Part shown: piece after piece, positions 1-64,000 of the stretch | Numbering within the stretch: position 1 is the first letter of the stretch | Layout: the number at the start of each line of letters is the position of its first letter | Source of the DNA: Auriscalpium vulgare | Lineage: Eukaryota; Basidiomycota; Agaricomycetes; Russulales; Auriscalpiaceae | Assembly (NCBI GenBank): GCA_019915015.1 | Contig: JAHBBC010000038.1 | Location: 124,001 to 188,000, forward strand | DNA: 64,000 bases | Direction of reading: 5' to 3' | Position numbers and translations under genes: made by a program | Notes under the pieces: model-generated | The model's input: the letters and a program-made list of their open reading frames with translations, nothing else | What the model was told of the DNA's origin: nothing | Database searches by the model: none

Positions 1-252
1 CTTGAACGGGAGGATAACGCTAGGGAGTAGATGCGAGCGCGCAACGTGTCCGAGGCAGCTGTTACTATTCATAATCATGATGTCCGTGTGGTACTATAGT
101 GTAAGTGACCAATATTTAACTATTGTAAGGTAGCCATTGAAATGACAGACATGGCGATTCATGATCACCGCAACTCGATCAATATCCATGAAAAATGTCC
201 GAATGTCCAAATGATCCCAAATGTCCCCAAGACCCAACAATACCGCACCTGC
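1..252. other. 3' flank of the cupin gene, nothing recognised
   Basis: AT-richer non-coding sequence downstream of the minus-strand cupin stop codon. No ORF, repeat or RNA gene was seen. Confidence 0.5.
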
Positions 253-1427
253 TTAATAGTGTGATTGAGAAGGAGACGGCGCATACACGGTCGTATACTC
301 CTTCGCCATCACAGTCTCCGTGACGGTGACAGTCGGACTCGGTGCGGCGCCGTCGGGAAACGCGTTCCCTGAGACGCGCGGCTGGCGCTGGAGTGTGGGC
401 TGGTTTGTGCGCGTGATGCCGCAGCGGGTCAGGCACTCCTCTGCACCGAACGCGATGTTGTCTGGTATCTGCAGATACGCGTCAATCAACAGAGTCACGG
501 GCGATGCATGGAGATTAAGTACCTTGCTTTCGAGGTCAGCAACTTCGACAACGCCGAGTCCACCAAGCGTCGCGCCGACAATATCGGGCGGCAGGCCGAA
601 ATCTACACACCATCCCAACATTAGATTCTCAATTAGTGGACTGGACCGCTGGAACTCACAGCGCTGTGCGACTTGCTGCACACCGGGGTCTTCGTGATTG
701 AAGCCAGCCACAAACATCGCAGGCTCTGCCGGATGCACAAGCTATAATTAGGCTCTGGAGTTCAGTAATAGTGCGGCTAGGACGCACCACAGCTGGGATT
801 CATCTCGAAATGGATTGCACCCTGCGGGAACACCGTCGCCGATCCCGGCGCAATCTCGATGTCGATGAATCGCGCGCCGTTCTCCACCAAGAGACCTGCG
901 CGAAGCGTTGTGTTGATCGAGAAGTTGATTTCTGTCGCGCGTGGATGTGTGTGGGGTGTGTTCTATTCGAGGCAAAGTCAGCGATGTGCCTTGGTCGAAG
1001 TAGCAGGTCGGCTTACCATTCCGCAAGGCCCAAGGAAGCCGATGGCTGAGGACAGGCGGTTAGACTGCGCCGAAGAGCGACAAACAAACGAAGCTCACTC
1101 ATGGCAATTCCGTTCCCAACAACGGCGGGGAAATTGGCTGAGCTGGCCTCAACGGTGTGTCCCGCGGCGCCGGTCACCACGCCCACGGTTGATGGTGGCT
1201 CGAGGAAGTTGAACAACAGCTATGTCAAGTAGATTTAGTTTCGCATGGACGCACACACAAGCGGGGTATTGTAAACTCACGTCCGAGTCCTCAAGAAGTT
1301 TCAGGCGGTCCACCAGCGTCGAAGCGGTCTTTAGCTGCGCTACGAGGTCCGGATTGGATGGCAGTGCGCGCACAGAGCTTGAGACGGCCAGGGCGACAAT
1401 TGCGCTAATAAGGGTGGTGGGGAGCAT
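253..1427 (-). CDS. Secreted germin-like cupin protein (spherulin type), seven exons
   Basis: Phase-consistent exons: 1427-1281, 1219-1099, 1045-1017, 962-788, 725-660, 602-523 and 468-253, giving about 277 aa. The N-terminus is a signal peptide (MLPTTLISAIVALAVSSSVRA), so the protein should enter the secretory pathway. Exon 4 carries cupin motif 1 (PHTHPRATEINFSI, with metal-binding His-x-His and Glu), then FPQGAIHFEMNPSC, which is cupin motif 2 with its His and Asn. The tail is Thr/Ser/Pro-rich (PSPTVTVTETV). Germin-like cupins bind a metal, often Mn; fungal members are extracellular and their substrates are mostly unknown. The gene stands alone, with no operon context. All introns are GT..AG. 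A TATATAA string near 1,636-1,645 could be its promoter, but that is weak. The fold is confident; the enzymatic role is not known. Confidence 0.85.
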
Positions 1428-2787
1428 GGCGGGCGAGTGGGGGAGGTCGTAAAAGGGCGAGTGTACGGAAGCGGGAGAGGAGAAGAGGAGATAGTCATTC
1501 CAATAAATCGGTGATGCTTTTTAAGCCGCTGGGCATTCAGCAGGTCTTTCTTGCAAGCAGCACCTCGGCGAGCACCGGGGACAGCGCGCGGCTGCATGCG
1601 ATGTTTTTGCTACAGCCAGAATGGCCGAGCTCGAGGTATATAAATTCCTGTGCGGGGTACCTGAGACACGCGGGCTCCGAGTCGGCATTCACGCGGTTTC
1701 AGCCCTGAAGTTGTAAGCTATCTCGTGAGCCTGTCGGAGCCTGTTTGCAAACCACCCAGAGCTTACGAACGAATTTACCTCGGTCAACCAGTGCTTCCAA
1801 GGCCGTAGCATGAATATTTGCGCGAACTTCGACGTGGAGACCAATGCATACAGCAGTGGTGGCAAAAAAGCCAGTCTTCGCAGGCTGACTGCAATGTCTC
1901 AGGCGGATCAACCGGCCCGATCGTCTCGATCGGATCCGAGTCGGACTTTGCGTCACCGCCTGGTGTCGCTGGCAAATTGCTCGTTGTTGAGACTTCGACC
2001 TGACAACCGAAATGATAAGTGTTGACCGTCGATCAAGTCTGTGAACCGCGATTTTCGCCTGTCCGACACAGGCGTCGAAGCTCAGAGTCAGTGTCGAGGC
2101 ATCCGTGTGTTGTCCGTGTGGGGGCTCAGTAGGCTTGAACACACATAGGGTCGCGGCCGGCGTGGGCTCCTCGGGTGTCTCGGAGAAAATATACCACAGT
2201 GTCCGAGAAGTCCTGCGCGCTGTACAGGCTTGTATAGGGCGCCGAAGTTATTTCCCTGAGGATTTATCTCAAACAAATCAAATAGCCGTCCTGTGGGCGG
2301 ACGCGCTCATCGAATACTTCGGCACACAGAATCTTGTTTCAATATGCCTGTGGCTGTACGTTTACTGCGTGTGCTGCTGGCGGAAGTAAGCAACTACCGT
2401 CAAACTACCGTCGAGCAAGTTGTTTTGACTCACCGAGCTCATTTGGGCGGCATCTTGCCGCTGGGAGGAGTTTGATAAGCGGACAACATCTCGGCATCCT
2501 CGAGCAACATCATACCACCCACCGCATATATATTGCTGTGGTGAGTGCGCGAGGGTCGCATTCGACGGGTACCAACAAACTTACTTGGGCGTCCGCGGAC
2601 AAGCCGGCCTTCCGCCACGTGAGCGAGAGGTTAGGTTTGCCACCCATCCTGGCGGACGACATATACGAACTACTTTGACAAAACTTATGCGCAGTGAATA
2701 GTCGGAATGACTCACGCGATTACCACGCCACGGACTGCCAGCTTCGACAGGTGTCGTCAAACTCCGGGCCGAATGCGGCACCGAGGC
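1428..2787. other. Unassigned region with possible minus-strand exon remnants
   Basis: No complete gene could be assembled. On the minus strand, a stretch ending at 2,585 is followed by a canonical GT..AG intron and a short exon-like piece (2,534-2,434), itself followed by a consensus GTGAGT donor. A minus ORF at 1,699-2,142 resembles no known protein. This could be a degenerate gene whose upstream part was separated by the 2,791-3,836 element. Confidence 0.25.
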
Positions 2788-2790
2788 ATA

Positions 2791-3836
2791 CACCGCGGGT
2801 TGCCCTAAATCGCCTCCAGATAGATGTGGAGTAGATACAATATCTACGCTACCTCTCCGCCAAATCGACGCACCGTGCCATTTCCGCCATATTTACCCCC
2901 AGCGTAAATTTGCGGCCTAAATCGCCACCAAATAGATTCAGCTATTTCCGGTACACACGATGCCGAGCCAGTGCCGCGCGGCTCAAGCCAAACAACGCGC
3001 AAACAACACGTCGTCTCTCATTTATACTGCAGCCTCTCGACTTGTCTCTTGAGCTCCCTTTCCCGCACACCACCACCTCCCTCACCCGCACGCCCTGCCC
3101 TCCCGCCCTGCCTCCAAGACTCGTCCCCTCATTGAGCCTCCGAATGTCGACTCCTCGGCTTACTCGAGCAACGTCGATGGTATGCTCAGCCCAGGTATGC
3201 GCGCCACACCCGCTGCAGAGGCCTCAAGGGCATCGCAAGGTAGATATATGCGCTCCGGGTGAGTGCTGTATGTCTCTTCTGGGGCGCTGTTACTCACCTT
3301 TTCGTCGTAGGTCGGTCTCGATTGCAGTGGAGGTAAGTCCTGCTTCCGCTGCACTCAGTCTGTCGGACTCTGCTCATCCTATGCATTTAGTTCACCTTCT
3401 CGCGCTCCACGCTTTCTCGGCCACGGTCAGTATTCTTCATGTCTGTCCTATCTTTTTGCTCATTGTGACGTGCTACAGAGCCGCTGAGACAGCCCTGCAG
3501 GTGAGCGAAGGGCGACACGGTGAGCAAGGGCGACGGATATTGTAGTCATTTGTACCGTAGACTGTCCCCTGTGTAGCATTATCCAGTCAATACAAGCATA
3601 CAGTATTAGTATATTGCAATATGCCGAAGCAAACACGCCGGCCAGGGTCCTGAATCTGCTACATGCGCAGAACTGGCGCGAATCTGGGATAGAACCGGCG
3701 CAGAAACGGCGGCGATCCCGTCTCGCCGCTACTTTTGCGCGTCGCGGCGATTCTGCGCATAAATGGCGTAGATGCGGGATAGATCCCACATCCCCGCCAC
3801 TTACACGCCGGGAGCGATTTGGGGCAACCCGCGGTG
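2791..3836. mobile_element. Short DNA element with 23-bp terminal inverted repeats, ATA target duplication
   Basis: The left end CACCGCGGGTTGCCC plus TAAATCGC (2,791-2,813) is matched at 22 of 23 positions by the reverse complement of 3,814-3,836. The trinucleotide ATA flanks both ends (2,788-2,790 and 3,837-3,839), consistent with a 3-bp target-site duplication as in PIF/Harbinger-like elements. Subterminal regions contain repeated GGCG and AATCGC motifs. No transposase was recognised; the only coding-like content is a tiny spliced ORF. Family assignment is tentative. Confidence 0.6.
3182..3560 (+). CDS. Tiny spliced ORF inside the TIR element, function unknown
   Basis: Five pieces join in one frame across four GT..AG introns: 3182-3258, 3311-3332, 3391-3425, 3479-3500 and 3546-3560, giving about 56 aa. 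The open frame extends upstream of the chosen ATG (at least to 3,066), so the start is uncertain; an alternative ATG in another frame lies at 3,144. The peptide is Ser/Ala/Arg-rich with no domain. A CT-rich leader and a TTTATACT box near 3,020 resemble a fungal promoter. The micro-exons could be chance, but four consensus introns keeping phase make it worth recording. Confidence 0.25.
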
Positions 3837-4414
3837 ATAGAACGTTGCTGCTTCTCGGCTGCGACGACAGAGAACGGTATAGGTGTCGACGATGTTGCAC
3901 TGCCCTTGTCCGAGGCTGACGAGAAACGGCGATGGCTCGTGGGGACAACGGCCGAGCACTGCACGTATGGTACACGGCGTGCATGTAGACTGCGCCGTGT
4001 CCTAATATTTCATGGTGCGACACGAAGCCCAAGAGCACGGTTGCTGAGCGTGTAGCCTGAGCTGGACTTGCTCTGTGGCCACATGAAGACTGAGAGAGAG
4101 GTTCGGGGAGCAGGGTGGCGGAAGCGATGACGCGGGTGATGTCCGGCGCAGCGCCTCCAGTGCCAAGCTCACGGCGGCGGCGGCGTGCGGGCATTGCGAC
4201 CTCTCTACCTTCGACCACCATCTCCGTACGACGGCGGCGACGCCAACGTCCTCAGTTGTCTCCTCAACAACGGCCATTGTGTCCAAATTACGTTTCCAGA
4301 ATATAACGCACGCCGCACCTGCACCGCGCCGCAGCCCAAGACCCTGCTTGCTCCTACTTACGCATCTTTCCTCGCTATCCCCGTCGCAAGCCTGCGATCC
4401 ACCACGTTACGAAC
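3837..4414. other. Upstream region of the Osh-like gene, no assigned gene
   Basis: Overlapping ORFs exist on both strands, but none shows a domain or a convincing splice pattern. CT-rich sequence near 4,330-4,400 may be the leader of the Osh-like gene. A minus ORF starting at 4,286 (Met-Asp-Thr-Met-Ala) could be the first exon of a damaged gene extending left, but no acceptor was found in frame. Confidence 0.3.
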
Positions 4415-4524
4415 ATGATGGGCCTCTTCAAAGGCAGGCCGCGTGCCGTCTCTTCTGCTGATGATAAAGCGCCAGAGGACACCAACCCCGACGACACCTC
4501 CATCCTGTCTGTGCTTCCGCTGCC

Positions 4525-6438
4525 ATGTCCCCGCGCAACTCTGACTCTGCCGCTTCCAGCGACGAGGATGAAGGCTCCATTATCCTCTCACTCATCTCCC
4601 AGCTTCGGTGCGTGTGCCTACACTCTCTCTGTGTAGCCTGCTGATCGTGGCCCGTCGCTCTGCGCAGCGTCGGCATGGACCTTTCCAAGGTCACCTTCCC
4701 CACCTTCGTCCTCGAGCCTCGCAGCATGCTCGAGCGCATCACAGACTTCATGGCCCACCCCGATCTCATCTTCGGGTGAGTGCCCTGTCTTTATCGCATT
4801 GTAGATCGGGTCGGGTGTGTGGCGGGGGGATAGATGAGCCTACGACTATCCGTCCTTGCTGCTCGCAATGGTTCCCTCTATCTGCCGATCGACTGCCCGC
4901 AGGCCGTTGCGTCGGGATCGACAGCCGTGCACCCAAAACGGCTCCCGACGAGCTTGCCAAGGCACCGTCCCACACGGTCCCGCCTGTCTGGTGCAGGCAT
5001 CGTCTCGGCACTACGATTTTGCCTGCCGCGCATTCGCTGACCAGACCCATTGTCTCCCCCATATTCAGAGCAGAGCTGTGTGATGATCCCGAAGAGCGCT
5101 TCATGCGTGTACTGCAGTACTACCTCGCAGGGTGGCACATCAAGCCAAAGGGCGTCAAGAAGCCGTAAGTAATGTCTCTGTTCCCGCGCCCCTTCTCACA
5201 TCCAGTTGTCGCTGCAGTTACAACCCCGTCCTCGGAGAGTTCTTCCGGTGTCGCTTTGATTACCCCAACGGCACACATGGCTTCTACATCGCTGAGCAAG
5301 GTGCGTCTATCTGTTCCCTTTGGCGCGAAGCCTCACTGACACGACAGCGTGCAGTGTCGCATCATCCTCCGGTCTCCGCGTTCTACTACATTTCCCCCGC
5401 AAACAAGGTCGCCATTCTCGGGGAGCTGCGGCCGAAGTCCAAGTTCCTCGGCAACAGCGTGTCGACGCAGATGGATGGCGAGAACCGGGTATACCTGCTT
5501 GGACGCCCAGAGGATGGGGGTGCGCAGCGCTTATTTCATCTCTTGCAGATGAAACGCTGACTTGCGACGCTTACTGTGCGCGCTGCAGAGTATGTCATCA
5601 CGATGCCGAACATGTACGCCCGTGGGATCCTGTTTGGCAAGATGGTGCTCGAGCTCGGCGACTCGTGCGCTGCGAATAACCAGCGACACGGCTACCACGC
5701 GGATCTCGAGTTCAAGACGAAGGTGCGTGCGGGCTGCGTTGAAGACATAGCGTGGGCCGGCTTGACAGGTGTTTGCAGGGCTTTTTCTCCGGCACGTACA
5801 ATGCAATTGCCGGGCGTGTAAAGAGAGGGCAGACCGACGTTGGGGAGATCAGCGGGAAGTGGAGCGCTTTGATGGAGTTCAAGAACACGAAGGTGCGTCC
5901 ATCTGCGGCATCTTTGTGTTCGCAGCAGGATCTGATGCTAGCTCGCAACATCAGACTGGAGAGAAGCGGCCCTTGTTCGACGCATACAAGAACGGGAACA
6001 ACATTGCGCCTAAATGGGTCCCGCCGGAGAGCGAGCAGGAGCCGTATGAGTCGCGGAGGTGCGCTGGTCCTCCATGCTTCACTGTGGTCGCTAACGGAGC
6101 ACGGCGTTTACAGGCTGTGGAAAGACCTGACGCATGCCATCCAGGCGAGGGACATGGACGCAGCGACAGAAGCCAAGTCGGCAGTGGAGAACGCGCAGCG
6201 CGAGCTGCGCACGAAACGCGATGAGTCCGGGAAGCAGCATCAGTCGCGCTTCTTCCAGCTGCAGGACGGGCGGTGGGTGCCCAAGCTCGCGTACGTCACT
6301 CACTCTGCTTCCCTGAGTGTTGTTCACTTTTTCTGTGACCTTAGGCTGCCGCAGGACTCAGAGGAGGCCGTCAAGGCCGTGCAGGACTGGATATGGCCCT
6401 CGGCGCCCGCGCCCGCGCTCGCGCCCTCGCCAGCGTGA
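4525..6438 (+). CDS. Oxysterol-binding-protein-related lipid transfer protein, Osh6/Osh7-like
   Basis: Ten exons (4525-4607, 4668-4775, 5069-5164, 5218-5300, 5355-5519, 5589-5722, 5779-5892, 5955-6058, 6114-6290, 6345-6438) join in phase to about 385 aa. The ORD signature reads across an exon junction as EQVSHHPP. Other conserved segments are [62 protein letters not shown] and YESRRLWK. No PH domain is present. The closest resemblance is to yeast Osh6/Osh7, which exchange phosphatidylserine and PI4P between ER and plasma membrane; the lipid specificity here is inference. The start is uncertain: an ATGATG at 4,415 opens a plausible leader (MMGLFKGRPRA) that falls out of frame near 4,518, so either a one-base shift or a start at 4,525 applies. 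Confidence 0.9.
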
Positions 6439-6838
6439 CATCCCTTCCGCCACGCCGACCAACTGCAATAGACGTTGCAGGCTTTTTAACTTAGAGTCGG
6501 CCTTGCCTTGCTGCTGCTGCTGTCACGATGATCTTCCCGCTGTATCTTTCAAACTAAACCAGGCTGTTTCCACTTGTAATAATGCTTAATGCAATATTCA
6601 CGTTTCGTTATTCCTTTCGGCGGATTGCAGTCGGCAGCGCACTAGCATGGAGAACGGCGTTATCATTTATGCAGTCGAGAAGGACACGGCCTATTCGAGC
6701 CAGAAGTACAAAGCAGCAGTAGAGAGACAGTGTGTAGGTAAACAGATCATACGGGTTTCAAGGGAGCCCATCATGTTGACGGCGCATTGAGCACAACGAT
6801 TCTGATTTCTGGGGGACATGTCAGCATTTTTCGCATAT
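6439..6838. other. Convergent 3' intergenic region
   Basis: About 400 bases between two convergent genes. No ORF, repeat or RNA is supported. It presumably holds both 3' untranslated regions. Confidence 0.4.
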
Positions 6839-7684
6839 TTATGGACAGACTCGGTGGCGTACCGGGACCAACGAAGCCAAGGACCAGGAGCGTTTCACGG
6901 CTCCGCCAAAGCGTCGCGCCAGGCGTCCAGAGGATCCGAACCTGGACAGGCGCGAGGGAGTGTCCGGGGAAGCACCATCGGCGATGTCGATGGCCACCAG
7001 AGGGGTCACCGGCGACTGCGAGCGCGGCAGGGGTGCCGCGCTCGCGAGCTCCGCGAGCATGGCCTCAGTCAGGGCTGCTGGGCTGATCCCAGTGCCGAAG
7101 TATCCGTCGCCGTCGTCGAGCACCGGCAGCCCCTCGCCGAGCCCCGCGTCGGCGCCGGAGGGTCTCAGTTTCGCAGAGTTCGCGGTCGCGACCTTGAGCA
7201 GGAGCAGGCTCGAGTCGCGCGTGACGGGGAAGCGGCGGCGGCGGCTCGGCTCAGCACGCGCAAGCAAGGCAGACTCGTGGATGATGGGAAGGCTGAGCGT
7301 GCGCCGGTCGGTGAGGGGGTGGGGGTCGGCGAGGAGGGACGGGTGGCGCGCGGAGGTGGAAAGGATGAGCGGGTCGGAATGGTGCGAGTGCGGCCTGGGA
7401 CGCGGGCCGTGGGGGGATGTATGGGACAGGGTGGTAGTGGGCGGGTGGGCGAGGGTGCGCACAGGGGAGGAGGGCGGGGTTGGGGGTGTGGAGAGCATGC
7501 GTCGGGTGGCGCTGGTGATGTCGGACGGCGGGAGCGGGGGGAAGCGACCGTCTTTCTCATTCTGGGGGAAGAAGAGAATGGTAAGCCTGAGTGAGTCAGA
7601 GCTTTCGTATGCGCATGCGGGACTTACGAATGAGGGAAGGAACATATCGCTCGGGAGCGGGACGTGCGCGATGATAGCTGCCAT
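6839..7684 (-). CDS. Ser/Pro-rich protein of unknown function, two exons
   Basis: Exon 1 (7684-7628, MAAIIAHVPLPSDMFLPSF) joins exon 2 (7561-6839) across a consensus GTAAGT..CCCCCAG intron in phase, giving about 259 aa. The middle is rich in Ser, Pro, Thr and His (PPTPPSSPVRTLAHPPTTT) and looks disordered. The C-terminal third is more ordered and ends with a basic stretch (RLARRFGGAVKRSW). An upstream in-frame ATG at 7,849 would lengthen it to 336 aa without the intron, but the spliced form has the better start and a clear intron. No domain recognised. Confidence 0.6.
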   Translation of the reverse strand: MAAIIAHVPLPSDMFLPSFVSPACAYESSDSLRLTILFFPQNEKDGRFPPLPPSDITSATRRMLSTPPTPPSSPVRTLAHPPTTTLSHTSPHGPRPRPHSHHSDPLILSTSARHPSLLADPHPLTDRRTLSLPIIHESALLARAEPSRRRRFPVTRDSSLLLLKVATANSAKLRPSGADAGLGEGLPVLDDGDGYFGTGISPAALTEAMLAELASAAPLPRSQSPVTPLVAIDIADGASPDTPSRLSRFGSSGRLARRFGGAVKRSWSLASLVPVRHRVCP

Positions 7685-8493
7685 TGGGAGCGATGTCAGG
7701 AATGGACGGGTGATGAGGGTGAAAGCAGAGGCTCTGAGACCCAAGTGCAGGCATGTAGGGCCTTTAAATACGCATTCTGTTCGCTGTGCATTGGGTTTCG
7801 GACGAGACCCGCTGGGGCTGTCAGGCGCGAATGGAATTGCATGTGTCAAAGAAGGCCGATATCAAGGCCACCCGGTCGCAGCAGCAATGAGATGGAACGT
7901 GCACGGCAACAGATGGACCCAGGATGAACCAAAGGGCGCTGGGGAGAGTTATGTGGAGGTACCAGCGAGATACGACTCATGGCTCGGTCGACCATGACGA
8001 ACTCGCCTCATTTCTGAGACGTAACTCTGTGGGTAGGGTCCCATGAATAGAGCGATGTCCCGCATCGGTCTCTCTTGAAGTTGTGATATACCTGTCGAAT
8101 GCGTTTATGCCACGAATGAGCAGGTTGGGTACGGCGCTGCTGAGCGAGAGTGCACGTCGGTGAAAATCAAGGCTACCATACCGCGAAGTCCCATGATATC
8201 GCTGCTTCGCAAGGGTTATTTCTGCTACAGACCGAACGTTGGGGACATGAGCTGTGGCAGGGGTCGGAGTTGCCGGTCGGCCATCCCTAGCGCTTGTGGT
8301 CGGCAGGAACCGAGAGCCGCCACGTGCAGTTTCACGGTGAGCAGGACGTCAACTCTCTTCTGCTCGACGCCGTGGCCGACGACGACGACGACGTCGCAGA
8401 CGCCTCCATCCCGTGCTTTCCTTGGATACCCAGTCGACCCGTGCCTCTGCGCGGCGCTGACACCCTCGCTCAAGCCAGCACTCACCATCTCTT
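7685..8493. other. Divergent promoter region
   Basis: About 800 bases between two divergently transcribed genes. CT-rich sequence before 8,494 fits a fungal leader. No independent gene is supported; overlapping ORFs lack splice support. Confidence 0.4.
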
Positions 8494-11400
8494 TTGTGCG
8501 CGATGACGACCCAGCACCGACATCAACTCTCCCGTCTCGCCATCCCCCCGCCCTTCCATGTCCAGCAGCAAGGGCAACCCATGTTCTCCCCGGCCCTTCC
8601 TACTGCCATCCACCAGGGCTTCAACTCGTCGTTCAATCCTCAGGGTACTCTTCAGACACCCATGCAGGGATCCTTCTTCCCTACCCCACCTGGCGCTCCT
8701 GGCCGCCCCATACATGCAGGACATCGCGCCCACCCGAGTCTCGCGCTCGCTGCTGCAGGCATTCATCCGCCTCTCGGCATGCCCATGACCCCCGGCATCC
8801 CGATGACACCACTCGGACAAGCCCAGTTCCCTCCAGGCATGGTTGGCCCTCCGTTCATGCAACGAGGGCGACGCCAGCCAAGCATCAGCACGGGCGGGCC
8901 ACCCAAGGCAGCGCTCGGTGGTGCCGGCAAGAACTACCGCCCAGCATCGCCAAAAAACGTGCCGGCGGCAGCTCCGGTGGTCCAGAAGACCAAGAAGGTT
9001 TCGGTCTCCCTTCCGCAGGAGACGAAAGATGGAGAGCGGCGTCCATGGGCGCGCATGCCCATGCCAGACAATCTCCTCCCGCCTCAAGCGCCTATACCTC
9101 CATTGGAGGCTTCGTCCGCCGAGATATACCCTCCTGATTACTGGCGCCAGTTTATACCTGATACGGTGGACGTGTTCTTGCCGGGAAAAGTAAGCACATT
9201 CCCGCCGCCCTTCGTCACCTGCTCATTGGTCGTATAGGTCGCATGGGAGGGTATCAAGAAACACGTCATTGAAGAGAAGTTGGAGAGACTTGGCGTTGAG
9301 AGAGGGAGCACCGTGCCGCACATCCATGCACCACATGCGCGCGCCGCGTCGGTACGTCGCGAACCCCTGCCTTCTGTGCTTTCTCCCAATCTTGTCAACA
9401 GATCTCATCCCCGGCCGACCCAGCCCTGTTGTACTTCAAGCTGAACAAGCTGCAGCAGTCACAGAATTCCTCGCGCACACCTTCGACATCTGTATCTCCC
9501 CAGCCCCCGTCGGCCACATTTACGCCTCCCGTCGCAACTTCGGCGCCGATGCCGCCGCGCCTGCAGAATAGACACGGTCACAGTCTCTCTCTCGCTGCAC
9601 AGCCTTTCCAGCCGTCGCGTCCAATGTATAACCCGCTCGAGTCGTTCAACCCCTTTGGTCCGGATGCAACACTCGGGTCTGACGCGATAGAACACAGCGA
9701 CGCCAGATCTGATCCGGGCGCGCCTACGGACCAGTCACTCGCGCCCCCGCAGCTCCCTGTTCGTGCGGATAGTCGGCCAAACTTTGTCGTAGGCTTTGGG
9801 CTGGATATTCCAGAGGAGGAAGAGCCCGAGGAAGAAGGAGTGGCGGAGGCGTCGCACATGGCGAACGGCAACGCCGATGAGACCATTGACATGGAGCTTG
9901 AGGAACTGGACGACAGGGCTGGTTATGACACCCAGGAAGACATTGAAGACGAGGAGGTGGGCAGCATCACGACTGCGGCCCAAAGCCGCATGCATTCGCG
10001 GCATGTATCCAAGCTCTCTGCCGCGCTTTCGCTGTTATCGGTCGGCGGCAAGGCACCGGCCCACGAGGCAGACAGAGAAGATCAAGATGGAGATGTCGAT
10101 GAGTGGACGGGCTCGGAGGATTTGCGGACAGGAGAGACCACGGACGACGACGTACGTAATCTCTTCTTGCCATGCAGCCTGCACGCACCTTCCGCGTTCT
10201 TGCTTTTTCTCGCTTATCCGAGCGATGATGTTTCTTGATTCCTGTCATTGTGCGCCTCTTTCTTCCTTATTTCTAACGTCCTGCTCCGCAGGAGAGCATC
10301 GGCGAGTGGTCGAACCCTTCCGACGAGGAACGCGCACGCCAGGATCGTCTTCATCGCCGTCTCATGCGCCGCTCGCAGCACCAGGAGATCCAGACACCCC
10401 GCAGACTTCCCAATTTCCCACATCCTCCGCAGACTACGCCGTTTGGCACCCTCGCTGCCCACCGCGAAGCCACCGACGACGACGACATGGTCTCTAACCC
10501 GAGCGAGGAAGGCCATCATCATCCACTTTCGTCCCGCCCAGGCTCCGTGCCATTCTCCGTCCACGACCCCGCCCTCGCTCACTCCCGCCGCGAATCCGAG
10601 AAGTTCGTATATCCCGGACTGACGCCCGCACCCATTTATATGCCGGCGCCGGTCCCAGCGGCGCCGCGAGGGGACTCACTCACTTTGAACCCTAACGCGA
10701 AACCCTTCGTCTTTGGGATGAGCCGCGCATCAGGTTCGTGGGCCCCGGGCACCTTTACGTCGACGCCAGGCCAAAGCTCGGGTGCGAGCACGCCTGGGCA
10801 TGCTCGCCTACCATCGCTTGGAAAGCCTCTCAACGCTGCCGCGGTCGAATTCAAGCCCGGGAACTTCACGTTCCGGCCGCCCGTCGACGGCCCCAAGTTC
10901 ACCTTTCCTATGCCCCAGCCGGCCGCACCGATGCAGATGCCACAGCCGCTACCACTGTCATCAACGCCGCCTCCGAACCCATCGCCTGTGCGCGCGGCGC
11001 AAGGGCGTGAGAAGCGACAGCGCCGCAGCTCGGTGGACTCGCAGGTTAGCGAGGAAAGCGAGGTCAACAAGGAGGCCATGACGTCGTTCAAGTTTCCGGC
11101 AGATTCGCCGGCCAAAAACCGCTCGGCGCCGCCGTCCCCTGGACCACGCGTTTCAGGATCTGGGCTTAACGCAACGGCACGGCCCTTCTTGTTGGGCGGG
11201 TTCTCGAGCAATACTATGCCTAATGGCATGCCTGCGCCAATACAGGAGCCAGTGCCGCTCTCTCACTTCATGCTATCGCCTCGCGACGCGTTGGAGAGTC
11301 CGGAGAGCGTTGCGGAGGGCGTGCAGGTAGCGAACGTTGTCAATGGGGACGCACACGAGCTGCCAATTCCTCCAGCTATGAAGACGCGGCGCGCACCGAT

Positions 11401-14400
11401 TCCTTTGGATTTCAAGCATCCTGTCTCGACGAACACGGTGCCTGCCGGTCTGTTCAAGGCGCTCGCAAACGGAGACGACGAGCGCACACGGAGGACTGTA
11501 CGGTCGCGGCTCAGTTCGCGCGAAATTTTCGAGCATGTCGCCCGGCCCTCGCTGGACGACCTCAGCGTGCCGCCTATCTCGCAGAACGCATCGCGCAGGA
11601 TGACGACGGATCCTAGTCGCTGGGAATCACCTATGCAGCACGCGGACGTGTTCACCCCTGCTCCGGCGAAGCATAAACATCGCCGCTCATCGCTGCCTGC
11701 AGGCAGCAGTTCCTCGATCTCGGTGGAGTCGATACAGCCGATGAATATCTCGAGGAAACTGGAGATGCAGCAGTATGAGGAACGGCTGGAGGCGCTGTTG
11801 GATGAGAAGTTGGAGTCACTCAGGCTGGAGCTGCATGAGCAACGCCAGGCGTCGGAGGGTGCTGCAATGAACCCATCGACGGAGGCGATGATCAACGAAG
11901 TGGTTTCGTTGTTCCGTACTCAGCTGCAGGAATCTGCTGCGAGGGGGCTGGACGACAGCCAGATGGATGCTCGTGGCGAACTCGACTTCCAACTCGTCAA
12001 AGACATCGTGGAGCAGGGCCATGCGGAGGCCCGCGCTATGATTCGGAACGACCTGGCGGAAGTTCTCCACCGTGTCGACCAGCATAGGGCACAGATGCCG
12101 TTCGACGTGCAGGGCCTGCTGGACGAGATTTCGAAACGCACACGTGCAACGGTGATGTCGGCTGTCTCGCAGATTGGAAATCGGGTGGACACGCTCGAGC
12201 GCACGCGCGCACCGCACGGCGGAGCTGCTGTGGACAGGGATGGGATCGTTCATGATCTGCTCGCCACGTTGGTGCCGCACATCTCTGCCTTGCGCTCGGA
12301 GCCAGTCGACTACGAGGAGCTGACGGACCAGTTGACACAAGCCGTGAAGCCGCACATATCCCAGCTAATCGACCTCGCGTCCGACAAACGCGAAACTGCG
12401 GGCCTCATTGTCGACAGACTCATCCCTATTCTGCCGACGATCTATCCCCCATCCGACTCCATCGACACCGCCGCGATCATCGCGCAAATTACGACCGAGG
12501 TGCGCCGGATCATCGCCCCGGTGGACGCGCATGAGATCAAGGAGCAGGTGTCGGATTTGGTTGTCGAGCGTCTGGACTCCCGGCTGGCTGTACGGGATCG
12601 CGCGCTGGATAGTCTGTCCGGCAAGGTCGCCGAAGGCGTGGACTCCTTGCTGGAACCTGTGCGTCAGGTTACCGTGAAGGTCGGGGAGCTGGCCGATGGC
12701 CAGGAGGCACTGGTCTCGCGGACACGTGGCTTGGAGGCCATTCACCGCGACGTTGTGGGCTTGCTTGGGGACCTGCCTGCGCGGCTCGGGGCTGCTGTGG
12801 ATGCGCTTGGCGCGGCGCAGGCCGATGTTCTCTCAAAGGGGACCGCTCCTATCGAATACCCCACAAACACTGCCGACTTTGCCCGCCTTCAGTCTGCAGT
12901 CGACCTTATCACCGGCGGGCAGCAATCGCTCGCGTCGAAGACCGAAGAATTACTCATCCTGCACCAGAGCGTTTTATCGCGTCTCGACATTCTTCCCGAG
13001 GGCATGGCTGCGACGCTCAAGAGCCTGCAAACTGCCCAAGCGGATCTAGTGACAAGAAGTGTCACGAAGCAAGACTTCGAGGAGGTGCGGAGGTTGATGA
13101 CCACGAACGCGGACTTGCAGGTGCAGCTGGCGAAGACACGAGCGCAATACGGATCAGCAAGGGCGGAGAAGGACTTGCTGTTGGAGCGCGCCACGTCGGC
13201 GGAGACGGAACGCGACCGTCTACGTGCGCAGGTGGACGAGGTTCAGGCAGACATGATCACTCGTGCGACGGCCGCTGCTACATCCGACGCGCGCAATGCC
13301 GAGTTGGAGGAGGCCCTGGCGCAGTCGTTGGAGCGTCTGAAGACGTCGGACGTGACGATCACAACGCAGCAGGAGCGTATCATCGAGTTGGATCATCTCA
13401 ATAGGGACTTCGTCCTAGAGAAACAGAACCTAATCAATAAGGTATGTACTCGCTCGTTCGGGAAACTGAGCGCCTTCACTGACTGTCAATCGCTTCACAT
13501 GTCAGACTCACACTGCGGAAACTCAGGCCGGGTATGCCGCACGGGACAAAGCAGCAGCGGTGGATGCTCTTGCGGCTCTGCAGAGGGAGCACGAGGCGCT
13601 GCTTTCGCAGCAAAGTCACTGGGACGAACTGCGGCGGACCTCAGAGCAGGTCCAGCAGCTCGCCGCTATCATCAACCAGTCGAACGAGCCCGAACTCAGG
13701 GACCTGCGCCGTGTCCGCGATCGTAGCAAGGTTCTCGAGGGCGAGTATGCGGCGCTCCAGCGGCGTTTCAAGGACCAGGAGAATAAAGCTACCAGTAGCG
13801 ACCGTGCAGCGACGGCGGCTCGCCAGAGCCTTACGCAGGCTCAGCAGCGTGCGGCCGAGTGGGAGAAGCGCGCGGAGGAGTACGAGACGTCGCTGGAAGA
13901 GAGCCAAGCCAAGATGGACCAGGTCGAAGACAGGCTGGCACAATTGGACGCCGATTACTCTTTGGCTAGGATGCAACTGGAGGAGAAGGACGCTGAGGAG
14001 CGTCTAACCAAGGTGCGTGCTGACAGGTCTCGGATGGAGGCGCTGCTCCTGACTGTCTATGCGTCACAGGATCGCGAGAATAAACTGCGCGACCAGATCG
14101 CTGCACTTGAGGCCAAAGTTGCACGCCTGCAGGCAGATCACGCTGCGCCGAAGAAGGCCGCGCATGCGCACTCCCCGCCACGCCCCGACTCGCGCGCGAG
14201 TACCATCTATCCGAGCCGCGCTGCAACCCCGACGGCAGCGAACGGGCGCTCGCTCTCGCGACGCACGAATACCCCGCCGCAGACGTCCGTGTGGGACTCC
14301 ATGCACGCGCCGAAGCAGCAGCCGCGCTACCCTCACCTCGGCCCCGGTGCGCCGCGCGCGCATGCCCGTGGCGTCCCAGCCTACGCCCGGCCATCGATTC

Positions 14401-14465
14401 CATCGCCCACGATGAGTGTGGTGTCGCTTGCACCCACGCAAGGCGATGACGGCTGGTGGGAGTGA
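8494..14465 (+). CDS. Very large coiled-coil protein, about 1,890 aa, function unknown
   Basis: Five exons join in phase: 8494-9189, 9238-9351, 9402-10151, 10292-13441 and 13506-14465. The Met at 8,503 (MTTQHRHQLSR) is an equally likely start. The N-terminal part is Pro/Gly/Met/Gln-rich, followed by a small conserved-looking segment (YPPDYWRQFIPDTVDVFLPG). Next come acidic stretches (EEEEPEEEG, EELDDRAGY), then long Ser/Pro-rich disordered sequence with many basic-Ser sites. From roughly residue 1,000 to 1,730 the sequence is rich in Glu, Gln, Leu and Arg with heptad character, implying a long coiled coil. The tail is Ala/Pro/Arg-rich and ends DDGWWE. This architecture suggests a scaffold or cytoskeletal/polarity protein, but no family is recognised. 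Confidence 0.8.
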
Positions 14466-15171
14466 ACTCTGCTTTGATTTTTGCTGATCTTTCACTGCTG
14501 TTTATACTCTCGTTAATTTTCGGCTGGCTGTTGCTTGACAATGGGTTTGTTCTGCTGCTTGATTTTTTGAATAATATTCCCGTTTGACGTCTATACCCTA
14601 TCCTGCTTTGTTCTCATCATAAATGACACTTGCTTCCTTGCAGTTCTGGTTGTTCCCTCCTATGGATTCCTGCAATTTTTCTTACATGCATATACACTCC
14701 ACATATTCCCCACCACACGGTTCTGTAGTGTGCGCATACAGCAATCCAATCTCTAGTATATAGCGACTTGAGCGTGTCGAATCGTCGTCCCAAGAGACCC
14801 CGAGAAACTTGTACGGAATATTGCGAGCGAACTAGGAACAGAAACCTCAGCAACAGCCCTCATAGAATGCGATACAGATGATGGAAAGGAGGGCGAACGT
14901 CGCGCAGACTCGACAGTCACGACGCCTATAGCTATGCCATATGCGGGTGGGATTCCCACATTCGCCCGTCTTACATAACCCGCTGGAGATATTGGTTCGG
15001 CCTCGCTTCTCTTGTCCGTTCCCCTTGCTGTCCAGCATCTACTGCCCACTATCCCTCCTCTTCATATATCTTTATCCCCTTCGTCTGCACTGCAAGTTTC
15101 CTGCGACATCACACAACAAACAGGCATCGGAACACGCATTCGGAGCTAGCTCAACTCCTCTTCAACATCCC
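14466..15171. other. Intergenic region before the PHD gene
   Basis: The first 120 bases are T-rich, fitting the 3' end of the coiled-coil gene. The stretch from about 15,000 is CT-rich and ends in CACACAACAAACAGG before the next start, a typical fungal leader. No gene seen. Confidence 0.4.
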
Positions 15172-18100
15172 ATGGCACTCCCGCAATCGCATCCAGCAAC
15201 ATTAGGATCCACAGCATCGCCCTCGCAAGCGCAGACGACCGCAGATAACTCAGAAGACCCGTTCATCGTGCCGGAGCCGCTGGCGATGGCCCTCCCGCCG
15301 GAGGGCATGCACGAGCAGACGCCGGACGCGGAGCGCGGGGTCCAGGATAATGGCCACAGCGTGGCGGAGGCAGAGGATCCCTCCAAGTGAGTCACTCGCT
15401 CTTCCAGATCGCCGTGTACCGTATTGCTGACCGCGGTCGCGATGTGCCCAGGGGTGCCTCAGTGTTTCCGCCTCTCCGGAGTCGAATCATCTCGCATTTG
15501 CCAACGCCGCAGAGGTGCGTGGCCCGTTCCACTCGTCCCATCGCGCCCCTGTTCGATTTCATATTACCTGCTACGCGTCGTTCTACGGCTGTTTCGGTTT
15601 CCACGGCTCACAAGCGGTCATGGCGCGCGAAACTCCCTAGCATGTTGCACTTCCCATTGCCTGCCTATTGTCCTTCCATCTCGCTCCTGAACACCCTGCT
15701 GACCCTCTTTGCACGCAGCCCGACTAATCTCGGTCCATATCTCAACGGGAAATCAGAGTCGCCTCTGAACCATGGGTATGTTGGTTTTAAAGCCGAGCGT
15801 GTCGGCTGGCAATCGCGCACTCATCTCACCGACATTCACATTTGCAGCAGATCGCAAGCGACTCTTTATGATGGAGGTTCAAACATAACGCCGCTGACTC
15901 GTCGGAGCACGGTTGAGAGCGTCCCTGCGGGAACGACAACGGTTCCCAACGCAGCGGCAGGCCAGATGCTCACGCCAGACTCAAGGTGGGTTGCGCATCT
16001 CGATAGTGTTGAAGCTGGACAATATAACCGAGCTTGCATTCTCAGCCCAACGGTGTCCAGCAGGTGGTTGATGCCAGAGCATGCGACGACGCCAACGAAG
16101 CCGTAAGTTTTCCTGCATCCCGAACGCGTGTTGGGAGCTCAAGGTCATCGTCTGCGTAGTCGAAGAAAGACACCCCCGAAAACGCCAAATCGGTCTGCAA
16201 ACGAGTGAGTGTAGTATTACATGGCCGCCGCCGCATCATATCTGACCTGAGCCCCGCAGGTTTGTCTTAAAGACGGAGGCATCGGGAAGCAGCTTGATGT
16301 TCACACCTGTCGCAAAGCCTGGCCTTTCAGCGTCACCCAGCAGTTTGCCCTTATCATCACCGTTTGTGCCTAAAGCATCTGCCGTCGAATTTTCCCCTGC
16401 GCAGCTTCCTGCAGCATCGGCCGCCACACTATCCGCGTCTCCTGTTGTCGACATCCCCACAGTCGAGTCTGGCCGAGCACACTCTGACCCAGCCGCTGCA
16501 ACTGCCTCAAGCCGTCAGCCCGGCGGCGAGATTGAGCGCATTCGCGTAGACCAAGCGCGTGCGCTTGACGAGCACCGCACTGAGACCGAGGCACGACGTC
16601 CCGACTACCTCAAACGAGGCAAACGGCCATTAGTCCCAGATGTCGACGACGTGGGTGTTGGCGTCAAGGAGAGCCCCATGACGGGCCGACGCATTGAGCT
16701 CTGGGGCATCCAAGAGACAAGCGAGGAGAGCTTCGAGGAGCGGCTCATGGCGGGCGGGTATGGCGGTTACGGGAGCACGGGCCCCACGCCCGCTGAACGC
16801 CCGCGCACTCCGACGCCCATCAGACCCGGTGCGCCGTCGCGCGCGCTCGAGTGGGCTAGCATGGCGACGCCTGGGCCGCCCGGCTCGTCGAAGAGCGTTG
16901 GTTCAGCGAGCGCGGGCGGCGAAGACGATGCCGAGACGGTCCTGGACGAGAAGGAGCTGAAGAAGCGGCGGCGCCTGGAGGCGTTCCGGCGGGACGGGAC
17001 GGGCGGGGATTGGCATGCGCGCAGCAAGTCGACGCTGCATCCTGTAGAGGTGGAGGGCAAGGGCCGCGTGCTGCTCGATGTCGGTGCTCAGGAGGTGCCG
17101 GATCTTCTCGATGGCCTCGCTGGTGCGCCGTCGCCCGCGGGGAAGCGCAAGGGCGGGCGCCGCAAGAAGAAGGGCACGACGGCGCCTGCACGTGCAGGCA
17201 AGGCGCGTGCGCGGCTGGAGCAGCGCGACGGCGCTGCGCACGAGGGCGGGGCGTTGAAATGGCCGGACGAGGAGTTCCCTTGGAGCTTGCGCACGCACGA
17301 GCGGCGTGAGCAGGAGCGCATGGAAGAGGCGGAGCGGATGCAGTGGATTGAGCGATTTCTGGAGGCGGACAGCGAGGAGAGCGAGGAGGAAGAGGAGGAG
17401 GACGGCGACGTGTTCCCCATGCAGCTCGATGTCGGTACGCCTGTGTACCCCCGAGGCCGTGGCAAGATGGTGCCGATGAAGGACTATCCGGGGAGCGGGA
17501 AGGGACCGGTACTTATCCCGACCGACCCTGCGGACGCGCGGGCAGCGCTGCTGTCAAAAAGGGCTGTGCGTGCGCTGGCAGCGAAACACCAGTTCCGCGT
17601 GGAACTTCGGCGTGGCGCGGGGAACAGCGAGGACGAAAAGGTGCTGTGTATATGCGGCGGGCGGGACGATGGGCGGGAACTCGTGCAGTGCGACGCCTGT
17701 GCGACTTGGTACCACCTGGAGTGCCTGGGGATCAAAGTTGCCGACCTGGGGCGCGAGGAAGACGCGTGGTACTGTCCCGACTGCGTCCACAAGGGCAACC
17801 AGCTGCCGTTCGAGCCGACGTTCGTGCAGGTAGAGGAGGACTTGACGCCACGGCGACGGCGCGATCCGCTGTTTTTTCAGGGTCCTGAGCAGGCGTCTCC
17901 CGACGCAGCTTGGTCGACGCCCGCGCGCCCGCCAATACCCACCACTCCGACACGTAGCAACCGCACTGCGGTCACGGACCCATCCACACGGTCGTCGTAC
18001 GGCGGGCCGTCCACACCGCAGTCATCCGCGCAGCATGTCCGCGTGTACACGACGCCGGGTGCATTCGAGCACATCTTCCAGCACGCGTCACCGTTCGACC

Positions 18101-18480
18101 CGACATCGACGCCATCGCGCGGGGTCGCCGCGTTCGCGACGCCAAAGGGCGGCAGCGGGGTGTGGGCGGGCGCGCGGCATGGTGCACCAGGCCCGTTCGT
18201 CACGCCGACGCCGACGAAGTACGCGCTCCCGCGGTACACGGCGCACATGGCGTACGGGGCGGCTGCGCGCGCGCCGGAGGGCAGCCCGTACAGGCAGTAC
18301 GACGACACGCCGGTGGACCGCTCGGCGCCGCGCCCGGTCGCGATGCAGCCGCGGCGCGTGATGGACTCGCCGCTCATGGGGCGGGGCCCGGGGAGGAGGG
18401 CAGTGCTGGGGTCGGAGGGGTCGCCGGGGCCCGCGCGGGCGAAGGGGAAGGAGCGGCAGGGTGCGGGCGTGGGGAGATGA
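15172..18480 (+). CDS. PHD-finger protein, probable chromatin reader
   Basis: Seven exons (15172-15386, 15452-15514, 15719-15775, 15851-15985, 16046-16102, 16160-16204, 16260-18480) all keep phase 2 at their junctions and encode about 930 aa. A C4HC3 PHD finger lies near residues 650-700: CICGG, CDAC, WYHLEC and WYCPDC supply the zinc ligands, and the aromatic pattern fits a histone H3 tail reader. Upstream are a Thr/Pro-rich N-terminus, a basic segment (KKRRRLEAFRRD), an RKKKGTTAP basic patch and an acidic run (DSEESEEEEEEDGD). The C-terminus is Thr/Pro/Gly-rich and probably disordered. PHD proteins of this layout act in nuclear histone-modifying complexes (family knowledge); which complex is not evident. 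Confidence 0.85.
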
Positions 18481-19086
18481 GGCGAGGGCCACGTAAATTA
18501 TGACGCGTGTTGTGTGATTGCTTGTGCTGGACTGACTCATTTGTGCTCTTGAATAAAATACTGCTGTTGTTTGGATCTTGATTTCAGGGGGATACAGTAC
18601 TTGTAGAAATATACTGTGTAGGGTAGTGTTTAGATACCGTAGTGTACCAGCTAGTAGACAAATGGAGATGAAAGTATAGCCCTACGGGGCACAAACTGCT
18701 CTTTTGATCAGTCTGCCATCAGCTTTGTTGTGAGACATACACAGGTGGACCAACTTGCGGGGTGTGGGGACGGGCAATGCTATAGTGTTTCAAACTCCAA
18801 AATGTAACTCTCCCATGCACCCAAATTGCAGTCTCGCACGGCGGTGCATCTTCCAGCTTGCAGTCCCTCTGGGCTGCTAAAGTAAATAGACAGATCAATC
18901 AAGTATACTGTACCATTTTGATCGGTTCGCCACCGTGGTGTGACTGTGACCTGACTGGCGAAATTTCAGGTTCACCGCTCATCGAGTGTGACCATGACCA
19001 TGGCAGGATTTCACCTCATGAATAGGTTCGCCACACCTATGAGACTTGGAAGTGAGACATCTGGAAAAACGGTTTCCTATACTGAC
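18481..19086. other. 3' flank of the PHD gene and start of AT-rich repeat territory
   Basis: An AATAAA at about 18,552 fits a polyadenylation signal for the PHD gene. After it the base composition changes to AT-rich, without ORFs. From here to 64 kb no clear host gene was found. Confidence 0.5.
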
Positions 19087-21569
19087 TAAGGCTCCAACCA
19101 TTTCATTTATTTACTGTGTATACACGGTTTTTACCATTTGTATATACTATTTGTGTAGCGGATGTAGGGTAAATGTTTAATATACAGTTTCATACACAGT
19201 AAATGGTTGGTCAATATGTGTTGCTGAACCATTGGGCATGCTGCCACGGATCATGGGGCGCAACTCGGAGGTGTGACACACTCAAGTCACAGATGAGTTG
19301 CAGCATGACATCACGGTCTGTGTGATGCGTATACTGACTCACGCAGGTCGGGGCATCTACGAATAAGGTAACTGAGGTCGTTCAAAGGACACCAATAGTA
19401 CCCAAACAATATATTTTGAGCTTATGACATCACAAAAGCTCGAGGGACTTCAGTAGCGTGCCAGACCAGTCGGGGCTGGTATGTGCAGCCCGACCGGTCC
19501 TGGCGGGATCCCGCCCGTACCGCGCGGACTCAGCGCGCCCAGCGATGCTGGAGCAGCTGGAGCCCGTGCGCAGCGAGGGAGACCGCCATGACCGGGCGGA
19601 TGCCGCCCGGTCTGTGCGCCGCTCGGGAGCCCCGCAACCATCGCCGCCCGCCGCCGTCGGTGCGCCTGGTCTGTGCGGGCCCGCCTCGTCCACGCGCGTG
19701 CCCCTTGCCGCCCTCACCGCGCGCCCCTCGCCGCCTGCACTGCGCGCCCCTTGTCGCCCTCGCTGCGCGCCCCTTGTGGCCCTCGCTGCGCGCCCCTGCT
19801 CGTCGCCCGCACTGCGCACCCCTCGTCGCCCGCACCGCCCGCCCCCGCTCGTCGCCCGCACCGCGCGCCCCTGCTCGTCCGAGTCGCCCTCGCTGCGCGC
19901 CTCGCGCTGCGAACGTTGTCGCCCTTGCCGCACGCCCCTCGTCGCCGTCGTCGTGCGCCCCTGCTCCTCGCCTGCGTCGCGTCGCCTGCTGCATGCGCAG
20001 CGTCCTGGCTGCACGTCCATGTGCACTGCCCTCGCTGCGTGTCGTCCTTGCTGTGTGTTGGCCTGGCTGCGCGTCGTTCTTGTCGCGCGCCCCTGCACGC
20101 CGTCCTCCCTGCGCAGCCAGGAGGCACCTGGTGTGGCGCCATACAAGGCTGCACAGGCACGTCTCAACAGAAAGTGGGGGGCTGGGTGGCCGGGCGTGCT
20201 GGCGTGCGGGCGTGCGGGCGCGGAAACAAGGCAGGAGCGCCTGCATTGGCAAGTGAAGACCAATTCCCACGATGTGCTGTCAACAAAACCACGTGACCGA
20301 GGGGCCGCGTGGCAGGTTCAACGCGGCGCAAGGCCACTTTCTCCCCACTACCACCTGCCCCCAACCACCACACCGTCCCAACACCCCCGCACTCTCACCA
20401 TCATCTCGAAACCGACCGCCAGGTGCGTACGACGAGGCGGCAACGAGGGGCGGCGCGCTGCGAGGTCCAGGCGACGGCCCCGGCGTGCGGCGAGGGCGAG
20501 GATGTGCGCAATGACTCATGAGGTCGACAATTGCGCGCAGCGAGGGCCACGCATAGGCGTGCGGGCAACGAAGGGCGCGCGATGAGGACCGCGACAAGCG
20601 AACAGAGGCGACGAAGGCGCGCAGGGAAGGCGACGAGCAGGGGCGCGCGGTGCGGGCGACGAGGGGTGCGCGGTGCGGGCGACGAGCAGGGGCGCGCGGT
20701 GCAGGCGACAAGGGGCGCTCAGTGCAGGCGGCGAGGGGCGCACGGTGAGGGCGGCAAGGGGCACGCGCGTGGACGAGGCGGGCCCGCACAGACCAGGCGC
20801 ACCGATGGCGGCGGGCGGCGATGGTTGCGGGGCTCACGAGCGGCGCACAGACCGGGCGGCATCCGCCCGGTCCTGGCGGTCTCCCTCGCTGCGCACGGGC
20901 TCCAGCTGCTCCAGCATCGCTGGGCGCGCTGAGTCCGCGCGGTACGGGCGGGATCCGCGCCATGACCGGGCGGGCTGCACATACGAGCCCCGCCCGGTCC
21001 GGGACGCAACTGAAGTAGTACAAAGCTCATACCTTCTGAGCAGTCAAGGTTTTGTTGTAAGACACCGGTGCACGTGACTTTGTCCGACACTCATATGTGA
21101 GTCATAACACGACCTTATTTCATGATGTTCTGCTCCGATCCCACATTTGAATGGTTCAAAACCCTCGGCGGAATCAAATATGCAAGAGCCTCGAAAAGTT
21201 TTGACCACATTCTCAGAATAAGTACGGCACTACAAATTCAGTCCCTTAAGACCTTCCCTCAGATCCGACACCCTAGGACGACCCGGACAACTTCCTTACC
21301 CAGGTTGCTCAAGTAATGTGAAGCCTGCCTCACGAGGAACAGGGAAATTGTAGTCCCATTGCGGTCAGACAAGGCAGCAACAATCACGGAGCTTATGTGC
21401 GCAAAACACTGGCTGCACACTGGCATCATGCCCTTGGTTTGATTACCTCATCTCATGTCCCTTTGAGAACCGTTTAAACCGTTTATTTACTGTGTATATA
21501 CTCTCTACTTACTGTCTACCGTGTATTTACTGGATTTCAGTAAACGTAAACTAAATGGTTGGAGCCTTA
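19087..21569. mobile_element. Non-autonomous DNA element with 8-bp target duplication
   Basis: The left terminus TAAGGCTCCAACCATTT (19,087-19,103) is repeated inverted at the right end (to 21,569). The octamer ATACTGAC directly flanks both ends (19,079-19,086 and 21,570-21,577), a perfect 8-bp target-site duplication. Such duplications are typical of hAT and of KDZ-type elements; no transposase is present, so the family cannot be fixed. The termini are AT-rich while the centre is a GC-rich foldback, so this may itself be a composite of two elements. Confidence 0.75.
19443..21015. repeat. GC-rich foldback core with terminal inverted arms
   Basis: About 280 bp at the left (from GGGACTTCAGTAGCGTG-like sequence) reappear inverted at about 20,740-21,015 (ending GGACGCAACTGAAGT). 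The spacer is low-complexity GC-rich sequence full of GCGCGCCCCT, CTCGCTGCGC and GTCGCCC repeats. Long ORFs on both strands are a compositional artefact. A related single copy occurs at 30,481-31,118. Confidence 0.6.
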
Positions 21570-21577
21570 ATACTGAC

Positions 21578-21883
21578 TCAGGATCCAACAATATATCCAA
21601 CTAAGAAAGCCTAATTGAAGTTATAGCCCTCTTTAGCCAACTGCACTTGTGTAGTATTAGGTGGATGTTTCATAGGTCTACATAGAGGCCCAGGTTGGTC
21701 TATGTGTCCTACGGAGATCACAGCAGATGCTACCTTTGCTACAGTGCTACAGTGGTATGCTACCTTAACTACAGGGGCTACAGGGGCTACACAGGGCAAG
21801 AGCTTAGCTATAAGGGGCAACCAGTAAACCGCTCAGATGTTGCACAGTTGACAAGAGAATATAATTTATCATGGGATACAAAT
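21578..21883. other. Presumed 3' region of the split Plavaka element
   Basis: AT-rich sequence with short internal repeats (GCTACAG/GGGGCTACA) near 21,740-21,800. It should contain the terminal repeat of the split Plavaka element, but its partner lies beyond the window so the end could not be identified. Confidence 0.3.
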
Positions 21884-22563
21884 TTAGTAGATAGACTGAT
21901 AAGCATGCTGGTCTGAATAATTATTTAGAAGGAATTCTGAGCACCGATCAAGGACATTGGAAGTCTTCCATGACCGGTCTGCTCGTGCCCCAAATTTAGG
22001 CATCAGGTGACAGCCCCGTCGTATTGTATCGAGCTCGATAATAGCTGCCTGTGTACCACCTGGCCGAGACCCTCCTGGACCCGCTGGCACGGATTTCTGA
22101 CTCTTGGTGATGACGAACATCTGCGATGCGGGCTCCTTCCTCAAGGGCCGCGAGAACCACTCAATGTACGCCAGGTGGCCAGGATTGTCAAGCCCTTTTG
22201 AGTTGAAGAGCACCTGGTTCACCGTCTCCGGCAGCTTGAAGATCATCCGGAGACGGCCAATGCGCTGTCCTAAAGATGAAGGGCTGCTAATCAATTCGCT
22301 GGGATCAGTACATGACGAGAAGAGCTTACCTCTTACACCTGTAGCTTGAGAGGTGTCATCCTCGTCGACGATCACAGTATCAAACCGTGCTAGATGATCG
22401 GGACCATCGCCGGGATTTGCAGTGACAGCGTTCATGGTGCCGGCCAGATCGTCGTCTTGAAGATTGGGAAGAAGGAACTTGACCTTGTGCCAGACATCAA
22501 CAGAGTCGAAGGGAATTCGAAAGCTGTCGTCGCCTCGTCTTGTAGTATAGCGGTGTTGATCAA
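21884..22563 (-). pseudogene. C-terminal part of a Plavaka transposase, severed
   Basis: Two exons (22563-22330 and 22269-21884, joined in phase across a 60-bp intron) match the C-terminus of the intact Plavaka protein at 35,704-39,100: GHLAYIEWFSRP aligns with IHLAYIEWFTPF, TSNVLDRC with SANVLDKC, and both end in a Tyr-rich SIY/TIY terminus. The intron sits at the same place in both genes. It lacks the catalytic core, which lies at 62,150-64,000 on the same strand. The break is exactly at the terminus of the 22,564-62,149 element. Residue spacing across the break fits the intact paralogue, so little coding sequence was lost. Confidence 0.85.
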
Positions 22564-23412
22564 CACTGCCAGCATGGGCAACTTTCTTGAGCGGAAAATG
22601 TTGAAAACCGGGTTGATCGCTGTTTAAAACTGTATTTAACATTTTTCTTTCGAAAATAGGTTGGATAATATGTTATTTAATGTTCAAATATTGCACCAAA
22701 TTATGGGTTGTATTATGTGCTAAATCCAGATTTGATTAAAGGTGAAATTTATTCAACAATATGTTTAACAATATTTTCAACACTGTTAACAAGCTTTTTT
22801 TCGTAAAGATTGGGTTAATGAAGGTCTAAATTTCTTTACCACATGCCCCAGAAATAAAGGTTGAATACCAGGTTGAAAACCATTTAAATTTCTAACCAAA
22901 GATAGTCTAAATACAGCTTAAACTTTCCTAGAGATATTATTTAAACCTTCTGGCTGAGATATTCTTTACCTTTCTTGGCAGGAGATTCTTCAACTTTGTG
23001 GACCAAAGCAAAGTCAAAAAGTCTTTGATAGAAAAGGTCAAACTTTTTGCAGTGAGATTCTATAACTTCGTACACCAAAGTAAATTAAAAATGACTTTGA
23101 TAGAAAAGTTAAACTTTCTGCAGCAGCAATAGGCAGTAGAAAGTCAAAACAGTGTTCAACCAATATATAAGTACCCTTAGTGGACCAATTGGTGACCCAG
23201 TCAAGCCTGTCGGATGTCACCTTGCAAGACAAATGGTTTGACAAGCAAGATCTGACTTGTGGATTGTTGGACAGCAGAATGGCAAATGGAATGACAAGCA
23301 GAATGTGAATGGCAGATGGTGTGACAAGCAGAATGCAAATGGCTGATGGTGTGACAAGTAAAATGCAAATGGTTTGACAAGCAGAATGTCGATGGCGAAA
23401 GGTTTGACAGCC
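22564..23412. repeat. Left arm of the foldback: unique part plus 30-bp minisatellite
   Basis: Near-identical, inverted, to about 61,250-62,149. From about 23,210 it contains tandem units of about 30 bp built on GACAAGCAGAATG(T/C)NAATGGC, roughly five here; the right arm has one more unit. It is AT-rich with no credible gene; the small ORF starting MELGCQTF merely translates the minisatellite. Confidence 0.75.
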
Positions 23413-24280
23413 AAGTTCCACGGTCGACGGTCACGGTCGACGGCTACGGTCCACGGTCGACGCCCACGGTCGACGGTCACGGTCAACGCCCACGGTCGAT
23501 GCCCACGGTCGACGTCGACGCCCATGGTCGATGGTCACGGTCGACGCCCATGGTCAACGCACATGGTCGACGCACATGGTCGACGCCCACGGTCGACGCC
23601 CACGGTCGACGCCCACGGTCGACGGTCGACGGCCACGGTCGACGGCCACTGCTCATGGTTGACGCTCAACGGGCAACGGTCAACGGCTCCCGGCCCGCCG
23701 TCTGCCGGTCAACGGCTCATGGTCCGCCATCCACCGTTCACCTTCCACCTTCCACCATCCGCCGTCAACCACTCACGCAACCGCTCACGGCTCACAGTCA
23801 ACGGTCAACGGTCAACGGTCGACGGTTGACGGCTCACAGTCATGCTGTCCGCTGGTCAACAGCTCAGGGTCCGCCGTCCACTGTCCACCGTCCCCCGTCC
23901 CCCGTCCACCGTCCACCGTCCACCGTCCACCGTCCACCGTCCACCGTCCACCGTCCACCGTCCACCGTCCACCGTCCACCGTCCACCGTCCACCGTCCAC
24001 CGTCCACCGTCCACCGTCCACCGTCCACCGTCCACCGTCCACCGTCCACCGTCCACCGTCCACCGTCCACCGTCCACCGTCCACCGTCCACCGTCCACCG
24101 TCCACCGTCCACCGTCCACTGTCCACTGTCCACGGCTCACGGCTCATGGTTGACGGTCAACGGTCCACAGTTTACAGCCCACGCTCCACCGCTCACGGCT
24201 CACGGTTGACGGTTGACGGTCAACGGTCAACGGTCAACGGTCAACGGTCAACGGTCAACGGCTCGTGGTCCGTGGTCCGC
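23413..24280. repeat. Degenerate 7-bp satellite, includes about 30 perfect CCACCGT units
   Basis: Heptamer variants succeed one another: TCGACGG and CACGGTC forms (23,415-23,680), mixed forms, then an almost perfect (CCACCGT)n run from about 23,900 to 24,120, then CAACGGT repeats to 24,265. The same family fills 52,033-52,373, 53,990-55,170 and, inverted, 59,549-61,240. Because 7 is not a multiple of 3, all frames stay open and the ORFs here are meaningless. Confidence 0.9.
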
Positions 24281-25039
24281 TGATACGCTATCACCCGGGA
24301 CGGACCCTAGCGGGCGTGCGGCGAGTGCCTCACAGGACAACAACCACCAACACTGCCTCCTATACGTCGCGATCCAGACTGGGTGACTAGACTTGCAGAG
24401 TGGGAAGGTGTTCGTGTCGCTGTCGCGCTTCGCGCCCCCCCGCGGTCGTGCGGGGCCACCTCCTACCGCCTAAACACCAAACTAAACACTCACCTGCCTG
24501 GGGATGCCCTCTACGGGATCCGCCTCCGAGTGCTTCGCACCCGTGTGCGAAGCATCCGCCGATGGGGCGTCGCGCCCCCTCTTGCCTGTCCGCCTGCCTA
24601 CCTGTTCCCACATTGGTGGGGTCCTGCCTTCCTAAGTGCTTCGCACCCGTGTGCGAAGCGTCCGTCGATGGGCCGTCGCACCCCCTCTTGCCTGTCCGCC
24701 TGCCTACCTGTTCCCCATCGGTGGGGTCCTGCCTTCCTAAGTCTGGTAGCGCCTCAGGCTACGGTTTCTGTGAGGTAAAGGGTGTGGGTAGCTTGCGCCG
24801 CCCACAGGTTGATTGGGTTGCTACGTCTCGCGCAGCTCCTTAAGTAGTGTCTCTACCTACGTCGCTAAGCCCTCCCGATCTAGCCCGTTCCGGTGATCCG
24901 TTCCGTCGCCAGTCCCGGTTGCTCCTGGGTCGCCGGACCACGTTCCCATCACCCACGCTCCCGCGACCCTGCGCCTCGCATGCTGCTTCCCCGTCTCGCG
25001 ACGTCTCGCTACACGCTTGCCCGCGGCCTGAACCTATCA
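24281..25039 (-). repeat. 3' LTR of the gypsy element (759 bp)
   Basis: It begins TGATACGCTATC and ends CCTGAACCTATCA on the plus strand. It contains an internal tandem duplication of about 112 bp, each unit with the palindrome GCTTCGCACCCGTGTGCGAAGC, followed by a segment ending GTGGGGTCCTGCC. It is about 99% identical to the other LTR once the foldback insertion there is removed. Confidence 0.9.
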
Positions 25040-25056
25040 TTTCTCCCCCCAACTGA
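25040..25056 (-). promoter_or_regulatory. Polypurine tract of the gypsy element
   Basis: Read on the minus strand this is TTCAGTTGGGGGGAGAAA, directly upstream of the 3' LTR and the expected position for plus-strand priming. A second similar tract (TTGGGGGGAGG) occurs at about 26,930-26,942, with the antisense accessory gene between the two. Confidence 0.75.
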
Positions 25057-25167
25057 AACTGCAACTGTCCCCAGTTGCCAGGAACCGCGCGGAAACGGCA
25101 TATAAGGGCTCGCAACCTTTCGCAATAACATCGCTTGTAGCATCCCTTTGCCGATTTCTGTCCCACG

Positions 25168-26528
25168 ATGTCCCTCCCCGCCGCTTCTGCCACCGCCGAC
25201 AACCTCGACCTCCTCAGCCTGTTGACGCAGGCCCCCTTCGCTGGTTTTGACCTTGGGGATGCCGAACGGGAGGTTACGCTACGTCTAGAGTGGGCCGACA
25301 AAGTCAACCAGCTTGTGGTGCGTGCTGGTCCCCGACCACGTCTTTTCCCGGCTTGACAGATGATGAACTCAATTCCAGACCCTTTCTTCAATCCGCGCGT
25401 CCCGCAGCCTGCGCGATCTTGCCTTCCACTTCACCTCGCCGATCCTCGAGTTCATGGTGAAGCTCGTTCCAGCGTCCGCCCCTCTTGCCCAGCGCTTTGA
25501 GGGCACCCTCATGCGTACCCTCCCCGACTCAGCGCGCGCCAGCCCGCGGTGGTCCCAGATGTTCTCCCCTTTCCCCGCCGACGCTACCGATGCGGAACTC
25601 CACGTCTTGATCACCATCGTGGAGGCTGGGCTCTGGACCGTGTACTACTTCGGGGACGGTTCTGTCGAATCCTACCTCCATGAAATCACGGAGTTGCATG
25701 GCGCCTTCCCCACCCTGCGTCCTCAGGGCATGCAGAGTTGGCTCCTACGTGATTTCGACGCCCGGGCCGTCCATGGGATGTTTGTTATTACCCGCGAAGA
25801 CGCCGTGTGCCGCGCCCTGGCCTACCACGTCCGTGGTGCCTCCAGCTCCCCCCCCTCTTGTGCCTACGCGGGCCGCCTCACCACGGGCGTGGTGTGCTAC
25901 CTGTTGGGAGGCCTCGCGGCGGACTCGGTGGATATGTTACGGGACTTTACCACCATTTCTGAGGCCTTCGACACGTTTCGCGATATTTGGGCGGACTGGC
26001 CACTGGTGTTGGATCGCCTCAACATGCGCTGGGCCGTGATGGCAACCTGTATGGGCGGGATGCTGGACGCATGGGGATTAGGATCCCGCCTCCTCGCCAA
26101 CCTCCAGCCCGCAGACTTCCTGGTCCAGGATATCAGCGTGGCCTTGATTCGCGCCATCGAGCGGATCAGTTCTGCGCACCTCTCGCACATCTCCTCCTCC
26201 CGCTCCACGCCTCGCTTCTCCCGCGCCAGACAGGCCAGGCTCGCGTCCCCTCCTTGCGCCGTCCCCGTCCGTCATCATCGCCGCCTCCCTTCCGCTGCCC
26301 GGCGCCAACGTCGCGCCCCTCGCCGGCCCTTCTTCTCTCCTCCCTTCCCCGGCACCTCCGGTTGCTCCTGCCGCTCCCTTCGCGTCACTCGCCGCTGTTG
26401 CGCCCCCCGCGCCGGACCATGCCCCTGGCTCTGCCTCGCCCACCGTCGCCGCCCCCTCCTTCCAGGATGTCGGCACGCCTCCGGCCACTGCGGCGGCTGG
26501 TCCCGCTGCCCCCGAGCCCGTCGCTTAG
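25168..26528 (+). CDS. Antisense accessory gene inside the gypsy element, function unknown
   Basis: It runs opposite to gag/pol, between integrase and 3' LTR. Exon 1 25168-25317 (MSLPAASATADNLDLLSL) joins exon 2 (from 25379) in phase. A second intron (about 26169-26229, weak GTTCTG donor) restores the frame of an Ala/Pro/Val-rich tail ending at TAG 26,526-26,528; the total is about 412 aa. A TATA box (CATATAAGG, 25,100) sits 68 bp before the ATG, and AATAAA at 26,742 follows the stop. The central 250 residues look globular and mostly helical (FGDGSVESYLHEITELHG, SWLLRDFDARAVHGMFVITR). No domain recognised. The tail is of the disordered kind common in fungal regulatory proteins. It may be a captured host gene or a retroelement accessory protein. 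Confidence 0.6.
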
Positions 26529-26741
26529 CCGATCGCGAGCTTTCTTCAAAAGGAGGCGCCCACTGCTTCAACAGCAGCGGGTCTTAGTGCCTCGAGGTAG
26601 GGACGTGCGCCGCGTCCTGGTCGGGTGTTCCCGCGTCTTGCTGTCCTGCTATCTGTTCGCTATCGCTATGTTCATAGTTGTTCGCTATCCGTTGCTACTT
26701 CTTTGCTGTGTACATAGATTTTGCTGTCCTGATATCTCCCA

Positions 26742-26747
26742 AATAAA
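26742..26747 (+). terminator. Polyadenylation signal AATAAA of the accessory gene
   Basis: A consensus AATAAA lies about 215 bp after the stop codon of the antisense accessory gene, on the same strand. Confidence 0.5.
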
Positions 26748-26988
26748 GTCGCTCGCTTGATTCACACTTGCGCGCGCTCCCTCCGATTTGACCCAAGACC
26801 CGCCTTGTCCTAAACTTATTGCGTCTGTCGGCGTCCGTCCGCTTTGAGCTTCGCTAGGGTTCGCGAACTTGGTTTACCACGTCGTCTTGTCCCCCGTTCG
26901 TACTTCCCTTCACGCGAAACTCCGTCTAATCCTCCCCCCAACTGAAATATCGACTGTCCCCAGTCGCCGTAGTGCTAGGCGGTACCTC

Positions 26989-27858
26989 TTAGACGGTGAT
27001 CTCGTTGTCCTTGTCATTGTCTTCCAGGGTGGGGTCATCTGCTTCCTCTTCATGAATGGCGTTGTGATCCTGCCTATCTCCATGAAGGAGCTCGTCCACC
27101 CTTGACTGCGGGACGTCCAGAAATTCCGGCAACTCTGGCAGCGCAATGTTCGTTCGCGCGAAGTAAGGCAGAACGCGAAACTCCGCGACCGGTCGGTCGA
27201 AGAGCGCACCGTGAAGGTCCGCGAGCACGTAAGGTCCCCCTTTCTGTCGGCCAATTACCACGAACGGTCCATCGTAGCGCGGAAGCATTTTGCGATCTAA
27301 TGACTTCTCGTACCGCGTGAACCGTAGGAGGACCAAGTCGCCTCTCTTGAAATTGTAGTCGCGAATCGTCGCTTCGTGGTCACGCTCGAATTTTACCGCC
27401 GCGATACGTCGCGCTTCGAAAACTTTGTCGTGGATGGTCCTTAACTGCGCTTTTCTCTTTCGTAGGGCAATTGCCCTGCGCGCTATGAGGTCTGTGGATG
27501 ACAGTAGAGACTCGGGCGGAGGCATCAAGTATGAAGCCTCGATGATATCCAGCGGCATTAGCGGCTGCGTTCCTGTTACCGCAAAGTATGGCGAGCAGCC
27601 CATCCTCCGCCTGATTGTTATCCTGTCCGACCAGAATACCGAGTACGCAACCGAGGACCATTTTGCAGCATTTCCATCGGCTGCCTTGTACAGTGCTTGA
27701 CGTACGTCGAAGTGAGACCGCTCGACTATTCCGTTGGCTCACGAATTATATCCCGATATTCGAATGTGCCGGACTCCATACTTATGCGCCAGGGATTCCA
27801 AGGCCGACACGAACGGTGCGCCGTTGTCTGTTACGATTACTCTTAATCGTTTCTTTCA
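26989..27858 (-). pseudogene. Gypsy integrase, C-terminal part
   Basis: From about 27,858 leftward the minus strand reads VIVTDNGAPFVSALESLAHK, then ANGIVERSHFDVRQALY with the catalytic Glu, WSSVAYSVFWSDRIT and MGCSPYFAVTGTQPLMPLDI. After these come the C-terminal GPY/SH3-like region (FKRGDLVLLRF, RKMLPRYDGPFVVIGR, GGPYVLADL) and an acidic tail ending at 26,989. An in-frame stop near 27,743 (after GYNS) breaks the catalytic domain, so it is dead. The sequence is cut at about 27,858, where unrelated repeats begin. Confidence 0.85.
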
Positions 27859-29170
27859 CCAATGAGTCAGGCCAAAATCTGAACAAATTATAAGTCGCTT
27901 TAGGAAATAGATCCCACGGTCAAGTCGCATCGTCCCACCTGCCTAATTCAGTAATTCTTAGCTAAGTAGCTTCTGCCCAATACCTATCCACATTTTTGCC
28001 CTTCAAAAGACACTCGTTTCTGTGAGTATTTTGTGTTTTGCAAGCCGACCAGTACAGATACACATGTTATTTATATTGTTTTGTAGTCAGAAAAGAAAAT
28101 GCCCCACTTTCCAGTTTTGGTATAAAGTTCCCACAGTATGACACATCAACCGGCACTTTCAACTGACTGCCTGTTACAGCTGATTCCAAAAATGTTGGTC
28201 CGGGCCCGTTACATAAGCGTGTTGGGCCAAGCTCGGAGAGTCGAGCCGCGGGCTACCACCTGTGGCGCGCGCCGGACTTCGGTCGCAGTTCCAAATGCCG
28301 CTGCGTCACGGTGGCGTTGGACGCGAGGACCGCTGCATTGCAGCAGTCGCGCGTGTGCGAGGCTCATATTGCCGCGCAGTGCAGTAGCTGCACTACGTCG
28401 CCATCCCCACGCGGCGCACGGCCAAGCAGTCCCCGCACCCACTGTCGCTCACCGACGAAGGTGGAGAGCCCTCCGCCTTGTCGCCGTTGCCCAGTGCGCG
28501 CCGCGCGGTGTCCAAGATGCCGACGCCCAATCCCAGCCATGATGTGATTCCAAAGATGGTTGCGGTTTGGGTGCACGAGGAGGTCACCGCACCCAAGGTG
28601 GAGTTTACAGCGCGTGATGCTGCGCTGGAGAAGCAGGTTGGGCTGGTCGCCGAGCTCGCTTGCGCGCGCAACGAGGCGCAGCTGATCCAGGACCAATTCT
28701 CAACCAGCTCAAGGACCCACTAAACTACACCCCTGTGAGTTGCGCCCCGCGAGTCTGATGACTCTGCAATGTCTGTGTACCTTCGCAGTTGCACCATTGT
28801 CCAGCTCAGTTCTTGAGCTCGCGCTGTACCGCTCCAATCTCGACTGTTCCACGGTCGTGTCGGGGGCGAGAGCAAGAGGACAAGGACCAGGTATGTGCCG
28901 GGTGGTAGACATGAGGGCGGAGTGTGGGGCACAATGGCATGGACCATGGTGGTAGTCAAGGTAGCAGATATAGCATTGACTTAAACATGCGAGTTGCTCC
29001 AAACAAACACCCGAGCTGCTCAAACTGTTGTAGTTCGATTGTTTCAAAGACATTGTGCTCTTCTCGCTACAGTGGATGGTATACCTTTTACAGTATAAAT
29101 GGATCAAATAATGCAGGCCTTGCTCAGAAACTTCCTCTATGGCACAAACAGCACAAGAGTTCAATCATCG
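27859..29170. other. Repeat mosaic replacing gypsy pol; small coding-like fragment
   Basis: A stretch at about 28,174-28,285 (TTACAGCTGATTCC...) recurs degenerately at about 30,335-30,475, so two copies of one repeat bracket this area. A plus-strand ORF ending at 28,723 (VHEEVTAPKVEFTARDAALE) looks like a coiled-coil fragment without a start or domain. Nothing else is recognised. Confidence 0.4.
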
Positions 29171-29179
29171 TATTGTAAA

Positions 29180-29770
29180 GATACAGTAGAGTCAGTGAAG
29201 CAGTAAGGGGAGGAGGAAGGTGATGACACACAGAGGCAACATGTGGAGATATTCCAATACCACTAGTACCACCGGAGCCTACTAGGCCAATACTACAAGA
29301 CTGAAAAAAGACAGAGGTGATTGGATGTCAGGTGGAAGAGATGGGTGTATTTCTGTTCCCCAATGTGAGCTTTTGAGACCCATAGCAGCTCAGGCAGTGC
29401 TTGCATCAGCACAGATGAATAATTTATTTGTAGGTACAACTAAGAGCTTTATGATGGTGAAATAACAAGAGGAATTGACTGTCTTGTTGTCAGGATACAA
29501 CAGGGTCAGTGTAGCTAGGGGGAGGAGGAAGGTATTGATACACAGTGGCAACGGGTGGGTGCATTTTTAAACAGTCAGTACTGCTGGAACTGTCTAGCCG
29601 AGCACTCCAAGACTAAAAAAAGACGTAGTTGATTTGATGTCAGGTTGCAGTGATATGGGTGTATTGTTCCCTGCGGTGAGTTTTTAGGCACCACAGCAGA
29701 TCAGGCAGTGCTTGCATAAGGACAGTTAAAATACGTGCTTATAGATGCCATTGATAGCTTCATGGTGGTG
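29180..29770. repeat. Two diverged tandem copies of a unit of about 317 bp
   Basis: Shared anchors such as GGGGAGGAGGAAGGT, GATGTCAGGT and CAGGCAGTGCTTGCAT recur about 317 bp apart. It is AT-rich with no ORF. Confidence 0.6.
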
Positions 29771-29880
29771 CAAAAACGAAAGGAAACGAATCAGGCGTTG
29801 CCAAGATATATGGTAAATACTGTAACCACTAAAAGAAATAATGATGACAAATCAAATCCGGACTTGGTGACATTTTGGAC

Positions 29881-29934
29881 AGGGGTAGAGGGGTCGACGA
29901 CAGGAACAGTTTCTGTCGCCGACCCCTCTACCCC
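29881..29934. repeat. Strong hairpin, 16-bp perfect stem
   Basis: AGGGGTAGAGGGGTCG pairs perfectly with CGACCCCTCTACCCCT. The intervening loop contains a further pair (CGACAGGAAC/GTTTCTGTCG). It could be the centre of a small foldback element. Confidence 0.6.
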
Positions 29935-29989
29935 TGAATTGATCATCCCGGAGTTTAAATTTACATAATACTTCATGTTATTAAAAATG

Positions 29990-30085
29990 CCAATATCAAG
30001 AGTTGAACTCTCAACCTCACAACAGATTACATAATCTACCTCGAAAGTAAGAGCATTAACCACTAAGCTATGTGTATTTGAAGGG
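29990..30085 (-). repeat. tRNA-derived SINE-like sequence
   Basis: On the minus strand TAGCTTAGTGGTTAATGC matches an RNA polymerase III A box, and GAGAGTTCAACTC about 50 bp later matches a B box. The arms do not fold into a clean acceptor stem, so this is more likely a tRNA-derived retroposon head than a working tRNA gene. Confidence 0.4.
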
Positions 30086-30480
30086 TCAGAGCTGCAATTG
30101 CCATATAATGGCCATATCTCACTTGTTGCTCAACAATACATTTCACTCTTTTAATTAATTCCTTCCCCATTTTCCAATGCAATATATACATATTATATAT
30201 CTCCAGAGAGCTACAACAAATCTGCACACAATAGTTGTGCTCCCAGAGTCTGTAGCACATCTGAGGTATTAGCCAATGCATATTACCTCTTGCATTCAGA
30301 TTATCTTGATTGTCACAGTCACCTACAGTTCGCAGTTTACAGCTGATTCCGAAAACATAGTCTGGGCTTACTCGACAAGTTTGTTTTGTGCGAGTAAGGG
30401 CATGTACATCAGCACATCGGGCCAAGCACGGAGACTCGAGCTGCTGGCTGCCGTCTGTGGCACGCACACCGGATTTTGAG

Positions 30481-31121
30481 GGACTTCAGTTCCGTAGGGG
30501 ACCCTTCGGGCCTACTCGGTGTACTCCGCGGGGACCCTGCGGGTCCCGCAGGCACCTTGCAGGCTCAGGTGTGCCCAGCCATTGCTGGAGCGGCTGGAGC
30601 TCGTGCGCAGCGCACGGAATGCCGCAAGGTCCTCGCGGGAGCTGCCAGGACCGCGCGCGGCGAGGGCTCAGCCGCACCGTCGCCGCCGCCGCCGCCTATA
30701 CACACAGGGGCCCTGCGCGACCGACAGGACCCCGCGCCACAGGATTCAAACATTGGTGTGCTTGGTCTGTGCGGGGCGTGCCCTTCTTGTCGCTATCGCC
30801 GTGTGCCCTCGCTGCACCCTGTTCGTCGCTGCCATGTGCCCTTGCTGTGAGCCCACGTGTGTTGCCGCTGTCATGCAGTGCTTGTTGTCCTCGTTGTGCG
30901 CCGCTTGTTGTGGTCCTCATTGTGCACTCGTCACAGTCCTTGTTGCGCCCTGTGGCGGCTCAATGCGCACCGCTGCTCGTCGCCCTCATCACACACCGCT
31001 ACTCGCCGCCCTCGCCGCGCGCCTATGTGCGCCGCCTTTGACTACCATCACGCTCTCGCTCACCCTTGCTGCATGCCAGTGCCCTCGCACCGTGACCATG
31101 CGCGTCACCCGCCCTCACCGC
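30481..31121. repeat. GC-rich repeat related to the 19.4-21.0 kb foldback
   Basis: It starts GGGACTTCAGT and continues with CCCAGCCATTGCTGGAGCGG and GGAGCTCGTGCGCAGCG, close to the sequence at 19,446-19,580. The remainder is low-complexity CGCTGC-rich sequence. It appears to be one arm only. Confidence 0.5.
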
Positions 31122-32162
31122 TGATGGGCACCCACAGGTAGTAGGGTGGTAATGTGTCAGATACCAGATCCCTAGAGCGCTGGTGAGGGTACCGTGATGT
31201 GTGCGAGTGAGCGTCAGGGTCCCGAAGACAATCGGAGTGCGTCTCCGACGAGTGTGGGGAGGTGTGCGATCGGATGCGCTGGTCGGAATGCGTGATCGGT
31301 CGGAGAGTCGTTGATGAGGGGTCGGAGGCGCAGATGCGATGGTCGGAATGTGTGGACAAGTGGTGCGAGTGGTGTGATCGAGGCTGCGACCGCTGCGAGA
31401 CGACAGAGTCAAGACTGCGATCTCCGAGGTCGCAAGACGGTCGGAGCGACGATGAGTTGTGCAGGCAACGACGCAGAGGCGTGTGGACGGTCGGAGGAGT
31501 GGGGACGGTGATCGGAAGATAGGAATGAGTGGTGTGAGCACGCCAATCGATGTTGCGATCGCTGCGGGACGAGCGGAACGCGACTGCGATCTCCGATGTC
31601 GCAAGACGGTCGGAGCGACGATGAGTCGTGCAGGCAACGACGCAGAGGCGTGTGGACGGTCGGAGGAGTGGGGACGGTGATCGGAAGATAGGAATGAGTG
31701 GTGCGAGCACGCCAATCGATGTTGCGATCGCTGCGGGACGAGCGGAACGTGACTGCGATCTCCGATGTCGCAAGACGGTCGGAGCGACGAAGTGCGAGGG
31801 CAACGGCTAATGGGACGACGATGGAACAAGATGAGAGCGAGGAGAACGATAAGCTGAGTGCGGGACGACGACGACAAAGACAAAGGCAAAGGCAAAGGCG
31901 ACAGAGCTAGCCTCGAGCTAACTATACGATAGAGACGAGGCGTTATGGGCGTCGAATGAGATCTGAACCGTGCGGGGGGAACCGAATCTGTATTGCAGCA
32001 TGGATGCGACCGCTATTTATGTGTTTCGACCGCTACAGTGCGAGTCCGATCGAGAATGGAGTCGGAACAAAGGAAAACGAGTCGGAACAAAAGCAAACGA
32101 TGGTGCGCAAGTCGCACATGGTACAGACAATGGGGGAGAGTCCATAGAACATATCAGAAGCC
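31122..32162. repeat. GTCGGA-rich repeat, copy 1 left part, with 169-bp tandem units
   Basis: It begins TGATGGGCACCCACAGGTAGTAGGG, matching 46,832 onward. It contains nearly three copies of a 169-bp unit (31,352-31,850) with AGACGGTCGGAGCGACGA and GATCGGAAGAT. It is interrupted at about 32,162 by the Plavaka-TET element and resumes at about 45,559. It may be an LTR or a non-coding element; ORFs here are not credible. Confidence 0.55.
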
Positions 32163-32185
32163 TCTGGAAACCCCCTCCCTCCTTA
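32163..32185 (+). repeat. Left terminal inverted repeat of the Plavaka-TET element
   Basis: TCTGGAAACCCCCTCCCTCC followed by TTA aligns, with one indel and one mismatch region, to the reverse complement of 45,536-45,558. Subterminal AAGGTC/AAGGCC motifs follow on both sides. Confidence 0.6.
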
Positions 32186-32568
32186 TAAGGTCATATAGTG
32201 TATGCATAAGGTCTTATAATGTCTTACCAAGCTAAGCATCAGCTAAGGTTAGCTCATACTTAGTCAGGCCTTATTGAGGCCTTAATCAGTCTCAATAGTC
32301 CTACAGTAAGCCAACTGTTTTCATGGAGACCCAGCCAGCAGCTCATCATAAGAGCTCAGTAAGATCACAATATGCACACATGGAGAGACACATGACAGCA
32401 AAAAAGAGCCAAACTCAGATCACATTCAACACACTATAAGGCCACAGTAAGCATACAGTGGGGTCCGCACTGTACTCGGTAAGGTGCACCAAAGAACAAA
32501 AAAAGGAGGCCCTGTTGAAGGAAGCCCGCCACCCATGCACCCTCCACCACCACACTATGCGACCCTGC

Positions 32569-35493
32569 CTACTCCAAGCCCTCCGAACCAAACTCCTTGT
32601 CGAACGCATCGTTGTCCACCGCATCGCCCTTGAGTTCCAACTGGTCGTCCTCGTCTTCAGTGAGCATGGCATCCTTGCCCGCATTCTTTGACCTACCAAT
32701 CACATCACATTAGTTCCATTTCTGAATAAAGAAGAAGAACGCACTAGCGTGTACAGCTTGGCCATGTAGTTGGAGTAGGCGGCAGGGTTCCTTTTCTTCT
32801 GACGGCGTAGGGTGTCCCAGTGCTCCGCATAGACATTGGCAAATGTGTCCGCCTTGAAATCGATCACACTGCCGGCCTTGTGCTGCAGAGCATACGCAGC
32901 AAGGCCTGCATCAATCTGCGCAATATTTCAGCGCAGCGCACACCAATAGACGATAAACGTACGGCGGTCGCCGCCAGGGCGACCATGGCTCTCGGCAGCT
33001 CGGGCTTCTCCTTGTTCTTCGACTTCGCCTCGTACATCTTGCGGGGAAACCTTGGCGAGGCCTTCGGGCCGAAGCAGACCTGGTAGATCAGCTCCGGGAT
33101 GGCGGGGTGGCAGAACGGCCTGCCCGTATTAAACTCTAACGTCTGCGGGCAAAGGTCCATGCATATTAGCGCACAGCATCAATAGAGGGGCTGTTACTCA
33201 CAGCCAAGCTCCCAGGGAAGATATACAGCCGCCGCTCCGGCTCGCGCGCTTTCTTCATGTTGCGGACATACTTGTGCTCGGGGATCTTTTCGAGCTCGTA
33301 GAGGGGCTTGACGAGGATGTCGGCTGCATCCTTCCATTTCTTGCGGTAATTGGACACACGAGCCAGGGGCTATGCTGTCCATGCGGCGCGCATTAGCAAC
33401 GATAAGCACCCAGGGACAGCTGCCACGCACTATCTGTATCATTTGCTTGACGTAGGCCTCGTCCTTCTGCAATCGCTCTGCGATGCCGGCTTTGTCGAGC
33501 TTGACGGCCGCTCGGATGAGCCCTTTTTGAAGATGGTCGACACGGCGGTCGGGGTGCGGAAATGCCGTCTCGAAGCATATAGAATAGGGGACCTCATCAG
33601 CGGCTGCGCTGGTGATGACCTCGTGGACGTCCGTCGACTGGTCGCCCAGCGCCATGCGGGTGCCTCGGACGCGCTTGATGTTCGTCGCTGGCGCCCACTT
33701 GCCCTGCTCCGACGGTGCCGCGTCGACGAACCCCTCATCCCACACGTCTGGCCGCGAGGGAGTGCCCTTGAGATCACCCGTGGTACAATAGATTAGCAAG
33801 GTCTGCCAACGAGAGTGCTGCGCGCACTTGCCTCGTCTCGCGCACCACGCGCGTGCTCGCTTCGATCCTTCGTGCCCTTTGATGGTGCCCGAGCGGCTGC
33901 AGCGGAGGAGACGCGCGCATGGTCTCCACGCGCTCTCTCGTCCTCCTGGTCTGATTCATATCCCTGTCCAGTGACATAAGCCCACGCGTCAGTAAGGGTC
34001 GCGCATGCACAGACAGGCGAGCTGTGCTTGCCTCGGTGGTCGACGGATGGGCGGACGACCCGGCGCGCGCGCTATGCGAGTTCGTCGGCGCCGGCGTGCC
34101 CCTCATTGCAGCGTAAGGAGCTTGGCCATCCTTCGTCTTCGGTGTCTGCCCAGCATTGAAGGATATGAGTCAACATGGTCACCCACAGAATGCGGATCAC
34201 AGCGTACCTTGCTGCCCACGGTCGTGCTCACGCTCCCGATGCGCTGTGAATTCGACAACCCCGGCGTGCCCTTGGTGAGAGCGTGGGGCGTCCGGCCCTC
34301 CGTCGTTTTCGGTGCCTGTCCAGCAGTGAGGGATGTCAGTCAACATGGGCTCCATAGAACAAGGCTGCTCGCTACGCGCCTTGCCCGCCGTGCTACCCTG
34401 CTTGTTCTGGGAGTGCGTGCTTTTGCGGGCGTCGCTAGGCTTCGGGGCGTAGTTGAGGTCGAAGTCGGACAAGGCCTCGTCAGCCAGCGCCTGCAGTTCG
34501 ACGTCGCGGGCGCTGAGTGGCACAGGAGAGGCGCCGTGTTCCCATTGCGGGACCTAAGTCGCACGACGGTGAGCGTCTGTATGCACAGCGAGAAAAGTTA
34601 ACTGACGCCTGCCTTGAACTGTCTATCCACCCTCTTCTTGCGCGGCGCACCGCTCTCATCCTCTTCGCTGGACGGGACGACCCAGACCTCCTCTTTGTCC
34701 CACCCTGCCTCGTCGGCGTCGTTGTCCTCGGCCGAGGACCCTCCTCGCGGGTCGACGTCATCGGCCGGTGTCGACGACCGCCCAGCGTCCGGTCGCCACG
34801 CAGGGCTGGCGTCGCGGCTGCTGACGCCTTTGGCAGGACAGAGCAGTCGGCTCTCAGTGCCACATTTGTCTATGGATGGCGTGTACGCACCACTCGACGC
34901 GCTAGGCGCCTTGCGACCCTGAGCCGCCTTCGCCTTCTTTGTCGGCGCCGAGGCAATGGTCCCAGCCGTCAGTTGTTCAAGGTCCTCGACATCCGCCGCG
35001 TCGTTGGCGGTGTTTGCCGAGGCTGGCGTGTCTCGTCTCGTTGGTCAGTGCCCATGTCGCCGCAGCCAAAGAAGGGGCACTAACCGTGCTTTTGTTTCTT
35101 GGCAGGTTTAGTCTGCACTGGCGCAGCGCGTGGGCTGCCTCCACGTTCGTTCGCGCGGCGTGGCACCACAGATGTCTTCTCAGCAGCTATACGACGAAGC
35201 ATCAGAGTGTGTCACCTGCGCCAGTAGTGAGTTGTTCTTGCCTTTGCTCGTGGGCTTTGACAGACGTTGACCTGTGGCACAGCTCGTTCAGCGCTCTCGA
35301 TCCATCTCGACGGGCGATACTGCTCACTTCTTTTTGCGGGCGGGCCCTCAAGCGCGCTGGCCGCCGACATCTTTTTCCGCGCTATGGTCCGGGAGCGCTT
35401 TTGAGCCGGGGTGAGGTCGGGGGTTGGCGGACGACCGGCCGAGCCCTCGCAATCCTCGTCGCTGCTCACCGCAGCCTGTCGCTTTTGGGGCAT
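32569..35493 (-). CDS. DUF6532-like accessory protein of the Plavaka-TET element
   Basis: Multi-exon gene. Exon 1 35493-35328 (MPQKRQAAVSSDEDCEG) continues through exons rich in Lys, Ser and acidic residues (PTKKAKAAQGRKAP, SSEEDESGAPRKKRVD), with probable nuclear-localisation patches. Two neighbouring exons near 34,140-34,310 encode the same motif (PKTTEGRTPHALTKGTPG and PKTKDGQAPYAAMRGTP), an internal exon duplication. The C-terminal domain (33,780 to 32,850) reads VPYSICFETAFPHPD, LIRAAVKLDKAGIAERLQKD, DILVKPLYELEKIPE, FCHPAIPELIYQVCF and YEAKSKNKEKPELPRAMVAL. This resembles DUF6532, an abundant Agaricomycete domain of unknown biochemistry. It ends EFGLEGLE/EFGSEGLE at TAG 32,571-32,569. 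One donor appears to be GC. Exact inner exon borders are approximate, and the domain call is moderate. Confidence 0.6.
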
Positions 35494-35703
35494 CTTCGCA
35501 CAAGAGCGTGCCGATGGGCGACTTTGCGAAGGGGAAGGGATTAAGAGAGGTGAGCGGTGCGATCTTTTTTTTTATGTCTCTAATGCGTCGATCATCGAGC
35601 TGACTCGGAGCAGGGCTCGTTACGGTGGAAACGCGTGGCACGTCCCTGAATCTCCCCCGCCCGCCGCCCGCAGCTAGCAGCCTCACTCAGCATTCAAGCC
35701 TCC

Positions 35704-38700
35704 ATGCCCCGACGGAGGCCGACTGGCTTGAAGAAACGCAGCCACGCCGGGGAGCGCATACCCTGTGGCGGCTGCAACAAGGCGTTCTGGTCGTCTGGTC
35801 TCAGCAAGCATCTGCGCCAAACGACTGACCCGCGCTGCCTGCAGTATCGCGCCCGCCGCCACGCCTCATCCGACGAGGATGCATCCAGCAGCGACGAATC
35901 CCAGCCGCATGCCGGCCCGTCGGCACGCTCGCGCACCCCCTCGGCGGCTTCCTCAGACATTGACATGGACGATGAATACAGCGACCATCTGCTTGACATT
36001 GACGAAGGTAAGCCCTTGCTTTCATCTCCGCATGCGTGCTCCCAGACCTTGCCACAATGACAGGAGCGGCTTTGCTGGCGGATATCGCGCCAGGCGCACT
36101 CGACGGGGAATACCTGGGCTGGGGCGACGAAGACGAAGACGAAGTCGCAGCAGCCGCTGCTGCGGCCGGCGCACCCGACGAGCCCCCTGATGACGACGAA
36201 TTTGATGAAGAGGACGACAATGCACTGCGCGACGCACTCGACGGGCATGCTCCAGAAGTCAACGCTGTCTTCTCCCCAGATGCAAACATCCCGGAGGAAC
36301 CGGAGCAGGATGTCCCCGAGTTTCCGCTGCTCGACGACGCAGAAGCCGAACTCCTCGAGCAACAGCAACGTATGGCCGACGAAGAAGAGCTCGTACAAGA
36401 CCCGAAGGTCGTTCACTTTGGCGGCCTGGCCGGCGCGCCGCTCAACGAAGAGGCACCCGGCACGTATCACTCGTACCGCGCGACCCTCAACAACACGGGC
36501 CCTGCCAGTCTGTGGGCCCCGTTTCGAAGCAAACTCGAGTGGGAGGTCGCGCGGTGGGCCAAGATGAGGGGGCCGTCCTCGACAGCATTCACCGAGCTGC
36601 TCCAGATCGACGAGGTGCGTACTACTTCTCGATGCCTGGTGCGCTCAGTGTGGTGACTCGTGTGCCATGGCGGCAGGTGCGCGACAAGCTCGGGCTGTCC
36701 TTCAAGACGTCAGCCGAGCTCAATAAGATCGTCGACGAGCAGCTTCCGCCGGCCCCCGAGTTCTCCTGCGAGGAGATCGTCGTAGACGGGGAGACTTATG
36801 AGGTCCACTCACGCGACATCATGGAATGCGTCAAGGAGTTATATGGCAACCCCGAGTTTCTCTCTACGATGAAGTTCGCGCCCGAATCCCACTACGCCGA
36901 TGAGGAGCAGACCGTGCCGGTGTACAGCGAAATGAACACCGGGCGGTGGTGGTACTCAATGCAGGTGCGTCGTAGCCTTTCTCTGCCTATTCGCATGTGT
37001 ATCTAACCCCACCCTAGGCACGGCTTGAGCAAAACACACCTGGCGCAACAGTGGTGCCGCTCATACTCTCATCCGACAAGACTTTAGTCACGCAGTTCCG
37101 CGACAAGTCCGCCTACCCCCTGTACCTCACTATCGGCAATATATCCAAGGATATTCGACGACAGCCTTCCAAACGTGCCCAAATACTCATCGGCTACCTC
37201 CCCACCGCTCGACTCTCCCACATCGCCGACCCCGAGACCCGCCGCCGTGCGACCGCGAACCTGTTCCATGCATGCGTACGCAGAATCACCTCCCCCACCC
37301 GAGCGCACGCATTGTGCGGCATCCCGATGGCCAGCGGAGATGGAGTGGTGCGCCGTTGTCACCCGATCTTCGCGGTGTTCATCGGTGACTATCCGGAGCA
37401 AGTGCTCGTCGCCTGTGTGAAGACCGGGGAATGTCCGAAGTGTACAGTCGATTCCACCGAGCTTGGCAACCCCGCCGGCGCGCCACTGCGCAGCATCACT
37501 GCCACACGCGCGGCGCTGAGGACTCTCGAAGACGGGCCCGAGGCGTACATCGAGGCGTGCCGCGTTGCAGGCATCAAGCCCGTTTACCATCCATTCTGGG
37601 AGATTCTCCCTCACGCGAACGTCTTTCACGCAGTCACACCAGATATCCTCCACCAGCTCTACCAGGGGATGGTCAAGCACCTGCTGTCTTGGCTGATGGA
37701 CACGTTTGGCGCCGCCGAGATCGATGCGCGCTGCAGGCGCCTCCCTCCTAACCACAACGTACGCCTGTTCAAGAACGGGCTCTCCATCTTGTCGCGGGTC
37801 TCAGGACAGGAGCATAAAGACATCTGCCGGATCTTGCTGGGCGTCATCCTCGATCTGGAGCCTCCGGGCGGCGTGCCGGCCATACATGTCGTCCGTGCTG
37901 TGCGCGCCCTTCTCGATTTTCTCTATCTGGCACAATATCCGTCCCACAGCGAGTCCACGTTGAAGTACCTCGAGAAAGCCCTCAAGAGCTTCCATAGCAA
38001 CAAGTTCATCTTCGAGCAGCTAGGCATTCGCGAAGGGTTCAACATACCCAAGCTCCACTCCCTGTCCCACTACATTGCCTCCATCCGCGCGTTCGGCACC
38101 ACAGACAACTACAACACCGAAGCGACCGAGCGGCTGCACATAGACTACGCCAAGGACGCCTATCGATCAACCAACCACAAGGACGTGTACCCTCAAATGA
38201 CGAAATGGCTCGTGCGCCGGGAGCAAATTCTTCGACACGCCAACTTCGTTTCCTGGAGGATTCAGCGCGCCGCAGAAGTTGCCATAGCACCTGCTGCCCC
38301 CACCATTCGCCCGCGCGTCCACGTCGCACGCATCCCAAACTTCAAATCGGTTACCTTTGCACAGCTCGGCGTCCGTTACGGGGCCGTGGACTTCCAGGAG
38401 GCTCTCGCCGCTTACATCCTCGAGGAGACGCACCCCGAGTACTCATCTGCCCAGGTCGCCAACTTGGCCACCGGCATGGATCTCACTTTCAAATCGGTCG
38501 CCGCATACAACTCTATCAAATTCTGGTTGGGCGATCCGCAGGAACGCGAGGACGCGCCGGACGTGCGCGATGCAATCCATGCTCGGCCCTCATATCTCGA
38601 CACGAGAGGCCGCGCCGTGCCTGGCCGGTTCGATACCGCACTCGTCAACGTCGCAGACGGAGGCAATTCAACGGTTGCAGGTTCGTTGTGTATATCGGCT

Positions 38701-39100
38701 GTCGCGAGCTTCCCTGACCTATTTGGCTCGCCGCGCACCAGGATATCAAGTAGGCCAAGTTCGTGTCATATTCAGCCTGCCGGTGAAGGCGCGCGCGGCC
38801 GCGTTCGCCCCTGGCTACGAGGGCCCCATCCACTTGGCCTATATCGAGTGGTTCACGCCGTTCGCCCCCGCAGCAGAGCCGAATCACCTGATGTATCGAG
38901 TGGGCCGCAAGTATCGGGCTGGTCATCGTAGGCACGCAAGCGTGGTCCCAGTGGAGAGAATTCAGCGTAGCGTCCACCTTATTCCGAGGTTTGGTCTGCA
39001 TGCTCCCCGACATTGGACTTCAGCCAATGTCCTTGACAAATGTCATATTTTTTACGTCTCTTCTTTCGTAGATCGGCACACATATATCACAATATACTAG
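35704..39100 (+). CDS. Plavaka-family DDE transposase, apparently intact
   Basis: Five exons (35704-36007, 36064-36614, 36677-36964, 37018-38680, 38742-39100) join in phase to about 1,054 aa. An N-terminal zinc finger uses Cys21, Cys24, His36 and Cys45 (CGGCNKAFWSSGLSKHLRQ). A very acidic Asp/Glu-rich region follows. The transposase core begins near residue 395 (SSDKTLVTQF, YPLYLTIGNISKDIRRQPS). Conserved catalytic blocks are IGDYPEQVLVACVKTGECPKC, TPDILHQLYQGMVKHL (about residue 587) and TERLHIDYAKDAYRSTNHKD (about 751), which contain the candidate Asp, Asp and Glu residues. The C-terminus (LAYIEWFTPF, SANVLDKC) matches the severed Plavaka copy. No internal stop or frameshift was found, so it may still be functional. 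It lies between a divergent DUF6532-like gene and a convergent small gene. Confidence 0.9.
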
Positions 39101-39286
39101 CTCTTTTGTTTGGGATCCTCTGGCTGCCCAGTGCACTCAAGTAAGGCGGCCACAATTGAATTGAATTAGGGCATAAGGCCTGAGAAACGCGATGGCACAG
39201 TAAAGGTAGTGGATGTGAGTTAGGCATAAGGCCAGAGACAACAAGGGAGTGCAGCGAAGACGTGGTAAGTTACGCTGATGGACGAG

Positions 39287-40067
39287 TCACAGGGCTTCCT
39301 CCTCAACGGCTTCATCGAAGCCGATGTGTGCCCCGCCAAAAGGGCTCATGGGCGGCAGGATGTAGGGCGGGGTCGGCGGCTGGACTGGCGGCGGGGTGGA
39401 AGGAGGAGAGCTCCCTCGAGGACGACGGGCGCGCGGGCGCGGCGCGGGAGTGAGGGGCGTGAACGGCACGTCATTGTCCTCGCCGGATAACGTGCCAAGT
39501 GCCGCGATGTGGGAGCTGGGCAATGTGGGGGCCACGCCCGTATGCAGCGGTGGAGATGTAGGGGGAGTACGCAGGCCGATCGACGGCTGCGCGGTGGCGA
39601 ACACAACCGGCGAACTGCCAGCGAAAAGGATGGGTGAGTCGCGCTGGGGGATAGAGGGCAGAATGTGGGCGAGGGGGCCGGTAAGAAAGGCGGGGGCAGC
39701 CGTGAAGTGCGTGGGGGTGGGAGCGGCCAGCGTGGGCGCGCTGGAGGCGATGGTGGGCGTGAGGGTGGGCGCGGGGGCGGCGGGGACGAGCGGCGGCATG
39801 GGTGCTTCAACGTCTGCGACGACAGGGGCGGCGGCGGGGTCAGGTGGCGGCGCGAAGGTGGGGGTGTGCTCGGCGGCTGGGCCGTGGGCAAAGAGCGGCG
39901 TGGCGCCCGTTGTTGGGAAGGAGTGGAGGGTGCCGGACCACCAGGGTGGTAGCTGAATGGCCTGCCAAACGTAGAGGATGAGTGCGTCAGTAGCACTTCA
40001 GTTGTCTGCCACGCACATAGAAACCGGGGGCGCCGAGGAAGATGTTTATATTTGCTTGATGAGCCAT
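39287..40067 (-). CDS. Pro/Ala-rich protein of the Plavaka-TET element, unknown function
   Basis: Exon 1 (40067-40017, MAHQANINIFLGAPGFY) and exon 2 (39961-39287) join in phase across a GTGCGT..TTGGCAG intron, giving about 241 aa. The first 50 residues look ordered (AIQLPPWWSGTLHSFPTTG). The rest is Pro/Ala/Thr-rich and ends with an acidic EEAVEEEAL tail preceded by an Arg-rich patch (PAPRPRARRPRG). It converges with the transposase gene and diverges from the 40,241 gene. No family recognised. Confidence 0.6.
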
Positions 40068-40240
40068 GGTTGCAGCAAGGAAGAGAAAGGCGCCAGACGA
40101 CGCCAAGGCAAAGTGGCATCTCGCGGCAGAGCGCGTGGCTGTGCGGGCGCTGACGCGTCGACGGCAAAACTCAATCTTGACCCTCAGCGCTCGCTACACC
40201 TTGCTTGCGCCACCTGCGTCGACTTCCCCACATCCCTACT

Positions 40241-41343
40241 ATGCCCTCGAACACTCTCCATATTTTATTGCCCAGGCCTGGACAGCTCAAGCTCGAATAC
40301 ATTCCCGAAATCAACCCTGTCACCGGGCAGCCTAGTCCTCTGGTGGGACGCCCGATAAGCCCCGACTGCAACTCCATGCTCACTGCCCCTGCTCTGTCCA
40401 GTTCCTCGAGGTGTCCGGCTGCCAGCTCATAAAACCAGAGCCGCCCGAAGACAACAACCAACCGCAGGCAGGGCAATATCAGGGGTCAGCGAGCAGCGCC
40501 ATGAGAGAGGGGAGAGTCAAGTCCGAGCAACGGTGAGCGCCCCGCACTGGCAATCATGACACCTGCCGACACATTTTCTATTACTGAACTCCTGCGGGCA
40601 GGTCTCTATCGCACTCGCTGTCGGCGCCCCGAAGCATCCATGTCGCCGCCGAGGGCGTGTCAGGCGATCCGCCCGCTACTCCTCGTCGCGAGAGCGCTGC
40701 CGAGGGCGTGTCAGGCGATCCGCCCGCTACTCCGCGTCGCGAGAGCGCCGCTGAGGGCACGCCAGGCGATCCGCCCGCTACTCCGCGGCGCAAGAGCGAC
40801 CCATTCGTACTGCCAGACGATGCCTCGCCGGCTTGCGAAGACGCATCAATGCGCGACAGCAGCCCGTTGGATACCCAGATAGCAGGCACGCAGCTCACCT
40901 TCTTCTCGGGCTCCAGCCAGTCGTACACGGAGCCCGACTCGGACGCCATTGATCCGCTCACCTTCGTGTCCTCGTCGCTGGCCCCATCGTCACCTGAGCA
41001 AGTTGCAGACCGCGAGGACTCGCAAGCCTTGGAGGATTCATCCAACTCGCTGAGTGCAGGCACGCAGTTGAGGTGCGCCGCAATCAACGGACAGCCTCGG
41101 CATGCACTGACTTCTAATCAACACCGCAGTGCAGGTCGAGACATGGTCCCCACCTCGCGGTTGCGCGCGGCATCGCGGCTGCGGACGCCTGTGAGGTATC
41201 GCGGTAGTGCCGATGACACGATAGACTCGCCCGTCACTCCCGCCAAGCGACGCCGCGAGGGCGACCACCCGGACTCCGAGCCCCCGCGCTCCCGGGCCAT
41301 CCGTGCTCCTACATTCACGGCGAGGTATAGTGTACCTCACTAG
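40241..41343 (+). CDS. Basic low-complexity protein with tandem 17-residue repeats
   Basis: Exons 40241-40342, 40402-40532 and 40602-41343 join in phase to about 324 aa. The N-terminus is MPSNTLHILLPRPGQLKLEY. Three tandem copies of a 17-residue unit (EGVSGDPPATPRRESAA) occupy roughly residues 93-143, each offering a T-P-R-R-x-S site. A Ser/Asp-rich middle follows, then a C-terminal basic segment (DSPVTPAKRRREGDHPDSEP) that looks like a nuclear localisation signal. A DNA-binding or chromatin role inside the transposon is inference. No domain recognised. Confidence 0.6.
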
Positions 41344-41631
41344 CACCTGCCTTATCCAGTAGGGGTCGTTGTCTGCTCTTAGTTAGGTAGCCGAATACTA
41401 TATCTTGCAATCGAGAAAGCGAGCAAACGAGCAGGGCGGTGTGCGCTCAATGAAAGACAACACAATGTAATCATATTGGGGCGAGCGGGCAAGGCGTACG
41501 GATGACAGAAAGTACACTAAACAGGCCGCGGCGCATGCTAGTAGGATGGCAGGAGCTACCAGGCAGTTCATTAGCTGCAGAGTAAATGAGCACTTCGAGG
41601 TCTCCGGACCTGCAAAGTCACAGGCGCACCT

Positions 41632-42386
41632 TTATACTGCCTGGGCTTCTGTCCCATCGACTTCCGAGGGATTGCCTGCGCGGCTCTGCTGCGCTCCCCT
41701 CAGCACGGCCTCGACACCCTGGACCAGGGCGACTGATTCATCGATGGTGACCGAGGAGCGGGCATTGGCACTGCGCGCGAGGCTGAGGCGCAGGGTGATG
41801 GTGCGCACGACGGGTGGGCCGGCGTGGCCCTGGCCTTGAGGAGTCTGCGTTGAGGGATCCACAGGCGTGTGGGTGCACAGAGCCGTGCTGTTTGGGGTGA
41901 CGAGCGCATCCAGAGCCTGGACATCGGCCGACAGTCAGCCTATGCACCGAACATTAGAGCTTGCTGCGCACCAGGGACCCAATGTCAGGGAGGTCGACTT
42001 CAAGGACGATATGCGAGAGGGTGTTTGACTGGGTCATCGCAGCGGTAAGTCAAGAGAGATAAGAGTTCGGGCGTGTGACACGTACCGCGCGTGGTGTCAC
42101 ACTTGAAGCTGGAAGGCGCGTAAGTAGGGAATAAGGGAGCCAAAACGGGCTCTGCAAACATGCGCGTTCAGCCAGCGCGTTCTAAGCTGAGGGAAAAAAG
42201 ACTCATACCTGCGGGGCCGCTGTGCTGTGGGCCGTAGAAGAAGAACTTACCCACTGTGCACATAACAGCGCCAAGATGGCCGCGGCCATAGTGCGCTTGA
42301 AGGCCGGTGGCAACGCTGACAGACGCCGTGATCGTCTCTGCAGGAATGCTGCCAGAACCCCGCCAGAGCGCAAGCGCCTTCGCCAT
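41632..42386 (-). CDS. Small protein of the Plavaka-TET element, unknown function
   Basis: The last two exons are clear: 42037-41972 (MTQSNTLSHIVLEVDLPD) and 41916-41632, joined in phase across a GTGCGC..TGTCCAG intron, encoding 116 aa with a conserved-looking centre (VVRTITLRLSLARSANARSS, TIDESVALVQGVEAVLRGA). Further upstream on the same strand, an ATG at 42,386 opens MAKALALWRGSGSIPAET and continues to CTVEPVLAPLFPTYAP via a plausible intron, which may be the true N-terminus; the final junction to 42,037 could not be brought into phase. Start therefore uncertain. It is divergent from the dioxygenase gene. Confidence 0.45.
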
Positions 42387-42437
42387 AAAGCGGCGGTGCG
42401 CGTCGCCGTCGCGCCATCCACTGCTGCTCTCCCCCTT

Positions 42438-42463
42438 CCCCCCCCCCCCCCCCCCCCCCCCCC
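42438..42463. repeat. Poly-C tract of about 26 bases
   Basis: An uninterrupted cytosine run between the small minus-strand gene and the TET upstream exons. Such tracts are prone to length change and sequencing error. Confidence 0.8.
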
Positions 42464-42605
42464 GCGCCGCCGCCCACCGCCTCTCGCTGCACAACGCTCC
42501 ACCTGAGTACTCAAACACCGTCTGAAAACGCGTCAAGGCGCGCGCGACTGTCTCGGGCGGGTGCACGACGCTCCTCCTGCTTGCCCCGCGCGCCGCAGCC
42601 CCAGG

Positions 42606-43220
42606 TGAGCGCTCCTTTGCCCACACGTCCTGCACGGCGCCGATCCCGGCCCCTCTCGACGCGTGGGCTGCCCTGCTGTTGCTCCTGCTCCGCGCTGACG
42701 ACGCGCCCTCTGCCTCGCACAGGTACATCGCAGCCCAGGCCGACTCTCGCACGTCCGGCGCGCCCCAGCTCGCGGTGAGTGCTGCTTCGCGCGCGCATCT
42801 TGCACGGAGCCGATCCCGGCCCCTCTCGACGCGCGCGCTGCTCTGCCCATAGCTGCCCTCTGTGCTAACGATGCGCGCGTCGCTCCACGCAGGTACATCG
42901 CGAGCCAGGCCAACTCTTGCGCGCCCGGCGCGCTGCAGCCCCAGGTGAGCACTCCTCCGCCCGCGCGCCATGCATGGAGCCGCTCCCGGCCCCTCTCGAC
43001 GCGTGGGCTGACCTGCTGCCGCCCCTGCCCCACACTGACGCCCCACGCAGGTGAAACGCCGCCCAGGCCGAACCCTACGCGTCCAGCGCGCTCCTGCCCC
43101 CGGTGAGTGCTCCTTTGCGCCCTTGTCTTGCATGGGGCCGACCCCGGCCCCTCTTGACATGCGCGCTGCTCTCTCTGCGGCTGCTCTTTGTGCTGACCAC
43201 GCGCTGTCTGCCCCGACCAG
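42606..43220 (+). repeat. Four tandem exon-intron modules upstream of the TET/JBP gene
   Basis: Four successive units of about 150-170 bp each consist of a GTGAG(C/T) donor, an intron with the shared core CCCGGCCCCTCT(C/T)GACGCG, a pyrimidine/CAG acceptor and a 49-52-base exon. The first three exons read GTACATCGC(A/G)(A/G)GCCCAGGCC-like or GTGAAACGCCGCCCAGGCC; the fourth leads into the ATG at 43,249. Donor and acceptor are kept in every copy. The exons are not multiples of three, so inclusion or skipping would change the frame. Confidence 0.65.
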
Positions 43221-43248
43221 GTGCATTGCCTCCAGCCCTTCCAAGACT

Positions 43249-45096
43249 ATGGCTTCGGCCTTGAAGACGGTAAGCTCGGCACGCTAGCTCTGCGCGCAAG
43301 ATGTGCTGACGGCCCTGCGCACAAGCAGCTGCGATCACGGAGGCGGTACGGGACGTACGCCGAAAGGCTCTTGAACGACGCTGTCAAGACCTACGCCGCC
43401 GCCGACTTTGACCTCGAGGCCGCACTGGCGGCGTCTGCCCAGGAGCAACGCGACCAGGATGCCCGAGAGCAGCAGGACGCCGACTCACAGCAGCACGCCC
43501 TCCCGGCGCCAGCCCCTTTGCACTCATCCAAGTGCCCCAGCAGTAGCACGCGAGCCACGCCCCGCCCTGCCGCAGGCAGAGCTCGCCTAGCCCAGCCCAG
43601 CGCCGCAAGCAGATTGCCCGCCGCCGCCGCCCCGCGCGCCGACGAAGCGTCGCAGCACGCCCATTCACGGATTACTCGGCTGCTCCGGCGACGGCGCGAG
43701 CGCGCTGAGCACTCCCCTTACGGCCTGCCGCCCGTAACGCCTTGAATGGCCACCGTGTTCGCATCTCAGCCCACCCTGCCGACCGCGCAAGACGCAGCTA
43801 GCCTGCCAGTTGCGAAGAAGGCCTTCGTGGCGCGGGATGGCGTCCACCCGTCAGCCCTACCCTACCTCGGGAAAGAAGTGCCGTTGGAGACGTTCAAGGA
43901 CGTCCTGAAGTTTGAGGTTAAAAAATGGAACGGAGGGTGCGTGATGACCTGGATGTCCGCCTACAGCGTTGCTTACGCCGGCGCTGCAGCCACTGCGAGT
44001 CTGTGGCCGATCGAAAGGGCCGAGTGCTCGTGCAGCTCGTGGCACCGCCACGGCACGATCCCTCCTGGCCGAGCGTCCCTGCTGGGGCTAGCTCGGAGCT
44101 GCGGGCGGCAGCGGCGGCGTGTCCCTTCTCGCCCGACCAGCTGCGCCACGCGCGTGGCCGCTACCCCGCGCTGTCAGCGGGGTATTCGATGGGAGGAGGC
44201 CCTAAGGTACGCCCGCACTTACCCCTGGACGGCACGCTGATGCTAATATGGCCAATCTAGAGGCCTCACAACGTCAGCTTCTACAATGACGACCAGGCTG
44301 CGGTGGCGCAGGGCCTCTTGGACAGCAAAAACGTTGGCCGCATCGTGGGCCTGGGGAGCAGTACGTGATCAACTCCGAGCACCCCTTCGTCGACCGACGC
44401 TGACGCCCGACATCTTCAGGTGCTCTGGCTACTTTCAACTACGACACCTTCGACCACTACGGGCGCGTCCTTCAAGACGTCCGATCGCGACAGCCGGAGC
44501 TCCGAGCCCCATTCCACAACAGCGTCTTCCCCACAGTCACGTTCAACTTCGGGCCCCGCGCCGTCACAGTGCCGCACCGCGATGCGAAGAACGTGCCATA
44601 CGGCTGGTGCGCCGTGACAGCACTGGGAGACTTCGACTACGAGCGCGGAGGGCACCTCGTGCTCTGGGACCTGCAGCTTGTCATTGAATTCCCGCCGGGT
44701 GCGACAATCCTTCTTCCCTCGGCTCTCATAACGCACAGCAACGTTGCCATCCAGCCTGGGGAAACCCGCCAGTCCATCACGCAGTTCTGCGCTGGTGCTC
44801 TGATGCGGTGGCATGCGTATGGATTTCGCTTGGAAGACACGATGCGTCAACAGGATCCAGCCCTCGCGCAGGCCTTCGACGACAGCGCCTCTACGAGATG
44901 GGTTGAGATGCTAGCGTACTTGCCGACGTGGGATGGGGTTGAGGGGCCATCTGGGCCTGCCTCCGAGCAGCCTGCGACGCCGGAGCCAGGGCTCATCGCG
45001 GCGGCCCCCGTCCAACTCGTCGAGCCCTGGAGCGGGGCCATCAGACCTAAAGAGACAAGAGTAGTGGTGTCGGTGCCGACAAATTGCACGCTATAG
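43249..45096 (+). CDS. TET/JBP-family 2-oxoglutarate/Fe(II) dioxygenase
   Basis: Exons: 43249-43269, 43326-43733, 43770 to about 43924, about 43925-44206, 44261-44360 and 44420-45096. The catalytic core reads NSVFPTVTFNFG, VPHRDAKNVPYGWCAVTALG (HxD iron ligands), FDYERGGHLVLWDLQLVIEF, PSALITHSNVAI (distal His) and ETRQSITQFCAGALMRW (Arg that would bind 2-oxoglutarate). This is the pattern of fungal TET/JBP proteins, whose animal and trypanosome relatives oxidise 5-methylcytosine or thymine in DNA. Upstream lie a CxxC-like segment (RRRCSHCES) and a basic region (ITRLLRRRRERAEHS). Odd points: exons 2 and 3 join only via a 36-base intron that skips a stop, and at about 43,925 the frame changes (FEVKKWNGG to RRVRDDLDVRL), either through a cryptic intron or a frameshift. 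The catalytic exons themselves are uninterrupted. DNA substrate is inference. Confidence 0.8.
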
Positions 45097-45535
45097 CATG
45101 TGGGGGTTTGGTGGGCGCAGAGCCTGAAGAGTGCGGCGATGGACAACTTGAGTCTTGACAAGTAAATTACTAGTGTAGTACTATATAAATTCTTGGGACC
45201 ATGGTAAATGTGAAGTGGTCTGATAAAGGCCTCAGTTGTTTGTAGCTACAGGTGGCCCCCATTGCCATCCTGTGTCCTGCCAGTGGGTGCCTAGTAGGGG
45301 AGGAGCTGTGTCCGCATTTGTCATGGGTGTCTGTCACATGTGACCATGTGTGACTCATATCGTCTGCTAATACACCCACAGCTTGGATGAGCTCTTGTGT
45401 CCTTTGCTGACATCCTTGGAGGCTGAAATTTGGTGCACAGGGTCCTTGGCATGTCTGCTAGCCGCCCTCAAAATTGCGAGGCCTGATTCCTTCATTTAAA
45501 ATTCCTGGGGTGGTAAGGTGCTAGTATGTAGCTGG
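45097..45535. other. Right subterminal region of the Plavaka-TET element
   Basis: Non-coding AT-balanced sequence between the dioxygenase stop and the right terminal repeat, with TATATAAA and TAAAGGCCT motifs resembling the left subterminal region. No ORF. Confidence 0.5.
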
Positions 45536-45558
45536 TAAGGACAGGAGGGGTTTCCAGA
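45536..45558 (-). repeat. Right terminal inverted repeat of the Plavaka-TET element
   Basis: Its reverse complement TCTGGAAACCCCTCCTGTCC followed by TTA mirrors the left end at 32,163. Confidence 0.6.
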
Positions 45559-46619
45559 TGAGGTCTGCGATGCTGTAGAGAACAATGTGGAGCAAGTGAT
45601 CAGCGCTGTCAGGAGGGCAGTGCAAGCGCATGGAAAACGATCTGCGCTGTCAAGAAGTGTGAGAGAGACATCCTACAATGTCAAACAAGACAATATGACC
45701 AGAACAGGAGACAATGGAGGTGTGGCGAATGGTAGAATGCACTCCGACGTGCGAGGGGGTCGCAGGTGAGTGTTGCAATCTTGCGACTCGTTGAACAGTC
45801 GGAAGAATGCTCCGGTGTTGCGCGTGCGATGGTCGGAACGGTGGAGGGATAATCGGAGCGCTGGTCCGACCGCAGAACGATCGGGATCGAAGGAATGTGG
45901 CGCAAACTCGAGAGCTGGGCTAGACAATGGTCGGAGGACAATGGCGCAACTGTGGGGGTACTCGGAAGTCGCAGAGACGTCGGGGAGACATAGCGCACGT
46001 GCTGAAACGATGATCTCGACGATCGAAATGTCTGATGGAATTCCGACGTGTTGTGACAACTGTGGGAGACGCTGTGCTCGAGGTCGCGTGGCGGCAGTCG
46101 GAACGATGAGCGAGTGGTCGGATGACTGCGTGTGATGCGTGCGACGGAGTTGCTGGTCCAAGCGTGGTGTTGAAGGTATGATTCCGATTGCGCGACAGCT
46201 CTGTGAGACTCCAACGGTCGGAACTCTGGCTCCGATCTTGCAAGCGGTCGGAGGAACCAATCGGGCGGTCGGAGCACTGCTGCGTGACGCTGCGATCTCC
46301 GGAATTGCGTATCTGTTGACTTGACGAAAGTGCGAAAATTCCGTAACGATCGCCTCGCAGCGCGGGGCGAGGCGTATCACCGCGCACCCATGCCCGTTGT
46401 CCACCGTCACTGCGTGCCCATGCCCGTTGTCCTTGATGCGTGCCCATGTGCATCGCCCCTTGGTGGTAGTCTTCGTTGTGCCCATGCTGTCTGGTCGTTG
46501 CACAGCTGACTAGGGTGTTGGTGAGATGACAGTGATGGTGGGAGGATGCAGGGGAGGTATCGCGGTTGGTGAGGTGGTAACAGGGCGGAAGCCGTGAAGC
46601 GTGTTGAACCTGAAGGCCA
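45559..46619. repeat. GTCGGA-rich repeat, copy 1 right part
   Basis: It begins TGAGGTCTGCGATGC and contains GATCAGCGCTGTC, shared with 47,440 onward, then many GGTCGGA motifs. It continues the repeat interrupted at 32,162. Overlapping ORFs on both strands are compositional. Confidence 0.5.
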
Positions 46620-46831
46620 CGCAATCACACTTGCTTTTGTTGACTGCAGGTAGTGGGAATTGAACCCGGCCCAGCCCCCCTCTGCCACTTGCCCACTTGT
46701 TCCTTCATCTCTTCCATGCTTGCCCGTGGGGCTATCTAGCCTCCACAGCTCCCTGACAACCGCAAGACCCGCTTGCGCAGCCTTGCATGGTGCCACACCA
46801 GGTGCCTCCCTGCACTGCAAGGACGATGCGG
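46620..46831 (-). repeat. SINE-like repeat with a polymerase III B-box-like motif
   Basis: On the minus strand GGGTTCAATTCCCAC matches a tRNA B box. The segment GGCACCTGGTGTGGC(A/G)CCAT(A/G)CAAGGCTGC is shared with 20,120-20,160 on the plus strand, showing that this is a dispersed repeat. Confidence 0.4.
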
Positions 46832-47423
46832 TGATGGACACAACCAGGTAGTAGGGCGGAATGCGTAACGTAGCACCAATCCCTAGAGCGCTGCAGAGAT
46901 GTCGGTATGTGTGCGAGCGAGCGTCAGGAGTCCCGGAGTAAGCGACGACCGTCTCTGATCAATCGTACTGCGATCCGATCGAGAGCGCAGCAGCGACAAG
47001 GCGATCGATCAACTCTCCGACCAATCGGAAAGCAAGACTTCGATGTACGACGTCGGAAGGCTGTGACGCGACTGCGATCGAGGACTCGGGCAAAGGGGCA
47101 ACAACGATCGAACAAGATGAGGGCGATAAGACGGGAGGCGAGAACAAAGGCTAAGGCGATGTCTGAGGCTGAGGCGCGAGAGCAGTCAACCGATGTTGAC
47201 CGCTATACGATACGACGAGGGCGAGAGTGCACGACTTGTGCTCGGAGCGATGAGGGGGGAACGTAACTTGCATTTCGCAGAGTATCCGATGACTATTCAT
47301 ACGGTGCGACGAGTATAGTGCGTGTCCGATCGAGTAAGTACGGAGACATCGGAAAAGACAAAGAAAACAAGATAGCGGCATCATATGAAATAGTACAAAC
47401 AATGAGTAGAGGTCATGCGCCGG
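46832..47423. repeat. GTCGGA-rich repeat, copy 2, uninterrupted at the Plavaka-TET site
   Basis: It begins TGATGGACACAACCAGGTAGTAGGG and follows copy 1 through CCCTAGAGCGCTG, GTGTGCGAG and GTCCGATCGAG to ACAATGAGTAG. It abuts the gag remnant and serves as an empty-site reference for the transposon insertion. Confidence 0.5.
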
Positions 47424-49396
47424 TCAGACGATGAGGAGCGAGGCGGGGAACGGTGTCGAGCGAGCGATCAGCGCTGTCAAAGGACAAAGGAGACGGCGCG
47501 GGAAACGATCCTCTCTGTCGTCGACTGTGGGAAACAGCGTCGGGGAGCGCGGGAACTGGCTTGTGTAAACGGCTTCCTCTTCGGGATGACCACCTCTGGG
47601 ACTCGTCGCGATCTTTCGCGCTCGCCAGGTAGCAGCCCTATTGCCTGGGGAAACTCGCCCGCGTCCAGTGCGGCCTGCCGGCGTTCCTTCTGAGCTTGCC
47701 TTTCCGCTCGGGCCGTCAGGAGTACTGCCATCTCCTGCTGGCGTTCCGTCATTCTGTCTTCGTCGGTCAATTGCGGCGTCAGTTGGATTAGGCCGGCGAC
47801 TGTCTGCACTTTGGCCGGCACTGGCTCGTAGTCCATCGTCGTCAGCATCATAGCTTCTGACTGCCCGTGTTGATTCCCGGCGTAGTACGCATCCACCCGC
47901 TGCTTCAGCGGGCCTTCTCCTAGCGGGATGAGTCCTCCACCCTTCAGAACGACCCGGTTCCCTTGATACGCGACCCGTCGCGATGTAGTCCTGGACCACC
48001 ATACATTCCCTGATGAAGTGCCCGTTTGGCCGCAGAAAAGGCATCCTGATGGCCCCCCCTGTCCGCCTTGATTTCCTTGCGTAGCATGCGGCTGTTGAGT
48101 TCCCGAGGCACCCCCATAACCCCTCTGACCTCCGTTGTTCCCCTGGTTGACGAGCATCCGCGTGAACTGTTCGGCGACCGCGGCTTTGATTGCTTCTTGA
48201 AACTGTTCTATTTTGATTACAGGCTCCATCGTTGCGACCGCCACTGCCGGACCTGCGCTGACCGCTGGTACGATTGAGGGAGTGCCCCTCAGCTCGTACT
48301 CTCCTGCCTCTAGTATGTCGGCCATGGGGTACGGTGTTTCTTTATTGTGGTCCGGCAATTTGATCTGCAGTCTCGTCGCCACCCGGTTCATGAGGCTGTC
48401 CTGGAAAGCGCGAAGGAACGCGATATCGCGCTCACGGGTCGAGATCCTGCTTTCTTAACCAGGAAGTCGGTGATCGCGAAGAATGCCTACGAGCGCGTCC
48501 ATGTCCGCGATGGTATACTTGCGGTCCTCATCGGCTCCCGGGTATAGTTTAACAATGGCGTCCTGAAAGTCTTGGTAGGTCTTGGTGGGATCCTTAAACT
48601 CCGGCCTCGCTTCCCACTCCTCAGCCGTTGCGACATCTAGGTAACGCACTGCGTGGCTAGTTGAGCCCGGGCAAAGAGATGGTTCAGCTCGTCAAAGTAA
48701 CGCGGTAACTCGCGGGCTTTCTGATTGAAAGACGGTGCGTTGCGGTCCCCGCGGGTAGGCATTCCGACTGGCGCGACGTTGGGCTGAGGCGGTATTACCG
48801 GTTGTCCGCCGCCTCCCCCTCCTCCACCGCCGCCACCTCCACCTCCACCGCCGCCACCTCCTCCGCCCGTTCCTGTTCCTTGTTGCTGTGCGTTCATTCC
48901 TGACTGTGTTGGCGACTTTGGGTTGCTGGGGTTCTTGCTGCTTGATAGAGCTCGTTTGGGAATTGTTGCTAGGTTCCGCGACGTTCCGCGAAGTCCTATC
49001 TTGTAAGGAAACGGCCCGTCCCCATCCCGGACTGACCCGTCCGTTCCTCGAGCATTCCCCCTCCGGATCATGCCCTGTGTGATGGTTGCTATCGCCACCA
49101 TCAGAATTCAGAAGCAAACCTTCTAGTCCCTCGATCGTGACGTGATCCCCTCCTGTGATCAGGGACCTAGGGTCCTCTCCGGCGCGTCGGATCTCCCTAC
49201 TGAGGGTCGGTCCACGCGGATCCTCTTCTTCTGATGGCAGACTTGATAGCGATGAGACTTCCCCCTGCTCGTCTTGTGGTTCCTCGATTTCTGCCTCTAC
49301 GGCCGCCTGTCGCGACATATTGCGAGCGTCCGCCCTCGTGGTCCTCTGCGGCTGTGTTCGCGTTGGGAGGTGGGCTATCTTGGGTTTCGGCGCCAT
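47424..49396 (-). pseudogene. Gypsy gag polyprotein, frameshifted
   Basis: Starts at 49,396 (MAPKPKIAHLPTRTQPQ), 90 bases inside the 5' LTR, and is Ser/Glu-rich at first. It shifts frame before a poly-Gly run (about 48,870-48,810). It then resumes capsid-like blocks in changing frames: ARELPRYFDELNHLFARAQL, RYLDVATAEEWEARPEFKDP, KLYPGADEDRKYTIADMDAL and DSLMNRVATRLQIKLPDH. A zinc knuckle is split between frames (CLFCGQTG and GHFIREC), followed by the typical VLKGGGLIPLGEGPLKQRVD segment. At least three frame changes make it non-functional. It is replaced by the GTCGGA-rich repeat before the protease region. Confidence 0.85.
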
Positions 49397-49468
49397 GTTG
49401 ATCAGCGACCGGGTGCCGTCTACGAGGCTAATTTTAAAGCTCGAACACGATCGTCATCACCATACCCC

Positions 49469-49484
49469 TCGCGGTGGGCTCCAT
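49469..49484 (-). promoter_or_regulatory. Primer-binding site of the gypsy element
   Basis: TGGAGCCCACCGCGAG on the minus strand begins 2 bases after the 5' LTR, the usual place for tRNA priming. The tRNA was not identified. Confidence 0.6.
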
Positions 49485-49486
49485 AA

Positions 49487-52032
49487 TGATACGCTATCAC
49501 CCGTGACGGACCCTAGCGGGCGTGCGGCGAGTGCCTCACAGGACAACAACCACCAACACTGCCTCCTATACGTCGCGATCCAGACCGGGTGACTAGACTT
49601 GCAGAGTGGGAAGGTGTTCGTGTCGCTGTCGCGCTTCGCGCCCCCCCGCGGTCGTGCGGGGCCACCTCCTACCGCCTAAACACCAAACTAAACACTCACC
49701 TGCCTGGGGATGCCCTCTACGGGATCCGCCTCCGAGTGCTTCGCACCCGTGTGCGAAGCATCCGCCGATGGGGCGTCGCGCCCCCTCTTGCCTGTCCGCC
49801 TGCCTACCTGTTCCCACATCGGTGGGGTCCTGCCTTTCTAAGTGCTTCGCACCCGTGTGCGAAGCGTCCGCCGATGGGCCGTCGCACCCCCTCTTGCCTG
49901 TCCGCCTGCCTACCTGTTCCCCATCGGTGGGGTCCTGCCTTCCTAAGTCTGGTAGCGCCTCAGGCTACGGTTTCTGTGAGGTAAAGGGTGTGGGTAGCTT
50001 GCGCCGCCCACAGGTTGATTGGGTTGCTACGTCTCGCGCAGCTCCTTAAGTAGTGTCTCTACCTATGTCGCTAAGCCCTCCCGATCTAGCCCGTTCCGGT
50101 GATCCGTTCCCAACACTGGGGAGCACCATAGTTATACTAAGTACTACAATAGTAGTGCAGGTGTAGTGTAAATGCCAGCCCTATAGTAATAAAGTGACCA
50201 CAGAGCACTGTAGTAGATAAGTGTACTGTAGTTAACAGGTAGCAAATACACTGTAGTAGTCGACTTTATTGTTCTACTATAGTGACATTTCCTCACTAGA
50301 GAGCAGAGAGCACTATAGTAATACTATCATATGAAATAGTATAAATATCCTGGAATGCTGTTGCCTGGATGATAAATTGTGAAAATATATGTATATGCTC
50401 AGAGGGATGGGGACAGTGTCCTAGAAATTTCTTAAAAAATCTCCATGTTGATGAAGGCCACTATATTAGAAACACTGTATCAGCTATATATGTACTATAG
50501 TGATACTAGGTTGTACTGTAGTGATAATGTGATACAGGCAAATCTTCACAATTGTTGGGGTACATTCCTTTGCATTTAAATTGTGAGAATATTAATATGC
50601 ATAGTGGAATGGGCCATGAATGGTACCTGAATTTTGTATAATATTAGAATCCCGTGAGGAGCCAGAGATGTGCTTTCATTACCTGAAAGTGCTGGTGTAC
50701 TACAGTGATTGATTCTCACCTGCAAGCGTGGGAACATTGGCAAACTTCTTCTACGCTTGATAAAACAGTGAGCATTGAAGTAGAATTGCTGAGCATATTT
50801 GAGTGTACTCAAAGCCTACGCCCCTAACTTTCCTGAAAGTTTTGTAAATGTGCATGAGGGTGTGAAAATAGGACTGGGGGTGAACTGAATGCACAGTTTG
50901 ACATCATGAGATGAACCTGCTTTGGTTTCAAAGGTCACATTGAAATGAAATGTATCGGTCATGCTTATCCATACATACACTGTCCATATAGCCAAGTCTC
51001 TAGCCTTAGTGATCATTCTGTTGCCGATTGAATACCCTACTCAATGATATACATGCACACATAGTTGGGTTTGACTGAGAGATGCTACAGATATAGCCTT
51101 GCATGGGTCTGATCTAGTCCAACCCTAGTCATACAGTCAGACCCTTATGGAAATATATAAAACTCCCTGGAAACTTAGGGGCATGGGCTTTAAGTACACT
51201 CAAATATGTTCAGCAATTCTGTATCAATGCTTACCATTTTATCAGGCGTAGAAGAAGTTTGCCGATGTTCCCACGCTTGCAGGTGAGAATCAATCACTGT
51301 AGTACACTAGCACTTTCAGGTAATGAAAGCACATCTCTGGCTCCTCACGGGATTCTAATATTATACAAAATTCAGGTACCATTCATGGCCCATTCCACTA
51401 TGCATATTAATATTCTCACAATTTAAATGCCAAGGAATGTACCCCAACAATTGTGAAGATTTGCCTGTATCACATTATCACTACAGTACAACATAGTATC
51501 ACTATAGTACATATATAGCTGATACAGTGTTTCTAATATAGTGGCCTTCATCAACATGGAGATTTTCTAAGAAATTACTAGGACACTGTCCCCATCCCTC
51601 TGCGCATATACACATATTTTCACAATTTATCATCCAGGCAACAGCATTCCAGGATATTTATACTGTTTCATATGATAGTATTACTATAGTGCTCTCTGCT
51701 CTCTAGTGAGGAAATGTCACTATAGTAGAACAATAAAGTCGACTACTACAGTGTATTTGCTACCTCTTAACTACAGTACACTTATCCACTACAGTGCTCT
51801 GTGGTCACTTTATTACTACAGGTCTGGTATTTACACTACACCTGCACTACTGTTGTAGGACTTAGTTAACTATGGTGAGGCCCACGGCTCCCGTTCCGTC
51901 GCCAGTCCCGGTTGCTCCTGGGTCGCCGGACCACGTTCCCATCACCCACGCTCCCGCGACCCTGCGCCTCGCATGCTGCTTCCCCGTCTCGCGACGTCTC
52001 GCTACACGCTTGCCCGCGGCCTGAACCTATCA
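49487..52032 (-). repeat. 5' LTR of the gypsy element, split by a foldback element
   Basis: Subtracting the 1,780-bp insertion and its 7-bp target duplication leaves exactly 759 bp, the same as the other LTR. Ends are TGATACGCTATC and GAACCTATCA. Confidence 0.9.
50111..51890. mobile_element. 1.8-kb foldback element with 7-bp target duplication
   Basis: Arms of about 715 bp (50,111-50,825 and 51,175-51,890) are inverted copies, rich in CTATAGT and ACTACAGT motifs, around a 350-bp AT-rich centre. CCGTTCC is duplicated at both sides (50,104-50,110 and 51,891-51,897) and occurs once in the empty LTR. No protein is encoded, so it is non-autonomous. Confidence 0.85.
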
Positions 52033-52373
52033 CCGCCGGTCGATAGCTCACGGTTGCCGTCCATCGGTAGACAGGTCATGGACCGCCGTCCACCAGTAGA
52101 ACGCTCACGGTCTGCCGTCCGCCGGTCGACAGCTCACGGTCCGCCATCTGCTGTTTGCCTTCCACGTCGACGGCTCATGGTCCGCCATCTTCTGTCCACC
52201 GTCCTCTGTCTGACTTCCTCCGTACGCTGTCCTCTGTCGTCCATCCACCGTCTGCCATCCACTGTCTACCATCTGCCATCTGCCGTCCACCGTCCACCAT
52301 CCACTATCCACCATCCATCCACCATCCACCGTCCACCGTCCAAGGCTCACGGCTCACGGTTGACGGTCAACGG
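52033..52373. repeat. 7-bp satellite, continuation of the left foldback arm
   Basis: CCGTCCA/CACGGTC heptamers in the same orientation as 23,413-24,280; the gypsy insertion separates the two. Confidence 0.85.
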
Positions 52374-53989
52374 TGATGACCAAACTCGTCGGACAGGCGG
52401 TCAGATGACAAAACCAAACCCTGCTCGTCGAGTAGTACTGTTTTAGTTGGGGGGCGTGTCCCAGGTCTACCAGAGGGCTCGGAGAGTCGCAGCTGTCACT
52501 GGGGAAGTGTAGCGAGCGACGGGGGATGAGGGGGAGTGTCAGCGAAGGTGTGGGCGGCAATACAAGGCTTGGGGTGGCGTAGCAAGAGTCAGGGAGGTAG
52601 GGCGAAGGTTGGGGACGATAGGCGACGCTGGGCAACGATGGGCGACGATAGGGCGAAGGTTCTCAATATGCAAGTGCGTAAACGATGCGCTGCGAAGGTG
52701 AATGCGATGTCGATGTCGATAAAAGGGCTAAACGATGCGCTGCGAAGGTGAAAGACGATAGTTCTCGAGGTTTGAGGTGCTGTCTCTGGGGGGAGAAGTT
52801 CCTATTGCATGCAGACACTGCTAGCTACACTAATACATGGGAAAATGCGTCGGAGTAGCTACACGAGTCATGCGATGAAGTCAGCGAAGCGGTGCGAAGC
52901 ATCGGCGAATTATAGCGAATGAGAGAGAAGAGATATCAAAGGCCTAGACACAAAAGCGGAGATATCTCCAGCAAAGTCTCCGAGACACTCGGGGCGCATC
53001 AGCGACGCGTCAAAAGTGGTCGTTGATCCGGATCACTGATGGCTTGGGCTTGGGCACTGTCTCCTGCGTTGCTGAGCGATATCTCGATGTTCTGCGAGTC
53101 ACTGTATTGTTGGCGAGTTGCTGAGAGACCCTAGACGTGTAGCTGAGCTCGCTGAACATGGGCGAATATCGGCGAACGGCTGCAACATGAGGGGACAGTA
53201 TCGCGACGGTCTAGGCGCAACTATGATGCTATCTTTGGCGAAACCTCTGGGACGCTCGGGATGCGACAGCGATGCATCAGAAGTGGTTGATGATCCGGGC
53301 CGCTGATGTCTCGGGCTCGGGGATCGTCTCCAATGTCGCTGGGAAATAGCTCGATGGTCTGCAAGTCTGCGCTGCATCTCTGAGTCGCTGGGAGGTCGGG
53401 CATGTGCAGCTGTGTCCGCTGAGTACAGGCGAGCACCGGCGAACGGCTGCGACGACGTGGACGGGGTCGCTATCTCATGGCTCTGGCTTTGGCGATGTGG
53501 GCTAATTGATGTGAGACATGGCCAAGATCCGACGGACTATGCAGTTGATGGACTGCTCTAGATGCTCGGGCGAGTCAGGCGGCCTCGGCGATGACGTGGC
53601 TGGCTCAGGTGAACGGTGCAAACGTGTAGCGATGCTCGGGCGAAGCTGCGATGTCAAGTGCGAGTGTGCGCGAGCTGTGTATGCACGCCTGAATGTATAG
53701 CGAGTCGGTGCGACCTTGGGAGAACATTGTCTGACTGCTGACAAGTGACTAGGGTGCAGGGAACGTGGCGTGACTTCGGCGACTGTCGTAGGATGATGTG
53801 CGAGTGAGAGCGAGCGTCGGCGAACTGCAGCGAACGATTACGCGGACAGCTACAGAGCTAGCTGTTGTGCGAGTGTTTCGGCGAGAACGATAGAGTCGGG
53901 GATGCATGGCAACGGTCGGAGCCACTGTGCGAGTGCCACAGTGCATCGAAAATGCGCAAACAGTAGCCACACGCGTAGCAGGCATATCA
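52374..53989. repeat. Probable solo LTR (TG...CA, 1,616 bp)
   Basis: Starts TGATGACCAAACTCG and ends GGCATATCA, bounded by ACGG on both sides (52,370-52,373 and 53,990-53,993) within satellite. It has no ORF but internal GCGATG/GCGAAGGTGAA repeats. The borders fit LTR termini with a 4-bp duplication; the parent element is unknown. Confidence 0.55.
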
Positions 53990-55170
53990 ACGGTCCACAG
54001 TTTACAGCTCACGCTCCACCGGACCGTTAACCGTCAACCGTCAACCGTCAACCGTGGTCCGCCGGTCGACAGCTCACGGTCCGCCGTCCACCGGTAGACA
54101 GCTCATGGTCCGCCGTCCACCGGTAGAATGCTCACGGTCTGCCGTCCGCCGGTCGACAGCTCACGGTCCGCCATCCGCCGTTTGCCTTCCACCTTCCACC
54201 ATCTGCTGTCAACCCCTCACACTGTCAATCCGCCGGTCAACGGCTCACGGTCTGCCGCCCGTCGGTCAACAACTCACGGTCCGCCATCCGCCATCCGCCG
54301 TCCACCTTCCACCTTCCACCGTCCGCCGTCAACCGCTCACGGCTCACAGTCTATGGTTGACGGTCCACAGTGTACGGCTCACAGTCTACCGCTCACGGCT
54401 CACGGTGTGTCAACGGTCAACGGCTCACGGTCAAAGGTCAACGGCTCACGGTCAACGGTCAACGGTCAACGGCTCCGAACGGTCAACGGTCAACGGCCGA
54501 TGGCTCACGTTCACACCGTCTGCCGATCAACGGCTCATGGTCCGCCATCCTCTGTCCACCGTCCTCTTATGACTTCCTTCGTATGCCGTCCTCTGTCGTC
54601 CATCCACCGTCTGCCGTCCACTGTCCACCATCTGCCGTCCACCATCCACCATTCACCATCCACCATCCACCGTCCACCATCTACCGATTGCCACCATCCA
54701 CCATCATCCGTCCGCCGTCCGCCGTCCGCCGTCCACTGCCTCACATCCACTGTCATCCATCCGCTGTCTGCCGTCCACCGCACCATCCACCGTTGTCCGT
54801 CCGCTGTCCGCTGTTGTGCATCCGGCGTCCTGCCGCTCACCGTCTGCCATCCAGCGTCGTCCATGCATCATCCCCCATCTACCGTCCGCTGTCCGCCATC
54901 CACCATCCACCTCCCACTGCCGTCCATCCAACGTCCACCGTCTACCGTCTACCGTCCCCGTCCACCTCCCACCGCCGTCTGACCACCGTCCGCCGTCCAC
55001 CCGTCCACCGTCCACCATTCACTGTCCATCCGCGCCGTCCTCCCTCCATCGTCCTCCGTCCGCCATCCACTGTTCGCCGTCCACTGGCCTTCCATCGTCC
55101 GCCTTCTGCCATCCTCTGTCTACCATCCACTGCACCGTCTGTCTGTCCACTGTCCTCATGTACCCCACAC
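53990..55170. repeat. 7-bp satellite, inner part of the left foldback arm
   Basis: Heptamers become more degenerate toward the core (CCGTCCACC, CCATCCACC, CCGCCGTC). Apparent ORFs of up to 284 codons in all frames are artefacts. Confidence 0.85.
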
Positions 55171-56107
55171 GACCTGCCTCGTTTCCCTCTGTCTGCTCGA
55201 CTTTGCCGCCATTAGCCAATAGCAATGCAGCCTTCGTGATACCCGCTGTTGAGCGGTGCGCAGCGCGAACGCACGGTCAGTATGCTTGTGTTCTAGACGA
55301 GCGCGAGACAGTCACTGACCTGCTTGGACAGCGAGATGTGTGCGTGGAGAAAGGCTGCCGCACCGGTGGCCAGTGCTCAGTGGAGAGGAGCCACGGGCCT
55401 GAAGACGACCGTACGCATGAGCAAGAAGCGTGGCGACGTCCTGAGCGCGTCGTCAGGCTCTGCATCGGCGAGAGAAACATGGAGGAGGTCGACCGTGTCG
55501 TGTGTGGCGTCTGGAGAAATGGACCGTGTTAGCCCGCGATGATTGAGAACGGGACGACGACCTACAAACATGGCGCGTCGGCATCAGCGAGTAGGAGGCG
55601 CGACGGCGCAAATCGTCAGGGCCACGAGCAAGAGGACCTGAGAAGAATGGTGAGCATTATTGTCAGTATCCGAACGCTCTCAAAAACTTACATGTGCCGT
55701 CATAGCTGACCTGTGAGCGCGGGACATGAACACGGCCCTCAGAAGTGATAGCAAGCAACATAGGGACGACTTACATGATCGACAACCCGCAAAGGCAGCG
55801 CGTCGCGAGATACAAGATCACTGACATCGACGCCGTCAGCCAAGGCCCAAAACACAGCACCACAAACGACCCACCGACCGCCTCCAGTGAGCGGCACGTC
55901 ATCAGCTGGACTTGGCAGCGGCGGCGACGGCTGGGGAAGCGCTACCGCGGCGACGGTCTGAACAAGAGCACGGTCAGCGTGCAGACGCGCGACAGACTAT
56001 GTCAGTTTGCGGCCGCGTTGCGCGAATCTGACGTTGATTCAGTGGGTGGGCACGAGAAGGAAGGGCGACGCACGACGGGGAGGACACGTTACATTGCCCC
56101 AGCATAG
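55171..56107 (+). other. Unique core of the foldback element with candidate exons
   Basis: This is the only non-repetitive sequence between the oppositely oriented satellite arms. On the plus strand, exon-like pieces alternate with consensus introns: a piece ends before GTCAGTATGC..CTTGGACAG (about 55,278-55,333), then an ORF (55,324-55,542) with a basic Ser/Ala/Arg-rich sequence (TTVRMSKKRGDVLSASSGSA). Another piece ends at GTGAGC at 55,650, and an ORF at 55,745-56,107 reads NPQRQRVARYKITDIDAVS and ISWTWQRRRRLGKRYRGDG. No family recognised and the exons were not joined convincingly. If the foldback encodes anything, it is here. Confidence 0.35.
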
Positions 56108-56428
56108 TCAGTGATGGTGGAAGGCATGGACAGTATGGTGGGAGTCACGACTTTATGACAAATCTGGTGGCTGAAAAGTCGAGAGTTAATGGAGGCTGGT
56201 AAAAGTGCCCGATGCTGCTGAGAACCCACCAGTTAGTAGATTTAGATGTAGTGCGTCGAATGGTCGGGTCATCTTCTCGAGGCAAGAAATTTTGACTTTC
56301 TGACCATGATTTGGCCGCCAAATACATCACGTGACTTCCATTTTCGGAAGGACGGGGTTCTCCATCACCGTCTGCTCATGCGCAGACGTGTCTCGTCGCG
56401 TTTTCAGTGCTACCAACCACTCCTCATT

Positions 56429-59382
56429 ATGCCAAGACCCTCTAAGAAGTCACAGGCAGTCCGGAAGAATGGAGGAAAATTCTCCGCACTCAAACCCGAC
56501 ACTCTGAGCACACATGACGACATTGTGCCCCGACCCGACACCCTACCCCTCGAAACCGACGACGCGTCCCTCGCAGACACGTCGGACATAGAAAGCAATG
56601 AACCTGGCGAGGATTCTGCGCTGTCAGATGATGAATGGAGGCAAATCAAGCTGCCACTCACCTGGGACGAGCGTGTCAAGCAAAGACAGGCCAACCACAC
56701 ACGGGTGGTCCAGGAAAGACGGGCAGCCGACTGGAGACGCGCAGAACACTTGCTAGATGGACCATTGGAGTGTTCCGGTGGTGCTCGCAACAAGACCGGG
56801 AAAAAAAGGGGGCCTTATGGTGTCGCAGGTGACTCCGAGAGGTCCGCTCGCAGAAAGCGGGCCAAATTGTTGACGGACTTCACCAAAACAAAAGCGGACG
56901 ATGCAGGCGAGGCAACAGATGATCTGAAGCGTCGTTTGTCATCAATTCGGGCTCGCAGCAAGCCTTCTGGGAGGCAGAGCAGGCTCACCTCATTTTTCCC
57001 AGTCTTCGTGCCCGCACCAATGGAGACGTGCGAAGACTCCGACTTCGGGTTGAGTGATAATGAGGTCGAGGTGTTGGAGATGACAGGTGGGCCAGAGCAA
57101 GTGGTGCAATGCGAGGAGGAGGAAGAAGAGACGGAGACAGAGGTGGGTGAAGGAGGTGATAGCAGTGGAAGTCAGCCGTCGTCGGAGCGCGCCGATGTCA
57201 CAGACGATGCCGCACCGGCTGCAGCACTGGATGAAACAGATGTTGCTGCAGAGAAGGAAGGTCACGGGGATGTCAATGCCGAAGTTATCGAGGCCGTGGA
57301 GGAAGTGGAAGTGGTGGCTGAGTGGTTGGATGATGTTCTTGACGACGCGGCATCGAAGGACCTGAAACAACTCCAAGCCATGGCTCGTGAGTGTCTCAAG
57401 AAGGCGAGGAAAGCAAAGAATTACCGCTCCGAAATCATGTTTGCTTCCCTCGTCGACTTCTACCAATGGATCCCGCGACAAGGCCGTGTCAAGGCTGCTG
57501 CACGGATCACCCATAATCTTGGGCGAGGTCCTGCATTCGCGCGTGTTCTGTGTGCTCAAGCACGGTTCTTTGAGCAGCATGGAGCGCTGCGGGCGAGTCG
57601 TCAAGGCCAGCGGAAAGTGAGTCGGGCCTGGCTAGATGATGAAGCGGTCTTCATGGGGATCCAGCGCTGGCTCCGGACTCTCAAAACGGGACAGGTGAGC
57701 GCAGCGAGTTGTCGAGCACAATGTAATCACTCACCAAAAGCCGACATCTCAGGTAACTCCGCAACTCCTTCAACGTCACATTTGCGAGCAAATACTGCCG
57801 TCCTTGAAGACAGCAAAGAACCACATAAGTCTCTCGACTTCTCGTCGTTGGCTTTTGAGGCTTGGATATCGTCGGCGCAAGCATTCAAAAGGGATATACT
57901 TTGACGGTCATGAGCGAAAGGACGTGCGAAAGCGACGAGCAGCTTATCTGCAGGAGATAAAAGACATCTCACGGTTAGTGTTGTTGTCTCGCGCGGACAC
58001 CAACACGTTGATGGAAACAAACAATAGACTGATGGCTCAATATGAAGGACCTGAGATGGTTGAGACACTGCCGTTGGTGGATGATGGGGAGAGGGAGCAT
58101 GTCTGGGTGTTCCAAGACGAAGCGGGCTTCCACACTAATGACTCGCAAAATGTGGACTATTGGCTCAAGGCCGGGGAACACGTCCTGAAGAAAAAAGATC
58201 GCGGCAGACTAATGATGGTTTCAGGGTATATCTGCGAAAGATATGGAAATCTCGCTCTGACGGATGAATTGGTTGAGGCTAATAAATCCCTCCCGGATGG
58301 CAGCCGACTAGCGGTCACAGACTCTCGTGTTGTTATATATCCATCGTCAAAGCCAGGGAGTGATGCATATTGGAATACAGACCAAATGATAGCCCAGGTA
58401 AAGTGAAGAATTGAATCTGCACACGATAAATCCCTCTGACTAAGGTCCGCAGCTAAAAAATGCTATTCCGATCGCACACAGGCTCTTCCCGAAATGCATC
58501 ATTCACTGGGTGCATGACAATTCTTCGTGTCATGACAGCATGGCGAAAGATGCCCTGTCGGCTGCAAAGATGAACGTGAATCCTGGCGGCAAGCAGGCAG
58601 TCATGCACGACACCGTAATTCCACTCGATAATCCATTCAGACATGGGGGCCAGCCACAGTCCCTTGTGTTCCCCGAAAAACTGCCCTCTGATTATCCCTT
58701 CAAAGCCCAGGAGGGGAAGCCAAAGGGCATGCGCATCGTCCTCGAAGAGCGGGGGTATATTGGTCCTGGTACAAAGAAGCTTATCGGCGATTGCGAGCGG
58801 TGCAAATCTCGGAAGGCACGTAAACCGGAGGCCACCGCAGATCCCAAGGACGACATCCCGTCAGAGGATTCTGGGAGCGATGATGATGATGAGGTCACTG
58901 ATTGCTGCATGCGTCGGATCCTGTCAACGCAGGAGGACTTCCGAAGACAAAAATCCCTGCTGGAGCTGGTGAGTTCTAGTGCTCATCAGTAACCTGCTCT
59001 GACCCTAATGTCATAGACTATTGAAGAGGCAGGAGATGTTTGTCATTTCTTGCCGAAGTTCCATCCTGAGATGAACCCGATCGAATATTACTGGGGATGG
59101 TCGAAGCGATACTTTCGGGAGCGGTCAACCGGCCACTTCCAGAAAGGGAAGCTGCTTCTACACGAGGCGCTTGATGCCTGTCCTGTTGTCACCATTCGCC
59201 GCTTCTTTCGTCGTGCCAGGCGGTACATGAGCGTCTATGAGCTAGGGGCTACAGGTATTGTTGCTGAATATGCTGTGAAGAAGTACAAGTCCCACCGGGG
59301 CGTCTCCCAGAAGGACCTCGATGCTGCGGAGGAGGAGAGGAAGGCTCGGGAGGCGAAACTTCGGACCGGGAAGGGTCGGTGA
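56429..59382 (+). CDS. Tc1/mariner-superfamily transposase with extended D-E spacing
   Basis: Four exons (56429-57694, 57753-58397, 58453-58968, 59017-59382) join in phase to 930 aa. The ATG at 56,429 (MPRPSKKSQAVRKNGGKF) fits better than the in-frame one at 56,306. The N-terminal 330 residues are acidic and disordered, then come helical DNA-binding-like segments (ARITHNLGRGPAFARVLC, SRRWLLRLGYRRRKHSKG). Catalytic blocks: VWVFQDEAGFHTND (first Asp), IHWVHDNSSCHDSM (second Asp) and FHPEMNPIEYYWGWSKRYF (Glu). The second Asp and the Glu are 172 residues apart, against 34-39 in classical members, because of an inserted region with a CxxC (GDCERCKSRKARK) and an acidic run. All three acidic residues are present and no frame break was seen. 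Confidence 0.85.
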
Positions 59383-59405
59383 CCTGGCCATAATTTGGCC
59401 GCTAG

Positions 59406-59424
59406 ATTAGGGTTAGGGTTAGAA
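59406..59424 (+). repeat. Two telomere-like TTAGGG units
   Basis: ATTAGGGTTAGGGTTAG near the 3' end of the mariner-like element. Two to three units are too few for a telomere; probably chance or a healed-end trace. Confidence 0.3.
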
Positions 59425-59548
59425 AAATCGAAAAAATCCAACTCGGCGGATTTACTGTCAAACAGGGGGTAGTTTCTTAACAAAATTTAATTATGGGGAC
59501 TCAAATAAATTTACTCCGGGGTGACATGAAGTGATGACTCCCACCATA

Positions 59549-61240
59549 GATGGTAGTGGTTGACGGTGGAAGGCACGGACAGTAAATGGTATTGGTGGGT
59601 GGCAGAGGGTAGACAGCCGACGATGCGCAATGGCAGACAGTGGACAGTTGAGCGCAATGGCAGACAGTGGACAGTTGACCATCGATAGAGGACAATCGAC
59701 AGAATGATGGGTAAACAGTGAACGGCGGACAGTGAAGGGTGGACAGTGAAGGGTGGACGGTGGACAACGGCGGATGGTGGACGGCGGACGGTGGATGGTG
59801 GATGGTGGACGGGGGATGGTGGATGGTGGATGGTGGATGGTGGATGGTGGATGGTGGATGGTGGATGGCGGACGGTGGACGGTGGACGGTGGACGGTGGA
59901 CGGCGGACAGACGGCGGTGGGAGGTGGATGGTGGACAGCGGACAGCGGACAGCGGACGGTAGATGGGGGATAACGGCGGACAGCAGATGAACAATGGTGG
60001 ATGGTGGACGACGGCGGAAAGTGGACGACAGACGGCAGGACGGTGGACGGCAGACAGCGGATGGATGACAGCGGCGGATGGGAGGCAGTGGACGGCGGAC
60101 GGCGGATGGATGGTGGATGGTGGACGGCAGATGGCAGATGGTAGACAGTGGATGGCAGACGGTGGATGGACGACAGAGGACAGCGTACGGAGGAAGTCAG
60201 ACAGAGGACGGCGGACCATGAGCTGTCGACTGGCGGACCATGAGCTGTGGACCAGCGGACGGCGTGACCGTGAGCCATCGGCTGTTGACCGTTGACCGTG
60301 AGCCGTGAGCGGTAGACCGTGAGCCGTAAGCGGTAGACTGTGAGCCGTAAACTGTGGACCGTAGACCGTAGACTGTGAGCCGTGAGCGGCTGACAGCGGA
60401 CGGTGGAAGGTGGACGGCGGATGGCGGACCGTGAGCCGTTGACCAACGGACGGCAGACCGTGAGCCGTTGATCGGCGGATTGACAGTGTGAGCGGTTGAC
60501 GGCAGATGGTGGAAGGTGGAAGGCAAACAGCGGATGGTGGACCGTGAGCTGTCAACCGGCGGACGGCAGACCGTGAGCGTTCTACCGGTGGACAGCGGAC
60601 CATGAGCTGTCTACCGGTGGACAGCAACCGTGAGCTATCGACCGGCGGACCACGGACCACGAGCCGTTGACCGTTGACCGTTGACCGTTGACCGTTGACC
60701 GTTGACCGTTGACCGTTGACCGTTGACCGTCAACCGTCAACCGTGAGCCGTGAGCGGTGGAGCGTGAGCTGTAAACTGTGGACCATTGACCGTCAACCGT
60801 GAGCTGTGAGCCGTGGACGGTGGACGGTGGACGGTGGACGGTGGACGGTGGACGGTGGATGGTGGAAGGTGGACGGGGGACGGGGGACGGCGGACCCTGA
60901 GCTGTCGACCAGCGGACGGCATGACTGTGAGCCATCAACCGTTGACCGTTGACCGTTGACCGTTGACTGTGAGCCGTGAGCGGTTGCGTGAGTGGTTGAC
61001 GGTGGATGGTGGAAGGTGGAAGGTGAAAGGTGGATGGCAGACCATGAGCCGTTGACTGGCAGATGGCGGGCCGGGAGCCGTTGACCGTTACCTGTTGAGT
61101 GTCAATCATGAGCAGTGGCCGTCGACCGTGGGCGTCGACCATGGGCGTGGGCGTCGACCGTGGGCGTCGACCGTGACCGTCGACCGTGGGCGTGGACCGT
61201 GGACCGTAGCCGTCGACCGTGACCGTCAAACGTGGAACTT
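59549..61240. repeat. 7-bp satellite, right foldback arm (inverted orientation)
   Basis: Heptamers ACGGTGG, GTTGACC and GTCGACC run opposite to those left of 55,170. It includes a TTGACCG run (60,664-60,740) and a short GGACGGT run (60,813-60,870), much shorter than the counterpart near 24 kb. ORFs of up to 389 codons are artefacts. Confidence 0.85.
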
Positions 61241-62149
61241 GGCTGTCAAACCTTTCACCATCGACATTCTGCTTGTCACACCATCTGCCGTTCACATTCT
61301 GCTTGTCAAACCATTTGCATTTTACTTGTCACACCATCAGCCATTCATATTGTACTTGTCACACCATCAGCCATTTGCATTCTGCTTGTCACACCATCTA
61401 CCATTCACATTCTGCTTGTCATTCCATTTGCCATTCTGCTGTCCAACCATCCGCAAGTCAGATCTTGCTTGTCAAACCATTTGTCTTGCAAGGTGACATC
61501 CGACAGGCTTGACTGGGTCACCAATTGGTCCACTAAGGGTACTTATATATTGGTTGAACACTGTTTTGACTTTCTACTGCCTATTGCTGCTGCAGAAAGT
61601 TTAACTTTTCTATCAAAGTCATTTTTAATTTACTTTGGTGTACGAAGTTATAGAATCTCACTGCAAAAAGTTTGACCTTTTCTATCAAAGACTTTTTGGC
61701 TTTGCTTTGGTCCACAAAGTTGAAGAATCTCCTGCCAAGAAAGGTAAAGAATATCTCAGCCAGAAGGTTTAAATAATATCTCTAGGAAAGTTTAAGCTGT
61801 ATTTAGACTATCTTTGGTTAGAAATTTAAATGGTTTTCAACCTGGTATTCAACCTTTATTTCTGGGGCATGTGGTAAAGAAATTTAGACCTTCATTAACC
61901 CAATCTTTACGAAAAAAGCTTGTTAACAGTGTTGAAAATATTGTTAAACATATTGTTGAATAAATTTCACCTTTAATCAAATCTGGATTTAGCACATAAT
62001 ACAACCCATAATTTGGTGCAATATTTGAACATTAAATAACATATTATCCAACCTATTTTCGAAAAAGAAAATGTTAAATACAGTTTTAAACAGCGATCAA
62101 CCCGGTTTTCAACATTTTCCGCTCAAGAAAGTTGCCCATGCTGGCAGTG
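61241..62149. repeat. Right arm of the foldback: minisatellite plus unique terminus
   Basis: Reverse complement of 22,564-23,412 with few differences and one additional 30-bp minisatellite unit (61,255-61,490). Confidence 0.75.
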
Positions 62150-64000
62150 TGAGTGGGATTGATGTACTGTGTGAGGAATGTCTGAAGCGCGGGGTAGAAG
62201 TCGACTGCGCCATACAAAGAGCTCGCTGATTGGAATGTGACGCGCGCTGCGCTCGGCGACTTTGCAAGAATTATACGAACGCTGTTGGAAGGTGTGGGTG
62301 CGACGGGGGTGGCACGGGAAGCAAGGGCAGTGGAGGCAGCTGGGGCGGCCTTTTGAGGCCGTCGCGACGACACAGCGAGGGGGCGTCCGCATCGCCACTC
62401 AATCCGGGCATTGAGTCCGACCACCTTCTCCTTGCGCTCAAGCCATAGCGCCATCTGATGAATGTAGTCCCGTTTGTTTGATGCACGGTATGCGTCCTTC
62501 GCAAAGTCGATATGCAAGCGTTCCGTCGTCTCGCTGTTGTAATTCTCCGTCGTCCCGAAAGCGCAGATTGAGTCGACGTAGTGCTGGAGGGATTCGAGCT
62601 TTGGAATGTTGAAGCCATCGCCTGATCAAAGGAACATGGTCAGGAGCTGTATTCAAGAGCGAGCGGACCAATGCACGCACCTTTACCAATTCGAGCGGAC
62701 AGCTGCAAGAAAGTGTTCTTGTCCTTGTGAAATAGGTCCAGGGCATCTTGAAGGTAGCGAAGCGTCTCTTTCGAGTGGCTCTTGTACCGGCTGACATACA
62801 GGAAGTCGAGCAAGGCGCGACATGCCCTGACGATGGCGGGAGGAGCTGCCCCAACCAGGCAGCCAATGATCTGCTTGCACATCTCCTTATGCTCAGCGCT
62901 GCTGACCCGGACGAGCGCACTGATGCCGTCCTTGAAGAGGCGGGTGTTATGCATTGCAGGAAGCCGGCTGAATCGGGCGTCGAGCTCAGCAGCGCCGACA
63001 ATGGAGGACGCCCAAGCCACCATGCGTTTGATCATTCCCTGGTAGAGTTGATGGAGGAGGTCGGGGGTAATGGCTTCGTGGATGTTGTTGGCGTGCAGAA
63101 GGTTCGCCCAGAAGGGAGAGGGCACGTCCGTGAGCCCAGCGTCCTTCAAAATCTTCTCCTGCTTGGTGGCAGTGCGCTGCTTGGCGGCGCGGTGGATGGT
63201 TGCGAGAGTATTCGAGGGGTCGCGGGGGCTGGTACGCCGCCTGGCGTCTCCGAAACGCCCGTACGCGATGCTGCACTTGGGACAGCGGCTGGATCGCACG
63301 CACGCAGCGAGGCATTGCTCGGGGAAGTCAGCAACGTAGCATGCGAGAATAGGGAAGCACAGTCGGACCGCGCCGTCGCCGCCAGTGAGGCGGACGCCGT
63401 CACGCCCGGCCGTCTCCAGCTCACGAACGATGAGTGTCATGGCGTGGTGGTAGATCCGCGCACGCAGCGTTCGAGCAACGTCGTCGGGGAGGTGGTCAAG
63501 GTGGGGCGTGGGGAGGTATCCCACAAGCATGTGGGCATGGCAGGATGGTTTGTGGCGGACGTCCTTTGCGATGTTTCCAATGGTGAGGTAGAGCGGGTAG
63601 GCCGACTCGTCGCCGCTGAAATTCGTCAGCAGAGTCTTGTCTGAGCTGAAAATCAACGGGACAACGGTGGCGCCGTCGGGGAGCTTTGCCTGCAGCTTGC
63701 AGTGAGGTTTAGCTGGATAGGAAATTGAGAAAACGCGCCTGGGTCTTATGCCACCAATCTCCCATAGGCATCTCATTGAAAAGTCGCTCCTCCTCCTTTC
63801 GCTCGGTGCCGGAATATTCTCGCCTTGGTGCATACGACATGTGCTTCACGAAGGCGGGGTTGGAGTAGAGTGCTCGTATGCAGTCGAGAGGTTCGCGATA
63901 GAGGAGTTCGTACGATTTGTCGTCGCCTGAACCCAGGTGCAGCTGCGTGCTCTTCCAAGCTGCTGGGGTGGGAATTTCGTCGATAAGTTGATTGAGGGAC
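62150..64000 (-). pseudogene. N-terminal and catalytic part of a Plavaka transposase, severed
   Basis: Read leftward from the window edge: SLNQLIDEIPTPAAWKSTQ and YELLYREPLDCIRALYSNPA up to 63,739. After a GC..AG intron, exon 63695-62668 carries SSDKTLLTNF, YPLYLTIGNIAKDVRHKPS, VADFPEQCLAACVRSSRCPKC and TPDLLHQLYQGMIKRMVAW. A further exon (about 62,610 to 62,150) reads GFNIPKLESL and TERLHIDFAKDAYRASNKRD. These equal the catalytic blocks of the intact copy. The reading frame stops being Plavaka at 62,150, where the foldback terminus begins; the remainder is at 21,884-22,563. The gene continues beyond 64,000. Confidence 0.88.

Follow-up and report, generated by a model that had tools for sequence, protein, structure and literature searches.

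A 13.4-kb Plavaka transposon of Auriscalpium vulgare that holds a predicted TET-fold dioxygenase gene

The genome of Auriscalpium vulgare carries a mobile unit that holds both a Plavaka transposase gene and the gene of a dioxygenase with a predicted TET fold, and this joint carriage is well supported. The unit lies at 32161-45560 (13,400 bp) of the window, that is, of the whole stretch of 64,000 nucleotides that was analysed (contig JAHBBC010000038.1, positions 124,001 to 188,000). Its bounds were taken from a second copy on C32 and from additional ends that were compared. It is a genuine and complete transposon, and its features are listed below (window coordinates, strand, description).

32159-32160, no strand: left target-site duplication AG, the same as 45561-45562
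32161-32185, plus: left terminal inverted repeat, from the TIR search, the C32 alignment and further ends
32595-35493, minus: DUF6532 gene (PF20149) of several exons, limits approximate, parts kept in the C10 relative
35704-39097, plus: Plavaka transposase gene (PF18759) of several exons, D-D-E with CxxC and H3H
39287-39997, minus: proline-rich ORF without support as a gene, no match in relatives
40174-40613, no strand: stretch kept with the C2 relative, ORF matches on both strands
40644-40798, no strand: 51-bp tandem repeat, 3 copies
41635-41934, minus: short ORF conserved with C17 (47%) and C10 (38%)
42583-43016, no strand: GC-rich tandem repeat with 2.6 copies of a 170-bp unit, 5' of the dioxygenase gene
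43197-45096, plus: putative TET-fold dioxygenase gene of several exons, start approximate, from a weak PF12851 match and the fold of a relative
43404-43436, plus: DFDLEAALAAS motif in the N-terminal part of the dioxygenase
43743-43745, plus: in-frame TGA of the window copy, 5' of the catalytic exons
44404-45096, plus: catalytic exon, with HRD at 44575-44583, the second His at 44734-44736 and Arg at 44767-44769
45536-45560, minus: right terminal inverted repeat, terminating in CCAGATG, from the TIR search, the C32 alignment and further ends
45561-45562, no strand: right target-site duplication AG, from the element-end comparison and the uninserted site

The inverted ends of the window element share 83% identity over 23 bp. 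From the additional ends read, the family terminus is CATCTGG..CCAGATG; most other left ends found have CATCTGG, and the window copy has CCTCTGG. The 12-base end TCTGGAAACCCC is present as a single perfect copy at either end of the window element. In the host genome searched (51.6 Mb, 96 contigs) it occurs nine times, including two pairs about 13 kb apart, namely the window element and C32:222465-235894. Alignment of these two copies over 32163-45560 gave 99.7% identity in the left 5.5 kb and 98.9% in the right 7.9 kb. Comparison by eye of the stretches examined revealed a matching 2-bp target-site duplication in 7 of the 8 elements with both ends found (AG in the window, TA in C32, TT in C10, GT in C22, TA in C51, TT in C52 and AT in C17), the chance of a single such match being 1 in 16 by hand calculation. 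The eighth element, on C8, showed no matching 2-bp duplication, though both of its ends were found.

Uninserted sites were recovered by joining the flanks of each copy. For the C32 copy, six other places cover all 210 bases and one further place covers bases 4-210, each at 99-100% identity. For the window copy, 36 of the 40 places listed cover the full 117 bases at 86-99%, and two additional places among those listed are the window's own flanks. Since the target repeats of both copies occur elsewhere without the insertion, the unit moved whole. A chance origin of the inverted repeats, against which the shuffle test alone is weak (2 of 100 shuffled windows reached an equal number of hits at one mismatch or fewer), is ruled out by the C32 copy and the uninserted sites. 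The preliminary description of this DNA had claimed inverted ends around a mobile unit of about 13 kb and had proposed a search for further copies with the same ends; both claims are borne out by the duplications, the second copy and the uninserted sites, and the search yielded the C32 copy. The element is also flanked, one arm per side, by inverted repeats of about 100 bp with 71-76% identity (28757-28857 and 45867-45981).

The transposase and the DUF6532-like gene had both been named before, and both are clear by Pfam profiles. The Plavaka profile PF18759 matched at E 2.5e-22 and 2.5e-85 (80 and 287 bits, with a cut-off of 26.3). In an alignment of 19 transposases, the second D, both C, the second H and the E are present in all 19 rows, the first D in 18 with one gap, and the first H in 16. 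The window transposase has the D, D, CxxC, HxxxH and E, and its long frames are open; that of the C32 copy is split. The profile PF20149 (DUF6532) matched 32864-33178 with E 6.9e-9 in a gene placed head-to-head with the transposase, with a possible start at 35493. A homologue search with one DUF6532 exon gave no match at E 0.001. Elsewhere in the window, a second Plavaka transposase fragment lies on the minus strand at 62643-63845 (PF18759, E 6.1e-79), and a long ORF on the plus strand at 16246-18477 encodes a PHD finger (E 1e-11) and is possibly a host gene.

The comparison with the C10 relative shows conservation of parts of DUF6532, the transposase, the ORF at 41635-41934, the dioxygenase and the tandem repeat that precedes it; most of the middle of the element is not conserved. 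The stretch at 40174-40613 is 69.8% identical to C2 over 417 aligned bases, from 40198. The ORF at 39287-39997 had no match in the C10 or C2 comparison with low-complexity masking on, a null that is weak because the ORF is itself proline-rich. Sequence comparison thus supports three named genes in the window element, plus two short stretches that are conserved. The four accessory genes and six-gene layout of the preliminary description are therefore not established; DUF6532 and the two short stretches are what remains besides the transposase and the dioxygenase.

Tandem arrays with units of 115-170 bp precede the catalytic exon by about 1.2-1.4 kb (distances by hand) in the four close subfamilies with more than 1.5 kb of upstream sequence, namely window/C32, C10, C17 and C2. 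The window and C10 arrays are related, and those of C17 and C2 gave no match to the window array. No array of 90-250-bp units was detected in the remaining subfamilies within at most 1.5 kb upstream, and none across the 4.5 kb upstream of the distant-type locus in L004. The array at 42583-43016 is a candidate cis target.

The unit had been called intact, which does not hold for the dioxygenase frame of the window copy, as it contains the in-frame TGA. In the C10 and C25 relatives the frame continues across this site, and a shorter window dioxygenase could start at 43746. In the C32 copy the N-terminal frame is broken; over the queried catalytic stretch the two copies are 100% identical. With the Tet_JBP profile (PF12851), the window protein reached 19.6 bits, under the curated cut-off of 34.9, and for this reason the enzyme is named TET-fold or TET-like here. 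In alignment A1, 19 of 33 members matched the same profile at E 0.01 or lower. The modelled structure of a relative matched TET enzymes best, with CcTet as top structural hit; a sequence search of the PDB with the family profile returned no TET enzyme, its hits having E of 0.33 or more and being taken as chance. The proposed link to TET thus comes from the modelled fold of a relative and from weak Pfam matches. Of the earlier claim of a TET/JBP-type enzyme with all ligands, the ligands and, through the relative, the fold have stood, and the profile score has not.

The HxD...H iron ligands and the 2-oxoglutarate-binding Arg are present in 29 of 30 close loci, the window included. At L034 (C38:216623-217123) a Tyr replaces the Asp ligand, and this copy is probably inactive. 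The dioxygenase is under purifying selection. Close matches to the DFDLEAALAAS motif, which we take to resemble a ubiquitin-interacting motif, occur in 20 of the 30 loci L013-L042; its absence from the distant loci L043-L054 was discarded as evidence because those stretches hold little upstream sequence. Neither the N-terminal stretch nor the short ORFs matched a Pfam family above cut-off.

Residues at +3 and +9 were counted from the Asp ligand, gaps excluded; locus L014, which is the window's own, was left out of the counts over loci. Asn at +3 and Cys at +9 were found in 43/43 loci and in 120/120 retrieved relatives, and the Asp of HxD in 42/43 loci and 119/120 relatives, the remaining relative having Asn and none having Glu. 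The AG type needs Gly or Ser at +3 and Asp at +9, in place of which Asn and Cys stand in every sequence counted, and the PE type needs HxE, absent among the 120 relatives. Judged by these residues, the group fits neither pattern. The AG-type TET/JBP enzymes (those of Kyakuja and Zisupton, and CcTet of Coprinopsis cinerea) resemble the present group in being transposon-borne and in having a TET fold, here a modelled one, and HxD. CcTet differs in bearing Gly331 and Asp337 instead of Asn and Cys. Besides the present group, this genome contains 11 Tet_JBP loci that score above the cut-off; the four that were read all have Gly and Asp. The Asn at +3 is shared with human TET2, in which this residue contacts N4. 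The position eight residues after the Arg (R+8; His1904 in TET2, Arg393 in CcTet) carries Ala or Ser among the close loci, and the base-contacting residues of TET2, NgTet1 and CcTet differ from these in the available part of PMC11040006. The base pocket would therefore differ, and the substrate is uncertain.

That TET/JBP genes are linked to transposons had been described as known, and it is indeed in print. According to the portions available of Kojima 2025 (PMC12730594), TET-bearing Plavaka elements are known from Agaricus bisporus and Gymnopus confluens, all of them PlavakaB; Plavaka is listed there under PE-type enzymes, an escape from methylation is proposed, and Boletales, Polyporales and Russulales appear with TET on Kyakuja only. 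Iyer 2014, as cited in those portions, implies that TET/JBP accompanies Plavaka in further fungi, and that set may have included the present enzyme type. Within the same limits of PMC12730594, the window element resembles PlavakaB in its C(2)C and H(3-4)H transposase, in the TET/JBP gene inside its ends and, to a degree, in the CATC..GATG termini of its family. Its 2-bp target-site duplications agree with the 2 or 3 bp of PlavakaB. It differs in the enzyme (PE type with HxE in PlavakaB; HxD, Asn +3 and Cys +9 here) and in the host, which belongs to Russulales here and to Agaricales there. The published termini are CATCA..TGATG, so that the first four bases of CATCTGG..CCAGATG agree and the fifth differs, the left end of the window copy being CCTC. 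DUF6532, present here, is unmentioned in the main text of PMC12730594 as far as it was available, and DUF6532 and Plavaka are named among the extra domains of two Ganoderma species in the accessible part of PMC8955403. In the Plavaka literature, to the extent of the texts available, no description of the HxD/Asn +3/Cys +9 type or of a DUF6532-Plavaka link was found, and a 2026 review calls transposon-borne TET/JBP enzymes not yet characterised (PMC13297926, in part). Novelty seems to lie mainly in the dioxygenase type, in how many copies there are and in their apparent transfer from element to element, and less in a six-gene layout.

For the genome-wide survey, 106 dioxygenase rows were merged into 104 loci, 91 transposase rows into 70 and 77 DUF6532 rows into 48. 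KDZ transposons gave at least 108 loci after merging, among 168 matches, with apparent second halves of listed loci left out; as this table is partial, KDZ linkage is a lower bound. The sequence within 15 kb of Plavaka makes up 3.9% of the genome and holds 31 of the 47 dioxygenase loci with at least 55% identity to that of the window, and 4 of the remaining 57. Among the matches listed within 10 kb, the nearest was Plavaka for 28 and KDZ for at least 2 of these 47 loci; in the 36-55% set (47 loci) it was KDZ for at least 24 and Plavaka for 2, and the 10 loci under 36% had neither. Over all 104 loci, again among the matches listed within 10 kb, Plavaka was nearest in 30, KDZ in at least 26, and neither was present in 48. 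Window-like dioxygenases tend to adjoin Plavaka, and more distant ones KDZ transposons. A related dioxygenase locus, accompanying the second transposase fragment at 62643-63845, lies just past the window, at C38:191577. Two relatives of 28-30% identity (L050 and L051, at C34:54834 and C6:979537) have neither a Plavaka match nor a listed KDZ match closer than 10 kb and are perhaps host genes.

By-hand comparison placed the dioxygenase inside the ends in 8/8 elements with both ends found, and 31 of the 39 Plavaka loci with at least 56% identity have one within 15 kb. The preliminary description would have been contradicted by ends that never enclose the dioxygenase, or by dioxygenases consistently outside them. 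The eight elements show the opposite for this clade; at the same time, 8 of the 39 loci have no dioxygenase within 15 kb, and all six loci of a distant Plavaka clade (45-47%) lack one within 35 kb and carry DUF6532 at most 8.5 kb away. The enzyme is thus dispensable for Plavaka. DUF6532 lies within 15 kb of Plavaka at 33 of its 48 loci, head-to-head in 29 of the 33, copies lacking the dioxygenase included. It therefore looks like a core Plavaka accessory gene, older in this role than the dioxygenase. Quick trees of a subset of loci place the transposases of the window and C10 with C17 (0.939), far from C25, whereas their dioxygenases join C25 (support 0.986) and C17 falls elsewhere; the C25 group differs in gene order too. 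This conflict suggests that the dioxygenase was swapped between Plavaka subfamilies.

Outside the tandem array (positions 40600-40830 excluded), the window and C32 copies differ by 27 substitutions, of which 21 are CpG/TpG or CpG/CpA transitions; 19% of the bases of the element lie in CpG. As the differences are mostly of this kind, methylation appears to target the element, and the pattern fits CpG methylation of the element; C5-methylase profile matches are present in the genome. Overall, the CpG observed/expected ratio of the element is 1.02, without depletion. Other TET-bearing pairs varied, CpG transitions making up, for example, 16/28 (L031/L033), 7/11 (L039/L040) and 1/10 (L020/L021) of the differences, and in other repeats within the loci examined the share was mixed, from 2/45 to 7/13. 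These TET-bearing pairs showed no sign of protection from CpG decay, and any protection would thus be incomplete.

Taken together, we consider it probable, by a modest margin over even chances, that a Plavaka element moved by its own DDE transposase counters host CpG methylation through a dioxygenase that lowers the silencing of its family. The 13.4-kb unit would move by means of this transposase, the host would methylate its CpGs, and the dioxygenase would oxidise methylated bases, with less silencing of its own family as the result. The substrate would most likely be 5mC, as the N4-contacting residue of human TET2 is Asn here too. Action need not be confined to cis: any copy could serve others, so that even a copy whose dioxygenase is damaged, like that of the window, could be mobilised. 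A demethylating self-defence or anti-silencing role, suggested in the preliminary description and already in print, is plausible. Against this explanation stand the Ala/Ser at R+8, the persistent CpG decay, the six of six distant Plavaka loci without dioxygenase and the premature stop of the window copy.

Three of these points, namely the R+8 residue unlike that of TET2, NgTet1 and CcTet (PMC11040006, in part), the CpG decay on TET-bearing elements and the related Plavaka elements that manage without the enzyme, speak for a dioxygenase that is a passenger or serves another step. JBP acts on thymine, and the enzyme could act on such a base or on 6mA instead of 5mC, or could modify the end or target DNA in the course of transposition. 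We regard this as unlikely, though it deserves serious weight: the Asn at +3, shared with human TET2, speaks for 5mC, the dioxygenase is under purifying selection, and the fact that it has spread among different transposon groups points to a general advantage, for instance anti-silencing. Slightly less likely still is an element that is dead and of no present consequence, to which the stop at 43743-43745 and the split transposase and broken N-terminal dioxygenase frames of C32 would point. However, the window copy keeps its long transposase frames open, and related subfamilies have identical or near-identical copies, which indicate recent movement. Of the 18 gaps in the alignment of the window copy with C32, 16 consist of one base absent from C32, which suggests assembly error. 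A host gene family that merely sits near transposons, captured by chance in the window element, would agree with the 48 of 104 loci with neither Plavaka nor KDZ within 10 kb among the matches listed and is very improbable: the window and C32 units each moved in one piece, close loci are linked to Plavaka and distant ones to KDZ, eight elements enclose the dioxygenase within their ends, and the uninserted sites refute chance capture for the window element.

Returning to the anti-silencing role, VANC of the Arabidopsis VANDAL transposons offers a parallel: in the accessible text of PMC10398659, this protein makes the copies of its own transposon lose methylation, and its targets are fast-diverging tandem repeats in noncoding parts. 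VANC is not described as an oxidase in that text; the element here encodes an enzyme, and the tie to tandem repeats is a guess. We put forward, tentatively and well short of even confidence, that the dioxygenase is a fourth transposon-borne TET-fold type (HxD, Asn +3, Cys +9), outnumbering the AG type in this genome, exchanged between Plavaka subfamilies, shared with KDZ and acting against silencing, and that the upstream arrays are possibly docking or control sites, as the VANC targets are. With its defined ends, duplications and uninserted sites, the window element can be used as a test case. Should the enzyme prove active on DNA, a large TET-type set with a base pocket unlike that of CcTet would exist in mushroom-forming fungi, with two or more transposon groups spreading it. 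Such a set would provide a natural series in which to study how transposons counter methylation and whether the enzyme of one element aids its rivals.
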